A DNA stretch of 64,000 nucleotides from a virus, in IMG/VR virus record IMGVR_UViG_3300046524_000229, positions 1 to 64,000 of that record. The stretch is one strand, 5' to 3'. Position 1 is the stretch's first letter; the number at the start of each line of letters is the position of its first letter. The notes beneath the pieces are model-generated. The model was not told the DNA's origin. It made no database searches and saw only the letters and a program-made list of their open reading frames with translations. The translations under genes and the position numbers were made by a program. Positions 1 through 64,000 of the stretch are shown here, in pieces.

Positions 1-393
1 GATTTGTCCAATTGTCCAGTTTTTTTTCTCAACCATACCTCACTTCCTTTTTCACAATAAATTTACTAGAAAATAAAAACATAGGGTTTACACCTAGAGT
101 CTAAGAATCCGGGGGTCTTATATATATATAATATTTGAACTTTTTAAAAAATATATTTATATATAAGAGAGGTATTGTGGGTTTTGTAAAAAGATGTGTG
201 ACTCAATTAGAAAGTGAGGTATGGTTGAAAATTTTTTCTGGACAATTGGACAAATCCTTTGAAACTCAAGCTGGATAAGGCTTTGCGGCTGTCCAGCTTC
301 ATTTTATTTTTTGGACAAATTGGACACAAAGCTCTGAAACCCAAGCTGGGTAAGGCTTTGCGGGTTTTATGATTTGTCCAGTTTTTTCTGAGA
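1..393. repeat. Left copy of a ~390-bp long inverted repeat
   Basis: This stretch matches the reverse complement of about 49435-49824 almost throughout, so it is one arm of a long inverted repeat that encloses roughly 49 kb. It starts at the window edge and may continue to the left. Positions 1-46 and 211-257 are also inverted copies of each other, around an AT-rich core with alternating TA at 120-170. Bases 258-393 carry two related blocks with AAGGCTTTGCGG and GGACAAATTGGACA-type motifs. No reading frame is evident. The rest of the gap, 394-587, shows no further structure that I can name. Confidence 0.9.
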
Positions 394-587
394 CTTTAAA
401 CCTGTCCTGTAAATCAGACTTCCTAACCGACTTGAAGTACATCTCCGGATCGATTACAGCCTCTCTGAGCCGCTCGCAGACTTATTTGATACCCGAGTAG
501 CACCTAGCCCTTAAAACGCCTCTAAAGGGCTCTGAGAGGATAGCACTAAAATGATTGACAGAAGAACTCTGCTGATAGAGAATCCCT

Positions 588-1196
588 ATGACAATCAACT
601 ACAACCAAAACGCTATGCAAAACGTATCTATTCTTTCGGGGTTTACGATGGATGATATACAGGAGATGATAGATGAGAACTCTTCCCTAAGAGGTTACCT
701 TCAAGGTTACCTAGCTGAGAGGGCTCTTAAGGATCAGATTCTTTGTATTCCCGGAGTTAGCTCAGTTACTAAAATTCCGGATCGGGATCAAGAGAAGGGT
801 GACTTCAAGGTCATCTACAAAGACGTACCTATTTCTATCGAAGCCAAGTCTGTGATGACTGACTCCGTTAGACCGGATGTCTTGAGCCAAACCTGGCAGG
901 GCTCAGTCATGGTCAAGAACACCGACAAACGAGAAGTTGAAGTCGACGGCATTGGAACTATCACTACGACAAAGCTTGAGCGTGGCCAATTCGACATACT
1001 GGCTATTTGCTGTTTCGCAGTTAGTGGCCGGTGGGATTTCCTGTTCATCGAGAATAGGTTTTTACCAGCAGCAGACGAAAGCCACAATTTGCTTAAGACT
1101 CGATTCATCGTCAATCCCGGTACAACTCCCGGTGTGACTGACAACCTCGTAAGACTTCTTGAAAAGACCTTGGAAATCAAGGCTCTCGCCGCTTAA
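588..1196 (+). CDS. PD-(D/E)XK nuclease-like protein
   Basis: This 202-residue protein shows the layout of a restriction-endonuclease-like core. D72 lies on a strand (GDFKV), followed by E85-A-K87 on the next strand (ISIEAKS), and then a hydrophobic strand pattern (FDILAICCF) after residue 130. In the PD-(D/E)XK superfamily these acidic and lysine residues bind the metal ion and cleave DNA. It is the first gene after the inverted repeat and opens a rightward group. The target and biological role cannot be told from sequence. A recombination, packaging or defence role is possible but is only inference. Confidence 0.5.
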   Translation: MTINYNQNAMQNVSILSGFTMDDIQEMIDENSSLRGYLQGYLAERALKDQILCIPGVSSVTKIPDRDQEKGDFKVIYKDVPISIEAKSVMTDSVRPDVLSQTWQGSVMVKNTDKREVEVDGIGTITTTKLERGQFDILAICCFAVSGRWDFLFIENRFLPAADESHNLLKTRFIVNPGTTPGVTDNLVRLLEKTLEIKALAA

Positions 1197-1225
1197 AATA
1201 TCTGAGTAAAACGGATCCTATACAC

Positions 1226-1855
1226 ATGAATGACAACGAAATCGTACTAAGCCTTTTAGAGTTTTATAAGCGCAAAGGCATTGATATGTACAAGGTACTT
1301 GACGATCCTTCGTTCAAGGCACTATCGCTTGATACAAAACTTAAGGCCATTAAAACCCATGCACAGGAACTTGCTGAAGATACGGGTCATGGCATTACAA
1401 AGAAAGACTTTAAGGGTACCCTAAGCAATATGTTTGCACAGGCCGTTAAGGGCGCTATTACAGGTGTTGCAACAGGCGTTGCAGCTAAGAGTATGTTTCG
1501 TGGGGGTCACCTGCCTCTGCTGGAAGTAGGACTAGGCGGTGCAGTAGTTGGCGCTATGGCCGGTGCAGCAAGTTCAGCTGTTAATGTCATTAACGCTTCA
1601 CAGGAACGGGCCTTTATGCGACATGAGTTAAATCGCGTTGTATCGAGCCCCACTTCCCCGAACGCACTTGGAGTACTTAGCGCAGGGAATCTCAAAGGTA
1701 TGGCTACTTCAGGAGAATTCAACAAAATTCTCGCCAAGGTTAGAGATGATCTGGACGGTAAGCTCGGAGATCATCAAAAGAGCCATCTATCGAATTACGT
1801 TATTGCCCATAACGAAGCTCTTGGCCGTGAGCGCCTTGATGAACTGAATCCTTGA
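1226..1855 (+). CDS. Hypothetical protein with Gly/Ala-rich hydrophobic hairpin
   Basis: I do not recognise this 209-residue protein. The N-terminal ~60 residues are charged and probably helical. Residues about 70-120 are rich in Gly, Ala and Val and could form two membrane-inserting helices (GAITGVATGVAA and GGAVVGAMAGAASSA), followed by a polar helical tail. Glycine-zipper segments like this occur in virion proteins that contact membranes. It lies 29 bp after the nuclease-like gene and 17 bp before the next gene, so all are probably co-transcribed. Confidence 0.55.
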   Translation: MNDNEIVLSLLEFYKRKGIDMYKVLDDPSFKALSLDTKLKAIKTHAQELAEDTGHGITKKDFKGTLSNMFAQAVKGAITGVATGVAAKSMFRGGHLPLLEVGLGGAVVGAMAGAASSAVNVINASQERAFMRHELNRVVSSPTSPNALGVLSAGNLKGMATSGEFNKILAKVRDDLDGKLGDHQKSHLSNYVIAHNEALGRERLDELNP

Positions 1856-1872
1856 ATTAACATATAAACACT

Positions 1873-2760
1873 ATGCTAGCATATACACTTAAAGAAATTC
1901 TCGATCTTGTACCTGAAGCAGCTTCATTCGTGAAGAAGGCGTCAGTCGAACAGGATATGCCTCTGGACAGCAAGGATTCATGCATCGCCTCAGCTCTTAA
2001 GCTGAAGTACCATGAAAAAGTTGCCTTCAAGGCTGTTGACGTATTTGCAATCGAAAAGGTTGCTCAAGCTGTTAAGGCCTATGGCGTTGAAGCTGAAGTT
2101 GCATCCTTATCCGAACGCATGGTTAATGCTGCGTTTGAAAAGTCTGCCGCCGCCGCTGCTATTGCCAATGACGACTACCTGACCAAGCAGGCTTACTTCG
2201 AAGGTGAACTCTCGGGACTGCGTCCTGAAGGTACTCTATCAAAAGAAGCTTCAGCTCTGTACGACGAAGCTGTTGCCAAGGGTATCAAACCTAGCGATGA
2301 CGTTGTTCGTTATTCAGGTCATGGGTTCATGGATAAGGAAGCAGCCGTTAAAGCTCTTGCCAATCGTTTCTATGAAACTCGCAATCCCTCTTTCGTAAAA
2401 CTGGCTACAGCCATTCATAAATTACAGGGTCAAATTAAACCAGAAACGGTTCGTGACATCTGTGATACAATTTGTGGAATGGACAAAGAAGCTGGGCTCT
2501 CAACGAAGGGCTACAACTTCTATAAAGAAACTATTCTAACGAAGGAAGCAGAAGTGATTTCTGCACTAAAAGTAAAGCTGTGCGGTCAGGACGTACCGTT
2601 CGAAAAGATCGCCAAGCTTGGCAAAGGTCGATTCTCGGCTTACATGGGTGCAGACGTAGGTAATGAATTCGATCACGGCCCTGCTCACTTTAAACAGATC
2701 CTGGAAACTCTCCCTATGGATCTTCAGAAAGTTGCACTCCATCTAACAAAGAACGTCTAA
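1873..2760 (+). CDS. Hypothetical, alpha-helical, possible virion protein
   Basis: This 295-residue protein has no recognised domain. It is rich in Ala, Lys and Glu, and short K-E-A, K-L-A and F-x-K-x-A motifs recur along its length (for example VKKASVEQ, KEASALYDEA and DKEAAVKALA). This suggests a repetitive helical structure. It sits 2 bp before the next gene in a compact rightward group. A structural role is inferred from context only. Confidence 0.5.
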   Translation: MLAYTLKEILDLVPEAASFVKKASVEQDMPLDSKDSCIASALKLKYHEKVAFKAVDVFAIEKVAQAVKAYGVEAEVASLSERMVNAAFEKSAAAAAIANDDYLTKQAYFEGELSGLRPEGTLSKEASALYDEAVAKGIKPSDDVVRYSGHGFMDKEAAVKALANRFYETRNPSFVKLATAIHKLQGQIKPETVRDICDTICGMDKEAGLSTKGYNFYKETILTKEAEVISALKVKLCGQDVPFEKIAKLGKGRFSAYMGADVGNEFDHGPAHFKQILETLPMDLQKVALHLTKNV

Positions 2761-2762
2761 TA

Positions 2763-3326
2763 ATGTTTGAAGAAGAAGACTTCGGTATTGAACTGAAAGC
2801 ACCGGATTTTCGCATGGGTCTGGCGGCTATTTCCCATATCAAAAACTCTCTGGACCGTATGTTCGGCAAAGGCGGTTGGGAAGATCTGGAAATCGAAACG
2901 ATCTCTATTACTCTAGGCACAGTCCTGGACGCATTGACTCGTGACAAAATAAGTGTTCTTCAAATTCTTGTAACCCAGCCTGAACTGTTCTACGAAGATG
3001 CATCCTTCCTGCTTTACGCTACGGATGTTATCAACAACATTGAAGCAGACTTCGAATATGTGCCTGCACCTACCTCGCTTGAGCTTGCATTTGCAATCAG
3101 TGAAGTAAAGAAGATTCTCTCAGCAGACAGCGTTTATGTTCACATTGAAGATACGACGTTCCCAAAGACAATTGCTTACATGCTTCGTCAAGAAGGTTAT
3201 TCTGTCCCGGTAGCACCGTTTGAGTTTGTACCAGCAGATGCATTGGAACCAGGTCAGACACCTGAAGATACCGCTAATAAAGCAAAAGCGATTAAACGCT
3301 ATATCAAAGAAATGGGCGGTGAATAA
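2763..3326 (+). CDS. Hypothetical protein
   Basis: This 187-residue acidic protein of mixed helix and strand is not recognised. A gentle hydrophobic pattern around residues 75-100 does not look like a membrane segment. Its stop codon overlaps the start of the next gene by one base (TAATG), which indicates translational coupling in the 588-3739 group. Confidence 0.55.
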   Translation: MFEEEDFGIELKAPDFRMGLAAISHIKNSLDRMFGKGGWEDLEIETISITLGTVLDALTRDKISVLQILVTQPELFYEDASFLLYATDVINNIEADFEYVPAPTSLELAFAISEVKKILSADSVYVHIEDTTFPKTIAYMLRQEGYSVPVAPFEFVPADALEPGQTPEDTANKAKAIKRYIKEMGGE

Positions 3327-3739
3327 TGTATACGCAATCAGTCGAAGTTAACAACCTAGTTACAGTAACAGCTCAAGGTCCGGGTACTGGTCTTTCAGTT
3401 CCACCTGATCTTGCACTGCTATTTAATGGCGCACCTGTTGTTACCCCTACGGTAAGTTTTGCATCTGCAGGTGCGGGTCCTCTTTATAATTTCACTTTTA
3501 CGCCTACTGCTACCGGCACGTATATCCTATACGCGTTTGGAGCAATTCAAGGCGTTGTAAATGTTGTAACGCAAACCCTGTACACGATTACCAAGAATAT
3601 TCAAGATGAAAGTCTTGGTAGCTGGCAATGGGATAAAGTTGCTGGTACGCTTGTAATGTTAAGAACTGACGGTACTACGCTTGCACAGTTCACCGTTATA
3701 GATAATTTAACAACATCAAGTAGAGAACGTATTTCGTAA
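3326..3739 (+). CDS. Hypothetical beta-rich (Ig-like) protein
   Basis: This 137-residue protein is rich in Thr, Val, Gly and Pro and has alternating hydrophobic residues. The phrase FTPTATGTYILYAFG near residues 57-72 is typical of Ig-like beta sandwiches on virion surfaces. The C-terminal part (SWQWDKVAGTLVML) looks like a small separate beta unit common in phage structural proteins. A virion decoration or tail-associated role is possible but unproven. Confidence 0.5.
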   Translation: MYTQSVEVNNLVTVTAQGPGTGLSVPPDLALLFNGAPVVTPTVSFASAGAGPLYNFTFTPTATGTYILYAFGAIQGVVNVVTQTLYTITKNIQDESLGSWQWDKVAGTLVMLRTDGTTLAQFTVIDNLTTSSRERIS

Positions 3740-3745
3740 TTTATT

Positions 3746-4348
3746 GTGAATCTAATTTCCAGAAGCGAAGCTAAGGCTCAGGGTTTGACGAGATATTTTA
3801 CAAAAGAAGCTTGTAAGAACGGCCATATTTCAGAGCGTTTCGTAAACAACGGGTATTGTTGTATTTGTAAAAAAGAAACTAGACATAAACCTGAAGTAAG
3901 AGAAAAAGAACGTTTGCAATGTATAGAGTGGAAAAAGGGTAACGTTGAAAAAGTTAGTCAATACAATAAAGATTGGCTCACTATAAACGGGGATAAAAGA
4001 CGAACTAAGCGTAGAATCATATATGCTTCTAATCCTGACTTTTTTAGATCTATTTCTAAAAATTGGTCAAAACAAAATCGAAGTAAAGTGTATCTAAGTA
4101 ACGCTAGTAGACGGGCCACAAAACTTCGGGCTACCCCTACTTGGGTTGATTTAAAAGCAATGGAAGCATTTTACGCAAAATCTGTAAAACTCTCTGAAGA
4201 AACAGGTATTACTCACCATGTAGATCATATAGTGCCTTTACAAAATGAAATAGTCTGCGGTTTACATAATCAATTCAATTTACAAGTATTAACAGCTACG
4301 GAAAATATTTCTAAAGGCAATAGATTTTGGCCAGATATGCCGAACTGA
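3746..4348 (+). CDS. HNH endonuclease (free-standing, homing type)
   Basis: The protein has 200 residues if read from the GTG at 3746. The C-terminal part holds the HNH core: HHVDHIVPL, VCGLHNQFNLQVL and ENISKGNRF give the His-Asn-His arrangement and the KGN(R) ending usual in this family. An N-terminal zinc-binding pattern (C23 with GH, then CCICKK near residues 38-43) precedes a basic linker. The coding is visibly more AT-rich than in the neighbours. It sits between the upstream group and a bidirectional terminator, as expected for a selfish insertion. Confidence 0.8.
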   Translation: MNLISRSEAKAQGLTRYFTKEACKNGHISERFVNNGYCCICKKETRHKPEVREKERLQCIEWKKGNVEKVSQYNKDWLTINGDKRRTKRRIIYASNPDFFRSISKNWSKQNRSKVYLSNASRRATKLRATPTWVDLKAMEAFYAKSVKLSEETGITHHVDHIVPLQNEIVCGLHNQFNLQVLTATENISKGNRFWPDMPN

Positions 4349-4440
4349 ATGCTTGGGCAAAACCGTACAACAAATTCAATTGCTAATAAATACATTACCT
4401 TCTAGAATTGATAGAATGTCAGTTTTTGTTTAACTAAGCT

Positions 4441-4473
4441 AAAAAAAGCCCCTCGTAAAACAGGGGCTTTTTC
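4441..4473. terminator. Bidirectional rho-independent terminator
   Basis: A stem of AGCCCCT and AGGGGCT is flanked by an A-tract on the left and a T-tract on the right. It can therefore stop transcription from both sides. It lies between the convergent HNH gene and the E1-like gene. Confidence 0.85.
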
Positions 4474-4481
4474 ATTGCTAT

Positions 4482-5717
4482 TTACAAAGAGCGAAATGCG
4501 GTAGATTCTTGACCGACTTCTTCACTGAGAGCAAAGGTTTCATCCAATGCTGTCTCTTCTTCTGTCTCGGGATTTACAGGCGCTACTTGTGCGGCCCATT
4601 GGTTGAACCGACCCGTAGTAGTCGTAGGTTCAGACTTTTTAGCACGAGGCTTTCTCTTCGGAGCTTCAACCACAACTTCAGGATTCACGGCCTGGTTAGC
4701 TGCAAGAGCCGCCTGAGCATCACGAAGCTGAATCATCTCGTTGTTACGAAGCAAGAACGAGTCGAACAAATTCTCTGCAGAAACCATAGCGCAACTTCCA
4801 ACAAATCCTCTGTTTACTCCATTGCTGATTGAAGAGTGATATGAAGCCGACGGTTGAACAATCTTGTTGCGATAGTTCGTAATCGTGTTCTTCGTATACG
4901 TCGTCGAACCACTCCCGATATCAATCGAAATTTCGTTGTAATCCACGATCTTGTTGTAGTAGTAATTCTGCACAAACGACAGAATCAGCATAGCCATCAA
5001 CGAATTGATTGCCAAGGTCTGATCCAGGTCAGCGCAACTACCAAGGCCGGGATTGTCCTGAAGGCTTTCATAGAACTCATGGTCGTACGGCAAGTATTCG
5101 ACCGGTTCCGGAAGAAATTCGATACGCTCAGGTACACGATACTTTGCACGAAGCTCACCCTCTTGATACACCTTGTTGGAAATCAAGATGTGATTCGTAA
5201 ACATCCGAACCTGACCAAATGCGTCTTCGTTCCCCGCATCAATGAACAACGTAGTCTTGTTGTAGTTAAGCGGAGCCAAGGCTTTGAGAACCGTGCGACG
5301 AGCCTCTGCGCTATCCACACACATGATAACCAGGTCGTTCGAAGTATTCTCGATCGTTATCCCAGCGGTGTTAACCAAGTCAGCACGGAACGTCGACGGT
5401 GTCATCGCCTTATCGATAAACTTCGGATAGGCCACGACATTCATGTCGTAAGCCTTGCCATATCGCATCGCAAGAACCGAGGCCTTGTTCTTGTTCACAT
5501 CGTTTGCGATGAAGTTCTGACGAAGCAGATTCTTCTGTTCAACAATATCACCGTCAATCAGAACGATGTTCGTCGAAGGCAACCATCCAGTCGGATTATG
5601 CTCTTTCGTGATCGAACGGATAAACTGAACGAGGGTCGGAATTAGGCGGGAACCGGTTCCTCCGCAACCTACGACGAAAATGTTGGTAGGAATAGTAGGC
5701 GGGCGAAATTTAAACAT
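4482..5717 (-). CDS. E1-like ThiF-family adenylyltransferase (PRTRC ThiF type)
   Basis: This 411-residue protein has an E1/ThiF/MoeB Rossmann fold. The nucleotide loop GCGGTGS is at 17-23. DGD at 55-57 is followed by E60, N63 and R66-Q67, the classic adenylation signature. CVDSAEARR lies at 133-141 and FIDAGNEDAFGQ near 158-169. C228 (GLGSCAD) is a candidate catalytic cysteine. Proteins of this family adenylate the C-terminal glycine of a ubiquitin-like protein and then pass it on through a thioester. The last ~80 residues are low-complexity and basic/acidic. It is the last gene of the leftward cluster, matching the position of ThiF in PRTRC operons. A TGGTATAA promoter lies about 70 bp upstream. 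Confidence 0.88.
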   Translation of the reverse strand: MFKFRPPTIPTNIFVVGCGGTGSRLIPTLVQFIRSITKEHNPTGWLPSTNIVLIDGDIVEQKNLLRQNFIANDVNKNKASVLAMRYGKAYDMNVVAYPKFIDKAMTPSTFRADLVNTAGITIENTSNDLVIMCVDSAEARRTVLKALAPLNYNKTTLFIDAGNEDAFGQVRMFTNHILISNKVYQEGELRAKYRVPERIEFLPEPVEYLPYDHEFYESLQDNPGLGSCADLDQTLAINSLMAMLILSFVQNYYYNKIVDYNEISIDIGSGSTTYTKNTITNYRNKIVQPSASYHSSISNGVNRGFVGSCAMVSAENLFDSFLLRNNEMIQLRDAQAALAANQAVNPEVVVEAPKRKPRAKKSEPTTTTGRFNQWAAQVAPVNPETEEETALDETFALSEEVGQESTAFRSL

Positions 5718-5782
5718 GTTTACTCCTGGTTAAAAAGCTAGACGAATGGTCTTGTTTAAGGACGTGGTGGTCCGTTACTATT

Positions 5783-5815
5783 CTTATACCAAAGAATTCG
5801 AATTCAATGGCCGAG
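5783..5815 (-). promoter_or_regulatory. Minus-strand promoter for the E1-like gene
   Basis: The minus strand reads TTTGGTATAAG, an extended -10 (TGGTATAA, plus-strand 5784-5791). It overlaps the last codons of the upstream zinc-ribbon gene. The -35 region is poor. It would give the E1-like gene a start of its own. Confidence 0.5.
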
Positions 5816-6017
5816 GCCCAGTAGGTTCACCGATTATAACAATGCCCTTACTCGCAGCTTCTGCAGCATCAAGTTGAGCAAGGAAATTGGCCTTAGCGAC
5901 TTTTTCAAGTTCGGGACTTGACGTCATGCATTTAAAACAGATCAACGCCCCGTTATGTCCATACGGACGGACGTCAAATTCTTCGTGCAAGTCTTTGCAG
6001 TAGTGACAGAGTTTCAT
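5784..6017 (-). CDS. Small zinc-ribbon protein
   Basis: This 77-residue protein has two CxxC pairs (CHYC at 4-7 and CFKC at 27-30), which would bind one zinc ion. An Ala/Glu-rich helix follows. It lies between the JAMM and E1-like genes, overlaps the upstream small gene by one base, and its function is unknown. An accessory role in the conjugation cluster is only a positional guess. Confidence 0.6.
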   Translation of the reverse strand: MKLCHYCKDLHEEFDVRPYGHNGALICFKCMTSSPELEKVAKANFLAQLDAAEAASKGIVIIGEPTGPRPLNSNSLV

Positions 6018-6217
6018 TAAAAATCCCTAGTAAGGTTTAAAACCTTATCTTTCAAGAGTTGCAAATCTCTTTCTGCATCAATCCGTTTTCTCTTTTCATG
6101 GATTGCTGCATCACTCCACGTGTCAAATCCGTCAGGGCCTTTGGCTTCGCTTCGAAGTTTCCAGATTTCTCCCCATAGACGGATTGGGTTGGATTCGTTA
6201 GGGTCTAGAGGTTCCAT
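6017..6217 (-). CDS. Small hypothetical protein
   Basis: This 66-residue, charged protein has a likely C-terminal helix (HEKRKRIDAERDLQLLKDKVL) and no recognised motif. It begins just downstream of the terminator that follows the JAMM gene and is coupled to the next gene by a one-base overlap (TAATG on the minus strand). Confidence 0.55.
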   Translation of the reverse strand: MEPLDPNESNPIRLWGEIWKLRSEAKGPDGFDTWSDAAIHEKRKRIDAERDLQLLKDKVLNLTRDF

Positions 6218-6230
6218 AGTTTGTCTCTCT

Positions 6231-6260
6231 AAAAAAAGAAGCGCTCGGTTAAGAGCGCCT
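6231..6260 (-). terminator. Rho-independent terminator after the JAMM gene
   Basis: The minus strand folds as GCGCTC / GAGCGC followed by a long T-tract (plus-strand A-tract 6231-6237). It lies immediately after the stop of the JAMM-domain gene. Confidence 0.8.
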
Positions 6261-6266
6261 CTCGGG

Positions 6267-7646
6267 TTAGTGAATACCGTTCATCTGGATACGTTCTTGA
6301 ACTTCATCAGGGAGTTCCTGATAGAGTCGTTTGAACAAGGTTTCCATAGCAGGACCATCAGAAGCCATATGCAACATATCGGCCATAATGGTTTCTACCA
6401 ACTCATCCTTACCACTGAGATTAGCCATGATGTCATCAATCAGACAGAATGCTTCTGCAGTGTCGTGACCATGTTGAGCATGGACTTCATCGTAACGATC
6501 ATCGCCTGCATACATGCTCATGCCGGGACCATCTTGATAAGTCTGATTACGGATCTCTCCAGTAGCCTGATCGACGTCAGGATCGAACGCAGGATTATAC
6601 CCAGCATTGCCCGTGTAAGCAGGGGGAAGATGCGACTCGTCATAGCTCGGATCTTCGAACGCACGAGCCAACGCACGCTCTGCATATGCAAGCCTTTCAT
6701 CCTCGCCATTCGGAGTCAGATTCCAGGCATCGTCGGGATGACTCAGTGCGGGGTTTTGGGCCATCCCCCAGAAATCACCCTGCCAGTCGATATCACGCCC
6801 GTCCCAGGATTCGCCGGGAAGTAACCCCCGTTGGTTCTGGAGATGAGGACCAGCTCTATTGCCTTCCTTTTCTCCGCTTCCCGCGTCTCCCTTTTTGTAT
6901 TGCCACGGCTTCAAGTGTTCCGCTTTTCCCTTTGTGCTGTTCCCTCCATACACAGTAACCGGAGGCGTATACGTATTGATTTTTGCAACCCAATCAGCAG
7001 GGACCGCTGCCTCAGGACGAGCCGGGAGTTCGAACACATCATCCAGTTCGCACTCGATCTTCTTGTCACGATAGTTAAAGCGCCAAACCGTTTGCGGATT
7101 GGTACTCTTCAGATGTCCGACAACGCCTGAGAAACCGATGTTATTTTGATCATCACGATTATCCGTGCCACTGAAGAACGCACCCATCGTATTGTGACTA
7201 TGAATATCACAGACGATAGTCTTGCCCGTCGGAAGCGACGACCAGTCATACGAAGCCGAAGCTTTCGATACACGTTGATCCGGAACGATCAAGTGATAGC
7301 CACTTTCAGCGTCCCAACAAATCCAGATCATCGCCTCAACTTCAGACTTCTTGACTTCCATGACCTGTTTGAAAAACGCAACAACCTGGTCAAACAGTTC
7401 AATTGGGATCTTACCGTCAGGCAGAAAGTTGATTTCCTGAGAAATACGAGTCGTTTTATAGTTGTCCGGGAGCTTGTCAACTGCCAGACGAACATAACGA
7501 TTCTGACCACGAAGCTTATGGTGCTTCAGAATCGGGGATTCCTTCGAACCGGTCATAACATAGATTTCGTTATAGCCCGCTTCCATTGCAGCCGGAAGTT
7601 CGTTCGGGGTTACAACACAGCTGATGAATTGAGTAATGATGTCCAT
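6267..7646 (-). CDS. JAB/JAMM-domain metalloprotease (PRTRC protein A type)
   Basis: This 459-residue protein carries a complete JAMM zinc-peptidase motif. H149-S-H151, ten residues, then D162, with S159, read HSHNTMGAFFSGTD, and E104 is a plausible catalytic glutamate on the preceding strand. The arrangement is nearly identical to that of the proteasomal deubiquitinase Rpn11. Family members cleave ubiquitin-like proteins from targets or trim their precursors. The MPN domain spans roughly 85-215. The C-terminal half is Gly/Asp/Pro-rich, poorly conserved in appearance, and ends in a helical segment. The gene lies 26 bp downstream of the E2-like gene, in the order E2-JAMM-E1 known from PRTRC operons. 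Confidence 0.88.
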   Translation of the reverse strand: MDIITQFISCVVTPNELPAAMEAGYNEIYVMTGSKESPILKHHKLRGQNRYVRLAVDKLPDNYKTTRISQEINFLPDGKIPIELFDQVVAFFKQVMEVKKSEVEAMIWICWDAESGYHLIVPDQRVSKASASYDWSSLPTGKTIVCDIHSHNTMGAFFSGTDNRDDQNNIGFSGVVGHLKSTNPQTVWRFNYRDKKIECELDDVFELPARPEAAVPADWVAKINTYTPPVTVYGGNSTKGKAEHLKPWQYKKGDAGSGEKEGNRAGPHLQNQRGLLPGESWDGRDIDWQGDFWGMAQNPALSHPDDAWNLTPNGEDERLAYAERALARAFEDPSYDESHLPPAYTGNAGYNPAFDPDVDQATGEIRNQTYQDGPGMSMYAGDDRYDEVHAQHGHDTAEAFCLIDDIMANLSGKDELVETIMADMLHMASDGPAMETLFKRLYQELPDEVQERIQMNGIH

Positions 7647-7672
7647 CTAAAACTCTCCTGGAGTTGTTTTAC

Positions 7673-8437
7673 TTAAACGGCTTTGAAGCCGCGAAGTGAT
7701 TCGTAGGGGAAAGGCTTATTGTCTTTTGCTGCATCAGCGAGTTTCTTGAACCAGGCTTCAATAGAAGGCTCACCAGAAACTGCACGAAGACCCAGGTCAT
7801 TGTTGAACGGGGATTCAAACAGGAACTGATAATACCAATCCAAGCCACGCAGGTTATTTTCCGTGAACTGTGTAGGCATTGAGTTGCCACCGTAGCACAT
7901 GTTCCCTTCCGAATAAGTATTCGGGAACGGCGACAGATAGATATGCTTGTTACCGTCTACACCCCAGATGAAGGTCTTAGGCAAGTTACCTACTTTGGCA
8001 TTCGTCGCATAGTATCTCGACCCAGTTGATTTCCACGTTTTCGAATTGTGGCGAGTCAGCTGATGACTGATAATGAAGTTAGGCGCACGCACCGTGTACT
8101 TCTTATTCATGTGACGCATGTCAGCCACACGCTCAGCATAATAACAACTCAGTTGAATCGTGGTACTCGACTTTGCGAAATAGAAACAGTTCGACGGAAG
8201 CTGGAAGCCTTCCATCTGTTCCTCATTACGGTGATTGACAACTGCACCGATAATCGCATTAAAGTCTTCGTACGAGACTCGCTTTTCGACTTGGCTCTTT
8301 TCATCGCCGACCATGAATGCTACGCAATCTTCGAGAAGAATAACGTGATGGCCTAGTACATCCACAAGTCGCTCTTGAGGCTTCAAAATTTCTTTAGCCA
8401 CGGGAGCTTCTACAGCTTCGATAACAATATCTGTCAT
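7673..8437 (-). CDS. E2-like protein (PRTRC protein B type)
   Basis: This 254-residue protein matches the PRTRC-B pattern. A beta-rich middle leads into LSPFPNTYSEGNMCYGG at residues 168-184, with C181 in the position expected for the thioester cysteine of an E2-like fold. Upstream lies the F/W-x-x-P-N-x-Y-x-x-G-x-x-C block typical of these proteins. C-terminal helices follow (LDWYYQFLFESPFNNDL). It would accept the ubiquitin-like protein from the E1-like protein and pass it to a target. The start overlaps the upstream small gene by 4 bases. Assignment rests on motif and gene order, because I could not compare structures. Confidence 0.75.
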   Translation of the reverse strand: MTDIVIEAVEAPVAKEILKPQERLVDVLGHHVILLEDCVAFMVGDEKSQVEKRVSYEDFNAIIGAVVNHRNEEQMEGFQLPSNCFYFAKSSTTIQLSCYYAERVADMRHMNKKYTVRAPNFIISHQLTRHNSKTWKSTGSRYYATNAKVGNLPKTFIWGVDGNKHIYLSPFPNTYSEGNMCYGGNSMPTQFTENNLRGLDWYYQFLFESPFNNDLGLRAVSGEPSIEAWFKKLADAAKDNKPFPYESLRGFKAV

Positions 8438-8688
8438 ACAAAATCCTCTTCAGTATCTGTAACTGCGTGTTTGGCTTTAACTACCTGAACCTCGATATTT
8501 TTGAGATTCGCTTTGGTTCTGCGTACAGTTTCAACCTGGAACACTTGAACACAGGCCCTACTCAATAATTCGAGATCGGAATGAGTTTTAGGAATATCCA
8601 CATCGTTGAATCTATTTACTGCTGCATAAACTTCAGAAGCCAAATCAGGTAGTTTCGACGCTTCCGACATTAAACGCTGAAGTATCAT
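8434..8688 (-). CDS. Small hypothetical protein in the conjugation cluster
   Basis: This 84-residue helical protein is not recognised. Its 3' end overlaps the E2-like gene by 4 bases and its 5' end overlaps the upstream 304-residue gene, so translation is coupled. The ATG at codon 7 (8670) is an alternative start that reduces the upstream overlap. Confidence 0.55.
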   Translation of the reverse strand: MILQRLMSEASKLPDLASEVYAAVNRFNDVDIPKTHSDLELLSRACVQVFQVETVRRTKANLKNIEVQVVKAKHAVTDTEEDFV

Positions 8689-9559
8689 ATTGTACCCGTC
8701 GTGTAAAAGTGGTAATCACCTTGATCATTTCGTCAAGGACTGTAAAGATCTTTTCAGATGTACTATATCGCTCAAGACCTGGATAATACTCAACCCTAGA
8801 ACGACTGGTAAGAGGAGAAGCAGTCCACCTATCAGGATCTTTGAAACGTCTTATCGTTGTTTCATCACCCTCTTTGATAATGTGTTTCTGATATTCTTCA
8901 TACGAAGTAATACTCAATTCTGGTGCAGAAGTGACAATTGCAGCGTAATTGGCAAATTGATAAATCACCAACTCCGCTTTAACTGTAGAAACCGCTTTTA
9001 CTCTAAAAGTAGCCTCACCGCTTCTTGTCTTCCACCAGGTTTCATACGCCGCTTCATCTTCCGGATGAATAGAAAACTCAAATCCCGGAGACAGGCTAAT
9101 AGGGATACCGTTCTTAATAGCCTTATAGCGCAAGAATCTACAATACCGCTCTATACTTTTTTTCCATTTGAGACTATCTGACGCAACGTCCGCAAAAGAA
9201 GGCTCAAGTCTACTAACAGTTACTGGAAAATATGGAGATTCCAGTTTGATACCTATCCCGTTAGGTCTATTACTCAACGGGAACAGAAACTGTTCACCGC
9301 CACGAATATACTCAAGGTAAGGAATCTGTTTCTTAACATGCTTATAGAGAATCTCTTTAAGCTTCTGTACAGATTTACGCTGCGCTCCTGAACGACTGCC
9401 GCTGATATCGAATTCGTAGTTAAACGTCTTCGTTGAGAGTCGCTTATCCAGGATCTGCTGCGTACAAAACTTCGAAAGTTTATTCGATGCATCTGTTCTC
9501 ATCTTTATGATGAGCGATGACAGATCTGATACGTTCTGAGGTAATTTGAATTTTCGCAT
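8645..9559 (-). CDS. Hypothetical protein in the PRTRC-F position
   Basis: This 304-residue protein has no motif that I recognise. It is rich in Lys, Arg, Ser and aromatic residues and looks globular. It lies between the ubiquitin-like gene and the E2-like gene, which is where PRTRC protein F is found in plasmid operons (order C-F-B-A-ThiF). That correspondence is positional only. A terminator lies between the ubiquitin-like gene and this start, so it is reached by read-through or by a promoter that I cannot see. Confidence 0.6.
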   Translation of the reverse strand: MRKFKLPQNVSDLSSLIIKMRTDASNKLSKFCTQQILDKRLSTKTFNYEFDISGSRSGAQRKSVQKLKEILYKHVKKQIPYLEYIRGGEQFLFPLSNRPNGIGIKLESPYFPVTVSRLEPSFADVASDSLKWKKSIERYCRFLRYKAIKNGIPISLSPGFEFSIHPEDEAAYETWWKTRSGEATFRVKAVSTVKAELVIYQFANYAAIVTSAPELSITSYEEYQKHIIKEGDETTIRRFKDPDRWTASPLTSRSRVEYYPGLERYSTSEKIFTVLDEMIKVITTFTRRVQYDTSAFNVGSVETT

Positions 9560-9604
9560 ATCTATCCTGTTGTATTCCTGTTTTTCTTAAGCTCCTAGCT
9601 TGAC

Positions 9605-9657
9605 TAAAAAAAACAGGAAAAACGAACAGCAAAGCTAGGAGAGAACCTTGCTGTTCG
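9605..9657 (-). terminator. Terminator after the ubiquitin-like gene
   Basis: On the minus strand CGAACAGCAA pairs with TTGCTGTTCG (plus 9648-9657 with 9623-9632), and two T-runs follow. It separates the short ubiquitin-like gene from the rest of the cluster. Confidence 0.8.
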
Positions 9658-9695
9658 TTCTGCTTACACAGACTAAAGAATTAGTCTATGCGTGC

Positions 9696-9905
9696 TTAGC
9701 CCTTCGTGCCGGTACGCGGCTTGAAGGTGATTTCGCGGGCTTCGCCGCCATCGATGCTGATAACACGTTCGTCAGCTTGCATGCTGCCGATACCCGAGAT
9801 ATCGCCTGCGTAGTTCGTACGAACGAAGTCAACGCTACGGTCACCCGGAATGGTGTATTCGGTATCGGTCGAAGCAACAACGATGATGGTCTTGATAACT
9901 GCCAT
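9696..9905 (-). CDS. Small ubiquitin-like protein (PRTRC protein C type)
   Basis: This 69-residue protein has the size of a beta-grasp modifier and ends in ITFKPRTGTKG, so a glycine is the last residue. The GTKG ending and the preceding strand resemble PRTRC protein C, a ubiquitin-like protein. Strands at 3-10 and 58-63 flank a helix around 22-32, consistent with the fold. It is the likely substrate of the neighbouring E1-, E2- and JAMM-type proteins. It has two tandem promoters and its own terminator, so it may be made in excess over the enzymes, as expected of a modifier. There is no Gly-Gly, so maturation by the JAMM protein may not be needed. Confidence 0.75.
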   Translation of the reverse strand: MAVIKTIIVVASTDTEYTIPGDRSVDFVRTNYAGDISGIGSMQADERVISIDGGEAREITFKPRTGTKG

Positions 9906-9975
9906 TTTGTAAATCCTTAACTTTATCTAGATAAAAAGAAAATGAACTTTGAGAACGTATGTTCTACCTGTCCAA

Positions 9976-10092
9976 TATAGTTATACCAAACATTTCAAAA
10001 TTATTGAAAATGTAATGGTTAATAAAAGCTATTCTTAGCCTTTACAATATAGTTATACCAATGGACATAAAAATATTGAATTTAACAGGCTA
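9976..10092 (-). promoter_or_regulatory. Two tandem minus-strand promoters
   Basis: Both carry TGGTATAACTATATTG on the minus strand (plus-strand TTATACCA at 9981-9988 and 10053-10060). In each, TTCAAT lies 17 bases upstream of the -10. They share this layout with the promoter in the Y-RNA array and with one at 54762. They would drive the ubiquitin-like gene. Confidence 0.65.
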
Positions 10093-10160
10093 AAAAAAGC
10101 CCCGTCTATCCCCCTAGCAACCGGGGAAACACTAGAGGGGCGGCACGTCAGACGGGGGCA
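10091..10160 (-). terminator. Complex nested-hairpin terminator
   Basis: The minus strand pairs AGACGGGGC-type outer arms (plus 10099-10108 with 10149-10158) around inner arms CCCCCTAG and CTAGAGGGG, and then runs into a long T-tract. It follows the 163-residue gene. It is larger than the other terminators here and leaves unpaired loops that could form further contacts. Confidence 0.65.
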
Positions 10161-10175
10161 AGAAAATTCTAGTCT

Positions 10176-10667
10176 TTAATAGGCAAGTTCAACCGACTTC
10201 ATCTTATAGGAGTATCCTCCGCACATCGCCTTGGTAAGAATTTCGGCAATTTCATCAAAGGTAGCTCCCATATCATTCAGACCGGTAAGAGCCAGTTGCT
10301 TTATGTTCATTGTGGCCTTAGCGCCATCCGGAAACTGCCCACCTACGTAAATGCCAAGCGGTCCCATGCCGCCATACATTCTTCGGATTGTGGGCAGCAC
10401 ATATTCCTGTGTGCTCATGATTTCGCCTTTCTCCACGGGGAAACTGTATCCGAAACCCCCGTCGTGCTCAATCCATCCCTCCTTGGAGATCAAATCACAT
10501 GCAACACCCATACAACAGTACGTATCACCTTTCCTCAGGATACCTTTTGCCTGACGATAGGCCCCAGACTTCAAAGCTGCTATCCAGTTCTTCCACCTTT
10601 GTCTCTGGATCTCGGTCAAAGGTACATCGGGAATTTCACGGATTACAGCGCCGCATTGTAGTATCAT
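10176..10667 (-). CDS. Conserved phage hypothetical protein
   Basis: The protein has 163 residues and is of unknown function. The segment RQRWKNWIAALKSGAYRQAKG followed by a Cys-Cys motif (TYCCMGVACDL, residues 49-59) is a pattern that I recognise from many phage hypothetical proteins. It is transcribed alone, with a promoter at 10745-10752 and the complex terminator downstream. Confidence 0.65.
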   Translation of the reverse strand: MILQCGAVIREIPDVPLTEIQRQRWKNWIAALKSGAYRQAKGILRKGDTYCCMGVACDLISKEGWIEHDGGFGYSFPVEKGEIMSTQEYVLPTIRRMYGGMGPLGIYVGGQFPDGAKATMNIKQLALTGLNDMGATFDEIAEILTKAMCGGYSYKMKSVELAY

Positions 10668-10744
10668 AGGTACGCCTCATTATGTAAGTATAAAACAACT
10701 AGCGTAGGACAAAAATCAAAAAGCCATATTGTTCTACATTATTC

Positions 10745-10765
10745 TTATACCAAAATAGCGTACTA
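10745..10765 (-). promoter_or_regulatory. Minus-strand promoter
   Basis: The minus strand reads TTTTGGTATAAGAATA, the same extended -10 as at the other leftward units. It lies upstream of the 163-residue gene, in the gap between that gene and the divergent terminase gene. Confidence 0.55.
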
Positions 10766-10775
10766 ACATAGGTTC

Positions 10776-12389
10776 ATGGAATTAAACAAACTACTTAGAC
10801 TAAAACCATCTGAAATTTCAAAAGCTTTGCTAACGCTGAAGGGTAAGCCGTTAAACCTCGACGACTACAAACCTTTTGAAATTATCTATGACATTGCCCC
10901 GAATGAGATGACTCTCATGGCGGGACGTCAGATTGGTAAATCAGTGTCCCTTGGGGCAGCTATCGTAGCTAACAGCCTTGTTAGAGGACACTTTTCGACC
11001 TTGTTCAGTAGCCCATTGGCTCAACAAACCTCGCGGTTCTCTACAGCGTATCTGGATCCGTTCCTAAGTTCACCTTTGATCCGTAGACACTTCACAGATC
11101 CATCAACACGTAAGAACGTTTTCTCTAAGTCCTTCACTAATGGAAGCTCTGTTACTCTCGGTTACGCCGAAACAGAACAAGATGCCGACCGTATTCGTGG
11201 GGTGTTTGCGGATGCGCTCTACCTGGACGAATTCCAGGACACAAGTATCGAATGTGCCCCTATTCTCGCAGAAACGTTGGGCGCTTCTGACTTTGCTTTC
11301 AGACGTTATACTGGCACTGCCAAGACTGAAACTAATTCGCTTACGCAAAAATTCAAGCAAGGCAATATGATGGAGTGGGCTGTGCAATGCCCGAAGTGTA
11401 AAAAATACTCATTGCCGCTTGACTTTGACGTTTGCCACAGAATGCTGACTATCAACCCTGAAGGGCCTGGTTGTTTGTTTTGCGGCGGAGTACTGGACAT
11501 GAAGACCGGTAAGTGGGTGGCTGCACGTCCGATGGAAAAAGATCATCTATCATTCCATCTCCCTCAAATAATTTTCCCGGCTCGTACTAAGCCTAAGAAG
11601 TGGAAAGAGTTATTGCATAAAGCAAAGACGTATTCGATACCTAAACTTGCTAACGAAGTGTTTGGATGCCCAAGCGGTCTCGCCGGTCGTCCTCTTTCAC
11701 TTAAGGAAGTAATGTCATGCTGTAACAATACTAAGACAGAGTGGGATAAGAGTTTTCCAGTTGATAAGCGAAACATCCTTCATACAGTGCTTGGTGTTGA
11801 CTGGTCTGTAAGCGGAGGTTCTAACTCGTACACAGTTATTACTGTTCTTGGTTATGACTGGAATGGCAAATGCTACCTCCTTTATTCGCAACGTTTGAAC
11901 GGTATTGATATTCTGGATCAAGTTAAACGCGTTGAGCAACTATATTCGCAATACAAATGCACGATGCTTGCATCTGATCGTGGCGTCGGTCAGCTTCAGG
12001 TTGAACTGATGAGAAAAAGTATTGGCGATGATCGTGTAAATTCGATACAATATGTTGCAGCAAAGAATACTCTACGTTGGGACAAGGATGGTCGGTTCTT
12101 TTCAGCAGATAGAACTACCAATATGGATACGATGGTGCTTAAGGCTAAACTAGGTCGTGAACGCATCGAAACACCTTGTTGGAATCTGATGTCTGAGTTC
12201 TGGCAGGATGCACTAAACATCTACGAAGAAGAATCTGTGACTGGACGACGTCTTTATAAAAAAGACGAAGACTTATGTGATGACTGGTTTCATAGCATCG
12301 TGTTTGCCAATATTGCATACATGGTATTGAAAGGTGAATTCCTGACAGTCGACGAAGTGAAGAATGAAAAAGATGTGTTTGACTTTTAA
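10776..12389 (+). CDS. terL: Terminase large subunit
   Basis: This 537-residue protein is the DNA-packaging motor. The N-terminal ATPase has Walker A GRQIGKS at 50-56 and Walker B ALYLDE at 147-152. A zinc-knuckle insertion with C205-x2-C208 and C233-x2-C236 follows. The RNase H-like nuclease begins at GVDWS (D342), continues with ASDRG near 395-399, and ends with a DDW...H segment near 513-517. No small subunit is adjacent. The gene starts the main rightward block and is divergent from the preceding leftward gene. Confidence 0.93.
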   Translation: MELNKLLRLKPSEISKALLTLKGKPLNLDDYKPFEIIYDIAPNEMTLMAGRQIGKSVSLGAAIVANSLVRGHFSTLFSSPLAQQTSRFSTAYLDPFLSSPLIRRHFTDPSTRKNVFSKSFTNGSSVTLGYAETEQDADRIRGVFADALYLDEFQDTSIECAPILAETLGASDFAFRRYTGTAKTETNSLTQKFKQGNMMEWAVQCPKCKKYSLPLDFDVCHRMLTINPEGPGCLFCGGVLDMKTGKWVAARPMEKDHLSFHLPQIIFPARTKPKKWKELLHKAKTYSIPKLANEVFGCPSGLAGRPLSLKEVMSCCNNTKTEWDKSFPVDKRNILHTVLGVDWSVSGGSNSYTVITVLGYDWNGKCYLLYSQRLNGIDILDQVKRVEQLYSQYKCTMLASDRGVGQLQVELMRKSIGDDRVNSIQYVAAKNTLRWDKDGRFFSADRTTNMDTMVLKAKLGRERIETPCWNLMSEFWQDALNIYEEESVTGRRLYKKDEDLCDDWFHSIVFANIAYMVLKGEFLTVDEVKNEKDVFDF

Positions 12390-12398
12390 GAGATAGAA

Positions 12399-12917
12399 AT
12401 GAGCGAATTTGAATTTGAAAAACCAGCCAAGCGTAATCGTGGCCCTAAGCAAGAAGAAGTGAAGATCGAAGAACAGCTTCCTGTTCAACAGAACGAAACT
12501 TACGAAAAAGAAGATCCGAAAGAAGAAGCAAAGCCTAAATACGATAAAGACGAGCTACTACGTATCTTTGATGAGATTATCTTCAATGGGGAATACGCGG
12601 AAGACGTTGCAATTAAGGGAAAATTACACGTACAATTCCGGACAAGATCGTCGGAAGAAATCGCTGAGATCTCACGTATCATCGATACCACCACGTTTAA
12701 TCTAGTTGCAACGATGAATGAAGCGAAGATGGTGCTAAACCTTCAATACGCTTTGACTTCGTATCAAGGCAAACCTCTCGTGGGTATGAGTAAGGAAGAC
12801 AAGGCTCGATTTATTAAACGTTTACCAGGTCCTATCATCGGGGTTCTCCTAGATGCACTGTACAAGTTCGATGATAAGGTTTTCGAAGCATGCAAGGAAC
12901 TTGAGGAAAATTTTTAA
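12399..12917 (+). CDS. Tail assembly chaperone, upstream (G-like) part
   Basis: This 172-residue protein has an acidic/basic low-complexity N-terminus (about 1-55) and a helical C-terminal part. It lies directly upstream of the tape measure gene, the usual place of G/GT-type tail chaperones that coat the tape measure during assembly. A slippery heptamer sits in frame right before its stop codon, so part of the product should be extended into the next frame. Identification rests on position and frameshift layout, not on sequence similarity. Confidence 0.65.
   Translation: MSEFEFEKPAKRNRGPKQEEVKIEEQLPVQQNETYEKEDPKEEAKPKYDKDELLRIFDEIIFNGEYAEDVAIKGKLHVQFRTRSSEEIAEISRIIDTTTFNLVATMNEAKMVLNLQYALTSYQGKPLVGMSKEDKARFIKRLPGPIIGVLLDALYKFDDKVFEACKELEENF
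12908..12914 (+). other. Programmed -1 ribosomal frameshift site (AAATTTT)
   Basis: The heptamer reads A AAT TTT in the upstream frame, fitting X XXY YYZ exactly, and the zero-frame stop TAA follows at once (12915-12917). The -1 frame is open from here into the 123-residue frame that starts at 12932. Both tRNAs could re-pair after a one-base backward slip. Confidence 0.7.
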
Positions 12918-12931
12918 AAAACTCCTGGGCG

Positions 12932-13303
12932 ATGCAGCGAATGAAGTTGCACCTCTCAGGAGTCAAAGTTCCAAAACTAGGTTCGTTACAGGATAAAGTC
13001 TACAGACAGTATTTGACCAAGGAAAGCCAACTTGAAGTTGAGAAGACCAAGTTCACAATGCTCCAGACGTTGACCAATCCTACCTTTGACGATACCGGTA
13101 AGGCTAGAGACTGGCATAGCAAGATCAAGAAGGCTTGGGCCAATTACCTGTCATTGGAATTCAATGTCGATATCCCAGAGAATACTGAGAAAGAACTGCA
13201 GATGATGGAATACTACGAAAACGTGGTTAAACATCTTAAGCCTAAACTCGAAAGATCCGGAAAAGGTCTTGCTGTTAAAGGTCTTAGCGATCTGTTCAGA
13301 TAA
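12932..13303 (+). CDS. Tail assembly chaperone, frameshift extension (T-like) part
   Basis: This is a 123-codon frame with an ATG at 12932, but it is open in the -1 frame back through the slippery site at 12908. The likely product is therefore the C-terminal half of a roughly 300-residue GT-like fusion. The protein is basic and helical. No Shine-Dalgarno sequence stands out before 12932. It ends 5 bp before a terminator that precedes the tape measure gene. Confidence 0.65.
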   Translation: MQRMKLHLSGVKVPKLGSLQDKVYRQYLTKESQLEVEKTKFTMLQTLTNPTFDDTGKARDWHSKIKKAWANYLSLEFNVDIPENTEKELQMMEYYENVVKHLKPKLERSGKGLAVKGLSDLFR

Positions 13304-13307
13304 ATTC

Positions 13308-13339
13308 AAAGCCGCCCTAAAAAGCGGCTTTTTCTTTTT
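13308..13339 (+). terminator. Terminator before the tape measure gene
   Basis: AAAGCCGC pairs with GCGGCTTT and is followed by TTTCTTTTT. It lies between the chaperone frames and the tape measure gene, so the latter probably has its own promoter or depends on read-through. Confidence 0.8.
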
Positions 13340-13350
13340 AAAATAATAGC

Positions 13351-16300
13351 ATGAACTCATTTGGCAATTTCTTCGGCTCAAATCAAAGCCCATTCGGTGA
13401 TGTGTATCAGTCTCAGGCTGATATGTACGGCAATTCCTTTGCCAACCCAATGAACCCGGCAAATATGAATCCAGGCTTTGGTATGGATCCGAATTTGCTT
13501 ACACCTAGCTATACTGCGGGATATCGTCCTCAGTACGCTGGGCCGCAACCGTATAATCAGTATGGACGTGTTGGTTTTTTCTCAGGAATTAATACGATAC
13601 TAAATCCTATGGCTGATGAGTACCGTTTCGGTAACCCCATAGATAACCATCGTCAAACTGTTGAGGGAATTTCTTCAAGACCTTTCGATTCCATAGTGTG
13701 GGCAGGTCAACGTATTGCTGCTCCGATGGCAGGCTTTGGCCTCGCATTCAAGTATGCATCTAGGCCTGGAGCTGCTTTCGGCTCTGCATTAGGACGTGGT
13801 ATTGGACAAGGTGTAACTGCAGGTATGGGCGGGGCAATGCCGGGCCTGGTTTCTAGAGGTATGACTGGAGCATTAGCTGGGGCCGGTGGCCTTGCGGGCA
13901 GGCTTTTCTTACCTTTGGCTGTTGGCCAAGCTGCAATGTATGGAGCCCAGAAGACGATCTTCGATCCGTATATCAATACGCGTCGTGAAGCCAGAGACTT
14001 ACGTGATAATTTTGCAGGTATAACATTTGGCGATTCGCAAGGCAACAGCGTAACAGGTCAAGGCCTGAGCAACAGAGAATCCTCACGTATTGCAGCAGGT
14101 ATTACCAATCAAGGTATTCGTGATCTTACGTTCTCTACTGGCGAATACGCAAACATTGCTGACTACAGCGGTCGAGCAGGACTTCTTGACGACGTTAATT
14201 CCAAGCAGATTGGCAAGCGCGTAAAAGACATTGCAGCTCAGATCAAGCTGGTTATGTCCATTGCAGGAGATCCGTCGATCAAAGCTGCGATCGAAGAACT
14301 GGCGAAGCTACGCAACGCTGGTGCTTCTGTTGCTGGCGGAACTGGAAGCCAAGCTACGCAAGCATTGACTCAACTTGGATATAGTGCTTCGGTGGCTGGA
14401 CGAAGTGTTCAGAACATTATGAGCACTGTTGGTGCGCAAGGCCAATACCTGTATCAAGCTAACGGCATGACTCCATATATGGGTCAGATGGCAGCAGCGA
14501 ACATTCTCGGTTCGTTTGAAACTGCACGTCGTAATGGCCTATTGTCTACTGCACAAATAGCTCGTATGGGTGGAACTGAAGGCGCAACCCAAGCTTCGCT
14601 TACAGCACAGATCAACGGATCACAAACATTGCTTAATAAAATGGCAATGTATAACCAGTATGTCAATGGCAGAACCGGTCCTTCAGCCGGTGGATCAGGC
14701 ATGAACGTTAATAGCGTAACAAGCCAGTTTGGTGCTGACTTTTCCAAAGATCCGCTCGGCGCTTATGGCCAAATGCAAATGTTCAGCCGTATGCTAGGTG
14801 GACAACAGCTTAAGGACAGAGGATCGCTAGGTCTTGAAGACCAAGTCTATGCGATTCTGAATAGCACAGCCGCTATCCGTAATAAGGATGGACGATACGA
14901 CGCATCTAAAATGATGCCAGTGCTTACAGGTATGATGGGTATGAGCGAAGATGACGCAATGGCTTACATTGCTCAACGCACTGCCGAGTCAGATCCCGCT
15001 ACGTATTCGCAAGGCGTTAAAGCACGTAATGCTCAGGCACAAAAACAGGCTAGACAGTACGTATCGCAAAACTATATGTATGGTGGGGCTTTGGGTAGCA
15101 CAGTGCGAGGCATTCGCAATACGACTAATAACATCGTAGGATTTCTTGCTAAAGGTGGAGAAGGTCTTGGTTATGATGAAGGTCGTTTTGCCGATATGGT
15201 TCAAGGCGGTGTTGACTCTGTAATGTTTGGTTCAACCCTGACTCAAGATAGGGGAGGTGTTAACGATCAAATCGATGCCGCTACGTCGGGTAAGGTAACC
15301 GACACTGGTCCGGTAAAGATTAATCAAATCGATGCTAACGGTGGGACTTTCAACTGGAACCGCATGAAGCGTAACGTGTCCAGATTTGGTCAAAGTATCG
15401 TTGGGAACAATGTCGACTCTGTTTTCGATAATAGAACAGTTCTGAATCGTATTAACAACCTTGCCAAGGCAGGAGGAGCCTCTGCAGCGGACGCTCAGGC
15501 CTTCATTAATGCCAAGACTAAGGAAGAGAAGAGTCAGGCCCTTGGAAAGCTTCTAAAGAGTCCGGACATGGCTGACATGGCTCCTCAAATCCGTGGGCAA
15601 GGCGGATCCGAAGCTGCAAGCGGTAACTTTGACGACCTTATCAACGATGCTATGGACATGGGTACGTATTCCCAGACTATTGACAAGGGTACGTCTAACG
15701 GATTGCTGGATAAAGTCAATGGCGCTCTTGGTATTGGCGACAAGACAGTTAAGCTTGGTCTGATGGATTCGTTCAATGCTATTGGCCAAATCTCTGACAT
15801 CGCAGGGCAATTGAACAACGGTGACATTTCCCAAGCTGATCTTGGTGATGTGATCAATAGCGGTAAATATGACCAAGTCAAGACTTTGCTCGGCGGTCGT
15901 ACAGGTAAGGAAGCAAGAGACTATATTGTTAATGCGTATCGTAAGTCTGTTGGTGCTGGACTTGGCCAAGCTGGTTACGTTGCTCAGAACGCGGGACTTA
16001 GCGTTGAATCGCTTAAGAAGGATCCTAATCGTATTACAGATAAAAGTGATCGTGAAAAGTTCTTAGCGGCAGTGAAGTCAGGCGATAACTCAACTCTGCA
16101 GAACATTGCAGCTAAAGAATTGGCTCGTCACAATGGCGGAAACCTCGTTGGTACCGGTCTTAACGGAGCTAACAATCTTTCTCTTGGCGATGTCTCTGGC
16201 TTTGAACAGCAGATGGATGAACTGGGCATGCAAAACTCGAAGCAATATGATCTCGTTAAATCAGGTCGCTTTGACTTCGCTACAACCCAGAACATCATTA

Positions 16301-16497
16301 ACAACTTCGATCAAAAGAAGGTTGTGGATAAGTGGGACAAAGTTGCAGACAAAATGGACAAGGTTGCAGAAAAGATGGGGGGAGATTCACCCAGCTCAAA
16401 CAATATGCCTTCTTTGCCATCCGGAGGTTGGAAACAGGTGTTATTCGGTATGCCTCCGGATAACCAAAGAGATGCTGGATCGCCTCAAAAGAAATAA
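13351..16497 (+). CDS. Tail tape measure protein
   Basis: The protein has 1048 residues. The N-terminal ~80 residues are Asn/Pro/Gly/Tyr-rich, and a Gly/Ala-rich hydrophobic stretch follows (about 125-215), as in the membrane-active segment of many tape measures. A long helical, Gln/Ala/Gly-rich body ends in a coiled-coil tail (DKWDKVADKMDKVAEKM). Together with the frameshifted chaperone pair just upstream, this supports a protein that sets tail length and is threaded in the tube. The start codon has no clear ribosome site but is preceded by TAAAATA. Confidence 0.75.
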   Translation: MNSFGNFFGSNQSPFGDVYQSQADMYGNSFANPMNPANMNPGFGMDPNLLTPSYTAGYRPQYAGPQPYNQYGRVGFFSGINTILNPMADEYRFGNPIDNHRQTVEGISSRPFDSIVWAGQRIAAPMAGFGLAFKYASRPGAAFGSALGRGIGQGVTAGMGGAMPGLVSRGMTGALAGAGGLAGRLFLPLAVGQAAMYGAQKTIFDPYINTRREARDLRDNFAGITFGDSQGNSVTGQGLSNRESSRIAAGITNQGIRDLTFSTGEYANIADYSGRAGLLDDVNSKQIGKRVKDIAAQIKLVMSIAGDPSIKAAIEELAKLRNAGASVAGGTGSQATQALTQLGYSASVAGRSVQNIMSTVGAQGQYLYQANGMTPYMGQMAAANILGSFETARRNGLLSTAQIARMGGTEGATQASLTAQINGSQTLLNKMAMYNQYVNGRTGPSAGGSGMNVNSVTSQFGADFSKDPLGAYGQMQMFSRMLGGQQLKDRGSLGLEDQVYAILNSTAAIRNKDGRYDASKMMPVLTGMMGMSEDDAMAYIAQRTAESDPATYSQGVKARNAQAQKQARQYVSQNYMYGGALGSTVRGIRNTTNNIVGFLAKGGEGLGYDEGRFADMVQGGVDSVMFGSTLTQDRGGVNDQIDAATSGKVTDTGPVKINQIDANGGTFNWNRMKRNVSRFGQSIVGNNVDSVFDNRTVLNRINNLAKAGGASAADAQAFINAKTKEEKSQALGKLLKSPDMADMAPQIRGQGGSEAASGNFDDLINDAMDMGTYSQTIDKGTSNGLLDKVNGALGIGDKTVKLGLMDSFNAIGQISDIAGQLNNGDISQADLGDVINSGKYDQVKTLLGGRTGKEARDYIVNAYRKSVGAGLGQAGYVAQNAGLSVESLKKDPNRITDKSDREKFLAAVKSGDNSTLQNIAAKELARHNGGNLVGTGLNGANNLSLGDVSGFEQQMDELGMQNSKQYDLVKSGRFDFATTQNIINNFDQKKVVDKWDKVADKMDKVAEKMGGDSPSSNNMPSLPSGGWKQVLFGMPPDNQRDAGSPQKK

Positions 16498-16513
16498 CAG
16501 GTAAAATATAGAC

Positions 16514-16741
16514 ATGGCTATCGTAACCAAATCCTCAAGTTCTTATATCTCGCCGAGATTTACGGCGATGTCGCCCTATGAAGTCTACCTTAACCAGGTA
16601 AAAGGGGCGATTGATAACATCCGATTCACAGCACTGGGCATGTCCTACCTTCCACCTCAACTCGGTGGTCTCGACGGACAGCTGAATGTAATTACGCAAG
16701 AAGTTGTATTACAAATCACTGACTTTTCGGTTAGCTCATAA
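16514..16741 (+). CDS. Small tail/baseplate-associated protein
   Basis: This 75-residue protein has no recognised domain. It overlaps the next gene by one base (TAATG) and lies between the tape measure and the baseplate genes, so a tail-tip or baseplate role is likely from position. TAAAATA (16502-16508) lies just before its ATG. Confidence 0.55.
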   Translation: MAIVTKSSSSYISPRFTAMSPYEVYLNQVKGAIDNIRFTALGMSYLPPQLGGLDGQLNVITQEVVLQITDFSVSS

Positions 16742-18213
16742 TGTCTAATATCATTTCAGGTACCTCCGTCATTTCAAGCACTAATAGTGTTCAGAATGGT
16801 AATGGTACAATCACTCAGACAGAACGATTATTTACTATTCGTCCTCGCGGTTCCAATACGGAAGACGTGGGAGGAGGCAATAGAGGCAGCCGTGCTTATA
16901 TCCGTATACTGTCAACAGATCCTACCACTTCTCTTAACCGTAAGACAGGCGTAAATGAAGGGCTGGGAGGTACATCCCTGTCTGCTAGCGGGGGTCCTCT
17001 CGATGCTGCCTTGAATGGCAATAACGCATACGGTGGCTACGCTAACTTCTTCGTTACAGATGTGCGTTGTGCATTGGACGAGAAACTGCAGATCACTGAA
17101 ACCTTTGGCGATGGTGAGGTTGCGTACTTCTTTGGCCGTCAGCCTATGTTCATGAACGTTTCTGGCTATATCTTCGATAGTGATGACAATAGCTGGTTCG
17201 TTGAGTTCCTGAGTATGTATGGTCAAGCCTTGCGTGGTACAGAGTTAGCTCGTAATTACGAACTGGTTAAGCTTGTGCTGCCTAACATGTACGTTATCGG
17301 ATCTTTCACGCACATCGATTGGGGCCAAAACTCGCAAAGGGATCAGGACATTCAGTTTTCGTTCCAATTCCTGATCAAGCAGCTTGTACCTATTGCCATT
17401 CGGATGCCGGGCGTACCTACGTCTTCAGACAGTGGGTTGATTAACTTCAACGCTATTCCTACATTCCAGACTCAAGCACAGATCAACACGGTAAAATCGA
17501 GCTTCTCAGCATTGCAAAGTGCTATCCAGAATCCTTTCTCGACTACTAGCGATATTGCTTCGAGTATTACCGGACTTGGTTCAGGGCTAAGCGCCGGTGT
17601 GACTGCAGATGCATCTACTTTCGGTGTAGGTTCGAATTCGTTTGGGTTCACCACGGATAATAGTTCGGGTAGCAGTCTCGGTTCTGCTCTAAGCAGCGCC
17701 GGAAGCACTATTTCAGGTATCTTCTCAAGCGTGAGTGCAAACCTGACGGGACTACGTGCAAGTCTGTTCTCTCCTATTTATGGCGTATTGTCATCGCTAA
17801 CTAAATTGGTTAAAAACGCAATGGGCTCAGTCACGTCTATTTTCAACGCACTGACAAGTCCAGTCCGTGATATAATCCGGGCTGTATCAGATATCAGTAA
17901 TCAGGCCATAGGTATTGTTAATCTTGTTAACGGTACTATTCAAGGCCTTACAGGTCAAGTTACTTCGATTGATAATCAGGTTCGTATTGCGCTTGGAAAT
18001 CTTAGCAACGCAGCCGGGGTTATCTCTAGCGCACCTAAGACTATCTCTCAGTCATTAGCCGAACTAGTCAATGCTGGAACGTTGCCTATTACGACTGGAT
18101 ACCTACAAAACCGGCCAATGGCAAGCCTTTCTTCATCTGGTACTGCACCATCGAAACTGGCATTGCTTAATTCCGGTGCTAAATACTCAGCTCAATCAGG
18201 CGCATCGTTATAA
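16741..18213 (+). CDS. Tail/baseplate structural protein
   Basis: The protein has 490 residues. The N-terminal half is a beta-rich domain in which aromatic and charged segments alternate (for example EVAYFFGRQPMFMNVSGYIFDSDDNSWFVEFL near 125-155), resembling hub-proximal proteins of contractile tails. The C-terminal half is Ser/Ala/Gly-rich with helical stretches. It is coupled by one-base overlaps to both neighbours, so the products are probably made in fixed ratio. The exact baseplate component is not certain. Confidence 0.6.
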   Translation: MSNIISGTSVISSTNSVQNGNGTITQTERLFTIRPRGSNTEDVGGGNRGSRAYIRILSTDPTTSLNRKTGVNEGLGGTSLSASGGPLDAALNGNNAYGGYANFFVTDVRCALDEKLQITETFGDGEVAYFFGRQPMFMNVSGYIFDSDDNSWFVEFLSMYGQALRGTELARNYELVKLVLPNMYVIGSFTHIDWGQNSQRDQDIQFSFQFLIKQLVPIAIRMPGVPTSSDSGLINFNAIPTFQTQAQINTVKSSFSALQSAIQNPFSTTSDIASSITGLGSGLSAGVTADASTFGVGSNSFGFTTDNSSGSSLGSALSSAGSTISGIFSSVSANLTGLRASLFSPIYGVLSSLTKLVKNAMGSVTSIFNALTSPVRDIIRAVSDISNQAIGIVNLVNGTIQGLTGQVTSIDNQVRIALGNLSNAAGVISSAPKTISQSLAELVNAGTLPITTGYLQNRPMASLSSSGTAPSKLALLNSGAKYSAQSGASL

Positions 18214-19070
18214 TGAGAAGTTATTCAAGTCTTTTAGTTTTCGAAGATATTTTCGATTTCGTTCCTAATCAGAACGCAGATGTAACAAGTCTTGCGTCTA
18301 TGATTTTCACGCCCAATGTGCCAATCGTAACGAATGATTGTCAGACAACTCTCGGCCTCTTCCAAACTGTTAACTACGAACTGGAAGGGGCTATTGAATT
18401 GGCTACTGGACTTGTTATAAGCCGGGACAGAATTGATAATCTTCTATTCCACGGAATTTACGAAATTGCTACACGAAGTCTATCTACTTGTATTGCACCT
18501 GGCGGTGTATGTCAGGCATGTTATTCTGCCAGTAATCCTAGAATTACGTCGATTCCCGCAATAGGATCCCGTGTAACTATTCAACCGGAATACATTTCTT
18601 CGACTGACGTCATCAAGGCTTCAGCCGGGGATACGACGTGGCCGCTAACTATCGCCGATGGCACGTATCAGTTCACGTATGTCTATGTAGATGGTGTGCT
18701 TCAAAATACGTCTGCATATTCAATTTCTAATTCCATATTGACGTTCAATACTCCTCTCGCAGCAGATAATAACGTTGTTGTGCATTACTCAAGTTATAAC
18801 AGGGCTCCGTACCTTGTCTTCCTAGCCACGACGTACTCGGGGTCTATGCTTGGCATGAAGCCTCTTCCGTCACAGCTGCTTCCTATAAGATCGTTGCTGC
18901 TAGGGTCATTGGTCCCTCAGAATAAACTAGAATTAATTGTAGAGTATACAAAAGAGGTCACTCAGATTCCTGAAGACTATCGAACCTATATCGACTCAAT
19001 TAATGACACGTTCGAAAAGGCATTGTATACTATTGCGATAAATTGTATCTATGCTAACGTGACGTCATAA
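18213..19070 (+). CDS. Baseplate-associated hypothetical protein
   Basis: This 285-residue beta-rich protein has a central segment (TYQFTYVYVDGVLQNTSAYSI) that resembles a small surface beta domain found in many phage tail proteins. A cysteine cluster (C92, C99, C102) precedes it. It overlaps both neighbouring genes by one base and probably belongs to the baseplate. Confidence 0.55.
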   Translation: MRSYSSLLVFEDIFDFVPNQNADVTSLASMIFTPNVPIVTNDCQTTLGLFQTVNYELEGAIELATGLVISRDRIDNLLFHGIYEIATRSLSTCIAPGGVCQACYSASNPRITSIPAIGSRVTIQPEYISSTDVIKASAGDTTWPLTIADGTYQFTYVYVDGVLQNTSAYSISNSILTFNTPLAADNNVVVHYSSYNRAPYLVFLATTYSGSMLGMKPLPSQLLPIRSLLLGSLVPQNKLELIVEYTKEVTQIPEDYRTYIDSINDTFEKALYTIAINCIYANVTS

Positions 19071-22000
19071 TGGCTTTATTCGACTCAATCCTAAACACAA
19101 CTGTTAACACCGTAATGTCCCAAAGTAAGGGACTTGCAAAGATCACTAGCACGACGTTCTCTATGACGGGAACGTCTATTGATTCCATTCGTACTCAAAC
19201 GCTTGGATCTGTGACTTCGTCCCTTGGCAATACGGATTACAACAGCCAACTGTATTCTCCAATTACGCAAATGAGCAGCTTTGCGTTGTCGAATGCTACG
19301 AGTCAAAGCCAGCAAGACGCTATCAACACCGCAACTCAAAATGCGTACTCTTCTGTTGATAACAGTTTTACTAACGCTTTTTCTACCGGTACTCCAAATA
19401 CACTCTTTGACATCCAATCAGCTTCAACGGGAGCCATCGGTACCGGTATTAACAGTTTTGGGTCGTCTCTCTCATCCATTAACGCAGCGCTAGTTTCGCC
19501 AGCACTAAGCTTGGGCAATGCCGCATTCGTGCAGACAGGACAGGTTTCGGATAATCTTTGCACGAATGTATTCAACACTGCGACTTCGGCTGTAAACTCA
19601 GCTGTATCGACGGTGAACTCATCTGTAGCAAGTATCATTGCTGCAAAGAATTCTGTCACTTCAGCAGTATCGAACCTCGTTAATGGTACGTCAAGTACAG
19701 CTACCGCTGCTCAAGCGGCGGCGAATATCTTTTCGTCAGCAGGTATTTCTGCCGTTAATGAAGGTACATCGGATGGAACTACGAATAACACTGATGTCAT
19801 TTATCAGGATGTGAAGCTTTACATCGAAGGCGTTCAGGTCCCATTCGAGGCTATCTCTATTTCACAAGGTATTGGAACGCTGCCGACGGCAAGTATCCAG
19901 ATCCCCCCACAGCCAGGTCTTCTGGACATCGCACGTTACTATCAGCCTAAGGTACACATCTTCTATGCGGATAGTGCGTATGGGGGCGATCGTCTGCTAT
20001 TCTGGGGACATATCGTAGTTGCTAACTACTCGAAATCCCGTAGCACAGGCAGTGCAAGCATTTCTTTCCACTGCGAGCATAAGAACTCACTGCTGAGCAC
20101 AGTTACGCTTGAGTTTGCAGGTTATGCTTCTAACGCTACTCAAGATCTAACTGACCCGAATCCAAACGCAGCTACTGCGAAGGTTAACAATCTTAACTCT
20201 ACCCTTGCTGTTATCAGTGCGCTTCAAGGTTTGACAGGTATGCAGCAGAGCGCTGACGATCTGCTTGACACAAGCAACAAGAACGTCGGTAATGCGGACG
20301 TTTCGAAACTTGCTCAACGCTTTGTAAATTTTGAGAACAGGCTCATTGGTATGCCTTCGGCTATCATGAACTTCTGGAATCAACTTAAGAAAGAATGCTA
20401 TACCAACGTAGTGCTTAATACGATCATGGCTGATATGTACATCCCTCTTGTTGAAGATGGACTAGCATTCTTCGATCGCCTTGCAGGCCACTATGTTATC
20501 GAAACGCTTATCGATACGACTAAGGAAAGCTACTGTCCAGGGGGAGTAACGCCTGCATCTACGGCTAAGCCTGTGATGGTCCCGCCTGCGTATCGTTTGA
20601 ATAGCATCTCAGCTATCAAGGCTACTCTTGGGGTAAGCACTATCACTAGTATGCTAGGCTTCTCTGGCGAAATGACTAACTTTCTGCAAATGTTCTCAGA
20701 CTTCTACACGGCTGTAGAGTATGAGATTTTGACGTTGGCTAGCCCTGCAGAAATCCCTGTTGATCCAACTTCGACAATCAATCTGGATGATGTCGCAGCT
20801 ATGGCTGCTGCAAACAAGATGGCTATTGAAACAATCGTTAAACCACAGGTTCCGTTCTATTACAGCCCTGTGTGTAACGTGCTGTTTCCAAAAATGTACC
20901 ACACTATTAACATCTCCCAGGACGAATCGCAAATCCCAAGCCGCCTTACGGCTTTCAGCGATGTCATCCCGGGAAGTCAGGGCGATCTTGGGTCGCACTA
21001 TCACGCTCCTAACTCAATTCGTGAGGCTATTGCATATGGCGCTACTATGTCCAATAAAGCAGGAATTACTCAGAACCTTCAAGTTAATCTCTTGGGTACG
21101 ACTGGACAATCCTTTAACGTGCCGGGTAAATACGAAGTCGGTCGAGGAGTCAGACACAAGCGTGTTACTATGCCTAACTGGCTTGCTCAGCTAGTTAAGG
21201 GCAAGATGCAGGACCAGGGTAATCCAAATAACGAATCATGGCCTGCAAAGACCGATCCTGACTACCAAGCCCTATGTGATTTGCATGCAGCGTGGATTGA
21301 TCGTTACGGGTTCGATAGAAACGTCTACGACGATGGCTCTGTTGAGTATGTGCGTAACACCGATAAGGATGTGCTTGATCCGTATTCGCAGAAGTCTGCC
21401 ATCCAGCCATTTCAACGATTACTCGTAGCTGCAGCTGACTTTGAGTACACGAAAGCCGTTGTTGCATCTAGATCAGGCAACGTTGAAGCTTTGTTCAATC
21501 CTTATATTGTGCCAGGCTATCCGATGGAAGTTTTGGATGATTCCCCGAACTCGCCTTGCTTCCATGCAATGTGTTCGTCGGTGACTCATCAGTTCACTTC
21601 ACGTAGCATTGGAACGTCGATTGGTATGATTGCAGTGTGCTCGTATACGGAAATGGTGAACTACTATATGCAGCCTATTCATCCGTGGCTTCAGACTGCC
21701 TTGAACATTATTAATACTGCAGCTGGGCAATCGGGCAAATCATCGACAGATGGAGATGGGTATGGTAATCCGCCTGACGACTTAACGATCAACAGCACTA
21801 TTCTGTTTAATGATGTAGCAAAGTCTAAGGCGGATGACTTTTATAGTTCTACGCTTGGATCTAAAGCGGTGTCTATCGATGATCTATATGACTTCGATAT
21901 GGGCCAGGTTGTCCCCGTTGCTCGTACTAATGGTCTCTTGACCGAAAGCTCGGCTACATCGGTGAGAATGGCTAATGGCGGAGAGAAGAATGACTTCTTG

Positions 22001-22300
22001 ACTGCTGTGGGTAATCTACGCCTTGTACGTCGTCCAATCGAAGGTAAGAAGAGTATTCAAGCGAAGTTTGGATTAACATTTATTGATCTGAATACGACGA
22101 ATTATAACCCTACCGCTGTTCAGTACCAGAACCCGAATCTTGACGATTCAGAAATGCTTGAGCCTGGTGCCAGCATATTTCTGGACTATCAGGAAGTGGC
22201 TGATTTTATTGCAAATTCAGATGCTACATCTTCAACCGCAACCACGACAACCTCTGCTACTACTGGCTCTGGAGCACCGATTGGCTTTGGTGGAAGTTAA
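19070..22300 (+). CDS. Baseplate hub protein (gp27/gpD-like)
   Basis: The protein has 1076 residues. The N-terminal ~230 residues are a Ser/Thr/Ala/Asn-rich stretch. A domain then starts at about 245 with YIEGVQVPFEAISISQGIG, PTASIQIPP and a strand RLLFWGHIVVA. This is the pattern of the first beta domain of gp27/gpD-type hub proteins, which form the trimeric ring above the spike. A second long region with mixed folds follows. A GSGAPIGFGG-like tail ends the protein. It is followed by a good ribosome site and TAAAATA for the next gene. Confidence 0.65.
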   Translation: MALFDSILNTTVNTVMSQSKGLAKITSTTFSMTGTSIDSIRTQTLGSVTSSLGNTDYNSQLYSPITQMSSFALSNATSQSQQDAINTATQNAYSSVDNSFTNAFSTGTPNTLFDIQSASTGAIGTGINSFGSSLSSINAALVSPALSLGNAAFVQTGQVSDNLCTNVFNTATSAVNSAVSTVNSSVASIIAAKNSVTSAVSNLVNGTSSTATAAQAAANIFSSAGISAVNEGTSDGTTNNTDVIYQDVKLYIEGVQVPFEAISISQGIGTLPTASIQIPPQPGLLDIARYYQPKVHIFYADSAYGGDRLLFWGHIVVANYSKSRSTGSASISFHCEHKNSLLSTVTLEFAGYASNATQDLTDPNPNAATAKVNNLNSTLAVISALQGLTGMQQSADDLLDTSNKNVGNADVSKLAQRFVNFENRLIGMPSAIMNFWNQLKKECYTNVVLNTIMADMYIPLVEDGLAFFDRLAGHYVIETLIDTTKESYCPGGVTPASTAKPVMVPPAYRLNSISAIKATLGVSTITSMLGFSGEMTNFLQMFSDFYTAVEYEILTLASPAEIPVDPTSTINLDDVAAMAAANKMAIETIVKPQVPFYYSPVCNVLFPKMYHTINISQDESQIPSRLTAFSDVIPGSQGDLGSHYHAPNSIREAIAYGATMSNKAGITQNLQVNLLGTTGQSFNVPGKYEVGRGVRHKRVTMPNWLAQLVKGKMQDQGNPNNESWPAKTDPDYQALCDLHAAWIDRYGFDRNVYDDGSVEYVRNTDKDVLDPYSQKSAIQPFQRLLVAAADFEYTKAVVASRSGNVEALFNPYIVPGYPMEVLDDSPNSPCFHAMCSSVTHQFTSRSIGTSIGMIAVCSYTEMVNYYMQPIHPWLQTALNIINTAAGQSGKSSTDGDGYGNPPDDLTINSTILFNDVAKSKADDFYSSTLGSKAVSIDDLYDFDMGQVVPVARTNGLLTESSATSVRMANGGEKNDFLTAVGNLRLVRRPIEGKKSIQAKFGLTFIDLNTTNYNPTAVQYQNPNLDDSEMLEPGASIFLDYQEVADFIANSDATSSTATTTTSATTGSGAPIGFGGS

Positions 22301-22316
22301 GGAGTAAAATAGCACT

Positions 22317-22532
22317 ATGACAACGACAAACACAGATGGATTCGCAGCCCTTGGGGAAACTAAGGGCGGTTTGCCAAGAAGCGTTAACATCCCTACGAAT
22401 ATCTCAAGTATGTTATCTGGGACTTCGTGGGCAGATGACGTGTTCGTATACCAGAAATTTGCTGAGAAGTTGCAGGCATATCTTGTTGGTTATGTAAATG
22501 CAATCTACTCGGATCATAACGTATATCTATAA
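22317..22532 (+). CDS. Small baseplate-region protein
   Basis: This 71-residue protein is of unknown function. It is preceded by AAGGAG at 22299-22304 and TAAAATA at 22305-22311. It overlaps the sigma-factor gene by one base, so the two are translationally coupled. Confidence 0.55.
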   Translation: MTTTNTDGFAALGETKGGLPRSVNIPTNISSMLSGTSWADDVFVYQKFAEKLQAYLVGYVNAIYSDHNVYL

Positions 22533-23248
22533 TGACTGAAGAAACTACAAAACCAGAATTTATCGACTATCGGTCAAAAGACCGGGAGTTGTTTGACAAA
22601 TGGAAAGAGACCGGCAGTAAACGGGATCTTGGTAATTTGATGCATCAACTCTCAGGGGTTATTTATCAGGAAGTCAATAGACAGTCTGGAAGTCTACCCA
22701 ATGCTGCGCTTAGTGCAGAGGCTAAAACTTGGGCTATCAAAGCCATCAATACGTATGATCCTAGTAAAGGGACTCAGCTGTCTACGCACGTAACTAATTA
22801 TCTCCAACGTGTACGTCGCCTAAATTACAAGTATCAGAACGCAGTTAGACTTCCTGAAAATATGCAGCTTATGTATAGGGATTGGAATTCGGCTAATCAG
22901 GAATTGTCCGATCAGCTTAACCGTGATCCTACTGAAGAAGAACTCGCTAAGCATTTAGGTTGGACAAAGCCTCAAGTTATTAAATATAGAAACTCTCTGT
23001 ACTCGGATCTCGTTGAATCAGCTTCGGATAAACCAGCTGAATTTACTCAGTACAATGAAAGCGCAGAACTTATGGCCTATCTCATGAGTCAACTGACGCC
23101 TGATGAAAAATTTATTCTTGACAACGTTAAACTGATGCCTGCCCCGCAAATCGCTGCAAAGCTTGGTGTTAACATCAATCGATATAACTATATCAAGACG
23201 CAACTTAAGAACAAAATCGAAAAAATTAAGCAGGATATTGGACTCTAA
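22532..23248 (+). CDS. Sigma70-family RNA polymerase sigma factor
   Basis: The protein has 238 residues. A region-2-like segment spans about 60-115, with AIKAINTYDPSKGTQLSTHV corresponding to the Y-x-x-xxG-x-x-F-x-T-x-(A/V) core. A region-3 helix set has the phrase NRDPTEEELAKHLGW (130-144), and a region-4 HTH spans about 185-235 (LTPDEKFILDNVK, then QIAAKLGVNINRYNYIKTQL). Such proteins redirect host RNA polymerase to phage promoters. Its place inside the baseplate operon suggests a late-gene or delayed regulator, possibly acting at the TAAAATA motif. It is coupled by one-base overlaps on both sides. Confidence 0.85.
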   Translation: MTEETTKPEFIDYRSKDRELFDKWKETGSKRDLGNLMHQLSGVIYQEVNRQSGSLPNAALSAEAKTWAIKAINTYDPSKGTQLSTHVTNYLQRVRRLNYKYQNAVRLPENMQLMYRDWNSANQELSDQLNRDPTEEELAKHLGWTKPQVIKYRNSLYSDLVESASDKPAEFTQYNESAELMAYLMSQLTPDEKFILDNVKLMPAPQIAAKLGVNINRYNYIKTQLKNKIEKIKQDIGL

Positions 23249-23640
23249 TGGCAATCGATACAAACTCAGCCATCGGGCAAGCTCAGACGATTTATAATCA
23301 ACTCGCCCAGTACTTTTCAGATATGCAATCATATTTGAATAATGGCGGAGCTTGTCCAGATTTCACGACGTATATTACGTCCATTGATTATTCCGAGCTT
23401 CATCGTTTCACCGACCAATCTCAATCAGGTAGTGCAAACTATCCTAACGGCTCTGCTATCGAGAGCGTTCACCACATCTCTTCGGTGTTGCGTGAATTTG
23501 CCCTCCGTACTAAAAATAAAGCTGCATACTATTCAGATGGCGCGGGAGAAGCTACGGATGAATCCAATTACTATGCAACGCTCAAGACTGCTACTGTCAG
23601 TACCTTGAACGGAATCGTTACCCCTGGAGGTGGTATTTAA
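23248..23640 (+). CDS. Baseplate-region hypothetical protein
   Basis: This 130-residue protein is probably helical, with a Gly-rich ending (TPGGGI). It is coupled by one-base overlaps to the sigma factor and to the gp25-like gene. A structural or assembly role is likely from context. Confidence 0.55.
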   Translation: MAIDTNSAIGQAQTIYNQLAQYFSDMQSYLNNGGACPDFTTYITSIDYSELHRFTDQSQSGSANYPNGSAIESVHHISSVLREFALRTKNKAAYYSDGAGEATDESNYYATLKTATVSTLNGIVTPGGGI

Positions 23641-24173
23641 TGGCCGGATTAAACTTTAATTTCAATCAGCGTATTGGTACTACCTCCAACCTTCCAACTG
23701 GCGCAACTTATGATATGCTATTTATTTCATTTCCAGGGGGCTTTCCACAAAGCCAACTCGTATTTGAAATAGCAGATACTCCTCGTAAGGTGACCGGGCT
23801 TCAGAAAGTAGCTCAGATGTTTTTAAAAATCCTGTTTACTCATAAAGGATCTAACGTCATATTCCCCCAACAGGGAACTTACTTTTCTGATTATGTTGTT
23901 AATGCTAATCGTGTAGAAACAACCGATACAACATTGACTTCAGATTTAACTGAACAGATTACCGACGCTCAAACACAATGTCAGTATATTCTTAATACGA
24001 CTGATTCAGATGTAGCAAGCCAGCTTCAAACTGTGCAATTGCTTGGTATCGACGTTTCTCAGGAAAGCATTGTTATGTATTTGAGAATTCTCACCAACGC
24101 AGGGGCAATGGCTAGTATTTCAGTTCCCTTCCCCCAACTCGATCTCCCTCTTACAGATCAAATGCAAACGTGA
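23640..24173 (+). CDS. Baseplate wedge protein, gp25-like
   Basis: The protein has 177 residues. The segment FLKILFTHKGSNVIFPQQGTYFSDYV (about 60-86) matches the core of the gp25/W wedge family, in which a helix leads to a G-S-x-x-x-x-P-x-x-G turn. These proteins join the wedge to the sheath. The next gene is a baseplate J-like wedge protein, as in many myoviruses. Confidence 0.65.
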   Translation: MAGLNFNFNQRIGTTSNLPTGATYDMLFISFPGGFPQSQLVFEIADTPRKVTGLQKVAQMFLKILFTHKGSNVIFPQQGTYFSDYVVNANRVETTDTTLTSDLTEQITDAQTQCQYILNTTDSDVASQLQTVQLLGIDVSQESIVMYLRILTNAGAMASISVPFPQLDLPLTDQMQT

Positions 24174-24180
24174 TAGGATG

Positions 24181-24223
24181 GTACGTTACATGTGGAAGAA
24201 TTAAACTACTACAAGTAACGTAC
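24181..24223 (+). promoter_or_regulatory. Perfect 9-bp inverted repeat before the baseplate J gene
   Basis: GTACGTTAC at 24181-24189 pairs with GTAACGTAC at 24215-24223 around a 25-base loop. No T-tract follows, so this is not a simple terminator. It could be an RNA processing or stability element, or a protein site. It ends 12 bp before the ATG. Confidence 0.45.
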
Positions 24224-24235
24224 TGACCTATAACT

Positions 24236-26641
24236 ATGGCAAATTTCTACAGCGTTTTACCTGGGCTACAGCCCTCCCAACAAGACATCCTGCAAGCTGA
24301 ACTTTTGGCGAAGCAAATCCTCGAAGCCGCATATCCCGACATGGACCTCCGTGAAGGTACTGGACTTCGAGATTTGGTGCTTCGTCCTTCAGCAATGCTT
24401 CTTGCCGTCGTTCGTGCTGGCATCGATTATTACTTTGCCCAGAACACTATTCAAGGCGTTGATGATACGACGCCAACAAGCATCGTTGATGATATCCTAA
24501 GTAACTGGTTTATTACCCGTAACCTGGGAACCCGTGCTGTTATCAACGCACGTCTGTACTTTGCACGTCAGAAGAACGTATCTCTGACTACAGACATCTT
24601 CTTCTCGACAGATAACGTATCGAAGTTTTTCCCACAAACCCCTGTGACCTTCGCATCTGGTTCGCTTACTTACGACGCATTCCAGAATGAATACTACGTC
24701 GACGTCGACCTTATCGCTGAAGCAGAAGGAACTCAGTACAATATCGGTTCTGGCTCGCTGCTGTATTTTTCAAACTTTGACCCATACTTCCTCCATGCTG
24801 AAATTAATTACCTGAAGGATAGTTCGGTTTCGTCTGAGACAAACGAAGAATTTATTACTCGTGCTCAAACTGCTATTTCTACGCGTAACCTGATCAATGA
24901 TCCTTCGATTACAGCGAATCTGCAAAACAACTTTAACTATCTGAATCAGATCGTATCTATCGGTATGGGTGATCCAGAAATGATCCGTGACCAAATCCAG
25001 GCCGTGTTCACTGGCCAGCTTCCGCAGCTCATTACCCAGCTTACCAGCTCAGGTACGACTGCGACTGCTACCTTGGCTAATCATGGTTATAATTCAGGTC
25101 AGACTGTAACAATTGCTGGGGGTGCTCCGACAACCTACAACGGTTCGTATACGATTACTGTAGTTGACACTTCGCATTTTACGTATCAGATGGCTACGGC
25201 TGCAACGAACGTAACTGTGCTTCCTACGGTTCAAGCTGTGAACTCCCCGTTGCTTATCCATAACGGCGGTATGGTCGACGTCTACTGTGGCAATACGATT
25301 GCTTCGTCAGTTGTTCAGTTGACTACCGATGCTTTCGGCAATGCTGATCTTACCGGTGCAGTGTACTCATTCTCACGTAGCTCCGTGGCTGGTGGTAGCT
25401 CCGACGATACGATTCCTGTCAATGCTACGATCTCGGCTACTAGTGCAACGATTGCTGCTAGTTCAGGTCTTGTTCACGTATCTTCTGTTCAGCATGGTCT
25501 GTCTACTGGTCAAACTGTGATGGTTAGCGGAATCGCACAAACTCTGCCTATTACCTCGATTTCCTGTTCCGGTATTACTGTGACCGTGGTTTCGGCTGGA
25601 CATGGCTTGACTAATGGCACATCAGTAACTATCTCTGGCGTGACCCCAACTACGTACAATGGAACTTATACGATAACAGTTATCGACGCTAATACGTTCA
25701 TTTACTTCGTAGCCTTCAACATCGCAAGTGCAGGTACTGGCGCTCCAATGCTGATCGGTAACCCGAGTATTAGCGGAACGTTCAGCGTCAATGTAACCAG
25801 CGCTAATGCATTTGATATTGTTATGCCTGGACTTTGGACAAGTGGATCGGTTACGACTACGAATGCGGCAGTGATTCAATATGCTGTTCCATACACGGTT
25901 ACTAACAAGTACACACAGAGCCAACTTATCTCTGCGATGACTTGCAGCGGAACTACCGTTACTGTGACTGTTCCTAACCACGGCATTACTTCTAACCGGT
26001 ACGTAACTATTACTGGCGCAACGACTGCCGCCTTTAATGGAACGTGGCTTATTTCTAACGCCCTGAATAAGGATCAATTTCAGTTCACGGTTCCCGCTAC
26101 GATCAGTGGATCGGCAGGTAATAATGCAGTTGTTAACTCGGTTATTCCTTGGAACGATTATGGTTTCAGCTCACGTCAAGACTTGGTAATCAGCTTTGGT
26201 TCTCTATATGCAAACCAGACAGCCAGCTTCACGATTAACTATTTTGACAACGTGGATAGCGTGCAAAGCTATCTGGAGAACTCAACCAATCGTGTTCTTT
26301 GTGGAGATTTGCTTGCCAGGGGCTTTAACTTCTATTTGCTTGACCTTACTGTTACGGCATATAATGGCACAACTCCAGATGCAACGGTAATTACTGATAT
26401 TGTAAAGACGTTCCTGACTGCGATGAATCCAGGCGATACGCTTATTGTTTCTAACCTGACTTCATCGCTGAATACGGCGGGAATTACCAATATCAAAACA
26501 CCGATTGGTATTAACTACACGCACTTTACACGTGACCTGATTACTCCTACGACCGGCTCGATTACTGACTTTCTTGATCCGAATGATAGAACTAACATCT
26601 TTATACTGAACACAGTAACAACTAATAACCAAACTGTTTAA
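24236..26641 (+). CDS. Baseplate J-like wedge protein with repeated beta insertions
   Basis: The protein has 801 residues. The N-terminus (ILEAAYPDMDLREGTGLRDLVL, FITRAQTAISTRNL) matches the gpJ/gp6 wedge family. From about 275 to 645 the protein carries at least three related beta modules of the form HGxxxGxxVxIxGxxxxxYNGxxxITxVxxxxFxY, near 280, 450 and 575, plus a partial fourth. The family body resumes afterwards (SSRQDLVISFGSLYANQTASFTINYFDNVD). The modules probably decorate the baseplate edge. Confidence 0.75.
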   Translation: MANFYSVLPGLQPSQQDILQAELLAKQILEAAYPDMDLREGTGLRDLVLRPSAMLLAVVRAGIDYYFAQNTIQGVDDTTPTSIVDDILSNWFITRNLGTRAVINARLYFARQKNVSLTTDIFFSTDNVSKFFPQTPVTFASGSLTYDAFQNEYYVDVDLIAEAEGTQYNIGSGSLLYFSNFDPYFLHAEINYLKDSSVSSETNEEFITRAQTAISTRNLINDPSITANLQNNFNYLNQIVSIGMGDPEMIRDQIQAVFTGQLPQLITQLTSSGTTATATLANHGYNSGQTVTIAGGAPTTYNGSYTITVVDTSHFTYQMATAATNVTVLPTVQAVNSPLLIHNGGMVDVYCGNTIASSVVQLTTDAFGNADLTGAVYSFSRSSVAGGSSDDTIPVNATISATSATIAASSGLVHVSSVQHGLSTGQTVMVSGIAQTLPITSISCSGITVTVVSAGHGLTNGTSVTISGVTPTTYNGTYTITVIDANTFIYFVAFNIASAGTGAPMLIGNPSISGTFSVNVTSANAFDIVMPGLWTSGSVTTTNAAVIQYAVPYTVTNKYTQSQLISAMTCSGTTVTVTVPNHGITSNRYVTITGATTAAFNGTWLISNALNKDQFQFTVPATISGSAGNNAVVNSVIPWNDYGFSSRQDLVISFGSLYANQTASFTINYFDNVDSVQSYLENSTNRVLCGDLLARGFNFYLLDLTVTAYNGTTPDATVITDIVKTFLTAMNPGDTLIVSNLTSSLNTAGITNIKTPIGINYTHFTRDLITPTTGSITDFLDPNDRTNIFILNTVTTNNQTV

Positions 26642-26643
26642 AC

Positions 26644-28845
26644 ATGACTCGTGCTAACTTCACAGAAAATGGTCTGAATATCGGCCAGAACCAGACGAAC
26701 ATGACATACCTCTATGGGTTGTCAGACTTCTTCTCGGTTTTGTTCCAGGATACAGACAGACTTAACCTGATCCTTGAAGCTGGCACAGAGGGCGCTGCAG
26801 AGGCTTACAGTAGGTTCCTGCAGCTTACCTCTACTATCAGTCTCGAAACGATCCAAGAGACTACTGGCTCGTCTATAGAGCTTGTTATCCTTTCTGCTTC
26901 CTCAGCAGTGCAAGGACAAGTAAACCTATACACTCTACCCAAAACAATCGTCGATAGTCGGTTCATCGCTAACCGCCCGTTCCTCCCAACCAAACTCCTG
27001 GAAGAGAATGTTGACTATCGTCTGGAGCTTGCAACTGACGGCACAGTGAATGTTCGCTTTGCTGCTGACATCTCTACGATGGGCTTTTCTACAAACACTG
27101 ATATTAATGGTGTCAAGCAATACGCTATGTGGTTTGTGGATGCTGCGATTGACGAAAGGCTTATTTCTACGATGTACGGTAATCTCATTGGCGTTGCTCC
27201 TGAGAATTCTACCGACACGTTCTACAATTTCGTCTTCGGCCTTTATTACGTCTACGTAAATGGGCCAACACTTGACTTGGTTCGTAAAGGTCTAAACCTT
27301 GTTTTAGGTATGCCTCTGGCTCGTGCAGACGAGACAGTTCTCGACGTTCGTAACTATTTGCAGACTGACGAGTATATCGTTATTACTGACCAGAACCAGT
27401 ACGTGATTCCGTTTGGCATTCAGCCAACTGTGAATCCAGGCGATAGCATCGTAACAGGTCAGGAACTTGCGCAATGGGTCGAGATCCAGGACTATCTGAG
27501 CGATGGAGAATGGTGGATTAACCTTCAAATTCCGGCCTCAGTTATCCCCCAACTTCCTGCTGGTCAAAAAGACAGATACGCTACTACTGGTAGTCACTTT
27601 GATTACCTGATGCAGAACTATCTGAAGAAACACACGTTCCTGGTTAACGTGAAGGTTGATTCGTTCAAGAACATTCAAACCTTCCAGCAGTTGTCTGACA
27701 TCATTAACAAAGTCAAGCCTACCTACACGCAGCCAATTTACGTGTGGTCTGTGACCTCGATAGAAGAAGACCTTACGTTGACTGATGATTTGGCTACGTA
27801 CCGTGTCGATCCAAGTCGTTGCGAAAAAATTCAATGGCCTATTGCCCGTTTCCACAGAGATAATACTACTGACCCTATCATGCGTGGTTGCCCGACATTC
27901 TTACGTTCAAACGTTCCGATGTGGGTTACGAAAGTGCTTGGTACAGATCCGCTTATCAATGGTACGCCTTTGACTGCTAACAGTGGAAGCGTGGTTGGAT
28001 ACATCAACCCTCAAGCACAGTTTCGTGCCAATACCGCCATTGAAACAGGTTGGCTTACTGCAATGATGCAGCGTAACCATGATCAGATTCATGTGCGCAG
28101 AAACATGGTTGGCTTTAATCGTTCAACAGGCGATGTGTCTCTATCTAACGGCAAAGCTGTGTCGTGGTATGCGCAACCTGCTGGAATGAAAGTAATTCCC
28201 CTCTACATCACCAAGCAATACGATGTAGCGAACAAATGTATTAATACCGGTTCGGATGTACCGCCATTAGCGCAATGGGTTTTCAAGCTGTTCGATCCTT
28301 CATCAGGGTCTCAGGCTATTAACACCTTCGCGGTTAATGACAGCGGTACATCAAATACTATCAGCCCGTTGGCTACGTATTTCAACCAGCTATTTTTTAG
28401 AGACCCCGCAGTGGGATACCTGGGGGCGCTTATTTCAGAATTAGGTATGCAATCAACGTATGCCCCTACTGCTGCTGATATTACCGTAGCAGATTATCTG
28501 CTTGGAGTTCGTATTCTAGAAGATACAGTTGGAATCTACTGGGTAACGGCTAATCAGGATGTAGTTGCACCGCAGTACTTCCCAGTTGCGGAAATGGATA
28601 GCGCTATTATTACTTATGGAATGCCTTTGACTAGAGGGCATTCCGGTATTGGCACGTCTATCTATACGCTTCGTGGGCGCGGTGACTTGGGCTATAATAA
28701 TGTAGTCAGTGACATTAATGCGGCTGCTATCGAGAATTCGACAGGCGACGTTATTGTTCCAAATACTTACACTGATAAATATAATTCAAACGTGACCATT
28801 ACTCGTGGTGGCACGGTTATTACTCACGCACAAGAACTACTATGA
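26644..28845 (+). CDS. Baseplate structural protein
   Basis: This 733-residue protein follows the J-like gene after 2 bp and ends 4 bp inside the next gene. It has no clear motif but contains alternating helical and beta segments typical of large baseplate proteins. From its position next to J it may be the partner wedge protein (gp7-like) or a connector to the fibres. This is inference from gene order. Confidence 0.5.
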   Translation: MTRANFTENGLNIGQNQTNMTYLYGLSDFFSVLFQDTDRLNLILEAGTEGAAEAYSRFLQLTSTISLETIQETTGSSIELVILSASSAVQGQVNLYTLPKTIVDSRFIANRPFLPTKLLEENVDYRLELATDGTVNVRFAADISTMGFSTNTDINGVKQYAMWFVDAAIDERLISTMYGNLIGVAPENSTDTFYNFVFGLYYVYVNGPTLDLVRKGLNLVLGMPLARADETVLDVRNYLQTDEYIVITDQNQYVIPFGIQPTVNPGDSIVTGQELAQWVEIQDYLSDGEWWINLQIPASVIPQLPAGQKDRYATTGSHFDYLMQNYLKKHTFLVNVKVDSFKNIQTFQQLSDIINKVKPTYTQPIYVWSVTSIEEDLTLTDDLATYRVDPSRCEKIQWPIARFHRDNTTDPIMRGCPTFLRSNVPMWVTKVLGTDPLINGTPLTANSGSVVGYINPQAQFRANTAIETGWLTAMMQRNHDQIHVRRNMVGFNRSTGDVSLSNGKAVSWYAQPAGMKVIPLYITKQYDVANKCINTGSDVPPLAQWVFKLFDPSSGSQAINTFAVNDSGTSNTISPLATYFNQLFFRDPAVGYLGALISELGMQSTYAPTAADITVADYLLGVRILEDTVGIYWVTANQDVVAPQYFPVAEMDSAIITYGMPLTRGHSGIGTSIYTLRGRGDLGYNNVVSDINAAAIENSTGDVIVPNTYTDKYNSNVTITRGGTVITHAQELL

Positions 28846-29351
28846 CAGATTTTTTGAAACGAATTTTTAAAGGCTTGAAGTTCCGTAACACTATGGAACT
28901 CGAAGGGGTTCTTAAGGCAGAGCTAGTATACCCAGATGGACGCAGGGAACTCGCTTTTGAAGAAAAAAATCTTATCGTGCTAACGGCCAAGCAAGTTCTT
29001 TTGAGTAGTTTGTACGTTGCTAATCAACTTTCAGATCCTATTATCAATTTGAACATTGGCACTGGCGGATGTATTGACCCTCAAGGTCTCTTCCCGAAGC
29101 CTATTAGCCAAGCTATGACTTCGCTGTTCACTCCGCTACTGAGTGTTCCTACTTCATTTACGATTAATAGCGCTGCACCCTCAGTTACGTTTATCGCCGA
29201 TGTGGACCAGGGTACAGCTAATGGACAGCTCATTACTGAAGCAGGGCTTTTCAAGGCAAGTGGGAATATGTTTAACATCAAGACGTTTCCTGGTATTCCA
29301 AAAACGTCTGAATTTTCCATACATTTTGAATGGACCATACAAATGTCATGA
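28842..29351 (+). CDS. Baseplate/fibre-associated protein
   Basis: The protein has 169 residues. The middle part (LNIGTGGCIDPQGLFPKPISQ) and the C-terminal strands (GQLITEAGLFKASGNMFNIKTFP) resemble a domain shared by many phage tail proteins that attach fibres to the baseplate. Its 3' end overlaps the antisense HNH gene by 6 bases. Confidence 0.5.
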   Translation: MTDFLKRIFKGLKFRNTMELEGVLKAELVYPDGRRELAFEEKNLIVLTAKQVLLSSLYVANQLSDPIINLNIGTGGCIDPQGLFPKPISQAMTSLFTPLLSVPTSFTINSAAPSVTFIADVDQGTANGQLITEAGLFKASGNMFNIKTFPGIPKTSEFSIHFEWTIQMS

Positions 29352-29876
29352 TTTAACGCGAGGTTTGTATTTCCCCCTAGGACCTCTGGCTGCTACAGAA
29401 GCGGCCATTTTTTCACTAGGATTATACTTTCCCCGCTTAGCTCTAGGTGGTGCGTCAGCGTGATATTTCTTTGCAGATTCTGACATTTTTGCTCTTTGTT
29501 CAGCTGGTATAGTTTTGCCCTTTTGAGCCTTAGACATATTTAGCCTAGCCTGATCGGAAACCACTCTTCCTTTCATAGACTCCGAGTGTCGTTTTCTAAG
29601 CCATGCAAAAGACTTGTTATTGTTTCTGTATCCAAAGGGGTTTACTGACATAGCTATTGCTGCTTTAATAAGCCCTGATTCTTCTGGGTAAATTTTTACA
29701 AGCAATTGGTGGGCTAGATAGTGTTCTTCTGCAGTAAGTTTTACAAGATTTTCATCGTTGTTTGTACCGCCCAGACACCGAGGTAAGATATGATGAACTT
29801 CGAAATAGATGTCTTCTCCTAGATTTCTGGTGGAAGCCTTTAAAATCAAAGTATCGTAGATAAGTTTGTAATTCAT
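29346..29876 (-). CDS. HNH homing endonuclease with NUMOD3-like repeats
   Basis: The protein has 176 residues. The HNH core is EVHHILPRCLGGTNNDENLVKL followed by EEHYLAHQLL. A DNA-binding tail follows, with repeated helix motifs of NUMOD3 type (SESMKGRVVSDQARLNMSKAQKG), and ends in basic residues. It is encoded against the direction of the surrounding structural genes and fits exactly between two of them, as for a mobile endonuclease. Confidence 0.85.
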   Translation of the reverse strand: MNYKLIYDTLILKASTRNLGEDIYFEVHHILPRCLGGTNNDENLVKLTAEEHYLAHQLLVKIYPEESGLIKAAIAMSVNPFGYRNNNKSFAWLRKRHSESMKGRVVSDQARLNMSKAQKGKTIPAEQRAKMSESAKKYHADAPPRAKRGKYNPSEKMAASVAARGPRGKYKPRVKS

Positions 29877-29930
29877 GAGCGAGAGTTCGAAGCTTTTTGT
29901 CTATTCTAACTCAAATCTAATATATTCACA

Positions 29931-30296
29931 ATGACAACTTCACAGCTACAAATAACAACGACTCTGGATGGAGATCAATACACGATAACTGCACAGATTC
30001 TTCCAGGAGGATCGTTGCCTCAAGATATTTTTCTCTTCAGTAATACAGGTACTAGCGAGCTTGGTGATTATTGGGGTGTTGCTAATACTGATGAATTAAC
30101 GCGGTTTCAAGTTTGGAATGGCGTTGCTATACCTAAGTTTGGCAATTCATTCGTGCGATACTCTTCAGCTAAAATTACACTGAACGTTCAAGAAGATGCT
30201 GCATCTGTAATCCAGACCATCACTAATGGCGTAACGAATCTAAGCGCTGCATTAAAACTTGCGGCTAGCTCTACTCAAGTAATAATTATCCCATGA
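29931..30296 (+). CDS. Tail-associated hypothetical protein
   Basis: This 121-residue beta-rich protein is of unknown function. It begins just after the antisense HNH gene and overlaps the next gene by 4 bases (ATGA). A small tail or fibre-connector role is plausible. Confidence 0.5.
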   Translation: MTTSQLQITTTLDGDQYTITAQILPGGSLPQDIFLFSNTGTSELGDYWGVANTDELTRFQVWNGVAIPKFGNSFVRYSSAKITLNVQEDAASVIQTITNGVTNLSAALKLAASSTQVIIIP

Positions 30297-31072
30297 CCAC
30301 TAGCACAAGACTTTATGCTAATAATGCCAAGACAACCCTGGCTTCATCGGTTCAACCAACTGATACGACAATCCAGGTTGCTAATGCATCGCTTTTCCCG
30401 AATCCGGCAGCGGGTCAACATTTCTTTGTAACCATTGATACTGGCTCGACTTACGAAATCATCAAGGTCCTTGGTGTTAGCGGAAACAGTTTCATTAACT
30501 GTGTTCGTGGTCAAGAAAGTACTGTAGCCGGTACATATCAAGCTTCGACCAGAATTGAGCTTCGTGTAACAGCAGGTAACTATTCCTCGTTTGCACGACT
30601 GCAGGATCGTGTGGCTCCTATCGGTAGCCTTGATCTTCTGTCAGCTCCTGGCGCTTCCGATTCTAACAGTTACGTTACAGGCACGACTGATGACGGTGGT
30701 AACTCCATTCTTGCATATACGAATGGCACATCGGGAATCTGGAACTTTACGAATTATCCGACGACCCTTACGTCAGGAACACTGGCAGCTACGGGTACGA
30801 CTACATCGATGTCGATTACCAACGCTTCTACGATTTTGAATCAACCGTTCTCCGGTAAGTACATCGTTCAGTTTATTACTGGTGCTAACGCAGGGCTTGT
30901 ACGTGCCGTTACTTCAGTATCGGGCAATACGATAAACTGGGCTACAACATTGCCTAACGTCCCGGCTGCATCCGACGGATATCAAATTTATCAAAGCGAA
31001 GTATCGAACCTCAACGCTTTGAACATTGCTGCAAACAACGGACTGATTTACGCAATTCTACTTGGTTCATAA
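30293..31072 (+). CDS. Tail fibre-like structural protein
   Basis: The protein has 259 residues. The phrase STYEIIKVLGVSGNSFINCVRGQESTVAG (about 43-80) recurs in phage tail and fibre proteins as a small beta domain with an E-x-[IV]-x-V...RGQ[ED]GT-like pattern. The rest is Thr/Ser/Ala-rich beta structure. It is followed after 4 bp by another small tail gene. Confidence 0.55.
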   Translation: MTTSTRLYANNAKTTLASSVQPTDTTIQVANASLFPNPAAGQHFFVTIDTGSTYEIIKVLGVSGNSFINCVRGQESTVAGTYQASTRIELRVTAGNYSSFARLQDRVAPIGSLDLLSAPGASDSNSYVTGTTDDGGNSILAYTNGTSGIWNFTNYPTTLTSGTLAATGTTTSMSITNASTILNQPFSGKYIVQFITGANAGLVRAVTSVSGNTINWATTLPNVPAASDGYQIYQSEVSNLNALNIAANNGLIYAILLGS

Positions 31073-31076
31073 TTAA

Positions 31077-31406
31077 ATGGCACAGAATTTTAAACACTCA
31101 ACAAATGGTCTTACCGTAGGCACTTCACGTACTCTGGTTTATGGCCCGGTTCCTAACGGTACAACTGGCATCGTATTCAGCGGCACGTTCCCGAATATCG
31201 ACGGTACTAACCATAATATGCACTATCTGACTCTTGAAAAGTTCGATGGTACGACTTACAACACTGAACTTAATTCCATCCCTATTCCTTGGGGCGGTGC
31301 TTCTAAAGCTCCTAAAATCGTATTGAACGCGGGAGAATCACTCTACGCTACGGCTGACGTAGCAGCAATGATTGGTGTAAGTCTTAGCGTTCTTGAACTT
31401 TCATAA
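31077..31406 (+). CDS. Small tail-associated protein
   Basis: This 109-residue protein is a single beta-rich domain without a recognised motif. A ribosome site (AAGG) and TAAAAC follow for the next gene. Context places it in the fibre cluster. Confidence 0.5.
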   Translation: MAQNFKHSTNGLTVGTSRTLVYGPVPNGTTGIVFSGTFPNIDGTNHNMHYLTLEKFDGTTYNTELNSIPIPWGGASKAPKIVLNAGESLYATADVAAMIGVSLSVLELS

Positions 31407-31417
31407 TAAGGTAAAAC

Positions 31418-32695
31418 ATGGCAGTCGATTTGGAATATTACGGCGTACCAGCAGCGGACTATCGGGAACAGGAAAACCGTACTCGTCTAACTGCGTCTGC
31501 TGGCCAAACAACTTTTTCAGCTCCCTACTCAGTAGGTTACGTTGATGTATATTTCAACGGGGCTAAACTCGACCCATTTACTGAGTTTACTGGTACTGAC
31601 GGTGCCAATATCGTCTTGGCTTCAGCAGCGTCTGTTGGGGATATCGTTGAAGTTATTTCTCGTGCTCAAGTCCAGCTTGCTAACGTCTATACGCAGCAAC
31701 AAGTCAACGCGCTTCTAGTTCCTTACTTCGGTGTTTCAACAGGTACGGGCGATGCTCAGATCGTTGTTACGACTCCGACATTTACATCGTTCGTAGATGG
31801 TATGGATATCAAGGTTCGTACGATTGCTGCAAATACAATTACAGCTCCTACAGTTACGTTGAATGGTCTAGCACCTAAAACTATCGTGTCTAATGCTGGT
31901 GGCAATGCTTTGCTTGGGGGAGACTGGTTTGTTAATAGCGAAATCACTTTGCGCTATAATCAAACCCTTGATAAAATGGTGCTCGTTGACGGTATGGCTA
32001 ATGCTCTGCCACAAAACCAGTTTAACAACTCAAATAGATACGCTACAACTGGGTTTGTGCAACGTGCGCTTGGTAATTTTCAAACAGTCTCAGTGATAAC
32101 CAATCCAACTACACTTACCCAAAGTCAAACTGGATCTTTTCTTGAAATTGGAGGCACATTTACATCGGGTACCATTACGTTACCAGCTCCCACCTCCAAT
32201 GTAGGGACTACATATACTTTTTATAATGCTGTTGCTGGATCAAACGTTACTTTATCTACTCCGTCAGGGCTAATCTATTGTGCAAATACGGGAACTTCTA
32301 CTTATTCCCTGATATCAGGAGCATCTATTCAATTGGTATGTGATGGTGCTAGTTGGTTAATTTTATCAGGACAAAGTGCAGCATTAGTAACTGCATCTAA
32401 TGGATATCAAAGATTCCCTAGCGGATATATCAGACAATGGGGTTTTGGAACTCTTCCCGCGAGTGGTACCAACGTAGCCTCAGTCGCAGTCTCATTTCCG
32501 GTATCTTTTCCGGGCGGCATAAAATCAATCGTTTGCACTGCAGTAGGAACTGCTAATAGCAGCGCTGGGTACAGTCCTATTATGAGGGCTTCAAGTGGAA
32601 CTACTAACGGATTTACAGCTTCTGGGGATTTGAATGGTTCCGCTACAACTTTTAACCAGACGTGTCTTTTCTATTGGCAAGCAGACGGAAATTAA
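31418..32695 (+). CDS. Tail fibre protein (paralogue 1)
   Basis: The protein has 425 residues. An N-terminal attachment-like part (TTFSAPYSVGYVDVYFNGAKL) is followed by a YATTGFVQRALG repeat near 207-220. The C-terminal tip has GYQRFPSGYIRQWGFGTLP near residue 330. The same tip pattern occurs in the genes at 34759 and 35840. The product probably binds the host surface. Confidence 0.7.
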   Translation: MAVDLEYYGVPAADYREQENRTRLTASAGQTTFSAPYSVGYVDVYFNGAKLDPFTEFTGTDGANIVLASAASVGDIVEVISRAQVQLANVYTQQQVNALLVPYFGVSTGTGDAQIVVTTPTFTSFVDGMDIKVRTIAANTITAPTVTLNGLAPKTIVSNAGGNALLGGDWFVNSEITLRYNQTLDKMVLVDGMANALPQNQFNNSNRYATTGFVQRALGNFQTVSVITNPTTLTQSQTGSFLEIGGTFTSGTITLPAPTSNVGTTYTFYNAVAGSNVTLSTPSGLIYCANTGTSTYSLISGASIQLVCDGASWLILSGQSAALVTASNGYQRFPSGYIRQWGFGTLPASGTNVASVAVSFPVSFPGGIKSIVCTAVGTANSSAGYSPIMRASSGTTNGFTASGDLNGSATTFNQTCLFYWQADGN

Positions 32696-32740
32696 AATGG
32701 ATAATATCCATATTGAATGTAATAAATTAAGGCAAACAAA

Positions 32741-33337
32741 ATGACAATGTTTTACTCGCAGTCAACCCATGGATTCTACGATAGTGGCATTCACGTTGGT
32801 AATCAAATCCCTCACGATGCAGTAGAAATTACTGTAGAAGAGTGGCAAGCTCTGCTTGAAGGTCAAGCTTCTGGCCAAGTTATTAGTGCTGACGCAAACG
32901 GTAATCCCGTTCTTGTAACCCCTGCTGGACCTACTCTTTCGCAAGCCCAGGATTCAGGTCTTAAACAAATTGACATTGAAGCCGAAGCTCTGCGCGGTGT
33001 TTACATCACAGCTAACTCCGGTCAAGTGGCTACGTATATTCTGAAATACAATGAAGCTACAGCATTTAAGACTGCTGGTTATACCGGCGATGTTCCGGGG
33101 TTAGTCCAGGCAGAAGTTGCTGCTATCGGCGGTACAGCCCAAGCTGCTGCTGACTCGATCCTTGCTCAATACGCAGCTTGGACTGCGCTTGCAGCTTCTA
33201 TCGAGACAGTTCGTCGCACGGCTAAGGTTGCAGTGAATGCAGCTACGACTACCGCAGCAGTAACCGCAGCTGTTACGGCAGCTACGACTGGCTTTACAGC
33301 TATTCAAAATGCAGCAGGGGCTGCTTCTTCTAACTAA
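32741..33337 (+). CDS. Tail fibre assembly-like protein
   Basis: The protein has 198 residues. The N-terminus (FYSQSTHGFYDSGIH, then PHDAVEITVEEWQALLEGQASGQVI) is the pattern of fibre-assembly chaperones and associated proteins. An Ala/Thr-rich helical C-terminus follows. It lies right after a fibre gene, as usual for this type. Confidence 0.7.
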   Translation: MTMFYSQSTHGFYDSGIHVGNQIPHDAVEITVEEWQALLEGQASGQVISADANGNPVLVTPAGPTLSQAQDSGLKQIDIEAEALRGVYITANSGQVATYILKYNEATAFKTAGYTGDVPGLVQAEVAAIGGTAQAAADSILAQYAAWTALAASIETVRRTAKVAVNAATTTAAVTAAVTAATTGFTAIQNAAGAASSN

Positions 33338-33349
33338 TTGGAGTTTTTC

Positions 33350-33862
33350 TTGAAGTACGATGATATTCGTAATCAGATTAAAACCGGGGACCTTATCGGA
33401 GTGAAACGCCGCTCCGGTATTTTCCCTATTGCAACACGTATCGTAACCAATAGCCCATATACACATACAGGTATTGCTATTTGGTCGGGCGGTCGTCTTC
33501 TATTGGCTCAAACCAATGCTGGTGGCTGTAACCTCGCACCGCTTTCACAAGAAGCAGTCTACGACTTTGACGTGTTCGATTGTCCTGTAAACAGGGACAC
33601 TTGCGAAAGCGTAATCTGGAGTGAACTTGGAACAAGTATTGCGTATGGTTTTATGGACTGTGTACGCATCTTTGGTTACAAAGTGTTTGGCATTCCTCTA
33701 CCTAAAACAGATGGCTCCGATCTAGTATGCAGCGCATTATCAGCTACAATATATAAGAAAGCCGGTTGGGTTCCCGTAGGATTACCGTCCATTCCGTGGC
33801 CTGGCGCTGTTACTGATCAGTTACAAACTGTAAAGAAATTCGAAGTATTGGCTTCGGCATAA
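33350..33862 (+). CDS. Permuted papain-like (YiiX/NlpC-P60 type) cysteine peptidase
   Basis: I place the start at the TTG at 33350, six bases after GGAG, which gives about 170 residues. The sequence begins with TGDLIGVKRRSG, followed by SPYTHTGIAIW, where the His sits in front of a strand. Later comes DLVCSALSATIYKKAGW, with the candidate catalytic Cys. This His-before-Cys order fits circularly permuted NlpC/P60 folds. Such enzymes cut peptide or acyl bonds in the cell wall or in membranes. The role may be in lysis or in tail-associated wall penetration. Confidence 0.6.
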   Translation: MKYDDIRNQIKTGDLIGVKRRSGIFPIATRIVTNSPYTHTGIAIWSGGRLLLAQTNAGGCNLAPLSQEAVYDFDVFDCPVNRDTCESVIWSELGTSIAYGFMDCVRIFGYKVFGIPLPKTDGSDLVCSALSATIYKKAGWVPVGLPSIPWPGAVTDQLQTVKKFEVLASA

Positions 33863-33886
33863 ACGCTAAATTATTAGGAGAATATA

Positions 33887-34339
33887 ATGGCTGAGCCAGT
33901 TACAACATCTGCTGGTGCAATTTTTACTATTGCAAAAGCATGGACCATCTTAGCAGGTGTGTTCGGTTCAGTTGTTCCTATTCTTGCATTAAGCGATCAA
34001 AATAAAACCAGCTTCAAAAACGCTCTTTTTATGGCTATCGTTGGATCCTCGTTTGCTATTTTTATGGGTCCGTGGATAGCTGATAATGCTAATGTGCATT
34101 CTACAGAAGGTGTCGTAGCTCTTTCCTGGGCTCTCGGAGCCATTGGAGTGTATGTCATCAGGGCTGTCCTTAAATGGCTAGACAAAAGAGGCGAAGAAGC
34201 AGTTGATCAGCTTATGCAGAAGGTTACTCGTGGTGCATATGAAGGTTCTGAACGCGGTGCTCGTGTAGAAGTCATCGTTGAAGACCGTCGTTCAGAAGCA
34301 CACACTTACGAAGGACCGAATTCTTCTGAGGAAAAATAA
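33887..34339 (+). CDS. Membrane protein, holin candidate
   Basis: The protein has 150 residues with three likely membrane helices (about 20-37, 46-64 and 76-95) and a charged C-terminal tail. Size and layout fit a class I holin. It is coupled to a second small membrane protein and lies before the endolysin and spanin genes. Confidence 0.55.
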   Translation: MAEPVTTSAGAIFTIAKAWTILAGVFGSVVPILALSDQNKTSFKNALFMAIVGSSFAIFMGPWIADNANVHSTEGVVALSWALGAIGVYVIRAVLKWLDKRGEEAVDQLMQKVTRGAYEGSERGARVEVIVEDRRSEAHTYEGPNSSEEK

Positions 34340-34728
34340 TGATCGACGCTATTTCGGCACTGATCCAAACTACCAACTTACCGCTTCTTCTGAACTTGAT
34401 GATCTCTTCAGGTCTTGGATTTTGCGGTTTCTTCTTCGCATTCTCAATCAAGAAGCGAGGCATCAAAAGCAAATGGTTCACAACGCTCAGGTATATCCTG
34501 ACGCTACTGTCTGTCTCAGCTTTGAGCAACGTTTATAGCCTTGCTATACTTGGCTATAAAATCGTACAACCCAGTGAACTACTCCTTAATACTTCCGTCT
34601 TTATCCTGATGGTGTGGGCTATCGCTTACTATGTTAAAAACATAGTTGGGTCTGGAACCAGTCTAACTCAAGAGAAAGTATTAAAATTCATTGAGAAAGA
34701 ACACACGACTACGGGCATTCAACAATGA
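34339..34728 (+). CDS. Membrane protein, possible lysis accessory
   Basis: The protein has 129 residues with three likely membrane segments (about 14-36, 46-70 and 80-102) and a polar C-terminus. It overlaps the previous membrane-protein gene by one base. It may be an antiholin or second holin. There is no direct evidence. Confidence 0.5.
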   Translation: MIDAISALIQTTNLPLLLNLMISSGLGFCGFFFAFSIKKRGIKSKWFTTLRYILTLLSVSALSNVYSLAILGYKIVQPSELLLNTSVFILMVWAIAYYVKNIVGSGTSLTQEKVLKFIEKEHTTTGIQQ

Positions 34729-34758
34729 TGGCTCGTAGTTTGTTTTAATAACTAAACT

Positions 34759-35829
34759 ATGAGCTATTTCGGTCTACCTTTATATCCAACCACGCTTCCT
34801 AATCAGCAAGCTGTTGTCAACATCGTTGGTACAACAACGCTTGGCGCTGGTGCGGCAACATACGATAAGCAATTCATGATCTCTGGGGCAGGCGGGTACA
34901 CTATTACGCTCCCAGTGCTTGATGGCGTAAACTTCCCGTCAAAGAGCTACTCGATCTTCAACAACTCCAGCGCTGCCTGCACTATCACGACTAATGGTTC
35001 TGATACTGCGCTTCTGCTCGGATCAGCATTCTCTTCAGTCTCGATTCTTCCTGGCGAACGTTTCCTTGTTCAGAACGTGGTTACGAACTGGGTTATCGCA
35101 CTGGAAAGCGCTTCAAGAACTACGACTGCACCTCAATTCGACAATACGATTCGTGCGGCTACGACTGCGTTTGTTCAAAAACAGGGTGTACAGTATTCTG
35201 GAGTTACCCTATTAGGTGCTAATACTACTCTTACCGCCTCTCAGGCAGGTGGAGTGTTTTGGTTGACAGGAACTCCTGCATTTACTATTACTTTACCTAC
35301 TGCATCGACATGTCCAATAGGTGCAGTTTTTAAGTTTTGGGCTCCGACTACCGCAGGCGCAACTATTGCAAGAGCTAGCACTGACGTTATTCAAATGAAT
35401 GGTAATAGCGTTAATAGTATAGTTCTATCGGGCGGAGATACCTTAGAATTGGTATATGGAAGTCCAGGTGTTTGGGTAGCAACTAGCGGATCTGTTCAGC
35501 TGGGATTTTCAGGTGCATTCCTAGCATCTCAAACAACTTCCGGGTATCAAAGACTCCCGACTGGGATCCTTATCCAATGGGGTCCTATTAGCTGTGCCGC
35601 AGGTACTACGAGCACTGGAACTTTTCCATTGGCATTTCCTGCAAATTGTTTTGCAGTTACGCTCACAGGTTTGCAAGCAACTGGTAACCAACAGGCTTAC
35701 GCCACGCTTAACAATAAGAACTTGACAGGTTTTAACTGGAACGCTTTTAGCGCGGTGGGTGGGAGCGCACCTGTTTTAGCCGCTGGAGCTGCGTCTGTTC
35801 AAGGCCACTTCATGGCAGTCGGCAACTAA
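34759..35829 (+). CDS. Tail fibre protein (paralogue 2)
   Basis: The protein has 356 residues. It has a RAATTAFVQ repeat near 128-136 and the C-terminal tip GYQRLPTGILIQWG near 265. This is the same module as in the genes at 31418 and 35840, with different surrounding sequence. It probably represents an alternative or additional receptor-binding fibre. Confidence 0.65.
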   Translation: MSYFGLPLYPTTLPNQQAVVNIVGTTTLGAGAATYDKQFMISGAGGYTITLPVLDGVNFPSKSYSIFNNSSAACTITTNGSDTALLLGSAFSSVSILPGERFLVQNVVTNWVIALESASRTTTAPQFDNTIRAATTAFVQKQGVQYSGVTLLGANTTLTASQAGGVFWLTGTPAFTITLPTASTCPIGAVFKFWAPTTAGATIARASTDVIQMNGNSVNSIVLSGGDTLELVYGSPGVWVATSGSVQLGFSGAFLASQTTSGYQRLPTGILIQWGPISCAAGTTSTGTFPLAFPANCFAVTLTGLQATGNQQAYATLNNKNLTGFNWNAFSAVGGSAPVLAAGAASVQGHFMAVGN

Positions 35830-35839
35830 GGATTAAATA

Positions 35840-36592
35840 ATGGCACGTACAAGAAATTTAGGTAATTTGACAGACCTGTTTACTGCAGGCTCAACTTACG
35901 CTTCAACAGCAACTCCTCCGCAGTTTGATAATAGCACTAACGTTGCTACGACTGCGTGGGTTAAATCTTCTGGACTTCAGTTAGCTACCAATGTCGGTAT
36001 TTCGACAAATTCTACGCTTACAGTAGCTCAGGCCGCAGGTGCTATTTGTAATATTCAAGGCACTGGTTTGACAGTAACTATGCCTTTAACTTCAACAGCA
36101 GTAATAGGAACCCGTATTGAATTTACAAGTGGTGGAGCTGGAAATGTTGTCCAACGTCAAGGCTCAGATACTTTTTCTGCTAACTATTCTAATAGTCTAA
36201 ATTCTATTACTTTAAATTCTGGCGACAACGCAGTATTCGTATATATGGGTAGTAGTCAGTGGTATCTGACGGGGGGTACCGTTCAGCTAGGAAGTTCTGC
36301 TGGATTTGGAGCTTCGCTATTAAGTGCCGGATACCAGAAATTTCCGAGTGGACTTATTATACAATGGGGAACTTTCTCAGGTTCTTCTTCTGCTGACACG
36401 GCAGTTACTTTCCCTCTTGCATTTCCGACTGCTGCTCAAAATGTGGTTGTTAATGCATATACCTCTGCTGGGGCTGGAAACTTTGCTACAACTACTGGAG
36501 TTCTTACCCCTACGGGGTTTTCCGGCTCTGTTTGGAGTACAGCTTCTACTCGTATTAACAGCGTAGGAACATGGATAGCGACTGGAAGGTAA
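35840..36592 (+). CDS. Tail fibre protein (paralogue 3, short)
   Basis: The protein has 250 residues. NVATTAWVK near 34-42 and the C-terminal GYQKFPSGLIIQWG near 168-181 match the other two fibre paralogues, but the N-terminal attachment part is much shorter. It begins 10 bp after the previous fibre and ends at a terminator. Confidence 0.65.
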   Translation: MARTRNLGNLTDLFTAGSTYASTATPPQFDNSTNVATTAWVKSSGLQLATNVGISTNSTLTVAQAAGAICNIQGTGLTVTMPLTSTAVIGTRIEFTSGGAGNVVQRQGSDTFSANYSNSLNSITLNSGDNAVFVYMGSSQWYLTGGTVQLGSSAGFGASLLSAGYQKFPSGLIIQWGTFSGSSSADTAVTFPLAFPTAAQNVVVNAYTSAGAGNFATTTGVLTPTGFSGSVWSTASTRINSVGTWIATGR

Positions 36593-36613
36593 CAAGTTTA
36601 GTGCGCTTCATCT

Positions 36614-36655
36614 AAAATCCCAGTATAATCTGATTATCTGGGATTTTTTATTTTT
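36614..36655 (+). terminator. Terminator after the fibre genes
   Basis: AAATCCCAG pairs with CTGGGATTT and a T-tract follows. It separates the fibre genes from the endolysin gene. Confidence 0.85.
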
Positions 36656-36671
36656 ACAATTTGGAGTTGTT

Positions 36672-37121
36672 ATGAGAGAAGGTCTACCCCTTGTCAAAGA
36701 ATTTGAAGGTTGCAAGCTCGTTGCGTATCAGGACATCGTTGGCGTCTGGACGATTGGCTACGGTGAAACGTTGTGGCTGAACAGTTCTGGTCAACGTGTA
36801 AAAGTTTGGCCAGGCTTGACTATTACCCAAGCTCAAGCCGATGCAGATGTTGCAGGACGCTACGATGAGTTCGAAGCTAAAATCAAGGCTCTAATTAAAG
36901 TCCCAGTCACGTCTAATCAACTTGGAGCATTGGTAAGCTTTGCATATAACTTGGGCGAAGCTAGTCTAGCTGGATCCACACTATTAAAATTACTTAATGC
37001 AGGTGCTTCTCCTGCTACTGTCGCAGTTCAGTTTCCACGTTGGAACAAGGCTGGCGGCAAAGTTGTCGACGGACTTACACGTCGTAGAAATGCAGAAGCT
37101 GGACTATTTTTAACAAAGTAA
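36672..37121 (+). CDS. Endolysin, T4-type lysozyme (GH24)
   Basis: The protein has 149 residues. The catalytic triad has the exact T4 spacing: E12 (EFEGCKL), D21 (AYQD) and T27 (VWTIGYGET). A helical C-terminal lobe ends in RWNKAGGKVVDGLTRRRNAEAGLF, typical of the family. It hydrolyses peptidoglycan. There is no signal sequence, so it needs a holin to reach the wall. Confidence 0.93.
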   Translation: MREGLPLVKEFEGCKLVAYQDIVGVWTIGYGETLWLNSSGQRVKVWPGLTITQAQADADVAGRYDEFEAKIKALIKVPVTSNQLGALVSFAYNLGEASLAGSTLLKLLNAGASPATVAVQFPRWNKAGGKVVDGLTRRRNAEAGLFLTK

Positions 37122-37122
37122 A

Positions 37123-37371
37123 ATGACTATCAAATCTTTAATTTTCAGTCTTATTTCAGAAAATGACGGTAAGTCACTCTGTCCAATTAGACTCTTCGCA
37201 GCCGCTATAAGTGTACCGGCTATTCTATTTTTCGTTATAGGATATAGTATACTTATGTATCACGGCCATTTTGATCTTCAAAGCATGGCGAATACATTTG
37301 CTGTCCTGACAGGTGGATACGCAGCTCTAGGCGTGTCTGTTGGGTTGAAAATGCGTAACGAAACTCAGTAA
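37123..37371 (+). CDS. Small membrane protein, holin-like
   Basis: The protein has 82 residues with two likely membrane helices (about 23-45 and 54-74). It is directly downstream of the endolysin gene and directly upstream of the spanin genes. It may be the true holin or an accessory membrane protein. Confidence 0.6.
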   Translation: MTIKSLIFSLISENDGKSLCPIRLFAAAISVPAILFFVIGYSILMYHGHFDLQSMANTFAVLTGGYAALGVSVGLKMRNETQ

Positions 37372-37388
37372 CTTATAAGAGAAAACAA

Positions 37389-37811
37389 ATGTTATCTTTA
37401 ACAGGAATTAAGGCTTTCTTCAGCGGAGCTATCAACATCGTATTCATTTCGATTATTGTCGCTCTTTGTACTATTATCGGCGTTAGCTATCTCAGCAATC
37501 AGTCGAAGCAGAAAGAGATCGAGACTCTAAACGGCAAACTAGGCGTGGCACAGACTGAAGCCGCGCAGTTCCAAGGCGCAGCTAGCGATTGCACAGCTGG
37601 CGTGAGCGCTGTACAGGCTTCCGAAGCTGTTGCTGACCAAGCCGTAAGCGAAGCTGTAAGCGTTGCTACAGTAAAGGCTCAAATGTATGACAATCACGCT
37701 TCAACTGTGCTCAATGCGAAGCCTGCTGGCACTGACGACTATGCCAACAGCAAGGCCCTGATGGAATCTCTAATCGATAATCGTCAATCACAACTGGTCA
37801 CACCGAAATGA
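37389..37811 (+). CDS. Rz-like inner-membrane spanin
   Basis: The protein has 140 residues with one N-terminal membrane helix (about 16-34) followed by an alpha-helical periplasmic part. This is the i-spanin layout. The o-spanin gene overlaps its 3' end by 4 bases. Confidence 0.75.
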   Translation: MLSLTGIKAFFSGAINIVFISIIVALCTIIGVSYLSNQSKQKEIETLNGKLGVAQTEAAQFQGAASDCTAGVSAVQASEAVADQAVSEAVSVATVKAQMYDNHASTVLNAKPAGTDDYANSKALMESLIDNRQSQLVTPK

Positions 37812-38071
37812 AAAAACTAATACTAGTCCTCGCCGTAGCTCTTGCAGCCTGTGCGACTAAGCCTGAAATACGCTATGTCCCGCAGGAAGTCAAGGTTCCA
37901 GTCCCCGTCAAGTGCAAGGCTCCGAACATTGCCAAGCCGACGTACGACTTTAACAACGCAAAGAAAACAAATACGCTTTACACCAGTATTGGCTTGCTTG
38001 CAGCAGAGAACGATCATCTTTCAGCGTATACGATTAAACTAGAAGCTGCTTTGGCCGCTTGCACTAAATGA
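37808..38071 (+). CDS. Rz1-like outer-membrane spanin lipoprotein
   Basis: The protein has 87 residues. A signal peptide with a lipobox (ALAAC, Cys near 15) is followed by a Pro/Val/Lys stretch (VPQEVKVPVPVKC). This matches o-spanins, which span to the outer membrane and join Rz in the last lysis step. It implies a Gram-negative host. Confidence 0.8.
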   Translation: MKKLILVLAVALAACATKPEIRYVPQEVKVPVPVKCKAPNIAKPTYDFNNAKKTNTLYTSIGLLAAENDHLSAYTIKLEAALAACTK

Positions 38072-38442
38072 CACATAGACACTTCTTTAACATTGAACTA
38101 ACAGAGGGCTCCGATTATTCGGAGTCTTTTGTTTATGCAGACCCTTCCACGACACTGCCTATTTCTCTGACTGGCTACTCAGCAGACATGAAGGTACGTA
38201 TCGCCATGAATGGGAATTACAACGCCTATGCTAATCCCGACTTCGTTCTGGAACTCAGCACGACAACAGGAGAAATTGTACTTGGCGGAGACACTGGAAC
38301 TGTAACTGTGAATATCTCTGGCGACAAGACTTCGGGTTTGAATTGGAATAGAGGTGCTTATACATTGTTCCTTATTTCACCTTCTGGTGGGCGAGCCAAG
38401 TTCATTGAAGGGTTCATAACTATCAACGGGAGCACGTTGTAA
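38068..38442 (+). CDS. Hypothetical beta-rich protein
   Basis: This 124-residue protein looks like a single beta sandwich. It overlaps the spanin gene by 4 bases and precedes the PAAR gene by 2 bp, so it may belong to the spike/baseplate set. The function is unknown. Confidence 0.5.
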   Translation: MTHRHFFNIELTEGSDYSESFVYADPSTTLPISLTGYSADMKVRIAMNGNYNAYANPDFVLELSTTTGEIVLGGDTGTVTVNISGDKTSGLNWNRGAYTLFLISPSGGRAKFIEGFITINGSTL

Positions 38443-38444
38443 TC

Positions 38445-38756
38445 ATGGGTCAAGGCGTTGCACGGGTAAATGATATTGTGAGTGGAACATGCAGAGCATC
38501 TGCTCCAAATCATCCACGTCAATTCACGGGAGTCTGGATTTCTGGCTCTGATGTTTGTCAGGCTGATAACCTGGGCATAGTCCGGGTTGGTGATGTAGGC
38601 GTGACTGATTGTAATCATCACTTTACAGCAGTTGCAGGCTCTGATATATCTACAGCGGATAACCTGGCAATTCACCGCGTAGGTGATCCAGTCACCGTGC
38701 AGGAAGGTGGCGAAGGTACAACAATTACCGGTTCCGATACGGTAACAACAGAATAA
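38445..38756 (+). CDS. PAAR-domain spike tip protein
   Basis: The protein has 103 residues. VARVNDIVSG, IVRVGDVGV and IHRVGDPV are the repeated short strands of a PAAR tip, and Cys/His residues near 50-56 (DCNHH) could bind the metal at the point. It would cap the central spike and pierce the outer membrane. Confidence 0.85.
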   Translation: MGQGVARVNDIVSGTCRASAPNHPRQFTGVWISGSDVCQADNLGIVRVGDVGVTDCNHHFTAVAGSDISTADNLAIHRVGDPVTVQEGGEGTTITGSDTVTTE

Positions 38757-38758
38757 TT

Positions 38759-40060
38759 ATGAGCGTAAATCTAACAACAGCTATCGCAGCCTTTGCTGCA
38801 GGAACCGCAATCGTGGACTTGGTCACTCCGGGCTTGGCTTCGATAACAAGTCACGGTAGCCCTCTGGCTAGTCTTTCCGCTATTCCAGGTATGTCTACGG
38901 CATCAACTACTATCAATTCGATGGTATCGTCTGCGACTACCCAGTGGAATTCTATACTTTCCCAGCTTAGCGTTGCCCTTCCCGCTATGAAGGCCGTGCA
39001 TGTGCTTGAAAGTAAAATGGCTATGGCATCGACGCCAGGTATTGCTCCGACTACGGCTGGATCTACGTCTTTCCAAGCTTACTTCGGAGCTATCGATACG
39101 GTTAAGACACAAGTTACGAACCTTCAGACTTCTGTAACTAACTCCATCAATACACTAGGTACTAGCGCTCTGTCAGTCTCTGGTGTGACTGGCACAGGAA
39201 CTGCTGCTCTTACTTCTCTTGCTAGCAAGATCCCTCCCGCAACGATTCCTGATGGCAGTGGCGGGACTATGACTAACCCTGCTTACACTTCGTTTATGTC
39301 AACGAATAGTAGTACGTTCAGTTCGATGACAACTGCAGCGAACAGTCTAAATTCAACCGTAGCTACGGCCAATACCGCAGTCACAGCTCAATTCTCTGCT
39401 GCAAGCTCAGCTTTTACAAATGGCGTCAACTCGCTTAAGGCTTGCGCTTTTGCAACTTTCTGTGCCCAGCCTCAACCAGCAGCTGTATCAGCGGTTATTG
39501 CAAAGACTGTCGATACAACGAAAGTACCTTCTACGGCACAACTGGCAGTAGCTTCTCAGTCTACGCAGACGTGGATGAGTGCTCAGAATACTACTTCGAC
39601 TCCAGTATCTGGTCCGGATCCAGTAGCTACGACAACTACTACGGTTCCGACTATTAATACTCCACCGTCTGATCCTAACAACTTCACTGCGTCAGGCTGT
39701 ACTGCAGGACAACTGTCCGCTATTGATTCCCAAGTCGAATCTCAGTTGGCTGTCGCTACTTCTACTCAGTCAGCATTCGCTACTGCAAAGCAGAACCTTG
39801 ATGCGTTGATGAAGTCGCTTAACTGGGCGAACATAGACAAGAGCACTAATCCTACTGGGTACCAAACTACCCTTAATACGATTCTGGCTTCTCCCCAAAG
39901 AGCAGCTTACGATGCAGCACAAGGTCCGTATAAAACTGCGCGTCAGCTATACTTCAGGCTTCAAGATATCCAGATGTATATGCATAAGCAAGGACCTTTG
40001 CCAGGGAATCCAAATGGACCTTGGACTATGAATGACTTTTTGCCGGGTTCGTCAAGCTAA
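38759..40060 (+). CDS. Large Ala/Ser/Thr-rich virion protein
   Basis: This 433-residue protein is dominated by Ala, Ser and Thr, probably helical, with a proline-containing linker (about 270-305) and a more ordered C-terminal part. It follows the PAAR gene, so it may be a spike- or baseplate-linked component. It has no recognised domain. Confidence 0.5.
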   Translation: MSVNLTTAIAAFAAGTAIVDLVTPGLASITSHGSPLASLSAIPGMSTASTTINSMVSSATTQWNSILSQLSVALPAMKAVHVLESKMAMASTPGIAPTTAGSTSFQAYFGAIDTVKTQVTNLQTSVTNSINTLGTSALSVSGVTGTGTAALTSLASKIPPATIPDGSGGTMTNPAYTSFMSTNSSTFSSMTTAANSLNSTVATANTAVTAQFSAASSAFTNGVNSLKACAFATFCAQPQPAAVSAVIAKTVDTTKVPSTAQLAVASQSTQTWMSAQNTTSTPVSGPDPVATTTTTVPTINTPPSDPNNFTASGCTAGQLSAIDSQVESQLAVATSTQSAFATAKQNLDALMKSLNWANIDKSTNPTGYQTTLNTILASPQRAAYDAAQGPYKTARQLYFRLQDIQMYMHKQGPLPGNPNGPWTMNDFLPGSSS

Positions 40061-40096
40061 TCAAGTAAAATAAGAGCACAACTTTAGAGAAATACC

Positions 40097-40318
40097 ATGT
40101 CCTACTCCCCCGCCTCCACACGAATATTCGTTGAGTTAGTATTCGACTCAACTGGTTCCAACCTTATTAGCCCAGGTTCTATGTCTCATACCTACGGTTA
40201 CGACGGATCTAGTAACCTTACTACCGATACCGTAACAGATAATTCTGGTACCTGGATCAAAACTTATACCTATTCCGGCACGACGTTGACCGGTGAAAGC
40301 GCGTGGGTGAAGCAATGA
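40097..40318 (+). CDS. Small tail-associated protein
   Basis: The protein has 73 residues and is beta-rich with many Ser and Thr. It overlaps the esterase-like gene (ATGA). TAAAATA at 40066-40072 lies about 25 bp before it and could be its promoter. Confidence 0.5.
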   Translation: MSYSPASTRIFVELVFDSTGSNLISPGSMSHTYGYDGSSNLTTDTVTDNSGTWIKTYTYSGTTLTGESAWVKQ

Positions 40319-41601
40319 GCGTAAGTTTTGGTGATTTCAAAAAGCTAGCCAAGTTAGCGAATTTGGGCAGTAGTGGCGGTTCTTCTACTCCGAGTGGTCA
40401 AACTGTGCGTAATATTGCCACACGTTGCCGTAACAATTATCAGACATTTGCTACTGCTGCTAGAGGTATTAGAAGCCGTACGTACCATATTAATATGGGC
40501 GATGATATTCAGTCATCAGATGGAATTCAGGTTGTAGTTGCAAACTGGCTTGCAAACAACATCGGTGAAACTGCTACAAGTGTAACTAGCACCGAATATA
40601 TTTCTATTGAATACCCTATTGGTATTTTTACGATTGCAACCTGGAGCAATGTAACAGGCGTTGCATCGTCTCAGTCTGCACCATGTCCTGGTGGCCAGGA
40701 AATAAAGACAGATTTTATTAAAGTGGCTATCCCAAAAGGGGCTGGGTTTTTCGTAAACCATATTGCTACGTACCCTTCCGCTATTAACCCGCCTGTGTCT
40801 TCGACGGGAACTACGTCCCTGGCAGAACCGGCAGTATCGTATTACTGGACAGATGCACAGCTTACAGCGTTGACTACTGACATTCGTGCATTCTTGACGG
40901 GTACTACCTTATCAGGTGGTCAAACAACAGGCGGTGCGTTTGCACAATTCCCGGTAGCTATTCTCGGTAAGTCATCTGTACCGAGCGTTATAATCTATGG
41001 AGATAGCCGAGCTTCGGGACGTTCAGACGGTACAGCAGCTACTGCTGCATGTGATTTCGGATACTGGGGTATTGGAGAAATTGCCCGTTCTATCGGGCAC
41101 GCACTTCCCTATACTAATTTTGGTTGTGAAACAGATACGATTCAAAATTTTAACGCTCAACATACGTTCCGTGCAAGAATTGCGCAGTATCACCAATACG
41201 TTCACTTTGAATATGGTATTAACGACTTGACAGCTGGTCGTACTGCTGCAGTAATCTCAGCAGCTTTGGCTAGTGCATATGCCCTCTTTCCATCACAGAA
41301 AGTTTCACAGTCGACTATTCCGCCTGTTACGACTTCTACAGATGTATGGGTCACAACTGCTAACCAAACTGTAGTAGCGTCGAATCCTCAACGCACTGCT
41401 TTGAATGACATCATTAGAACAAAACCGGCTCCTTTGTGGAATTACTTTGAAATAGCAGATGTGTTTGAAACCTCTCGTAATAGTGGTATCTGGAACATTC
41501 TAAACGGTCAGGCGTTGACAGGTGATGGTACGCATGAAACTCCTATTGGATATCAATTAATCCAAACATCGGGTGCTATTAACACGGCACTTTTTACTTA
41601 A
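40315..41601 (+). CDS. Tail spike with SGNH/GDSL esterase-like domain
   Basis: I chose the ATG at 40315 because it overlaps the previous stop. The protein has about 428 residues. The hydrolase part begins at IIYGDSRASG (about 225-234), which holds the GDS nucleophile. GINDL (about 302-306) is block III, and DGTHETPIGYQ near the end supplies the Asp and His of block V. Such domains remove acyl groups from surface polysaccharide. The N-terminal ~215 residues are likely attachment and beta structure. Confidence 0.75.
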   Translation: MSVSFGDFKKLAKLANLGSSGGSSTPSGQTVRNIATRCRNNYQTFATAARGIRSRTYHINMGDDIQSSDGIQVVVANWLANNIGETATSVTSTEYISIEYPIGIFTIATWSNVTGVASSQSAPCPGGQEIKTDFIKVAIPKGAGFFVNHIATYPSAINPPVSSTGTTSLAEPAVSYYWTDAQLTALTTDIRAFLTGTTLSGGQTTGGAFAQFPVAILGKSSVPSVIIYGDSRASGRSDGTAATAACDFGYWGIGEIARSIGHALPYTNFGCETDTIQNFNAQHTFRARIAQYHQYVHFEYGINDLTAGRTAAVISAALASAYALFPSQKVSQSTIPPVTTSTDVWVTTANQTVVASNPQRTALNDIIRTKPAPLWNYFEIADVFETSRNSGIWNILNGQALTGDGTHETPIGYQLIQTSGAINTALFT

Positions 41602-41611
41602 CAACAGAACC

Positions 41612-42295
41612 ATGAGCCTAGTAACCTTAAACACTGTCAGATATCTTACCGCTGACGACGTATACCATTACACAGTGGACAATCGTCCCCTCCAGGATTT
41701 GGCATCGAATGATGTTCTGCTCCAAGCTGGGCTTGACATTCTTGCAGCTTCTATTTCTGCAGGCGGTGTTACCTCGCAAGACTTCATTGCAGGAACAGAC
41801 TTTACAGTCAATGTAACGACTTCGCTTACACTTAGTAGCGCCCCGGCAACCATCAACTCCTTGTGGATCTTTTTCGACGGTGTCTACCAAAACGTTACAA
41901 CCTACACGTTGAACGGTAACGTCGTTACTTTTGGCTCAGTTATTCCAACAGGGGTTAGTTCCGTTGAAATCAAGTGGTCAAATGCAGGATCCGTAAACGC
42001 ATTCTCTACTACTTCAGTACTTACAGTGGGTGATGCTAATTCTACCCTTCCAGTAGCTCGGGATACTGTTGTCGTGTTCAACGCCCCAATCACTGCAAAT
42101 CGTACTGCAACGTTGTCGACAAGTTCGACTCAGGGATTTAAGGTCAGAGTAGTTCGTAGCGCATCCGCAACCGGAGCATTTTCAATTACCGTTTCTAACG
42201 GCACGGGTCTAAAGATCCTCAATTCGATAAGCACCTGGGCTGATTTCATCTATACAGGCACTGCCTGGATCGAAACGGCCAGCGGAAGCCTGTAG
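41612..42295 (+). CDS. Tail fibre/adhesin-like protein
   Basis: I chose the ATG at 41612, because the upstream in-frame ATG lies inside the previous gene. The protein has about 227 residues. The N-terminal phrase DDVYHYTVDNRPLQDLASNDVLLQAGLD is shared by phage adhesin/collar proteins. A beta-rich C-terminus follows. Confidence 0.6.
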   Translation: MSLVTLNTVRYLTADDVYHYTVDNRPLQDLASNDVLLQAGLDILAASISAGGVTSQDFIAGTDFTVNVTTSLTLSSAPATINSLWIFFDGVYQNVTTYTLNGNVVTFGSVIPTGVSSVEIKWSNAGSVNAFSTTSVLTVGDANSTLPVARDTVVVFNAPITANRTATLSTSSTQGFKVRVVRSASATGAFSITVSNGTGLKILNSISTWADFIYTGTAWIETASGSL

Positions 42296-42344
42296 TCTAA
42301 AATATAGCGGGGCCTAAAGCCCTTTCTCTTTTTAGGAAATACAA

Positions 42345-42977
42345 ATGACTTTCAATTATGTACAAAGCTTCCCGAACGACGAACTTGGAACAGTAGTTTT
42401 CACAGGCAGTTCTGCAGGGGCTTACACCCTTGGAGACGCTCATGCTACTCCTGGTATCAAAGTTGTTCTGAAGAATCAAGGAACTGGCGTTGTTACGGTT
42501 TCAACGTCGAATAGCCAAACGATTGACGGAGCTTCAACGTATCAACTGGTTAACCAATACCAGGAAGTAACGTTTCAAAGTGACGGCACTAACTGGATGG
42601 TTATCGCTCATGTAGCTTCGGTAGCGTCTACAGTTGCTATCGCTCCGGTTAACCTCACTGCACAAGCTGCAGCTATCAATGCTACTACGCTTTACGCTGC
42701 GCCCGCTGCTGGTATGTATCGTGTTTCTGTTGACGGTATCGTCACTACGGTCGGTACTGCTGGTACGCTAGGCATCACCATCGCAAGTAACAACGGCGTT
42801 GCAGCACTAAGCCAAACGTCTGGTACCGCAAACCTTACGGTTCTAGGTGCAGAGATTTCGACTGAATTCACGCTTTACTCGGCTGCTGGCCAGAACATTA
42901 CCTACGCAACGGCTCTAGCTGGCGCAACGGGTACTCCTGCTTATGCACTGCGTATTCGTGTTTCGTACCTTGGTTAA
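42345..42977 (+). CDS. Tail/fibre surface protein
   Basis: The protein has 210 residues. The first half resembles the beta tip seen in other fibre genes here (VVLKNQGTGVVTVSTSNSQTIDG), and the second half (about 115-210) looks like a compact beta domain. TAAAATA at 42298-42304 lies 40 bp upstream, and a terminator follows. Confidence 0.55.
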   Translation: MTFNYVQSFPNDELGTVVFTGSSAGAYTLGDAHATPGIKVVLKNQGTGVVTVSTSNSQTIDGASTYQLVNQYQEVTFQSDGTNWMVIAHVASVASTVAIAPVNLTAQAAAINATTLYAAPAAGMYRVSVDGIVTTVGTAGTLGITIASNNGVAALSQTSGTANLTVLGAEISTEFTLYSAAGQNITYATALAGATGTPAYALRIRVSYLG

Positions 42978-42996
42978 GATTTAACTGTTTAAATAA

Positions 42997-43022
42997 GGCC
43001 GGGCTTAGTCCCGGCTTTTTCG
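42997..43022 (+). terminator. Terminator
   Basis: GCCGGG pairs with CCCGGC and is followed by TTTTTC. It ends the transcript carrying the 210-residue tail protein. TAAAATA at 43036-43042 then precedes the tailspike gene. Confidence 0.8.
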
Positions 43023-43063
43023 TTTCTGACTCCATTAAAATAGGAGTCTAACCTTACAATAAC

Positions 43064-44767
43064 ATGGCTACTTTTCCTGGTTCAAAACTCATTAAATTCA
43101 CAGCGTCCCTACTTGGTATAGGCGGCGTTGATAGATCCCTGCATGAAAAACTTTCAGATCACATCAGTGTTGGAGATTTTGGAGCGAAGGGGAATGGCAC
43201 CGCTGATGATACAAATGCTTTCAAAGCAGCAGTTGCTTATGTACAAAACATAGTCACTACACAAAACTCTGGATATCCTACTCCTTCAATCATGATCCCG
43301 TCGGGTATTTACAAGCTCACGGACACGATCAACATCTTTCCTTGGACACGTTTCATGTCAGAAGGAAGCGTGACCTTGGACTTCTCAGGTCTTGTTGATA
43401 CTTCAAAGAACGGTATCGTTTGCAGAAATGAACAGACTACGATTCCTCTTGGTAACATGAAGTTTGGTACGAAGAGTTCGTTCCTGAATGGAACACGTGG
43501 AACTATCTGTATTCAAGGTCCGGGCAAAGCTACATCGACGGGTTGGGGCATCGTAGTAGGCAACACTACAACCTCGTCTAGTCCTATCCGTGACACTGGC
43601 GGAGAAGGCGTTATCGTTACTGGCTGGAGAGGTGCGTTAAAGTATGATCCGATCAATACCTACCTGATCACATGGAAGGATTGCCGCTTCGAACAGAATC
43701 AAAATGAAAGCGTTTACGTAAGCTTGGCTTCCGGCTCGGTTATGAACAGTGGTGAGCGTATGACGTTCATCAACTGTACATTCGCAGCGGCTTCTAATGC
43801 TCTGTACCACAACTGCGACGGCTTTAACTACGAATTCATCGGGTGCTCGTTTGACTATCACACAGTCCCGTTCCTGTTCGGTCCTCAAGGTCGCTACACA
43901 AGCCTTAAAGTTACTAACGCTCACATCGAAGCCTTTGACGGTGCAGTTGTCGACGCTTCCGGTTCAGGCCAATATGTGGAAGTAATCTTTAGCGCTGTGG
44001 AAATCTTGCCTACGGCATACGTTAACACGTCAACCGTAGTATGCTCACCAAGCCGTACGTTGTTCAAAGGTAATTCTGCCAATACAATGCGTCTCGCTAT
44101 TAATGGCATGAATCTTCTTTACACGATTCGTCCTTACTTGGCTGATACGCCTATCATTGATGACAACGTTCAACTCGTAGGGCTTAATGGCGTTATGTTC
44201 CGTTCATGGTACGGGGTTCTTTCACGCTCGAAGTCACTTGGTCGAGACTACGGCTTCACAGCGAATACCTTAGGTACAAGCGCTGACGCACTTACATATT
44301 GGGTTAGAGATACTGGGACTGGCGTTATCGTAAGCGTTGATGTGCGTGACATTCAGACCTCTACACTAGGTCAATCATTACACTTACATGGCACAGATGC
44401 AAGCCTGTCAACCATTACGTTCCACACGGTTGATACGTTTGTGTGTACTCCGGGACAGATCTTCTATCCTAACTGCGACGTGTACGCTGATGGAACTACA
44501 GGTAACCTTGGCGTTCGTGTGTTTGTACGTTTCTATGACTACTCAGGCGCTCTCGTTACACCTACGTCAGACTTTGGAACTACATATCTACTTTCTGACT
44601 TATACGCTGACGCATCGGTTCCTACCTTCTCTTCAGGCAGAACAAGAGCTGTGGCTATCAATGGCGGTATTGTGATTGCCCCGCCTTTCGCAGCTACATG
44701 CAGAGTCTACTTGACGGTTTCTCAATTCTTGGGCGACGTTTATATCAAGAACGTACGAGCTACCTAA
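43064..44767 (+). CDS. Tailspike with pectate-lyase-like beta-helix
   Basis: The protein has 567 residues. HISVGDFGAKGNGTADDTNAFKAAVAYV (about 32-60) is the classic N-terminal cap of the pectate_lyase_3 beta-helix. Repeats with short strands run to about 330, and a beta-rich C-terminal domain follows. Such trimeric spikes bind and cleave capsule or O-antigen. The active site cannot be assigned from sequence alone. Confidence 0.85.
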   Translation: MATFPGSKLIKFTASLLGIGGVDRSLHEKLSDHISVGDFGAKGNGTADDTNAFKAAVAYVQNIVTTQNSGYPTPSIMIPSGIYKLTDTINIFPWTRFMSEGSVTLDFSGLVDTSKNGIVCRNEQTTIPLGNMKFGTKSSFLNGTRGTICIQGPGKATSTGWGIVVGNTTTSSSPIRDTGGEGVIVTGWRGALKYDPINTYLITWKDCRFEQNQNESVYVSLASGSVMNSGERMTFINCTFAAASNALYHNCDGFNYEFIGCSFDYHTVPFLFGPQGRYTSLKVTNAHIEAFDGAVVDASGSGQYVEVIFSAVEILPTAYVNTSTVVCSPSRTLFKGNSANTMRLAINGMNLLYTIRPYLADTPIIDDNVQLVGLNGVMFRSWYGVLSRSKSLGRDYGFTANTLGTSADALTYWVRDTGTGVIVSVDVRDIQTSTLGQSLHLHGTDASLSTITFHTVDTFVCTPGQIFYPNCDVYADGTTGNLGVRVFVRFYDYSGALVTPTSDFGTTYLLSDLYADASVPTFSSGRTRAVAINGGIVIAPPFAATCRVYLTVSQFLGDVYIKNVRAT

Positions 44768-44779
44768 CTTCAACAAGCT

Positions 44780-44811
44780 AAAAAAAGCCAGGCGATAAAC
44801 CTGGCTTTTTC
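44780..44811. terminator. Bidirectional terminator
   Basis: AGCCAGG pairs with CCTGGCT, with an A-tract on the left and a T-tract on the right. It lies between the convergent tailspike and leftward genes. Confidence 0.85.
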
Positions 44812-44815
44812 ATTA

Positions 44816-45370
44816 CTACCCTTTGTCTCTGATACGATCAATCTTCGGCTTTAACTCGGAGCCAAGCCTCACAATTTCAGCAATGTCTGAAGCTATACTG
44901 AAGAAGGGATTTGCTTGCTTTTGTAATTCAACAAGCTGCGCCTGAGCAGTGCTTTGGACGTCGACCTCGACCGGCTTTGTAACCTGCTGCACCGATGTAG
45001 AGTTTTGGACAACTCTAGGTTGAGGCTGTACCGTCTGTCTAGATGGCTCAATTCGGTAGGATACAGGCGGCACTGCTTTAGGAGACTCAGCTTTAACCGG
45101 TGCTTTATCCTCATTCTCTCCTTGTTCAAGGTCATCCAGAATCTGTCTTGCCTTGTTGGCAGTTGTCGTTTCAAAAGTAAGCTCCCCATCAAACTCAGGA
45201 TTGCTGAGAGTAACCTTCACCCTATCTTCGTAATACTGAAACAGAACATCAAACTCGATTTTCAGAGTTGTAGTCTCTGCGTCCTCATCCAGCACTTCAT
45301 CTTTCTTCCTGTACTTATCAGGATCATCAACATTATCATGCCAATGACGATTGTTGTACAACATCTTCAA
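44816..45370 (-). CDS. Hypothetical protein
   Basis: This 184-residue protein has an acidic N-terminal part containing a likely small beta domain (TLKIEFDVLFQYYEDRVKVTL), a Pro/Val/Gln-rich linker (about 90-145), and a helical C-terminus. It is not recognised. It is the last gene of a leftward unit that ends at the shared terminator. Confidence 0.5.
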   Translation of the reverse strand: MKMLYNNRHWHDNVDDPDKYRKKDEVLDEDAETTTLKIEFDVLFQYYEDRVKVTLSNPEFDGELTFETTTANKARQILDDLEQGENEDKAPVKAESPKAVPPVSYRIEPSRQTVQPQPRVVQNSTSVQQVTKPVEVDVQSTAQAQLVELQKQANPFFSIASDIAEIVRLGSELKPKIDRIRDKG

Positions 45371-45375
45371 AACTC

Positions 45376-45399
45376 CAAAAAGCCCGACTAAGCGGGCTC
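45376..45399 (-). terminator. Terminator after the dUTPase-like gene
   Basis: On the minus strand AGCCCGC pairs with CGGGCT and is followed by TTTTTGG. Confidence 0.75.
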
Positions 45400-45418
45400 A
45401 TTACTAATTACTCAAGAA

Positions 45419-46162
45419 TTACACAACATCGTCGAAATCTCGGATTTCCCAGGCAGTTCGATATACTTCAGCGTAACGTGCTTCCAGGCCAGCTGTGAGT
45501 TCTTGCCTAAAAGTTTCAGACTTCGGATTAAGCGTGGCTGCATATTGAGCCAGCCACACGTTATCTTCGACACCCTCCCAGGTCTTGATATAGAACTCAG
45601 GCGTGCTAACATCCTGTGCTCCATAGATACCTTTCTTATACCCGTTTTTCCACCGAAGTTGATTCAGGCAAACTTTGCCGATGAACAGGGTATAAAACTG
45701 GGGAATGGTCAAACCAAGTTTCCAGATGTTTGCAATGAAGATATCAAGCACATCCGCAAAGTAAACAGGGTCACGTCCTTCCAGATCATACTTAAGAACA
45801 GCTTGAGTGAATGCTTTCAAGCCACGCTTGACCCGATCCACATTCATCGCTCCTTCTACAAAGTCATACTCCTTTTCATCCTGGATTGCATAGTTAATCT
45901 GCTTGATGAAGTCTTCTTCGTAGCCATTAGCCATGATTTCACTAAACATGAAGTGGCCTACATCAACCCATTCAAGCTTGACCTGATCCCAGTCAATCAC
46001 ACGATCAGTAGCACGCCACCATTCCCAGTTCAAATGGTTGAAAGCCTCAGTAGCTTCGGTGAACATTGCATCACAATAGTTCCAGCCTTTCTCTTTCCAT
46101 TCAGGACTGAGTTTGAGGTTGAGTTCGTTTTGTACTTCGAGGAATTTAGCTGCGATAGTCAT
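45419..46162 (-). CDS. All-alpha dUTPase-like (dimeric dUTPase family) protein
   Basis: The protein has 247 residues. The acidic motifs E36-x-x-E39 (FTEATEAFNHLNWEWW) and E64-x-x-D67 (KLEWVDVGHFMFSEI) are those of the dimeric dUTPase/MazG-like fold. The enzyme hydrolyses dUTP to dUMP, keeping uracil out of DNA and feeding dTMP synthesis. It is the first recognisable nucleotide-metabolism gene in this region. Confidence 0.75.
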   Translation of the reverse strand: MTIAAKFLEVQNELNLKLSPEWKEKGWNYCDAMFTEATEAFNHLNWEWWRATDRVIDWDQVKLEWVDVGHFMFSEIMANGYEEDFIKQINYAIQDEKEYDFVEGAMNVDRVKRGLKAFTQAVLKYDLEGRDPVYFADVLDIFIANIWKLGLTIPQFYTLFIGKVCLNQLRWKNGYKKGIYGAQDVSTPEFYIKTWEGVEDNVWLAQYAATLNPKSETFRQELTAGLEARYAEVYRTAWEIRDFDDVV

Positions 46163-46165
46163 TGT

Positions 46166-46798
46166 TTATTTACCGTCTTCAGAAATGTATTGAATTGATT
46201 CTTGGGGCATGCCTTCATCCCACACTACTTTTTTTACGTTGGTAAGAGTTGTTTCTGACAAGCTCTGGTTTTGCGGCAATCCGGCAGTAGGATAAGTTAC
46301 GCAAGTTTTACCAACACAGGTTGTAGTAAAGCTAAGGTCAGGCTGTTTTATACCACCGATCAGAGGTCCAGTCGTATCGTAGACTACGCCTGGCTGATAC
46401 GGAGGATAAGACGGTTGCGGATAAACCGGATACTGCGGTTGTACAGAGATTTTGCCGATTTCCGTCTGGATTTGACTTAGCTCTGAATCGATGTTACTGA
46501 GGAGCTGAAGCACGAAATTCTTTGTAGTAGCGTCGGTTACGATGCTGAGCAACGTTTTATACTCTGCAATCTTTTTCTTTAGCTCAGTAAGGCGTTGTTG
46601 AGCAGTAAGAGAAGGCGCAGAAGGAAACAACGTAGAAGCTACGTTTACGTTTTGAAGAACATCGTTTATAGCGTTGGCGTTAGCTCCGATGCTCATTTTC
46701 GTTTTGTCTGCTTGACTCGTTATTACTCCGGGGAATTTCCCTTTCACAGTGCCGTCTTCTCCGATGCTTAGTCTTCGTTCATTCATTGTATTATCCAT
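46166..46798 (-). CDS. Hypothetical protein
   Basis: The protein has 210 residues. A helical middle (LTELKKKIAEYKTLLSIV) is followed by a Pro/Tyr/Gln-rich linker (about 128-145) and a beta-like C-terminus with two Cys (TTCVGKTCVTY). It is not recognised. It overlaps the upstream gene by 8 bases and lies 3 bp from the dUTPase-like gene. Confidence 0.5.
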   Translation of the reverse strand: MDNTMNERRLSIGEDGTVKGKFPGVITSQADKTKMSIGANANAINDVLQNVNVASTLFPSAPSLTAQQRLTELKKKIAEYKTLLSIVTDATTKNFVLQLLSNIDSELSQIQTEIGKISVQPQYPVYPQPSYPPYQPGVVYDTTGPLIGGIKQPDLSFTTTCVGKTCVTYPTAGLPQNQSLSETTLTNVKKVVWDEGMPQESIQYISEDGK

Positions 46799-47081
46799 AT
46801 TTCTTTTTCAGTTCTTCGTATTTCAAACGCTCTTGGTTTTCTCGAAACGCAGTTTGAGCCTGTTCGGAAGAAAGTCGAAACTGATATTCTTGATCCGTTT
46901 CTTCTCGTGTTTGATACAACCTGACATCGGCATAATAATCCCCGATGCTGATATCTATTACCAGATTAGATCCGTATTTGGATCCAAGCTCTGAAAGATT
47001 TTTAATAACATCTTCCAGCTTGCCTTCCAAATCATAGATACTAAGTTCTTCAAGTTTCGCTTGTACAATTTTCTTAGTCAT
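46791..47081 (-). CDS. Hypothetical protein
   Basis: The protein has 96 residues. An alpha/beta pattern (NLVIDISIGDYYADVRLYQTREETDQEY) is followed by a charged helix. It is coupled to the upstream gene by a 4-base overlap. The function is unknown. Confidence 0.55.
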   Translation of the reverse strand: MTKKIVQAKLEELSIYDLEGKLEDVIKNLSELGSKYGSNLVIDISIGDYYADVRLYQTREETDQEYQFRLSSEQAQTAFRENQERLKYEELKKKYG

Positions 47082-47686
47082 CGCGTCACACTCTCACATT
47101 CACCGAGCAAACCTGCATAAGCTGCGAGGTCCACAAAGTCATCACGGTTATACTTACCATTTCGACTACGCACAATCTTCAATACAATCAAGAACATCCA
47201 CGCATCAGCTTCGCTAAGATCATGCCCAGTAATAGCATTGAACACCTTGGCAATCTGTGCTGCAGTCCGCTCACCGTCCTCCGCATCACGCAAAGCTGCA
47301 CGTTGCTTCATAGCAGTAGATGCTTCTTCGAGGAAACCATGTGCTGATTCACGCTTAGGCTTGGGCTCACGATTCAATTCCCTTAAAAACGCCTGAGTTG
47401 CAATGTCAGGAACTTCAGAAGCAGGATATCCAAGCGGAGCATTGACGCCAGGAATAGGCGAAGGTATACCCTCGAACTTGAAAGAATCACTGCGAGGCTC
47501 ACAGTCATTCACATTAATTTGATCATTACGAATATTCAACTTCGTTTCCATTCTAGTCACTGCCTCTTCAATCTGTTTTTGTTGTTCTGGAGTAAGTACT
47601 GCTTCTGCATGGTCGATCTTATTCATACCCGGCAATCCGTTAGGGAACAGAAGCTTTGCCAATTGTTCTGCTGATAAGCTACTCAT
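47078..47686 (-). CDS. Conserved phage protein (DUF6378-like C-terminus)
   Basis: The protein has 202 residues. The C-terminal segment (AITGHDLSEADAWMFLIVLKIVRSR, then DDFVDLAAYAGLLGE) matches a helical domain seen in many phage proteins and usually listed as DUF6378. The N-terminal part is polar. The function is unknown. Confidence 0.6.
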   Translation of the reverse strand: MSSLSAEQLAKLLFPNGLPGMNKIDHAEAVLTPEQQKQIEEAVTRMETKLNIRNDQINVNDCEPRSDSFKFEGIPSPIPGVNAPLGYPASEVPDIATQAFLRELNREPKPKRESAHGFLEEASTAMKQRAALRDAEDGERTAAQIAKVFNAITGHDLSEADAWMFLIVLKIVRSRNGKYNRDDFVDLAAYAGLLGECESVTR

Positions 47687-47700
47687 TTAAGTCCGCTACT

Positions 47701-47740
47701 AAAAAGATAAAAAGAGATTGTACTACATAGTCAATCTCTT
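47701..47740 (-). terminator. Terminator after the DHH gene
   Basis: On the minus strand AGAGATTG and CAATCTCT pair around a short loop and run into TTTTTATCTTTTTAG. Confidence 0.75.
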
Positions 47741-47751
47741 GCAAACAACGA

Positions 47752-48615
47752 TCACTCGCCTTCGAGAATCGCTTTGATACCACTTATCGTTGTACGACAA
47801 CCGGCTGAGTTAGGATGGCCACCACCACCGTACTTCTTGGCAATTGCACTGACATCAACGCCTGAGCCCTGTTTTGAGCGTAGTGACAGAATCACTGTGT
47901 TGTCATTGAGTACAAACCAACATACACCGACGTCAACGTTCAGCGTTTCATCAGAGTACATCGCATGGCCCATCTCTGACACAAGCTGACCCGTGTTCAG
48001 AAAACCACACTTGTAACCTTCCCAGTTTACAACCTTGACATTACGTGGCACTTGAGCTTCGACCGCTGCCTGATCACGTTCAAGAAGGATTTCACCAGTA
48101 TCCACAAGGTCTTGTAGAACATTCTCATTAGACGCGTATTTGTTCCAAAGAGGCATGTTGCCTTTTAATGTTCCAAGGCCAGCATGAATAAGTTTGCTGT
48201 CATTCCCGAACTTGAACTTCCAAAGATCTCGATCTTGAACATATTGCAATAGCATCGGAACCGAATCATCGGGATGAAAGTAGTTCCATGCAATTACAGC
48301 CCCGCTCCGTTCCATGTCAAACACGACTTCGACCTTGGGATGATTACAGCCCTCCAGAGCCTCTCGTGCGGTCTGATGATGGTCGAGTACCACAACCTTG
48401 CCACAAGCCTCTCCAAGGGCCTCTAATTCAGTCCTAGAGGTACTGTAGTCCAGAAAGAATACTTCAGTTTCTGATCCACGTTCAAAATCAGGCAAAGGCT
48501 TACCGTACTGACAGGCTAAATAAATAGCCTTATCCCCGAACTTTTTCCATGCTGCATATTTGCTGCCGGTACCATCCATGCAGTCTTTGTGATAGAGAAT
48601 TACTGTGTTTGTCAT
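47752..48615 (-). CDS. DHH-family phosphoesterase
   Basis: The protein has 287 residues. The N-terminal motif LYHKDCMDGTGS and VVVLDHHQTA (about 93-102) provide the DHH metal site. The C-terminal DHHA1 motif GGGGHPNSAG (about 265-274) completes the active site. The family includes oligoribonuclease-like and cyclic-dinucleotide phosphodiesterases, and the sequence does not decide the substrate. Breakdown of short RNA or of a cyclic nucleotide signal are both possible. Confidence 0.85.
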   Translation of the reverse strand: MTNTVILYHKDCMDGTGSKYAAWKKFGDKAIYLACQYGKPLPDFERGSETEVFFLDYSTSRTELEALGEACGKVVVLDHHQTAREALEGCNHPKVEVVFDMERSGAVIAWNYFHPDDSVPMLLQYVQDRDLWKFKFGNDSKLIHAGLGTLKGNMPLWNKYASNENVLQDLVDTGEILLERDQAAVEAQVPRNVKVVNWEGYKCGFLNTGQLVSEMGHAMYSDETLNVDVGVCWFVLNDNTVILSLRSKQGSGVDVSAIAKKYGGGGHPNSAGCRTTISGIKAILEGE

Positions 48616-49394
48616 ATCGAAACATGGTCCGAGTCTGAGGCGATAACTTCGCCGTTATAGGAAACTTCAATTTCTACTTCAACTTCGCCGTCACTGTGAT
48701 CGATAGAAATGCGAATGTCGAGATTTCGCAAGGCTTCAGCCAGGATGTTTTTAACCATGTCAGCAGTTACCGGAGGGTTATGCTGATCCATTTGAATCGT
48801 TGTTTGATTCGGGCTTACTTGCCAGGTACCTCCAAGCCCCGGCGTCATCGTGACGTAAGGTGTATTGTTTATTGACATATGATCCGTTACCCATTGAGTA
48901 GCCGAAGTCTGGTTTAGGACATACTCATTTTGAAGTCGCTCTGCCTCTTGTCTTAGGGCTGGAACATCTCCCGGATCCCAGTTGAACTGGTAAGTACCGG
49001 TGTTAGCCATTCCTGAGTTAAATGTAATTGGAGGATCTTCTCTGCCTTGAGCCCTTCGTCTTTGTGCTTCCTGCTCTCTTAGGCGATCTGCCTGTCTTTG
49101 GTTCCACTGTGCCATATCTCTTTCTAACTCTCTTATGTATTCTCTAGCTATTCCTGAGATAGCCCCTTGATTCAAGTAGAACGTATCAAGAGACACCTGA
49201 ACTACTCTATGGGACCTTTCCCCATAAGGAGGCTGAACTACGATTTCTATCTCTTCCGCAAACACTGAGGCATGAGAAGGCCTGCGGATTACCGAGCTGA
49301 GAGTCCAGCCGTATTGAACACACAGTTCATAAGATCTAGCCTGTACCTCTGCTAGTAGTTGATCAATTGCAATATTTGGGTTTGATATAGCCAT
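48612..49394 (-). CDS. Hypothetical protein
   Basis: I chose the ATG at 49394 because the promoter at 49421-49428 lies downstream of the longer in-frame start. The protein has about 260 residues. A long charged helix (MAQWNQRQADRLREQEAQRR) sits in the middle, and the C-terminal strands (IRISIDHSDGEVEVEIEVSYNGEVI) look like a beta domain. It is not recognised. It overlaps the DHH gene by 4 bases. Confidence 0.55.
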   Translation of the reverse strand: MAISNPNIAIDQLLAEVQARSYELCVQYGWTLSSVIRRPSHASVFAEEIEIVVQPPYGERSHRVVQVSLDTFYLNQGAISGIAREYIRELERDMAQWNQRQADRLREQEAQRRRAQGREDPPITFNSGMANTGTYQFNWDPGDVPALRQEAERLQNEYVLNQTSATQWVTDHMSINNTPYVTMTPGLGGTWQVSPNQTTIQMDQHNPPVTADMVKNILAEALRNLDIRISIDHSDGEVEVEIEVSYNGEVIASDSDHVSI

Positions 49395-49420
49395 AAACGG
49401 CCTCTGTCTGTACGTCAGCC

Positions 49421-49445
49421 TTATACCAACAATGCCAGAAAAACT
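49421..49445 (-). promoter_or_regulatory. Minus-strand promoter next to the palindrome
   Basis: The minus strand reads TTGGTATAAGG. It lies at the edge of the inverted-repeat locus and fixes the start of the 260-residue gene. Confidence 0.5.
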
Positions 49446-49955
49446 GGACAAACACAAAAACCCGCAAAGCCTTACCCAGCTTGGCTTTCAGAGCTTCGTG
49501 TCCAATTTGTCCAAAAAATAAAATGAAACTGGACAACCGCAAACCTATGTCCAGCTTGGGTTTCAGAGGATTTGTCCAATTGTCCAGAAAAAATTTTCAA
49601 CCATACCTCACTTTCTAATTGAGTCACACATCTTTTTACAAAACCCACAATACCTCTCTTATATATAAATATATTTTTTAAAAAGTTCAAATATTATATA
49701 TATATAAGACCCCCGGATTCCTAGACACTGAGGGTAAACCCTATGTTTTTATTTTCTAGTAAATTTATTGTGAAAAAGGAAGTGAGGTATGGTTGAGAAA
49801 AAAAACTGGACAATTGGACAAATCGTCTAGAACTCAAGCCCGATAAGGCTTTGCGGCTGTCCAATAGTGCAAAGTGAAATTGGACAAATTGGACACGTAG
49901 CCAGCAAACCCAATACCAGTAAGGCTTTCAGAGATTTGGGATTTGTCCAGTTTTT
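49435..49955. repeat. Right inverted-repeat copy within a ~520-bp near-palindrome
   Basis: Bases 49435-49824 are the reverse complement of the left copy at 1-393. Here the flanking blocks occur on both sides of the AT-rich core (about 49600-49790), so the locus is nearly symmetric about 49695. GGACAA-type sites occur as pairs at 49500-49515, 49568-49585, 49806-49823 and 49877-49891, with single ones further out. The locus lies between a terminator (49963) and a promoter (49421), so it is probably not transcribed. There is no reading frame. Confidence 0.9.
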
Positions 49956-49962
49956 TCAAAGC

Positions 49963-49989
49963 TAAAAAAAGCCGAGTCGAAACCCGGCC
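49963..49989 (-). terminator. Terminator after the small coiled-coil gene
   Basis: On the minus strand GCCGGGT pairs with ACTCGGC and is followed by TTTTTTTAG. Confidence 0.75.
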
Positions 49990-49995
49990 TTTTGA

Positions 49996-50235
49996 CTAGC
50001 GAACCATGACCTTCATGAGCAACGCTTCCATTTCCTTCCTGGAAGAGTCTTGAAGTTCAAGTTGCTTTGAGAAGTTCTTTTGCAAACTTTCGGATGCTGC
50101 CTCGACAGACTTCTCAAGGTCTTTCATGCCAAGCTCAAGCAGCTCTAACTGCTGAGTCACCGTAAGAGCCTTCAGATACTCTTGAAACTCTTCTCTGCTC
50201 AATTTCTTGAGCGATTCGTAATCTTCTTCTCTCAC
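49996..50235 (-). CDS. Small coiled-coil protein
   Basis: This 79-residue, charged protein is almost entirely helical with heptad-like Leu spacing (LELLELGMKDLEKSVEAASESL). It follows the Ro60 gene by 12 bp, so it is co-transcribed with it. The function is unknown. A partner of Ro60 is only a positional idea. Confidence 0.55.
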   Translation of the reverse strand: MREEDYESLKKLSREEFQEYLKALTVTQQLELLELGMKDLEKSVEAASESLQKNFSKQLELQDSSRKEMEALLMKVMVR

Positions 50236-50247
50236 GTTGACTCCTTG

Positions 50248-51870
50248 TTAGATACGTCCAGCTATAAATTCAGACATGAAACGCGGCGTCTGCGTATCGA
50301 AGCCCACAACATCAAGCATGTTCGGATCCTTGGGATCTGCGATGCTGAAGTCATTGACTGCCATACCGACTACGATCAGCTTTGCATCAGGCTTGTTCAT
50401 GCCTTGGCGATACTTTTGCATGGCTTGGAACGGATGCTGTCTACCAGCATACGTCTCGTTGTCCGTATAGATACAGAACGCATCCACGTTCCAACGGTGT
50501 GCAAGCGCATGTTCAGCAGGCAAAGCACAGTTCGTAGAACCGAAGTTCCAGTCATGCGCCTTGGTGGTAGCCGATTCAAGCGTATCGTGCTTCGTGATGT
50601 TCAGCGGCTTGAACGTCTTAGCGAAGCCCAACACTTCAGTCCAAGGTTCCGTACGAGCCGAAACCATAGCCATCAGTGCAGCACCTTCACAACACGTCAA
50701 CTGCGGAACACCCGGAATAGCCGAACCCATTGAACCTGACACGTCAAGCGCCAGAACAATATTCTTACCAGACGGTTCCACCGCGTCGAACGAAAGGTAG
50801 AACGCCGCTTCAAGCGTATCCTTGACGGTATTATCCGGGGTCCAAACCAGCGAACCCTTATCGCCCTTGCCTTGAGAGTAGATCTTCTTAGCAACGATAA
50901 TCGACATCGGATGCAGACGTTCCTTACGAAGCTGTTCCACATCCAGAAGCTTGGTCGTGACCAGCTTACTCGTTTCCGAGAAAGGCTTGATCAGTCCAAC
51001 AGCCGTCAGCTTGTTCAGGTTACGAACCAATGCATTCAGGCCCATATGCGGAACGAGTGCTTCCCAAATCTTCGGGTCATTCTTTTGCTCATTAGGGATC
51101 ATTTCATGCGTCAGCTTGTGATCCTGAATCAGGTTGACAAGTGCGCTGCCGCTAGCAGTCTTGGCTTCTTCAACTGCAATCAGAAGCTCAGGAACCTGGT
51201 CACCCAGAGCAAGTGCTTCCGGACCCTTCACGATGTACTTGTAAAGGTTTTGACGAACCGTGTCTTCACCAGGCTTCACATGCGACAGACGCATAACGTC
51301 CTTGTGCGACCAACCATCACGTTGCTTGTACTTCACAACCTGATAGGCGAGATTCGTCACAGTCTTGTCCGCATACCACTTCTGTGCAACGTTCTTAAGC
51401 GAACGACCCCAACCTCTAAGTCCATTCGCAAATGCAACGAAGTGCAGGAAGTGCGTGCCAGTACGAGCCACGAGGTTCACTTTGTCCTTGGCATACAGTT
51501 TCGTAGCCACGTCACCGTGAGTGAAGACCAACGCCATAGCAAGCAACGCGTAGTCATTGTTCTTGGCACGACCAGCCTGGCTGATCTCAACGATACGGTC
51601 GACCACAACCTTACCATTCGTTTGGATCAACTTGACGATATCGTCGACCTTGGCCTTGGTGATATCTTTCTCGGACTGATAGAACGTACCACCGCTCGTA
51701 CCGATGATCAGGAAACGATCGAGCTTCTGCAGAGGCGTTACCTCAAACACAAAGCCGCCAGCGTTGTTCTTTACTTGAGCGACAGAAGCATTACCAGCCG
51801 GTTTGGTCTGAACCGTAGTCTTTGCTTGAGTGCGGGTGTTGGTATTGTTAGAGAGGGAATTGAAAGACAT
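50248..51870 (-). CDS. rsr: Ro60/Rsr-like RNA-binding protein (TROVE + vWA)
   Basis: The protein has 540 residues. After a ~35-residue polar N-terminus, a TROVE domain of helical repeats runs from about 40 to 360 and contains the family signature YKQRDGWSHKDVMRLSH (181-197). A von Willebrand A domain follows (about 368-540) with an intact MIDAS: DVSGS at 376-380, then Thr in FGSTN and Asp in IYTDN. Ro60 proteins form a ring that binds misfolded RNA in the central hole and Y RNA on the outside. In bacteria Y RNAs link Rsr to exoribonucleases. The genomic neighbour here is an array of Y-RNA-like units just upstream. Confidence 0.93.
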   Translation of the reverse strand: MSFNSLSNNTNTRTQAKTTVQTKPAGNASVAQVKNNAGGFVFEVTPLQKLDRFLIIGTSGGTFYQSEKDITKAKVDDIVKLIQTNGKVVVDRIVEISQAGRAKNNDYALLAMALVFTHGDVATKLYAKDKVNLVARTGTHFLHFVAFANGLRGWGRSLKNVAQKWYADKTVTNLAYQVVKYKQRDGWSHKDVMRLSHVKPGEDTVRQNLYKYIVKGPEALALGDQVPELLIAVEEAKTASGSALVNLIQDHKLTHEMIPNEQKNDPKIWEALVPHMGLNALVRNLNKLTAVGLIKPFSETSKLVTTKLLDVEQLRKERLHPMSIIVAKKIYSQGKGDKGSLVWTPDNTVKDTLEAAFYLSFDAVEPSGKNIVLALDVSGSMGSAIPGVPQLTCCEGAALMAMVSARTEPWTEVLGFAKTFKPLNITKHDTLESATTKAHDWNFGSTNCALPAEHALAHRWNVDAFCIYTDNETYAGRQHPFQAMQKYRQGMNKPDAKLIVVGMAVNDFSIADPKDPNMLDVVGFDTQTPRFMSEFIAGRI

Positions 51871-51904
51871 GTTAAGGCTCCTTGAGGAACAAAGTTTAAC
51901 TGAC

Positions 51905-51943
51905 TAAAAAAAGAAGGTCTGAAAGCCGAAGCTAACAGACCTT
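51905..51943 (-). terminator. Terminator between the structured RNA and Ro60
   Basis: On the minus strand AGGTCTG pairs with CAGACCT and is followed by TCTTTTTTTAG. It ends transcripts coming from the RNA region and would make Ro60 expression depend on read-through or on an unseen start. Confidence 0.8.
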
Positions 51944-51949
51944 TGGACT

Positions 51950-52290
51950 TACCTCATGTGGTGTTAAGAAGAACCATGCTGCAGCTCTTCCCCGGGGTAC
52001 GACGGGTACCCCCAGCTCGTGCTCCTGGAGCACATCCCAGTCAGCGAAGCTGAACCGATATCTGACAGAGTTACTCTATCATCGTTTCATTGAAACAAAA
52101 TACGTAAGTCTTGGTGTTGCGGGGTTATGACCTAACCTCATTGCCCGTTCTGGGGCAGATCTCCTCATCGCCTCCGGGTAGTGCAGCGTAGGTCGTGTAG
52201 TGCGAAGCACGTAACGAACGTAGCGGAACGGACCGGTGGCAGATTTAACCAGGAAGTTGCTCCCTGACTACCAACATACTACTTGGTTAC
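51950..52290 (-). ncRNA. Hairpin-dense structured RNA candidate upstream of Ro60
   Basis: There is no coding frame, but the minus strand contains a series of short strong hairpins. Examples are GGGGTAC/GTACCCC, GTGCTCC/GGAGCAC, TCAGC/GCTGA, AGAGT/ACTCT, GTTTC/GAAAC, TGCCC/GGGCA, GTGC/GCAC and GGTTA/TAACC. The stretch ends at a terminator, as an independent RNA would. I cannot match it to a known class. Large ornate phage RNAs that occur near tRNA clusters are one possibility, and an additional Ro60 ligand is another. Confidence 0.45.
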
Positions 52291-52300
52291 ATACGAAAGG

Positions 52301-52732
52301 TCATTTTTTACTGCGTCTGTATCTTTTTACACAATCTTTACATTGACTGTCTATCCCACTATGTCGGGTTCTGTTTTTCCAAAATTCAGAAATTGGTTTA
52401 AACGTTTTACACGAGAAACATTCTTGTTTACCATCTACTATATTTTTTCGAGTACTCTCGTAGAATTCTTTTCTAGGTTTATTACATTTGAGATGTGAAA
52501 ATGCAATGTTGTCTATATCCCAGAATAATTCAGAACCTACATCTAACCAATCTTTTTTATGCTCAATGCTAAGTTCATTTTCTGTTTCAATATCTTTTGA
52601 GCATTTAAAACATATATTTTCTCGGTGTCTGACTAATAGAGAAAACATTACTTTTTTTTTGAGCTTATTTGTGGCGGTACCAAACGGCATACCTAACTGT
52701 TGTGATTTTTTAGAATTTGAATTAGTTGACAT
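52301..52732 (-). CDS. HNH endonuclease inserted in the RNA cluster
   Basis: I chose the ATG at 52732, which gives about 143 residues. Two Cys pairs (CFKC and CFSC), an HNH-like core (LSIEHKKDWLDVG, then DIDNIAFSHLKCNKPR) and a second zinc-binding stretch (CKDC) are visible. Coding is AT-rich. It sits between two RNA elements on the same strand, which is typical of a homing endonuclease that targets conserved RNA-coding DNA. Confidence 0.8.
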   Translation of the reverse strand: MSTNSNSKKSQQLGMPFGTATNKLKKKVMFSLLVRHRENICFKCSKDIETENELSIEHKKDWLDVGSELFWDIDNIAFSHLKCNKPRKEFYESTRKNIVDGKQECFSCKTFKPISEFWKNRTRHSGIDSQCKDCVKRYRRSKK

Positions 52733-52759
52733 GCTAAATACTAGCAATGTATAAAACTG

Positions 52760-52826
52760 AAGTGAGCAAATGAAATTGATCTGGAGGAAATCTTAAAAGG
52801 ATAATCCAAATCTGAACGGCTCACAA
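52760..52826 (-). ncRNA. Y-RNA-like unit 7 (minus-strand order)
   Basis: The 5' strand GTGAG then CCG (plus 52817-52824) pairs with 3' TTTG then CTCAC (plus 52762-52670-type order, exactly 52762-52770). This gives the stem, bulged C and CG/UUG site of Ro60-binding Y RNA. An inner stem GATTTGGA/TCCAGATC (52805-52812 with 52778-52785) closes a terminal loop with ATTATCC. It is the last unit before the HNH gene. Confidence 0.7.
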
Positions 52827-52833
52827 ACTTGAA

Positions 52834-52983
52834 GCTGAACAAAGAGTGTACTGCGCGTTTTACGCGTTATACCAGTTTAACTACAGCACAACCAAGAACA
52901 CAGAATGCTCTTAATTGTGCCGTCAGGATTCGAACCTGAAATACGTCCTGATAATGGAGATAACACAATACTAGCGGTTCAGC
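52834..52983 (-). ncRNA. Y-RNA-like unit 6 with tRNA-like module
   Basis: The outer stem GCTGAA (plus 52978-52983) pairs with TTCAGC (52834-52839), flanked by CCG (52975-52977) and TTTG (52840-52843). Inside is a T-arm, TCAGG-loop-CCTGA with loop TTCGAAT (52923-52939), next to an acceptor-like stem (52962-52969 with 52914-52921). No D-arm or usable anticodon arm is present. This fits the tRNA-mimic domain of bacterial YrlA-type Y RNAs better than a tRNA gene. Confidence 0.7.
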
Positions 52984-52993
52984 ATAAACGGAA

Positions 52994-53083
52994 GACGAAC
53001 AAGAGGTGCAAGGGAGATGGTCTTTCGACCTAACAGTTTTCACCAATTGAAGTTTGTAGATAACCCTACGCTTTCGGTTCGTC
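52994..53083 (-). ncRNA. Y-RNA-like unit 5
   Basis: GACGAA then CCGAA (plus 53073-53083) pairs with CTTG then TTCGTC (52994-53003). The inner stem GCGTAGGG/CCCTTGC (53064-53071 with 53008-53014) has one bulge. A GGTC-GAAA-GACC tetraloop hairpin lies at 53019-53030. The conserved GGTTATC motif follows the inner stem. Confidence 0.75.
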
Positions 53084-53095
53084 GTGAAACTTGAT

Positions 53096-53257
53096 ACGAG
53101 CAAGGATTGTCAAGGAGATGCAGGCTTCACCCGCGATAGCTTTAGCTCAAGCAGAGTACAACGGTGTTAGACCTAGGTACTATTCCGTTTCCGGAAACTG
53201 CGTAGTACGCTTTATTCTAACTTTGGCTTAGTAGATAACCTTGAACATTCGGCTCGT
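53096..53257 (-). ncRNA. Y-RNA-like unit 4
   Basis: ACGAG then CCGAATG (plus 53246-53257) pairs with CCTTG then CTCGT (53096-53105). The inner stem TGTTCAAGG/CCTTGACA (53239-53247 with 53108-53115) has a bulged T and is followed by GGTTATCTA. A long hairpin (53166-53221) with arms GTTAGA, GTACTA and GTTTCC and their complements projects from the distal part. Confidence 0.78.
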
Positions 53258-53266
53258 GAAACTGAT

Positions 53267-53393
53267 ATGGGCAAAGGGTTGAAATGGAATTGGAGGCGGC
53301 TGTCTTTACCAATTTGACTAAACCCAACTTAATGGGTTACAGGACTCGAACCTGTATATCGCTGCTTGGGGTTAACCCATTTCTACGGCCCAT
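53267..53393 (-). ncRNA. Y-RNA-like unit 3 with tRNA-like module
   Basis: ATGGG then CCG (plus 53386-53393) pairs with TTTG then CCCAT (53267-53275). Inside, a perfect 7-bp acceptor-like stem (53374-53380 with 53332-53338) carries a canonical T-arm ACAGG-TTCGAGT-CCTGT (53339-53355). Only 18 bases lie between the 5' acceptor strand and the T-arm, too few for D and anticodon arms. An alternative inner stem GAAATGG/CCATTTC (53377-53383 with 53281-53287) shares bases with the acceptor stem. Confidence 0.75.
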
Positions 53394-53444
53394 GAACTTT
53401 AATTCCAAAACAGTCAATACGACTGCTTCAGGATTAAAGCGGGA

Positions 53445-53508
53445 AGTGAACAAAAAGCATAACTAGGAGGTTCTTAGCAATAGATAACCTAGTTAAATAC
53501 GGCTCACT
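53445..53508 (-). ncRNA. Y-RNA-like unit 2, at the array promoter
   Basis: AGTGAG then CCG (plus 53500-53508) pairs with TTTTG then TTCACT (53445-53455). The inner stem AACTAGG/CCTAGTT (53488-53494 with 53461-53467) is perfect and is followed by TTATCTA. At 64 bases it is the most compact unit. Its 5' end falls about 7 bases after a TATAAT -10, where transcription should begin. Confidence 0.78.
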
Positions 53509-53514
53509 AAATCT

Positions 53515-53545
53515 ATTATACCACTAAAACGAAATTTATTGAAAG
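53515..53545 (-). promoter_or_regulatory. Promoter of the Y-RNA array
   Basis: The minus strand has TTCAAT, 17 bases, then TATAAT within TGGTATAAT (plus 53515-53523 for the -10). It has the best -10 among the minus-strand promoters in the window, and its predicted start coincides with the 5' end of unit 2. Confidence 0.75.
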
Positions 53546-53616
53546 AGCAAGTTTATGAACTTGGATAAAATGCGAAGTGTTAGTCCGCGAGGCGGTAACC
53601 CAAATTCGTCGGCTCT
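53544..53616 (-). ncRNA. Y-RNA-like unit 1 (weaker)
   Basis: AGAG then CCGACG pairs with CTTG then CTCT (plus 53610-53616 with 53544-53551), so the outer stem is only 4 bp. The inner stem GAATTTGG/CCAAGTTC (53600-53607 with 53557-53564) is 8 bp, and a CCGC-GAG-GCGG hairpin lies at 53585-53595. GGTTACC replaces GGTTATC. It lies upstream of the clear promoter, so it must come from another start or be a decayed unit. Confidence 0.55.
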
Positions 53617-53639
53617 ATTAGTTTGAACTCATTCTGCTA

Positions 53640-54060
53640 CGAAGACGAAGCTTAAGTACATCCGGATACCCATCTGGGGAGGTGAACCTGGTCTCATCGA
53701 CGACTCAGAATTTGCCTTTACCCAGCCACAAGCTGGGTAATGGTTTTGCTTTTCGCTGTGTGTGCGAGAAGCGTAGAGCACTGTTACAGATACTCTCTGT
53801 CCCGTTGTTTTCAACCAATAGATGGCCTTCCACAATGACAGTTTAATACTTCAAACTTCTGCTTTGGCAGAGCTACGAAAACTCTGCTTTACTGCTAGTG
53901 TACCATGACGTACTCATGTTTACTACTATTCACATCTCTGGTACCTGGACGGGGGGCCGCCACCGGTGACATCCTCATCTCGGCGAAGACATCTCGTGTC
54001 TCCGCTCCAGCTGTAAGCTGGGCGGGAGACAACTTGAAGCTTGTTGCAAACTTCTAGTAA
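53640..54060 (-). other. Non-coding, hairpin-rich stretch upstream of the array
   Basis: I see no convincing gene here. Strong inverted repeats include TTACCCAGC/GCTGGGTAA (53718-53740), ACAGA/TCTGT (about 53784-53798), GCAGAG/CTCTGC (53867-53887) and GTCTCC with CCAGC arms at about 53998-54029. None shows the CCG/UUG Y-RNA signature. It could be one or more further structured RNAs on either strand. The following 54061-54170 shows nothing notable. Confidence 0.4.
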
Positions 54061-54170
54061 CGTTGTCGTTACAAAATACTAAGTCATGTAAGCAATTCTG
54101 CAAGGTAACCCTGGTTGCTCATTCAGGGCAGGAGAACGGACCTTACTTCCGCATGCAACTTGTTCTTGTG

Positions 54171-54335
54171 TTACGTCAGAAGGGCTTGACGATCACGATC
54201 TGTGAGGTAACACCGAGGAAACTGTATTTCAGTGATCTCAGGGCTGTCCTTTGTAACCATGTACTTGCCTTGAGAATCTTCGATCAAGGCAAAACCTTCT
54301 TCGTACTCTGCAACGCTAATAACTTCGTTCATCAT
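54171..54335 (-). CDS. Small hypothetical protein
   Basis: I chose the ATG at 54335, five bases after AGAGG, over an upstream in-frame ATG, giving about 54 residues. The sequence looks like a small beta domain (VISVAEYEEGFALIEDSQGKYMVTK). The function is unknown. It is the last small gene before the RNA region. Confidence 0.5.
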   Translation of the reverse strand: MMNEVISVAEYEEGFALIEDSQGKYMVTKDSPEITEIQFPRCYLTDRDRQALLT

Positions 54336-54417
54336 GATCGCCTCTGTTGTTCCGAGATTTAACAGAAGGGACACAGCGTTCAGAGGCTATGCCCCAAGTA
54401 TACTACACAGCGATTAT

Positions 54418-54681
54418 TTACTCAACTTCGAGTTCACGTTGCAGAAGATCATCCGGCGTGACATTTGCCACATTAGCAATCTTCACGATTGTAGCAATGT
54501 TCGGACGATAGTTACCAGCGAGAGCACCGAGACGTGCATATTGTTCAATACGCTTGAGCGTCGACACCGACAGCTTGGTTGCTGCGGCCATGTCAGCAAA
54601 ACTGATGTTGCTTTCTTGACGAAGAGTGGTTGCGTTGCGAACGAAAGTACGGGCTGCTGCTTGAAGAGAAATAGTAGACAT
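54418..54681 (-). CDS. HTH (Cro/CI-type) DNA-binding protein
   Basis: The protein has 87 residues. The helix-turn-helix runs from about 25 to 75: TLRQESNISFADMAAATKLSVSTLKRIE, then NIATIVKIANVANVTPDDLL. It is probably a transcriptional regulator of phage genes. It has its own promoter at 54762. Confidence 0.8.
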   Translation of the reverse strand: MSTISLQAAARTFVRNATTLRQESNISFADMAAATKLSVSTLKRIEQYARLGALAGNYRPNIATIVKIANVANVTPDDLLQRELEVE

Positions 54682-54760
54682 CTTTGTAGAACCTAAACAA
54701 AAGCCGCTAATAGTAGAATGAGAGAGAAGTCAACGCGGCTATGACTTCCCTCACAATTTG

Positions 54761-54790
54761 CTTATACCACAAACTACGTAAAAATTGAAA
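54761..54790 (-). promoter_or_regulatory. Minus-strand promoter for the HTH gene
   Basis: TTCAAT, 17 bases, then TGGTATAAG on the minus strand (plus TTATACCA at 54762-54769). It has the same layout as the promoters of the ubiquitin-like gene and the Y-RNA array. Confidence 0.65.
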
Positions 54791-55099
54791 CTAGGTCCAG
54801 ACTGGATCCTTCTGGTCGAACACATGAAAGACTAATTCTCCATTTTCCATCTGGAAAGTAGATACATAGCTTCCAACTTCGCTGAAGTCAATTTTATGCC
54901 CTGTACCGAAAATGAAAATCTTTCGTTTTACCGAAGGGTTATTTACGTTACAGAGCGCCCACAAACAAAGTTGTCCATTCTGCATTTGCGCATCCAGAAG
55001 TTGGGCATGCGCAGGGATATCAATTTCCTGTTCGTCAGTTATTTCCAATGGAAATTTCCAAACAGTGTAACCGTATTGCTTTTTAATTTCTTCACTCAT
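54791..55099 (-). CDS. Conserved phage protein (DUF7352-like)
   Basis: The protein has 102 residues. The phrase VWKFPLEITDEQEIDIPAHAQLLDAQMQNGQLCLWALCN is a common phage beta-domain pattern of unknown function. It overlaps the zinc-ribbon gene upstream by 4 bases. Confidence 0.65.
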   Translation of the reverse strand: MSEEIKKQYGYTVWKFPLEITDEQEIDIPAHAQLLDAQMQNGQLCLWALCNVNNPSVKRKIFIFGTGHKIDFSEVGSYVSTFQMENGELVFHVFDQKDPVWT

Positions 55100-55398
55100 T
55101 CCGGCCTTCTATTCCATTTTTCGTATTTAATTGCTACTGTATTCATTCCACAATTTTTGTCCAGGCATTTTACAAATCCATATCTAAATACCGTATTGTT
55201 TTGAACATACATATTAATAAGGTGGCCTTTACCGCCGCAGAAGGGACAATCCTTTACAGGCTTCTGACTTTCTTTCTTAAGCCACTCTTCAGGAGATCTA
55301 TTCTTGAAACGTTCAACGGCTTCATTGAAAATCTCCTTCATATCCCTCAGTCTTTCACCGCTCTCAGTGGCACTTTCCAAAGGCTTAAGTTCAGTCAT
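55096..55398 (-). CDS. Lar-like zinc-ribbon protein
   Basis: The protein has 100 residues. A helical N-terminus is followed by CPFCGGKG and CLDKNCG with WNRRP at the end. This is the layout of Lar-type (restriction alleviation) zinc ribbons, though function in such phage proteins is rarely known. Confidence 0.65.
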   Translation of the reverse strand: MTELKPLESATESGERLRDMKEIFNEAVERFKNRSPEEWLKKESQKPVKDCPFCGGKGHLINMYVQNNTVFRYGFVKCLDKNCGMNTVAIKYEKWNRRPE

Positions 55399-55619
55399 AA
55401 CAATGTAATCCTTCCCGTTACTGTTTTAGGGAACATCACTGCGCTTGACACAGGTAGAGGTACAGTGTCTCTTGATCGAATAACTTGACCATTGACACGT
55501 AATGCGCCTTGGTCAAGCAATCGTCTGAGTTCACTGTTTGAACATGGCCCCGGTTTACGCTCAGTGCTACGAAACTGACAAACCTCATTGAGATTCATAA
55601 TGTATTCAAGGCCAGTCAT
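55395..55619 (-). CDS. Small S4-like domain protein
   Basis: The protein has 74 residues. NSELRRLLDQGALRVNGQVIRSRDTVPL resembles an S4 RNA-binding motif, in which a helix-turn leads into a two-strand V-N-G element. It could bind structured RNA, which would fit the RNA-rich neighbourhood, but this is weak evidence. An internal Met at codon 8 is an alternative start. Confidence 0.5.
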   Translation of the reverse strand: MTGLEYIMNLNEVCQFRSTERKPGPCSNSELRRLLDQGALRVNGQVIRSRDTVPLPVSSAVMFPKTVTGRITLL

Positions 55620-55620
55620 G

Positions 55621-55884
55621 TTAACTCTTTTTAAAGAACTTATCTGCGTAACTATCTGGAAGAGGCCGCGCTATACCTAGAGATTCATAGGTAGCATCAT
55701 CCGGGACAGATAGCGTGGTGTAATGAAAACCATCTCCATCGCAACCAATACCGTTTTCACTATCCATCAAATGCTTGCTATAGGCTTTTGCAAGTTTAGC
55801 AATAAGGAGGTAATTGAAAGTAAACTTAGGATAGTAACTTCCATCGCCCCCATCATCAACAAGAACGTACAGGCTTTTAGACAT
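55621..55884 (-). CDS. Hypothetical protein
   Basis: I chose the ATG at 55884, which overlaps the stop of the YqeY-like gene. The protein has about 87 residues, is rich in Asp and Tyr, and looks like a small alpha/beta protein. It is not recognised. Confidence 0.55.
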   Translation of the reverse strand: MSKSLYVLVDDGGDGSYYPKFTFNYLLIAKLAKAYSKHLMDSENGIGCDGDGFHYTTLSVPDDATYESLGIARPLPDSYADKFFKKS

Positions 55885-56305
55885 GTTGTGCAAGATACTC
55901 GTCTGCAAGTCTCTTCAACGTTTTACCGTCGTACTTACCTGCAAAGTTAAGTTTGAATACGGCCATAATGGCACCGAGCTTATCAATTCCCATATTCTCA
56001 ATGAGAGTCTTGATTTCCAGCTCAGACAACTGCGTCGGCATAAACTTCTGCAGCATGTCACGTTCAAGAACCAGCGCGGCTTTCTTGAAGTCGTCCGTTT
56101 CCAGCTTGAGCATTTCTGCAAGACCTTCAAGGCCTTTCTTGATCACGGACAGGACTTCTTCGTCAGTCGGATCACGATTCTCTTTCTTCGTAGCGAGCTG
56201 CTTCGCTTCGCCGAGAATGGTGCCAAGCTTAGTCGAAGTGAAGGTGTCTTTAGCCTTCATTGCTTCGATACGTACTTCTTGCAGATGTTTATACAATGTA
56301 GTCAT
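55877..56305 (-). CDS. YqeY/GatB-tail-like protein
   Basis: The protein has 142 residues. The helical pattern IRIEAMKAKD-like start, LGEAKQLATKKENRDPTDEEVLSVIKKGL, and LERDMLQKFMPTQLSE match YqeY, a stand-alone relative of the tRNA-binding tail of GatB. In bacteria this domain is thought to contact tRNA. It might act on the tRNA-like RNAs encoded nearby, but that is inference. Confidence 0.75.
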   Translation of the reverse strand: MTTLYKHLQEVRIEAMKAKDTFTSTKLGTILGEAKQLATKKENRDPTDEEVLSVIKKGLEGLAEMLKLETDDFKKAALVLERDMLQKFMPTQLSELEIKTLIENMGIDKLGAIMAVFKLNFAGKYDGKTLKRLADEYLAQHV

Positions 56306-56306
56306 T

Positions 56307-56588
56307 TCAAAACCCGTAGCCCTTGAACTCTTTCTTCAGACGAAAAAATACAACGAAGATACCTTTGACGTCAACGCCGGTTTCTCCTTTGTTCCAGAGT
56401 TCATTTTTAATTACATGGAACGTTTGACCTTCGTACTCAGCAGTCATAAACGGAACGACATAGGGGTGTACCCCCATAGAGAGTTTCACCACGTCCACAT
56501 CAGGACGGAAGATGTAGTACTCATATTGGTCGTCACTACCCAGATTCAGAGTAGGTTCAATTTTTTCGAAGCTATCACCATCATGCAT
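56307..56588 (-). CDS. Hypothetical protein
   Basis: This 93-residue beta-rich protein has many aromatic residues (QYEYYIFRPDVDVVKLSMGVHPYVVPF). It overlaps the small gene upstream by 8 bases. The function is unknown. Confidence 0.55.
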   Translation of the reverse strand: MHDGDSFEKIEPTLNLGSDDQYEYYIFRPDVDVVKLSMGVHPYVVPFMTAEYEGQTFHVIKNELWNKGETGVDVKGIFVVFFRLKKEFKGYGF

Positions 56589-56757
56589 TTTTAGATTCCT
56601 TTTTAAATGCGTTGTTTTGAAAGGCTTTCATTCTATCTTTGTGAGCCTGTTTTTTCAAGCGTTTACTTACGCCACCCATACGTTCGAAGTCACTGCGGAC
56701 TTGGGAAATGGTTTTAGCTATTGCTTCACTTACGTTGTTTCTTTCTATTTTGTTCAT
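56581..56757 (-). CDS. Small basic protein (short gene)
   Basis: A 58-codon frame begins at the ATG at 56757 (MNKIERNNVSEAIAKTISQV) and ends in TGA that overlaps the next gene's ATG. It is rich in Lys, Asn and Gln and probably helical. It fills the gap between two annotated neighbours exactly, which supports it being real. Confidence 0.6.
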   Translation of the reverse strand: MNKIERNNVSEAIAKTISQVRSDFERMGGVSKRLKKQAHKDRMKAFQNNAFKKESKNA

Positions 56758-56983
56758 CTACCCGTTCTCTAATTGATGCACCTATCCAAATTGGAAATTG
56801 CAACGTAAACCCAAGTATAAAGTATGCTATGACTAAAGGCCAGACTACTGAAGCTAATGCGCATACTCCAATGTCTGTTTCGTCCACATATCCTTCATAA
56901 TCGTATCCGAAAAATCCCAATATAAGCACGAAGAATACAAATCCTATTACAGAGTACGTAATCCAGAAGACCATTTTTATCAC
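56726..56983 (-). CDS. Small membrane protein
   Basis: The protein has 85 residues with two likely membrane helices (about 3-24 and 39-66) and a basic C-terminal tail. The function is unknown. Confidence 0.55.
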   Translation of the reverse strand: MIKMVFWITYSVIGFVFFVLILGFFGYDYEGYVDETDIGVCALASVVWPLVIAYFILGFTLQFPIWIGASIRERVDEQNRKKQRK

Positions 56984-57015
56984 CTAAAGAAAAAGGGCCT
57001 ATGAAAGCGCCCTTT
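56984..57015 (-). terminator. Terminator
   Basis: On the minus strand AAAGGGC and GCCCTTT pair around a short loop and run into TTTCTTTAGG. It follows the small membrane-protein gene at 57024. Confidence 0.75.
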
Positions 57016-57023
57016 GAACTACG

Positions 57024-57236
57024 TTAAAGTCCTAGCAAAGCTAGAAGTGCTGTGCCTGGAATTACCAACGGCCAGAAGACAGTAGCAGTTAGACACTGAC
57101 CTATTTCCGTCAACTCAATTTCTCTCCAGGTTATTTCCCTATGGAATGACTCAGAGATTCCAGACCCAACCATAACGCCGCTTACGAATATGAAACCAAC
57201 GACGTATATGATTAGAAGGATATGGCCCCAGCTCAT
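57024..57236 (-). CDS. Small membrane protein
   Basis: I chose the ATG at 57236 because it overlaps the TAXI gene stop (ATGA). The protein has about 70 residues with two membrane segments (about 4-25 and 45-68). It is co-translated with the TAXI-like protein. Confidence 0.55.
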   Translation of the reverse strand: MSWGHILLIIYVVGFIFVSGVMVGSGISESFHREITWREIELTEIGQCLTATVFWPLVIPGTALLALLGL

Positions 57237-58162
57237 TTCAGATCGTACCAAGCCCACTTGCCCTGATCCTTGGCATCAACCGATTGCCATGCTGGGCTCG
57301 TATTTGTGGTCTCTTGCAAGTCGTCGATGTTCTTCAGGAAGCATGCACGCAGCGCAGTCAAAGCCGACACGAAGCGTGCAGACTTGTATTCACGAGTCAC
57401 GAACAACGACCGGATCGAAACCGTCGGCACACCCGCCGCGTTCAGGTTACGATACGACAGACGCGCAGGTTGATATACCGCCTTCAGCTTGTCCTGGATC
57501 GCAGGTTGAATAGGCAAGAGCCTGTATGTGCTAGGCAACGCTGCAACTTCTGCCATCGGTTCACCGCCAACGATAACCACACCGTCGACCTGACCCGCGC
57601 TCAAAGCTTCGAGCGCAGCCTTGTTCGAAGGAAACTCCGTCACATTGTAACCAATACCCGACTGGGCTTTGATCACTTTCGCAGTGAGAACCGAACCACC
57701 GGCAGCGCCGACGCTACGACCATTCAGATCCGAAATCGTGTTGAAGTGAATGGTCTTGGCACCGAAGCCTAGAACACCACCTTCCTTCACGCCTTCAGCA
57801 CGTGCGATCAGGTGAACCTGTTCCGAGTGAAGCGAGAACAGAGTCTTGACCTTGCTGAGATCTTCGGTCTTGCTACGCAGGATCAGCACGTCGGTCTGAA
57901 CGAATGCGCCATTGACCTGATTGGCCACCATCTTGTCGACGTTTTCGTTCGACCCCGACGACGGTACTTCCTTGATGTCAATACCGCTTCCGGTATCGAC
58001 ACCGCAACGCGCATTCAACTCCCTGAACATCGCGTGATACGTACCTGCAGGCCCGCCAGTTGCTACGGCGAGAGATTGAGCGTGAGCAGCGTGACACACG
58101 AGAAATGTGAGCAACGCTGTGAGAATGATCAAAGGGATACGGGGAACGCGGGACCAAATCAT
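57233..58162 (-). CDS. TAXI-family periplasmic solute-binding protein
   Basis: I chose the ATG at 58162, which overlaps the stop of a tiny upstream gene. The protein has about 309 residues with a signal peptide (IPLIILTALLTFLVCHAAHA). The mature part begins with LAVATGGPAGTYHAM, the TAXI signature. Later come SSGSNENVDKM, ISDLNGRSVGAAGGSV and DGVVIVGGEP, all typical. TAXI proteins bind small acids for TRAP transporters. No transporter permease is present. Base composition is higher in GC than the neighbours, which suggests acquisition from a bacterium. Confidence 0.85.
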   Translation of the reverse strand: MIWSRVPRIPLIILTALLTFLVCHAAHAQSLAVATGGPAGTYHAMFRELNARCGVDTGSGIDIKEVPSSGSNENVDKMVANQVNGAFVQTDVLILRSKTEDLSKVKTLFSLHSEQVHLIARAEGVKEGGVLGFGAKTIHFNTISDLNGRSVGAAGGSVLTAKVIKAQSGIGYNVTEFPSNKAALEALSAGQVDGVVIVGGEPMAEVAALPSTYRLLPIQPAIQDKLKAVYQPARLSYRNLNAAGVPTVSIRSLFVTREYKSARFVSALTALRACFLKNIDDLQETTNTSPAWQSVDAKDQGKWAWYDLK

Positions 58163-58278
58163 GACTTCTCCTGGGTATTGGAAAGAAAGAGGATGCAGAA
58201 AACTTCGGTGTAGCCGAACACACAAACTACGGCAAGCAGAATTGCCGCTGCGTCAAGCAGCAGATTTGTAATGTCCAC
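58159..58278 (-). CDS. Tiny single-span membrane peptide
   Basis: A 39-codon frame with GTG start at 58278, directly after the stop of the upstream gene, encodes a hydrophobic helix (LLLDAAAILLAVVCVFGY). Its stop overlaps the TAXI start by 4 bases. The exact junctions on both sides support expression. Confidence 0.6.
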   Translation of the reverse strand: MDITNLLLDAAAILLAVVCVFGYTEVFCILFLSNTQEKS

Positions 58279-58491
58279 TTAGTTCACCTTCAGGTCTTTG
58301 AGATTGTTATCGTCCGAGGACGGGGCCGCAGCCGGAGCCGAGGGCTGGGATACGCCTGTGGAGTCATCAGAGCCCACAGAAGCGGTCGACGTGGTGTGGT
58401 CAAAGGCGAAGTAGCCACCCACGCACACCAGGACCACCAAGAGGCTGGCAATCAGTCTATACACAGTTAGTGTACTCCGAAGAAAGTTCAA
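58279..58491 (-). CDS. Small membrane-anchored protein
   Basis: The protein has 70 residues with one N-terminal membrane helix (about 10-30) followed by a Ser/Ala/Pro-rich, acidic periplasmic tail. The function is unknown. It heads the group with the tiny peptide and the TAXI-like gene. Confidence 0.55.
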   Translation of the reverse strand: MNFLRSTLTVYRLIASLLVVLVCVGGYFAFDHTTSTASVGSDDSTGVSQPSAPAAAPSSDDNNLKDLKVN

Positions 58492-58642
58492 GTTTAATTA
58501 CAGGCTCGTGAAGCCGAGAGCCGTGCATCGGATCAATCCAGCAGTACTGCGGAGCAATATCGTGTTCACCATGCCAGATACGCCCTGACTGATGTTCCAA
58601 TCTTTGACCACAATGACTACAGTAAACATCGATAACAGGCAC
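58457..58642 (-). CDS. Small zinc-ribbon protein
   Basis: The protein has 61 residues. CSHCGQRL supplies one metal-binding pair, and further Cys/His residues follow (QYCWIDPMHG). It overlaps the next gene by about 35 bases. The function is unknown. Confidence 0.5.
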   Translation of the reverse strand: MPVIDVYCSHCGQRLEHQSGRIWHGEHDIAPQYCWIDPMHGSRLHEPVIKLELSSEYTNCV

Positions 58643-58644
58643 GT

Positions 58645-58770
58645 TTACCCTCGGTTGAGATGAGACAGTAGAATATCCGCTGAGGTTTCATCCTGAATCG
58701 TAACGAGGTAATCACCGTCAGGATCCAGAATATCCCAAGTACCAGTGCCGTCAGGTTGTTTCGTGTACAT
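58645..58770 (-). CDS. Short hypothetical protein
   Basis: A 41-codon frame from ATG at 58770 overlaps the stop of the zinc-ribbon gene by one base. The product (GTWDILDPDGDYLVTIQDET) looks like a small beta hairpin. The tight junctions support it being a gene. Confidence 0.55.
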   Translation of the reverse strand: MYTKQPDGTGTWDILDPDGDYLVTIQDETSADILLSHLNRG

Positions 58771-58964
58771 TAAAAACTCCAGGTATGGATTTCTTTACCG
58801 CACTGACCGCAGTTGAACCCATCGTAGCCTTCACTACAGCCACTCATATCTTTTCCACGATACAGCTCCCGGACTTCGTCGGGCAGATACTCGTTGATGG
58901 CTCCGCAGTGAGAGCACGTAACGCGCTTAGCTACGGAAGTGTCTTGGCCAACTACTTTAGGCAT
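58770..58964 (-). CDS. Small zinc-ribbon protein
   Basis: The protein has 64 residues. CSHCG and CGQCG form a complete two-knuckle zinc site. The function is unknown. Confidence 0.6.
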   Translation of the reverse strand: MPKVVGQDTSVAKRVTCSHCGAINEYLPDEVRELYRGKDMSGCSEGYDGFNCGQCGKEIHTWSF

Positions 58965-58965
58965 G

Positions 58966-59727
58966 TCAACCTACCTTTGCGACGACCGGACTATGTGCGT
59001 CGACAGTATCGAAGTTTGCGACCGGAGTAGGGTTATTGGAAATTGCCGTTCCCGGCGTAACCGAGAAGTTGACTTCTTCCAGCAGTGACGTTTCCAGTTG
59101 AGCCATTGCACTATTCATGCGGCGGCTTACTTCATCGATGGCAGTCTTCGACTTCAACTCTTCCATCAACTTGTCGGAGTCCATCTGCGCCATCTTGTTA
59201 AGAGCTGCCATTTCCACGGCCATCTCATTCACAGCACGACACTTCTCGATTTCCAACAGATAAGCTTCCAACGCCCCCTTGGCGACTTTGTAGTCACTGG
59301 TCCACTTGGCCAACACTTTTTGAGCGTTGGTAACGGCCTGGTCGAACATTGCCGCATCGTTGGGCCATTGCTTCTTGAAGCCAACGACCTTGTCTGCGAA
59401 GTTTTTGACACTCGCAGAGAGATCGCCGATTCGCTGAAGGGCTTCCTTCAATCGGTCAGCCCGGTCATTTGCAACATTGACCATCGTCTCGATGGGGTTC
59501 GTCTTGGCTTCCTGGACGATCTCTTTGACCTTCCAGTTCGCAAGTTTCATCGAAATGACGGGCGCACCGTTAACAATCGCCAGACTCACGAGTCCAGCAA
59601 TAGCGATGCCAATTAGTCCTTTGACTAAAAGCATGATAGCAGGTGCGAGGAATGCAATCGCTATAGCTCCGATTGCGATCTTAATGATCCCAGCGAACTT
59701 CTTGCGTTTCAAATCAGTGTCATTCAT
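58966..59727 (-). CDS. Membrane-anchored coiled-coil protein
   Basis: I chose the ATG at 59727, which has AGGAG six bases upstream. The protein has about 253 residues. Two hydrophobic helices (about 13-55) are followed by a long helical coiled-coil region (about 70-215). It resembles phage proteins of the PspA/phage-shock type only in overall layout, so I give no function. Confidence 0.55.
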   Translation of the reverse strand: MNDTDLKRKKFAGIIKIAIGAIAIAFLAPAIMLLVKGLIGIAIAGLVSLAIVNGAPVISMKLANWKVKEIVQEAKTNPIETMVNVANDRADRLKEALQRIGDLSASVKNFADKVVGFKKQWPNDAAMFDQAVTNAQKVLAKWTSDYKVAKGALEAYLLEIEKCRAVNEMAVEMAALNKMAQMDSDKLMEELKSKTAIDEVSRRMNSAMAQLETSLLEEVNFSVTPGTAISNNPTPVANFDTVDAHSPVVAKVG

Positions 59728-59773
59728 GGTCTCTCCTTGTGTAGGCATAAAAGTATTGTTACTACCAATACTC

Positions 59774-59800
59774 TTATACCAAAACAGCTTTCGTTACTTG
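59774..59800 (-). promoter_or_regulatory. Minus-strand promoter
   Basis: The minus strand reads TTTTGGTATAAGAGTATTGG (plus TTATACCA at 59774-59781), upstream of the coiled-coil gene, with TTCAAG 18 bases before the -10. Confidence 0.55.
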
Positions 59801-59946
59801 AACTTCGATACAGCGCCAAGGGTGCAAAGAAGACTCGTAAAAGCTTCTGCAATCGCAAGTCCGGTATATTCGCTGTGAACTGCAATAACAAACAGGATTA
59901 TGTTAATCACAGCCAATACTACAAATAGGCGGTTAGCGAAACTCAT
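59794..59946 (-). CDS. Short membrane protein
   Basis: A 50-codon frame from ATG at 59946 encodes two hydrophobic helices (RLFVVLAVINIILFVIAV, then a second near 33-45). Its start overlaps the stop of the 5'-nucleotidase gene by 4 bases. The function is unknown. Confidence 0.55.
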   Translation of the reverse strand: MSFANRLFVVLAVINIILFVIAVHSEYTGLAIAEAFTSLLCTLGAVSKFK

Positions 59947-60566
59947 TCCTGTTCTCCATAAACAACTACGCGGATAGCCTCACGCAGTTTAGGCCATTCA
60001 TTCCACGTAAAACCCAATTCCGGGTTTTGCTTCTTTAATTGCCCACCCTTGTTATAGGGCTGTGCGTAATGCAGGTGATCCCATACCGGTTTACGTGAAC
60101 CTTTGATCGCTGGTTTATCATCGATCAGAAGGTCGCCGATAACCATCGTCTTGTCCTTCGTGATGATCGTGTTCTTGACCCAGAAAGGTCCGAAGTGAAG
60201 ATTGGTCCACTGGACCTTTTCTGAATGGCACATCAAGTCTTCGTACTCGACTTCTGGCGAAGTACAGAAGAAAGGATTGATGAAGTCCAGGCAGTTTTCC
60301 TCAATGTCTTTCAGGGCTTCTTTCGCCCCCTCCATCACCGGCAGGAACGTGTAGAAACCTTTCTGACGGGCAATTGCCACAACGTCATCACGGTGTTCTT
60401 CCGGATACAGTTCTTCGACGTAGAACTTGGTCACATCTTCAGGTTTGACATATGGACGATCTGGATACTGCGCCTGATATAATGTCAGAAGACCCGGATA
60501 CCACTTTGCTACAACCCCATCCATGTCGATGAGTAGGTCAAATTTTTCAATGAGAGCGTCAGCCAT
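59943..60566 (-). CDS. 5'(3')-deoxyribonucleotidase-like HAD phosphatase
   Basis: The protein has 207 residues. The HAD nucleophile motif DMDG is at 14-17, and IGDLLIDDKPAIKG (about 142-155) is motif IV. The cap and spacing fit NT5C-type deoxyribonucleotidases, which dephosphorylate dNMPs. This would adjust nucleotide pools together with the dUTPase-like enzyme. Confidence 0.8.
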   Translation of the reverse strand: MADALIEKFDLLIDMDGVVAKWYPGLLTLYQAQYPDRPYVKPEDVTKFYVEELYPEEHRDDVVAIARQKGFYTFLPVMEGAKEALKDIEENCLDFINPFFCTSPEVEYEDLMCHSEKVQWTNLHFGPFWVKNTIITKDKTMVIGDLLIDDKPAIKGSRKPVWDHLHYAQPYNKGGQLKKQNPELGFTWNEWPKLREAIRVVVYGEQE

Positions 60567-60751
60567 TACGAATTCCAGTTTTTGGTGTGGTCAGCGAAAA
60601 TGAAAGCATCGGATGTAAGGAAAATACAATCGATAATAAACCAGGTCCAGTTATGTGTCGAAAGGTCGTAGCCGACAAGCATCGCAAAAATAAGCATCGT
60701 TGCCAGGAAGATAAAGCGATTGCTGAAGAAGGCTTTTAGTTTTTGTTTCAT
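60566..60751 (-). CDS. Small membrane protein
   Basis: The protein has 61 residues with two likely membrane helices (about 13-28 and 34-52). It is coupled by overlaps to the nucleotidase gene and the next gene upstream. Confidence 0.5.
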   Translation of the reverse strand: MKQKLKAFFSNRFIFLATMLIFAMLVGYDLSTHNWTWFIIDCIFLTSDAFIFADHTKNWNS

Positions 60752-61011
60752 TTCTTAATCCATCTATAGTAAATAATCAGCCAGGCCCACAGAATGTTGG
60801 CAGCGGCCATAAAAAGTCCACCTCGGAAGCTCCAGTACAATCCATGACTTGGAAAGAAGTAAACGTTCCAGAGTCCCCAGGTAAAGAAAAACAGTGTAGC
60901 AAGAAGGCTTACTGCACGAGAGTCCTTGGCATTATACATCGCCTTGCAGTGCCCGAGGATAAAGAAAGAGCCTGCGAATTCCAGCAAGCCATTGATCATA
61001 TCGCTATTCAA
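60748..61011 (-). CDS. Small membrane protein
   Basis: The protein has 87 residues with three likely membrane segments (about 8-25, 33-52 and 63-82). The pattern TLFFFTWGLWNVYFFPSHGLYWSFRGG is familiar from other phage membrane proteins of unknown function. Confidence 0.55.
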   Translation of the reverse strand: MNSDMINGLLEFAGSFFILGHCKAMYNAKDSRAVSLLATLFFFTWGLWNVYFFPSHGLYWSFRGGLFMAAANILWAWLIIYYRWIKK

Positions 61012-61023
61012 ATTTTCTCCAAA

Positions 61024-61052
61024 CTAAAAGAGAAGCCGAAGCTTCTCTCTTT
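61024..61052. terminator. Hairpin terminator
   Basis: AGAGAAGC pairs with GCTTCTCT around GAA, with T-rich ends on both sides. It follows the zinc-protein gene on the minus strand. Confidence 0.7.
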
Positions 61053-61253
61053 TTACTTCCTATCCTGCCAAGCTTTGAAAGGGGCTTGACAGTGACAGTG
61101 CCTGCATTTGACAAAGTCTTTAATAGGGTTGTTAGTGTCCATGCAGACTTGCACTTGATCTGACTTACAGAGAGGACACGGTAAGGGTGAAATTTTTGGG
61201 CGTACTTTCAAATCTATTGCAACATTGATTTTGTCCCAATTTACTTCAGACAT
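61053..61253 (-). CDS. Lar-like zinc-ribbon protein
   Basis: The protein has 66 residues. LPCPLCKSD and VKCRHCHC give two CxxC pairs, followed by a short aromatic tail. It resembles the protein at 55096 and other small Lar-type phage proteins. Confidence 0.6.
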   Translation of the reverse strand: MSEVNWDKINVAIDLKVRPKISPLPCPLCKSDQVQVCMDTNNPIKDFVKCRHCHCQAPFKAWQDRK

Positions 61254-61616
61254 TCAAGCCTCGACGATAATGCCGCCCCACGAATGATGATGATACAGTT
61301 CGTCAGGCATAATCCGTTTGTTGAAATGATGCGGCATCCAACCCGATTCGTCTGCCTTACGCCAGAAGAGACGCAAAGCAACGGCCCTCGGAATACCCGC
61401 CATACCAGTTTTGTACATCAAACTCCATGTGGAGAATGTACCGTCGACTATCTGAAATGCAATACGATAATCAACGTTGAACTGTTCGTAAAGTTCAGTT
61501 GCTACTTCGTCTTTCCACACGAAGACCCGGTCCTTTTCCTTCGAGATAGAAAACAAAGCGGCGATTACAACGCCAACTGCTACCCAGAGAATTACCCACA
61601 AAGCGATGGTCAACAT
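61254..61616 (-). CDS. Membrane-anchored hypothetical protein
   Basis: The protein has 120 residues with one N-terminal membrane helix (about 4-24) and a soluble part rich in Trp, His and aromatics. It is preceded by a TGGTATAA promoter. The function is unknown. Confidence 0.55.
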   Translation of the reverse strand: MLTIALWVILWVAVGVVIAALFSISKEKDRVFVWKDEVATELYEQFNVDYRIAFQIVDGTFSTWSLMYKTGMAGIPRAVALRLFWRKADESGWMPHHFNKRIMPDELYHHHSWGGIIVEA

Positions 61617-61675
61617 GATTCTTATAAGTCCTTGACGTTAGTATAGAAAAAGTAAACTACTCTACTCCAAAACTC

Positions 61676-61700
61676 TTATACCAAAAATACTTCAGAAAAG
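61676..61700 (-). promoter_or_regulatory. Minus-strand promoter
   Basis: The minus strand reads TTTTTGGTATAAGAGTTTTGG (plus TTATACCA at 61676-61683). It drives the leftward group starting at 61616. Confidence 0.55.
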
Positions 61701-61731
61701 TAAAAAAAGCCGAGTCGTAAAACCCGGCTTC
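61701..61731 (-). terminator. Terminator
   Basis: On the minus strand AAGCCGGGT pairs with ACTCGGCTT and is followed by a T-tract. It ends the transcript of the 61735-62625 genes, just before the next promoter. Confidence 0.8.
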
Positions 61732-61734
61732 TAA

Positions 61735-61923
61735 TTACCACACTAGAAAAACGTCCACCGTATTCGTACAAAGCGCATCAGGTTCGAATAGACCATAGTT
61801 GGTCTTTTCCGCTTTTCTAATCTCCATCTCTGCAATCAGGTACTGATGGTCACTGCCACCTATCACGATTTCGGCGTCATCACTTACCGTTTCCAGCATC
61901 TTTTTCAGATCCTTGACTTTCAC
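61735..61923 (-). CDS. Small hypothetical protein
   Basis: This 62-residue alpha/beta protein starts with VKDLKKMLETVSDDAEIVIGG, a pattern familiar from small phage proteins. The 5' part overlaps the previous gene by about 44 bases. The function is unknown. Confidence 0.55.
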   Translation of the reverse strand: MKVKDLKKMLETVSDDAEIVIGGSDHQYLIAEMEIRKAEKTNYGLFEPDALCTNTVDVFLVW

Positions 61924-62374
61924 CTTTAATCCCCATCTGGTTTTTCACAGCATCCACAACGCGTTTCTCAACATCCAACTGAGCCTTGGCTACAGCTTCC
62001 TTACCGAGAATGGTGTCGAGACTACCCTCAAGCACGGCTACAGACTTTGAAGCAATCCGTTGACCGGCATCGCTCTGTGCTGCGGCTACCACCGCTCCAC
62101 CGGCTACGATAAACGCAGCTTCTTCCTTGGTTGGGGTGAAGGTGTAAAGCAAACTTGCAATCAACCAAGGAATGCCGAAGGTTAGGTACGTACGTTTAAG
62201 CCATTTATAAACATGCGCACTTTTCTCACCATCCCTCACGTCAATACAAGTGACGATAGAGAGGAAAGTACCTATACCTAAAGCACCCATAAGGACACCC
62301 CAAACGGTACCAGCACCATCATGGATATTGATGAAGCGGGTCAACCAATATAGTTCCCACATAGCGTGATTCAT
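61880..62374 (-). CDS. Membrane protein
   Basis: The protein has 164 residues with two or three membrane segments (about 22-42, 61-78 and possibly 86-100) and a charged C-terminal helix. It is coupled to its upstream neighbour by one base. The function is unknown. Confidence 0.5.
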   Translation of the reverse strand: MNHAMWELYWLTRFINIHDGAGTVWGVLMGALGIGTFLSIVTCIDVRDGEKSAHVYKWLKRTYLTFGIPWLIASLLYTFTPTKEEAAFIVAGGAVVAAAQSDAGQRIASKSVAVLEGSLDTILGKEAVAKAQLDVEKRVVDAVKNQMGIKGESQGSEKDAGNGK

Positions 62375-62625
62375 TATGCCGTCTCCAGTTTCTTGCCAAG
62401 TTGGTAAAGGGTATTACGAGTCTGAAGCGAGGTTTCGTCATCAGCCAGGTTCTTCACAGCGGACGTGTAAATATGCGTACCATCCGGCCAACGCTTGTCG
62501 TTGTAGATGTCACCCTCTGCAACTAACACTTCAGATTGTGAGCCTGGAAAATACGGATAAACTTCCCAGTTCTCAAGGCGGGGGAACGTACCATCACGTG
62601 CAGTAGTCAATTCTTTTTTCTCCAA
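62374..62625 (-). CDS. Small hypothetical protein
   Basis: The protein has 83 residues. A WEVYPYFPGSQSEVLVAEGDIYNDKRWPDG segment suggests a small beta domain. It is not recognised. Confidence 0.5.
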   Translation of the reverse strand: MEKKELTTARDGTFPRLENWEVYPYFPGSQSEVLVAEGDIYNDKRWPDGTHIYTSAVKNLADDETSLQTRNTLYQLGKKLETA

Positions 62626-62627
62626 TT

Positions 62628-62650
62628 AAAACGGGGCCGTAGCCCCGTTG
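62628..62650 (-). terminator. Terminator
   Basis: On the minus strand ACGGGGC pairs with GCCCCGT around a four-base loop, followed by TTTAATT. Confidence 0.7.
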
Positions 62651-62651
62651 T

Positions 62652-62840
62652 TCAAACTTCGTCAAGATCCACCTGAGTACGGGCCAATTCACGTAGCCAA
62701 TGAATTCGTCTATTCGAAACGCAGTAGTTACAACCGCCGTGATTGCGGCAGGATCTGTCAAACCCTTTGGAACCTACCCAATCTGGATAAGGTCGACGAT
62801 TGTCTTTGCGGTTCGGATAAAACTTGTTATCGAAACTCAT
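62652..62840 (-). CDS. Small Cys-rich protein
   Basis: I chose the ATG at 62840, which lies after a better-spaced ribosome site than the longer start, giving about 62 residues. SCRNHGGCNYC near 30-40 could bind a metal. The function is unknown. Confidence 0.5.
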   Translation of the reverse strand: MSFDNKFYPNRKDNRRPYPDWVGSKGFDRSCRNHGGCNYCVSNRRIHWLRELARTQVDLDEV

Positions 62841-62887
62841 GAGAAACTCCATAAATAGAATTACTTCATAGTGTTTCTCCTTTGAGG

Positions 62888-64000
62888 TCAGATTGCTGCG
62901 TTGCGACGTACATCGCTAAAAGACTGGTCACGAATCAAAACACCATTCGCATATACAGGTTCCAACAGATCTACACGACCCATAGCATTTTCACGACGAA
63001 TCGTGGTCAACACTCCGTCATTATCTTCGACTAGTGCAAGATGTCCGCGCTTGCTGGTCTTGCCACCAGCGATCGGATCCTTGTACACGTCCAGCCATTT
63101 ACCATCGACACAGACAGACGATGCCTTCATTGCAAACGAAAGCGTGTCACGGTCAAGCTTTTGATGCAACGCTCCGCCCATGCCGAATGCAACGTTCTCG
63201 GCGCTGAATCCAGCCAACTTAAGAGCAGCAAGAATTTTCTCGATGCTTTCAGGGTTTACACCATCACCTTGAATGACGCGGACCTTGTTCAGGACCTTAA
63301 AGCCTTTCGAGTTAACACTGTAACCGAACGCATCGGCCAGTAGCCCGACCACCGTAGAAACGACAGATACAGGTTCACCAGAATCTGGACGAACCACAAG
63401 AGTACCAGGTTGGGCCAGGACAAAGTCACGAAGCTCTCCGCCCCAGATATTTTTAACAGCGTTAAAGATATCGTAGCTATCACTGACAACAGCGAATAGG
63501 CCTTGGCCGAATTTTTCGCACATATTTCTATAAGCGTCAGCTTCGTGCGTACGCCCCCAACTAGTAATAGTGGAATGCTCAGCAGCGGGAATAGAATAAC
63601 CCAATCCATTGTAGTCAGCTCCGTAAAATTGATGTGCATATTCCAGGCCCAACATAGTGTCGGTACCCATGAAATTAATCAGGTGAGCTGCTCCCGCGAT
63701 TGCCGACGTTTCGGTCGAGCTTGCCCCACGTGCGCCAAAGTCATGAAGCTTGAAGGGCATTTCGTCGAGCGGCTTATCGCACGTATCGACAAGGTACTTG
63801 AAGATGATCTCTTTACAGTGCCTCGAAATTGAAGCCACCGTAGTACCGAACCACGCTGCACGAAGGATCTGGGTTTCGAAGAACGAACCGATCCAAGGCA
63901 TTTCTTCGTCAGTAGACATGACATCCACTAATATATTCGACATCGGTACTTGCAAGCCTTCCGGGACTGCGCGGATCACCATCGGAGCATGACCACCATG
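62888..64000 (-). CDS. nadV: Nicotinamide phosphoribosyltransferase (partial; runs off the right edge)
   Basis: The frame is open through the window edge, so the N-terminal part is missing. At least 370 residues are visible. Family blocks are all present: HDFGARGASS, then SIPAAEHSTITSWG (the catalytic His region), RPDSGEP (phosphate loop), IQGDGVNPESI and FGMGGALHQKLDRDT. The enzyme makes NMN from nicotinamide and PRPP, the first step of NAD+ salvage. Phages use it to rebuild NAD+ that host defence enzymes destroy. A partner enzyme is expected outside the window. Confidence 0.92.
   Translation of the reverse strand, partial: HGGHAPMVIRAVPEGLQVPMSNILVDVMSTDEEMPWIGSFFETQILRAAWFGTTVASISRHCKEIIFKYLVDTCDKPLDEMPFKLHDFGARGASSTETSAIAGAAHLINFMGTDTMLGLEYAHQFYGADYNGLGYSIPAAEHSTITSWGRTHEADAYRNMCEKFGQGLFAVVSDSYDIFNAVKNIWGGELRDFVLAQPGTLVVRPDSGEPVSVVSTVVGLLADAFGYSVNSKGFKVLNKVRVIQGDGVNPESIEKILAALKLAGFSAENVAFGMGGALHQKLDRDTLSFAMKASSVCVDGKWLDVYKDPIAGGKTSKRGHLALVEDNDGVLTTIRRENAMGRVDLLEPVYANGVLIRDQSFSDVRRNAAI

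Follow-up and report, generated by a model that had tools for sequence, protein, structure and literature searches.

The window analysed here comprises 64,000 nucleotides of viral DNA (positions 1 to 64,000 of IMG/VR record IMGVR_UViG_3300046524_000229). A cluster on its minus strand (4482–9905) encodes a ubiquitin-like protein (Ubl), an E2-like protein, a JAMM peptidase, a ThiF-type E1, a 304-residue protein and three small open reading frames (ORFs). An ORF check of the window recovers every gene named in an earlier sequence-only reading of this DNA, at the same coordinates or nearly so, but that listing was incomplete, since it overlooked the small ORFs of 84, 66 and 77 residues. The module genes of the window contain no stops and no frameshifts. 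As that reading had noted, the cluster lies beside the terminase: the gene for the large subunit TerL (10776–12389, plus strand; phrog_675, 1e-50) flanks the module and serves as an independent anchor. A co-oriented neighbour encoding a 163-residue protein (10176–10667, minus strand; phrog_18067) is not universal.

The Ubl (9696–9905, minus strand; 69 residues) ends in KPRTGTKG, and a G-x-K-G tail is present in all 29 aligned phage Ubls. Its AlphaFold2 model (pLDDT 93) shows E-E-H-E-E (beta-beta-alpha-beta-beta) topology and a flexible C-terminal tail, so that the beta-grasp fold on which the sequence-only reading had staked this identity is borne out by the predicted structure. A Foldseek search of the model against the PDB gave no significant match, the top entry (E 0.04) being Protein L, itself a beta-grasp domain. 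As a single sequence, the window Ubl matches no family in Pfam or TIGRFAM/NCBIfam; the PRTRC_C model TIGR03738 is matched by the Ubls of 4 of 29 relatives (best 0.0012) and not by that of the window. When profiles are compared, the phage Ubl aligns with plasmid PRTRC_C at an hhalign probability of 92 (E 7e-7).

In several relatives, a single gene encodes 2–5 tandem Ubls, three units in Vibrio phage D69 and five at locus L066. The repeats are 98–100% identical in protein, while 22–30 of 45–52 synonymous sites have changed (p 1e-11 to 1e-21). Because the protein is nearly identical and the synonymous sites are nearly saturated, each unit appears to be under selection; judged from sequence, these genes carry a polyubiquitin signature, with units arranged head to tail as in eukaryotic polyubiquitin.

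The Ubl gene has its own predicted phage-type promoters and terminator. Two copies of a promoter-like motif, TGGTATAANNATANTG, lie upstream of it on the minus strand (9973–9988 and 10045–10060, spanning 9973–10060), and a predicted intrinsic terminator with an 18-bp stem (9619–9661, minus strand) stands directly 3' of the gene and sets it apart from the enzyme genes. In all nine lineages folded, Ubl is followed by a strong hairpin with a run of Ts, and the motif precedes the gene in most relatives scanned. The TGGTATAA motif occurs nine times in the record, always on the minus strand, against 0.1 expected per 64 kb; the reversed-pattern control gave no sites. One copy with a single mismatch lies upstream of E1 (5776–5791, minus strand), and the gene of the 163-residue protein has a copy of the motif of its own (10737–10752, minus strand). 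A scan for sigma-70 promoters found no excess over shuffled sequences, and this repeated phage-specific motif was found instead.

The E2-like protein (7673–8437, minus strand) matches Prok-E2_D (PF14460) at 37.5 bits, above the cut-off of 25, and 20 of 26 relatives' E2 proteins match the same family at E<=0.01. The candidate catalytic residue is C181, with an HPN-type Asn (N173) eight residues ahead of it. C181 and N173 are invariant across six aligned relatives, the motifs recur in further loci, and P170 and G183 are likewise invariant in the E2 alignment. Against PRTRC_B, the protein scores 26 bits with TIGR03737, below the cut-off of 131 bits, and the profile–profile comparison gives an hhalign probability of 67 (E 5e-5, 175 columns). 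The predicted order of elements fits a UBC fold (N-terminal helix, beta-meander, later helices), but Foldseek returned nothing significant from the PDB, the best true E2 standing at rank 5 (E 0.4). The E2 fold, on which the earlier reading had also staked its case, is thus compatible with the element order and the Cys/Asn spacing, without a significant structural match, and the identity of the protein rests on Pfam and the Cys/Asn geometry. A scan of GTDB genomes with the E2 profile found no relatives.

The JAMM peptidase (6267–7646, minus strand; E104...HSHNTMGAFFSGTD) matches Prok-JAB (PF14464; 8e-9) above cut-off, whereas its match to TIGR03735 PRTRC_A (1e-20, 74 bits) falls below the 101.8-bit cut-off. 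Residues E104, H149, H151, S159 and D162 are invariant across six aligned relatives, and the Rpn11-like motif described earlier is present in further loci. The JAMM gene is interrupted in three IMG/VR relatives and in phage ME3, by group I introns at active-site codons. Apparent splits of the gene at two other loci, L133 and L136, were also considered as introns at the motif and rejected as such. The E1-like ThiF-family adenylyltransferase (4482–5717, minus strand) likewise matches its Pfam family above cut-off (ThiF, PF00899; 3e-14). TIGR03736 PRTRC_ThiF is its nearest family, even though the score (1e-24, 87 bits) is below the cut-off of 144.75 bits. GCGGTGSR, D57, N63, R66, Q67, K78 and C228 are invariant across six aligned relatives; C228, the candidate catalytic residue, lies in SCADL, and the C-terminal tail is of low complexity. 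Searched against PDB sequences, the E1 profile matches ThiF-type, MccB and eukaryotic E1 adenylation domains; those of JAMM, E2 and Ubl find nothing relevant. The claim that the catalytic residues of all three enzymes, including the adenylation motifs of E1, are intact therefore agrees with the alignments.

The 304-residue protein (8645–9559, minus strand) occupies the PRTRC-F position and is conserved there, but it matches no family in Pfam or TIGRFAM/NCBIfam. Its suggested kinship with PRTRC-F is rejected on profile comparison (hhalign probability 0.05), and no NCBIfam model matches it. Between it and E2 lies the 84-residue ORF (8434–8688, minus strand), which overlaps the former by 44 bp and the latter by 4 bp and is conserved in relatives. 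The gap between JAMM and E1 holds the 66-residue ORF (6017–6217, minus strand) and the gene for a 77-residue protein with two CxxC pairs (5784–6017, minus strand; phrog_18256), both found in close relatives only.

The lineage infects bacteria and has genomes of about 100–190 kb. The gene order is the same at all E2-anchored phage loci, the core set being Ubl, F-position protein, small ORF, E2, JAMM and E1. In a terminase-anchored search, restricted to loci whose sequence reaches 9 kb or more upstream of TerL, all four genes were present at 31 of 33 loci, and the remaining two have them at another place on the contig. The module is found in all four isolated phages whose TerL exceeds 40% identity (Salmonella phage Arash and Vibrio phages D69, D181 and D148). 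E1, E2 and JAMM distances track those of the terminase (rho 0.57–0.74, p 0.001) and the phage E1s form one clade (support 100/99), which argues for vertical inheritance. Compared with a relative of about 70% identity, dN/dS is 0.06–0.24 for five genes and 0.46 for the short Ubl gene, values that at the sequence level mean purifying selection on the module. Conserved synteny in dozens of phages, together with low dN/dS, makes chance alone unlikely. The sequence-only reading underestimated the cluster: the module is no one-off but looks like a core trait of the lineage, not like something picked up by chance, and polyubiquitin-like genes are among its components. Integrase is absent from 17 of 18 related records. 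No ParB-family protein was found in the record itself or in 17 relatives, with working positive controls, and no ORF of the module matches PRTRC-E in NCBIfam; both absences had been noted earlier. The idea that these phages are phage-plasmids was rejected for this lineage on the lack of ParB and, in 17 of 18 records, of integrase.

Very probably, then, the module encodes a working pathway of Ubl conjugation and deconjugation, inherited vertically as part of the core of large, mostly integrase-free tailed phages, and the apparently intact E1–E2–JAMM–Ubl pathway proposed earlier accords with the conserved residues, gene set and synteny. The gene set, its order, motifs and conservation and the precursor architecture are established from sequence; from these we infer the following chemistry. 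Owing to its own duplicated promoter and its terminator, Ubl would be produced in surplus, in some relatives as a precursor of 2–5 units. The JAMM peptidase would cut after each G-x-K-G, freeing the carboxyl end, whereupon E1 would use ATP to adenylate the C-terminal Gly, probably forming a thioester on C228. Ubl would pass to C181 of E2, which would attach it to amino groups of the target, with the F-position and 84-residue proteins as possible adaptors. JAMM would later take Ubl off again.

As to the target, we give somewhat less than an even chance to a phage virion or assembly protein. That the cascade, with its polyubiquitin-type precursors and own deconjugase, tags such proteins and travels within the particle is a tentative proposal. 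Mass spectrometry of Arash particles detected E1, JAMM, E2 and the F-position protein (PMC10585845, Table 2), and coverage arithmetic fixes three of these four identities. Since the published list holds 116 proteins, DNA ligase and ribonucleotide reductase among them, lysate carry-over is likely and the four proteins need not belong to the virion; unique-peptide counts are low (2–5; PMC10585845). The Arash Ubl is annotated in the wrong frame and missing from the public annotation, which our analysis corrects (the proper frame is L006:107–307), and could therefore not have been detected. The proposed search for a GTKG remnant needs changing because trypsin would cut at the GTKG Lys. The single Gly that trypsin leaves there adds +57.0215, the same mass as carbamidomethylation.

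The main alternative, which we hold somewhat less likely, is that the target is a universal host machine during takeover. A reading of similar likelihood keeps the same chemistry and has Ubl conjugated to host proteins, such as defence proteins or RNA polymerase, for counter-defence or host takeover. The motif occurs on the minus strand only, and those genes there that were checked are non-virion; the module may thus not be co-expressed with plus-strand virion genes, which weakens the virion proposal and favours a host target. Bacterial Ubl systems do act in phage–host conflict, for example in cGAS conjugation in CBASS (PMC10097602). Counter-defence genes, however, are usually accessory and host-variable, whereas this module is universal and syntenic in phages of such different hosts as Salmonella and Vibrio, and PADLOC matches the E1 adenylation fold only.

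A sulfur-carrier system, in which a ThiS/MoaD-like Ubl is thiocarboxylated at its C-terminus for a biosynthetic or tRNA reaction, would suit an E1 of the ThiF superfamily, and sulfur-carrier processing has been predicted for some JAMMs (Iyer 2006, PMC1779556). It is nevertheless very unlikely: the tail is GTKG rather than GG, the module never lacks an E2 with its conserved Cys, and none of its genes was recognised as a partner from sulfur metabolism. Even less probable is a true PRTRC system that came from a plasmid and serves plasmid maintenance. The C-F-B-A-ThiF order, the GTKG/GAKG tails of PRTRC_C and the profile similarity of Ubl and E2 speak for it; the missing ParB, the lack of a recognised PRTRC-E gene in the module, the unrelated F-position protein, the sub-threshold TIGRFAM scores and an E1 tree that keeps phage and plasmid clades apart speak against it. 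Decaying or decorative genes lacking a current function are scarcely credible. Although the interrupted JAMM genes might suggest decay, group I introns at active-site codons make simple decay a poor explanation, as do low dN/dS, the uninterrupted frames of the window and the four proteins detected in Arash.

Most of the bacterial Ubl conjugation now coming to light is host defence. Among the titles and abstracts searched, those of openly available journal papers, none describes a complete phage-encoded cascade, and a literature search of the same scope found no paper that relevantly joins PRTRC with ubiquitin. A universal, streamlined Ubl module in culturable lytic phages (Salmonella Arash, Vibrio D69/D181/D148) is a tractable system: few genes are involved, one-step growth can be assayed quickly, and mass-spectrometric data on particles are already in print. 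With it one could test whether viruses employ ubiquitin-like tagging of their own, what is tagged, and for what reason some of them encode the modifier as a polyubiquitin-like precursor.

The closest known relative is the PRTRC cassette of plasmids and ICEs (TIGR03735–03738; e.g., Azospira pAZI09 and a Cupriavidus taiwanensis plasmid), which shares the order Ubl-F-E2-JAMM-ThiF, an E2 of family D and a GTKG or GAKG Ubl tail, the window Ubl having the same GTKG. The phage E1 and JAMM subfamilies are nearest to PRTRC ThiF and A. The module differs in lacking ParB and PRTRC-E, in its unrelated F-position protein and additional 84-residue ORF, in its often tandem Ubl and in its separate E1 clade. 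The phage JAMM is longer than PRTRC A, and its N-terminus lacks the R[PA]W (JAB-N Arg/Trp) seen in those plasmid A proteins that were read; where plasmid PRTRC_B has an invariant His (7/7) downstream of the E2 Cys, the phage E2s have Asn (SPFNND). Profile searches with PRTRC models, the check proposed in the sequence-only reading, thus return A, B and ThiF, all below cut-off, and C for some relatives, but not F. The PRTRC-like order stands and membership does not: with no ParB, no PRTRC-E, an unrelated F and sub-threshold TIGRFAM scores, the module is not PRTRC by definition. It is, by its sequences, a phage sister branch of PRTRC that resembles type 6d of Iyer 2006 (PMC1779556).

Type 6d comprises Ubl, a helical protein, E2, JAB-N/JAB and E1, and the module shares this five-part logic, with a small standalone Ubl ending in a conserved Gly, a standalone E2, a separate JAB neighbour and an E1 without rhodanese (PMC1779556). 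The JAB-N Arg/Trp and the downstream His of E2 are not kept, and whereas type 6d is sporadic, the phage module belongs to the core of its lineage. At least two Ubl units in one gene, alongside a JAMM peptidase, are also seen in type 6e poly-Ubl operons (PMC1779556) and in Bil systems whose BilA has two domains (PMC11354881); JAB is fused to E1 in the former and E1 is two-lobed in the latter, whereas E1, E2 and JAMM are separate genes in the phages, with up to five repeats. Type II CBASS (Cap2/Cap3) and 6A-MBL share the E1, E2 and JAMM/isopeptidase chemistry, but their E1 and E2 are fused, only the adenylation fold matches, and the module has neither a nucleotidyltransferase nor a metallo-beta-lactamase. 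In the TAPI/TAPK tail assembly proteins of phage lambda (PMC1779556), a Ubl-like domain also stands next to a JAB domain, but lambda tails have no E1 or E2. Type II CBASS and 6A-MBL stand on the host side; the module described here stands on that of the phage.

The cluster lies on the minus strand of a virus record with a full length of 107,134 bp. In transcription order, it encodes a 69-residue ubiquitin-like protein (Ubl; 9696-9905), a 304-residue protein in the F position (8645-9559), an 84-residue ORF (8434-8688), the conjugating-enzyme-like E2 (7673-8437), the JAMM peptidase (6267-7646), two ORFs of 66 and 77 residues and finally E1, a ThiF-family adenylyltransferase (4482-5717). The F gene overlaps the 84-residue ORF by 44 bp, and the latter overlaps E2 by 4 bp. 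The sequence-only reading was correct in its coordinates and motifs: the ORFs are found there, and the MPN+ motif of JAMM and the adenylation motifs of E1 are complete. Its named genes also stand, but its list was incomplete, as three small ORFs had been overlooked. E1, JAMM and E2 exceed curated Pfam cut-offs; their top NCBIfam matches are PRTRC_ThiF, PRTRC_A and PRTRC_B, respectively, all under the NCBIfam cut-offs.

The AlphaFold2 model of Ubl (pLDDT 93.2) comprises strands 3-10 and 15-20, helix 25-32, strands 43-51 and 54-62 and a flexible tail. This is the modelled element order of a beta-grasp fold, as had been proposed. A Foldseek search of the PDB with Ubl gave no significant match, the top one being Protein L, likewise a beta-grasp domain. 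The G-x-K-G end is invariant in 29 phage Ubls. For E2, AlphaFold2 gives a confident model (pLDDT 89), but Foldseek finds no significant PDB match for it, with a fungal E2 ranking fifth. All 26 E2 sequences compared keep P170, N173, C181 and G183. The SCAD cysteine of E1 is invariant as well. In Vibrio phage D69, no ATG, GTG or TTG is present where E1 (L007:8968-9945) is expected to start, and the GenBank start (9190) removes the ATP-binding motif; a non-standard start codon is possible.

E1 and E2 searches recovered Salmonella phage Arash, Vibrio phages D69, D181 and D148 and many IMG/VR contigs. Read with HMMs made from the six families, the E2-anchored loci show the order Ubl-F-small ORF-E2-JAMM-E1 on a single strand, with F and the small ORF no longer recognisable in the most distant loci. 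As an independent test, we searched with the neighbouring terminase large subunit (TerL) and kept those loci in which 9 kb or more of sequence lies upstream of it (n = 33, including some near-identical contigs). Ubl, E1, E2 and JAMM are all present in 31 of these; the other two (L030 and L066) carry the same four genes farther off on the contig. The module occurs in 4/4 isolated phages with TerL identity >40%, and none of those with the next-nearest TerL (~25% identity) is among the E1 search matches. Genes on the other side of the module (1873-3739) keep their place in relatives; for two, the matching Arash products were found in particles. Gene distances follow terminase distances (Mantel rho 0.71 for E1, 0.57 for E2 and 0.74 for JAMM; p 0.001), and dN/dS is 0.06-0.24 in five genes. 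The module is core to a phage lineage. As proposed, the cluster lacks ParB, which is missing from 18/18 records examined; no integrase was found in 17/18.

JAMM catalytic codons are split by group I introns in phage genes. The insertions lie between H149 and S150 (L005 and Acinetobacter phage ME3), between H151 and N152 (L026 and the similar L047) and immediately before D162 (the second ME3 intron), giving three positions in the HSH...D codons in two distinct phage groups (L005:9157-9495; L026:10301-11442; L010:3166-5197). Scores are under the Rfam gathering score for L005, L026 and one ME3 intron and above it for the other. In ME3, the exon between the two introns is short; ME3 also has a GIY-YIG-like ORF. 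Intron homing to slow-evolving catalytic codons would fit an active, conserved JAMM.

Ubl is a single unit in the window. Related ORFs hold two (L018, L020, L032, L033, L050 and L070), three (D69) or five units (L066). Bacillus phage KLEB27-3, a second, separate lineage with poly-Ubl, has four tandem Ubls ending in AGVKG (gp199; L009:730-1437); this gene adjoins E2, JAMM and ThiF genes. Since some tandem Ubls carry a short tail beyond the final Gly, these would need trimming. In L018, both units are identical in protein, and 29.5 of 46 synonymous sites have changed (Fisher p 4e-21); repeats in L033, L050 and KLEB27-3 show a similar pattern. Judged from sequence, such repeats are what selection on every released unit would be expected to produce.

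The motif TGGTATAANNATANTG (≤1 mismatch) has nine sites in the 107-kb record, every one on the minus strand; the reversed-pattern control has none. Two sites precede Ubl, one a 163-residue gene and one E1, and with ≤2 mismatches the motif also precedes Ubl in most scanned relatives. A strong predicted terminator lies after Ubl in all nine lineages folded. We infer that Ubl is probably transcribed mostly alone and at a higher level than the enzymes; its transcription may also be separate from that of the virion genes on the plus strand. The record with this strand-specific promoter-like motif also encodes a sigma-70 region 3 protein (22532-23248, plus strand). Other genes noticed in this phage encode a Ro60/TROVE RNA-binding protein (50248-51870; PF25045, PF05731), an NMT1-like solute-binding protein with a signal-like N-terminus (57233-58225; PF16868) and, on the minus strand, a nicotinate phosphoribosyltransferase (62888-63982) and a DHH/DHHA1 protein (47752-48615).

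Proteins from sucrose-gradient-purified Arash particles are listed in Table 2 of PMC10585845, whose numbering equals that of GenBank plus one in the module region. Among neighbouring ORFs, coverages of 77.17, 61.41, 76.25 and 80.50% are possible only for lengths of 346 (E1), 412 (JAMM), 320 (F-position protein) and 159 residues (gp243); the E2 entry was assigned because the same shift applies. Length fits and shift therefore identify E1, JAMM, E2 and F in the particle data (430, 369, 226 and 379 spectra, respectively). Since the list holds 116 proteins, replication enzymes among them (PMC10585845), detection indicates expression, not virion location. The Arash Ubl (66 residues; L006:107-307) overlaps GenBank gp251c in a different frame and is undetectable in these data because its true frame is missing from the annotated protein set. 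The gp251c annotation (L006:102-320) uses an incorrect frame; this Ubl is the true gene.

The best reading, which we hold with good confidence, is a predicted reversible Ubl-conjugation cascade. The universality of the module across hosts favours a core process as its role. We tentatively place the target among virion or assembly proteins, at somewhat under an even chance; the promoter class on the minus strand argues against simple late co-expression with virion genes. Modification of a host protein is the main alternative and somewhat less probable.

The sequence-only reading recognised in the cluster the gene order of PRTRC, the plasmid and integrative-element system. By definition the cluster is not PRTRC, as several features tested were not found; the module represents a sister group to PRTRC in phages, similar to operon type 6d (Iyer 2006). 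In the E1 tree, the lineage forms one clade (support 100/99) separate from plasmid PRTRC ThiF, nearest to other large phages (ME3, KLEB27-3 and IMG/VR contigs). Burkholderia phage BgVeeders33 (33 kb, circular) is nested among plasmids; its plasmid-type PRTRC set (L008:2776-6699), with a Ubl carrying GTKG and a long tail, likely reflects recent plasmid-phage exchange. Phage Ubl and plasmid PRTRC_C profiles align, and PRTRC_C proteins also end mostly in GTKG or GAKG. Plasmid PRTRC_B keeps a His downstream of the Cys, whereas phage E2 has lost it. The module likely works like Ubl conjugation. The Asn-to-Cys distance of eight residues in E2 is that of the eukaryotic HPN motif (N77 and C85 in UBE2D). 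Bacterial genes with one to three Ubls have already been reported (PMC1779556), and the phage tandem repeats resemble eukaryotic polyubiquitin.

Follow-up and report, generated by a model that had tools for sequence, protein, structure and literature searches.

A sigma70-family factor in a phage baseplate operon, predicted to be packaged with a phage RNA polymerase for early transcription

Background

Two reviews divide large phages into those that encode a multisubunit RNA polymerase without a sigma factor and those that encode a sigma factor without a polymerase (PMC7824862, PMC7598289). Polymerases of the phiKZ and AR9 type are phage-encoded and multisubunit, with one form packaged for early genes, as is proposed below for the phage studied here; they consist of four or five chains, and no sigma factor has been found for them (PMC7824862), AR9 using instead a protein, gp226, that has no sequence similarity to sigma factors (PMC7598289).

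Precedents exist for the packaging of a polymerase and for phage-encoded sigma factors, and two papers list both kinds of protein in phage particles without following up the observation. Mass spectrometry of virions of Salmonella phage Arash identified 116 virion-associated proteins, including metabolic enzymes; among them are the sigma factor Gp10, homologous to that of the present locus and encoded in the same gene order, and the polymerase subunits Gp206 and Gp216. The authors suggested either injection or carry-over for the listed proteins, and proposed no promoter, partner or family for Gp10 (PMC10585845). The second published case is Yersinia phage YerA41, whose particles were likewise reported to carry subunits of a phage polymerase and a sigma factor expressed late (PMC7354516).

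Sequence and relatives

The window (the whole stretch of 64,000 nucleotides that was analysed) belongs to the record of a virus fragment of 107 kb. The best annotated relative of this record is Arash, whose Gp10 is 45% identical to the sigma factor of the window and occupies the same place in the gene order, followed by Vibrio phages D69, D148 and D181. The 107-kb record is collinear with the interval 67-172 kb of a 181-kb relative, G007, both ends of which have a short direct repeat in common. G007 and G010 are close relatives of the window, and each has both polymerase genes. A DNA-level search of a phage collection with a 20-kb region gave no match. Gene calls came from a simple ORF script.

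Sigma factor and baseplate operon

The orf at 22532-23248 on the plus strand has an ATG start and encodes a protein of 238 amino acids. The original prediction that this protein is a sigma70-family factor with regions 2, 3 and 4 all visible is borne out by profile matches from Pfam, PHROG and the PDB and by an AlphaFold model. The protein matches Sigma70_r3 above the curated cut-off of Pfam (3.4e-7), which reported no separate match to region 2 or region 4, and PHROG 351, "RNA polymerase sigma factor" (9.6e-15). When six relatives were combined into a profile, it matched SigA, RpoS and FliA chains of the PDB, the best at 1.5e-8. The AlphaFold model, built with 17 relatives as input (mean pLDDT 77.5, pTM 0.44), matches structures of sigma70, sigmaS and SigA over residues 11-238. 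Domain 2 of the model superposes at 2.0 Å over 87 residues, and the rmsd of the whole model is approximately 20 Å because the orientation of the domains differs. Sequence, profiles and model place the domains in the order 2, 3, 4 (approximately residues 11-105, 109-157 and 176-236), and all three are retained in homologues at 26-99% identity. The protein is a member of the sigma70 family, the match not being due to chance. In region 2.3, the STYATWW of SigA is aligned with STHVTNY, several of the aromatic melting residues having been replaced.

The translational coupling of the gene on both sides to small genes of the baseplate region was likewise predicted correctly: at both junctions the sequence is TAATG, such that the sigma start codon overlaps the stop codon of a 71-aa gene (22317-22532, plus strand) and the sigma stop codon overlaps the start codon of a 130-aa gene (23248-23640, plus strand). 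The upstream gene belongs to a size class of 65-99 aa that is kept in most relatives. The downstream gene is the positional homologue of Arash Gp11, and the next gene, encoding 177 aa with weak baseplate-wedge similarity (23640-24173, plus strand), is that of Arash Gp12; both Arash proteins were reported in virions, Gp11 with 2 unique peptides (PMC10585845). In most relatives the gene order is hub protein, 65-99 aa, sigma factor, 121-133 aa, 166-177 aa and large baseplate-type genes, and it is kept down to 34% sigma identity; because of this conservation, the sigma gene does not owe its placement to chance in a single genome. In the three most distant relatives (L062-L064) the sigma gene lies among genes of one strand but has different immediate neighbours, and the immediate neighbours in G017 and G018 differ from those of the window group.

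The same operon encodes, at 18213-19070 on the plus strand, a homologue of Arash Gp7, which was found in virions (PMC10585845). Within it is a zinc module with homology to beta' of RNA polymerase, specifically to the second zinc-binding domain (best PDB sequence match 2e-8). The 60 PDB matches listed for the module are RNA polymerase chains, Cys43, Cys93, Cys100 and Cys103 are invariant in 12 homologues, and the Foldseek matches comprise both beta' and tail proteins of phages. A match of 18306-18581 to the C-terminal part of beta' (beta'C), which at first suggested a fragment of a polymerase, is the zinc module inside this baseplate-operon protein.

Phage RNA polymerase

The host polymerase core had been assumed to be the partner of the sigma factor; the relatives encode a core of their own. 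By Pfam, Arash Gp206 (1525 aa) joins beta and the N-terminal part of beta' in one protein, the remainder of beta' (beta'C) being Gp216 (606 aa). Homologues are found in Vibrio phages D69, D148 and D181 and in IMG/VR relatives; they are of the bacterial type, with beta and beta' fused or split, and in G017 and G018 they form a single chain of approximately 2100 aa. The catalytic aspartate and lysine motifs are retained in most of the polymerase sequences read (GDFDGD in G007), and were not found in the G018 polymerase with the patterns used.

Several features of these genes may be noted separately. In G007 (L042 895-8403), four orfs, some of them tail-fibre-like, separate the beta and beta' genes that are fused in Arash; Rfam identified no intron that would account for the split beta gene of G007. 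In D148 and D181, a homing endonuclease is located in the region of the beta gene. In Cobetia phage Carin-5, an annotated RNA polymerase sigma factor (L120 1044-1634) directly adjoins the polymerase genes; that annotation gained no support from Pfam.

Among related records, the polymerase is present in all 12 that bear the sigma factor and measure at least 145 kb, and the sigma factor in all seven that bear the polymerase and measure at least 169 kb. Of the related records with either one and a length of at least 145 kb, 19 of 19 have both, a count that does not represent 19 independent events because D69, D148 and D181 are close kin, as are G007 and G010. Four shorter polymerase-bearing fragments without the sigma factor are uninformative. 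A profile search of seven phages with other multisubunit polymerases recovered no member of the window's sigma family. No phage polymerase was found in the record of the window, which is consistent with its being a fragment, because the polymerase of G007 lies at 21-38 kb and the record corresponds to 67-172 kb; loss of the polymerase from the window's phage was not accepted, fragmentation being sufficient to account for its absence from the record.

The clamp helices, the site of sigma domain 2, are retained in the phage beta' sequences that could be aligned. In these the position of E. coli beta' R275 is occupied by V, L or I, and the position of the sigma factor that aligns by eye with D403 is alanine; we take R275 and D403 to be residues with roles at the bacterial interface. 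The flap-tip stretch of beta, where sigma domain 4 normally docks, is missing from 10 of the 10 phage beta sequences aligned, so that domain 4 probably docks in a manner different from that of bacteria.

Virion proteins

Arash Gp10 was represented in virions by 24 unique peptides and 467 spectra with 100% coverage, Gp206 by 3516 spectra and Gp216 by 1210; the second sigma factor of Arash, Gp196, is not in Table 2 of virion proteins (PMC10585845). Expressed per residue, the spectra amount to 2.00 for Gp10, 2.00 for beta'C (Gp216) and 2.31 for beta (Gp206), versus 0.60-1.85 for the neighbours of Gp10 in its operon, a crude measure by which proteins with 2 unique peptides still reach approximately 1 spectrum per residue. 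By unique peptides per residue, Gp10 ranks first among 43 virion proteins of our own choice from the Arash table; the likely carry-over enzymes of the list mostly have 2-3 unique peptides. The sigma factor is thus seen in virions in Arash alone, and by analogy the window's phage would also package its sigma factor.

Promoter motifs

A sharp, promoter-like motif, TGGTATAAG-5N-T(-1)R(+1), is common to the window's contig, G007, Arash, G013 and G014, in which it precedes genes of the strand opposite to that of the structural genes. With numbering that assumes the hexamer to be the -10 element, the aligned sites of the contig, G007 and Arash read T(-15)G G T A T A A G(-7), with T at -1 and a purine at +1, and have a weak element, TCAA, at -35 to -32, even though the flap-tip stretch is missing from the phage beta. 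Position -7 has G (in G014 often C) and seldom T; host sigma70 has a strong preference for T at this position. Counts of GGTATAAG on the structural and opposite strands (plus/minus) are 0/19 in the contig, 1/42 in G007, 1/28 in Arash, 0/33 in G014, 1/42 in G013 and 0/8 in G017, a strand bias with binomial p values from 4e-4 to 2e-12 over the six genomes, or from 2e-6 to 2e-12 if G017 is omitted. Variants with a similar start-site pattern are TGTTATAAG in D69 and GGGATAAG, which occurs beside GGTATAAG in G017; G018 is too GC-rich and divergent for good motif testing. Within the window, TGGTATAAG occurs at six sites, all six on the minus strand (chance expectation 0.44 for both strands), which are predicted early promoters: 5783-5791 (positions -15 to -7), 10744-10752, 49420-49428, 54761-54769, 59773-59781 and 61675-61683. 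The label "early" for the genes of the opposite strand is based on strand and gene content.

The sole structural-strand GGTATAAG of Arash (L001 11588-11595) shortly precedes gp9-sigma and recurs in three close relatives, L057, L058 and L061. It may reflect autoregulation, or it may be due to chance, being 4 bases from the start codon and not seen in the window group.

TAAAATA is a motif of the late strand, separate from TGGTATAAG. It is not over-represented in the window overall (8 copies versus 11.7 expected), but all eight copies are outside called genes and seven of the eight are on the plus strand. The copy at 22305-22311 (plus strand), just upstream of the small gene that precedes the sigma gene, is a candidate late promoter of the sigma operon, and TAAAATA is found before this small gene in the window group. 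The motif is enriched upstream of plus (structural-strand) genes in the contig, G007, D69, G013 and Arash; its strand bias is significant in G007, G013, G014 and D69, and not in the window's contig or Arash alone. In Arash and G007 it is likewise found ahead of the gene for beta'C, as would be the case if this gene is late.

The candidate factor for TAAAATA is the second sigma factor (Arash Gp196, L022 37657-38694, with counterparts in relatives), which is present in the large relatives searched with the exception of G017 and G018, where none is detectable. Both of these genomes carry the window-type sigma factor and essentially no TAAAATA, although their high GC content (0.52 and 0.63) may lower the counts. 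This combination points to the second sigma factor for TAAAATA and the window-type sigma factor for TATAAG, with the reservation that composition may contribute to the absence of TAAAATA. G017 has the window-type sigma factor and the opposite-strand motif, yet neither a detectable second sigma factor nor TAAAATA, and it is largely from this genome that TGGTATAAG is assigned, tentatively, to the window-type sigma factor.

Functional assignment

The sigma family, its co-occurrence with the polymerase and the two motifs with their strand bias are directly supported, and presence in virions is published for Arash. We consider it probable that the sigma factor is made late, packaged with the phage polymerase and used in the next infection to initiate early transcription from TGGTATAAG promoters. 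Its role would be to initiate transcription exclusively for the phage-encoded multisubunit RNA polymerase; the two would be produced late, together with the structural proteins, incorporated in the virion and brought by it into the next host. Because the sigma factor of a relative is packed in the particle with a phage RNA polymerase, it is probable that the phage delivers by injection a transcription machine that is ready for use. The injected holoenzyme would read early promoters that consist of an extended -10 element, TGGTATAAG, with a start approximately 7 bases downstream and a weak TCAA at -35, and these would control expression of the non-structural genes, which lie on the opposite strand. 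The second phage sigma factor, similar to Arash Gp196, would then probably serve the late TAAAATA promoters. We infer that the sigma factor binds the phage core and that the genes downstream of TGGTATAAG are early.

Of the two roles originally proposed, packaging for the next infection is supported by the presence of the Arash homologue in virions with phage polymerase subunits, whereas that of a late sigma factor sustaining its own operon is disfavoured by the shared motif on the opposite strand and by the two genomes that have this sigma factor without a second one and lack TAAAATA. Such a late factor, redirecting host or phage polymerase to the TAAAATA promoters of structural genes, would be in keeping with the position of the gene in a late operon, with the nearby upstream TAAAATA at 22305 and with enrichment of the motif upstream of plus-strand genes in five genomes. 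It is nevertheless unlikely: G017 and G018 argue against it (subject to the caveat of their GC content), the second sigma factor, present in the other large records searched, is a better fit to TAAAATA, and a factor that acts only late has no need of packaging, yet the Arash protein is in virions.

Alternatively, the injected sigma factor could hijack the host core for early transcription, leaving later genes to the phage polymerase. The host core would be at hand at once, the sigma factor resembles SigA and RpoS, and the promoters have ordinary bacterial geometry; but Arash virions contain the phage core, too, in abundance and at a level similar to that of the sigma factor, the two genes are together in all 19 large records, and the substitutions at the positions of R275 (V, L or I in the phages aligned) and D403 (alanine, by eye) do not favour the bacterial interface, so we regard this as improbable. 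That the sigma fold has become a part of the tail or baseplate with no role in transcription is suggested by its position among baseplate genes, one of which (18213-19070) already has a polymerase-type zinc module, but is very hard to reconcile with the retention of every sigma domain across 26-99% identity and with a sigma-type promoter motif common to the genomes that carry the gene. We therefore continue to prefer a packaged sigma factor that acts with the phage polymerase on early promoters, and lean slightly towards the broader view that a lineage of phages of approximately 145-197 kb injects a complete bacterial-type holoenzyme (beta-beta' and its own sigma70-family factor) with private early promoters that have G at -7. 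If so, early transcription would be independent of the host polymerase.

Comparison with known systems

T4 gp55 is a phage late sigma factor, and the AT-rich late element of T4 (TATAAATA-type) resembles TAAAATA. Unlike the sigma factor proposed here, gp55 works with the host core, and an analogous role fits the second sigma factor better. The virion RNA polymerase of phage N4 is an enzyme of a different, single-subunit type that needs no sigma factor. Its likeness to the present system is that it is injected to transcribe early genes (PMC4496689). The traits of phiKZ-type polymerases, absence of a sigma factor and splitting of beta and beta' each, are not those of this lineage, in which a sigma factor is present and beta is fused to the N-terminal part of beta' in Arash. 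YerA41 differs in having its polymerase in separate genes, and its reported sigma factor was not recovered by profiles of the window's family. What the window's relatives offer is a candidate for a simple holoenzyme, together with a promoter prediction, and because Arash is a cultured phage, the partner, the promoter and independence of the host are directly testable. Contrary to the division drawn in the two reviews (PMC7824862, PMC7598289), this lineage has both a sigma factor and a polymerase, and in one isolate, Arash, both are in the particle.
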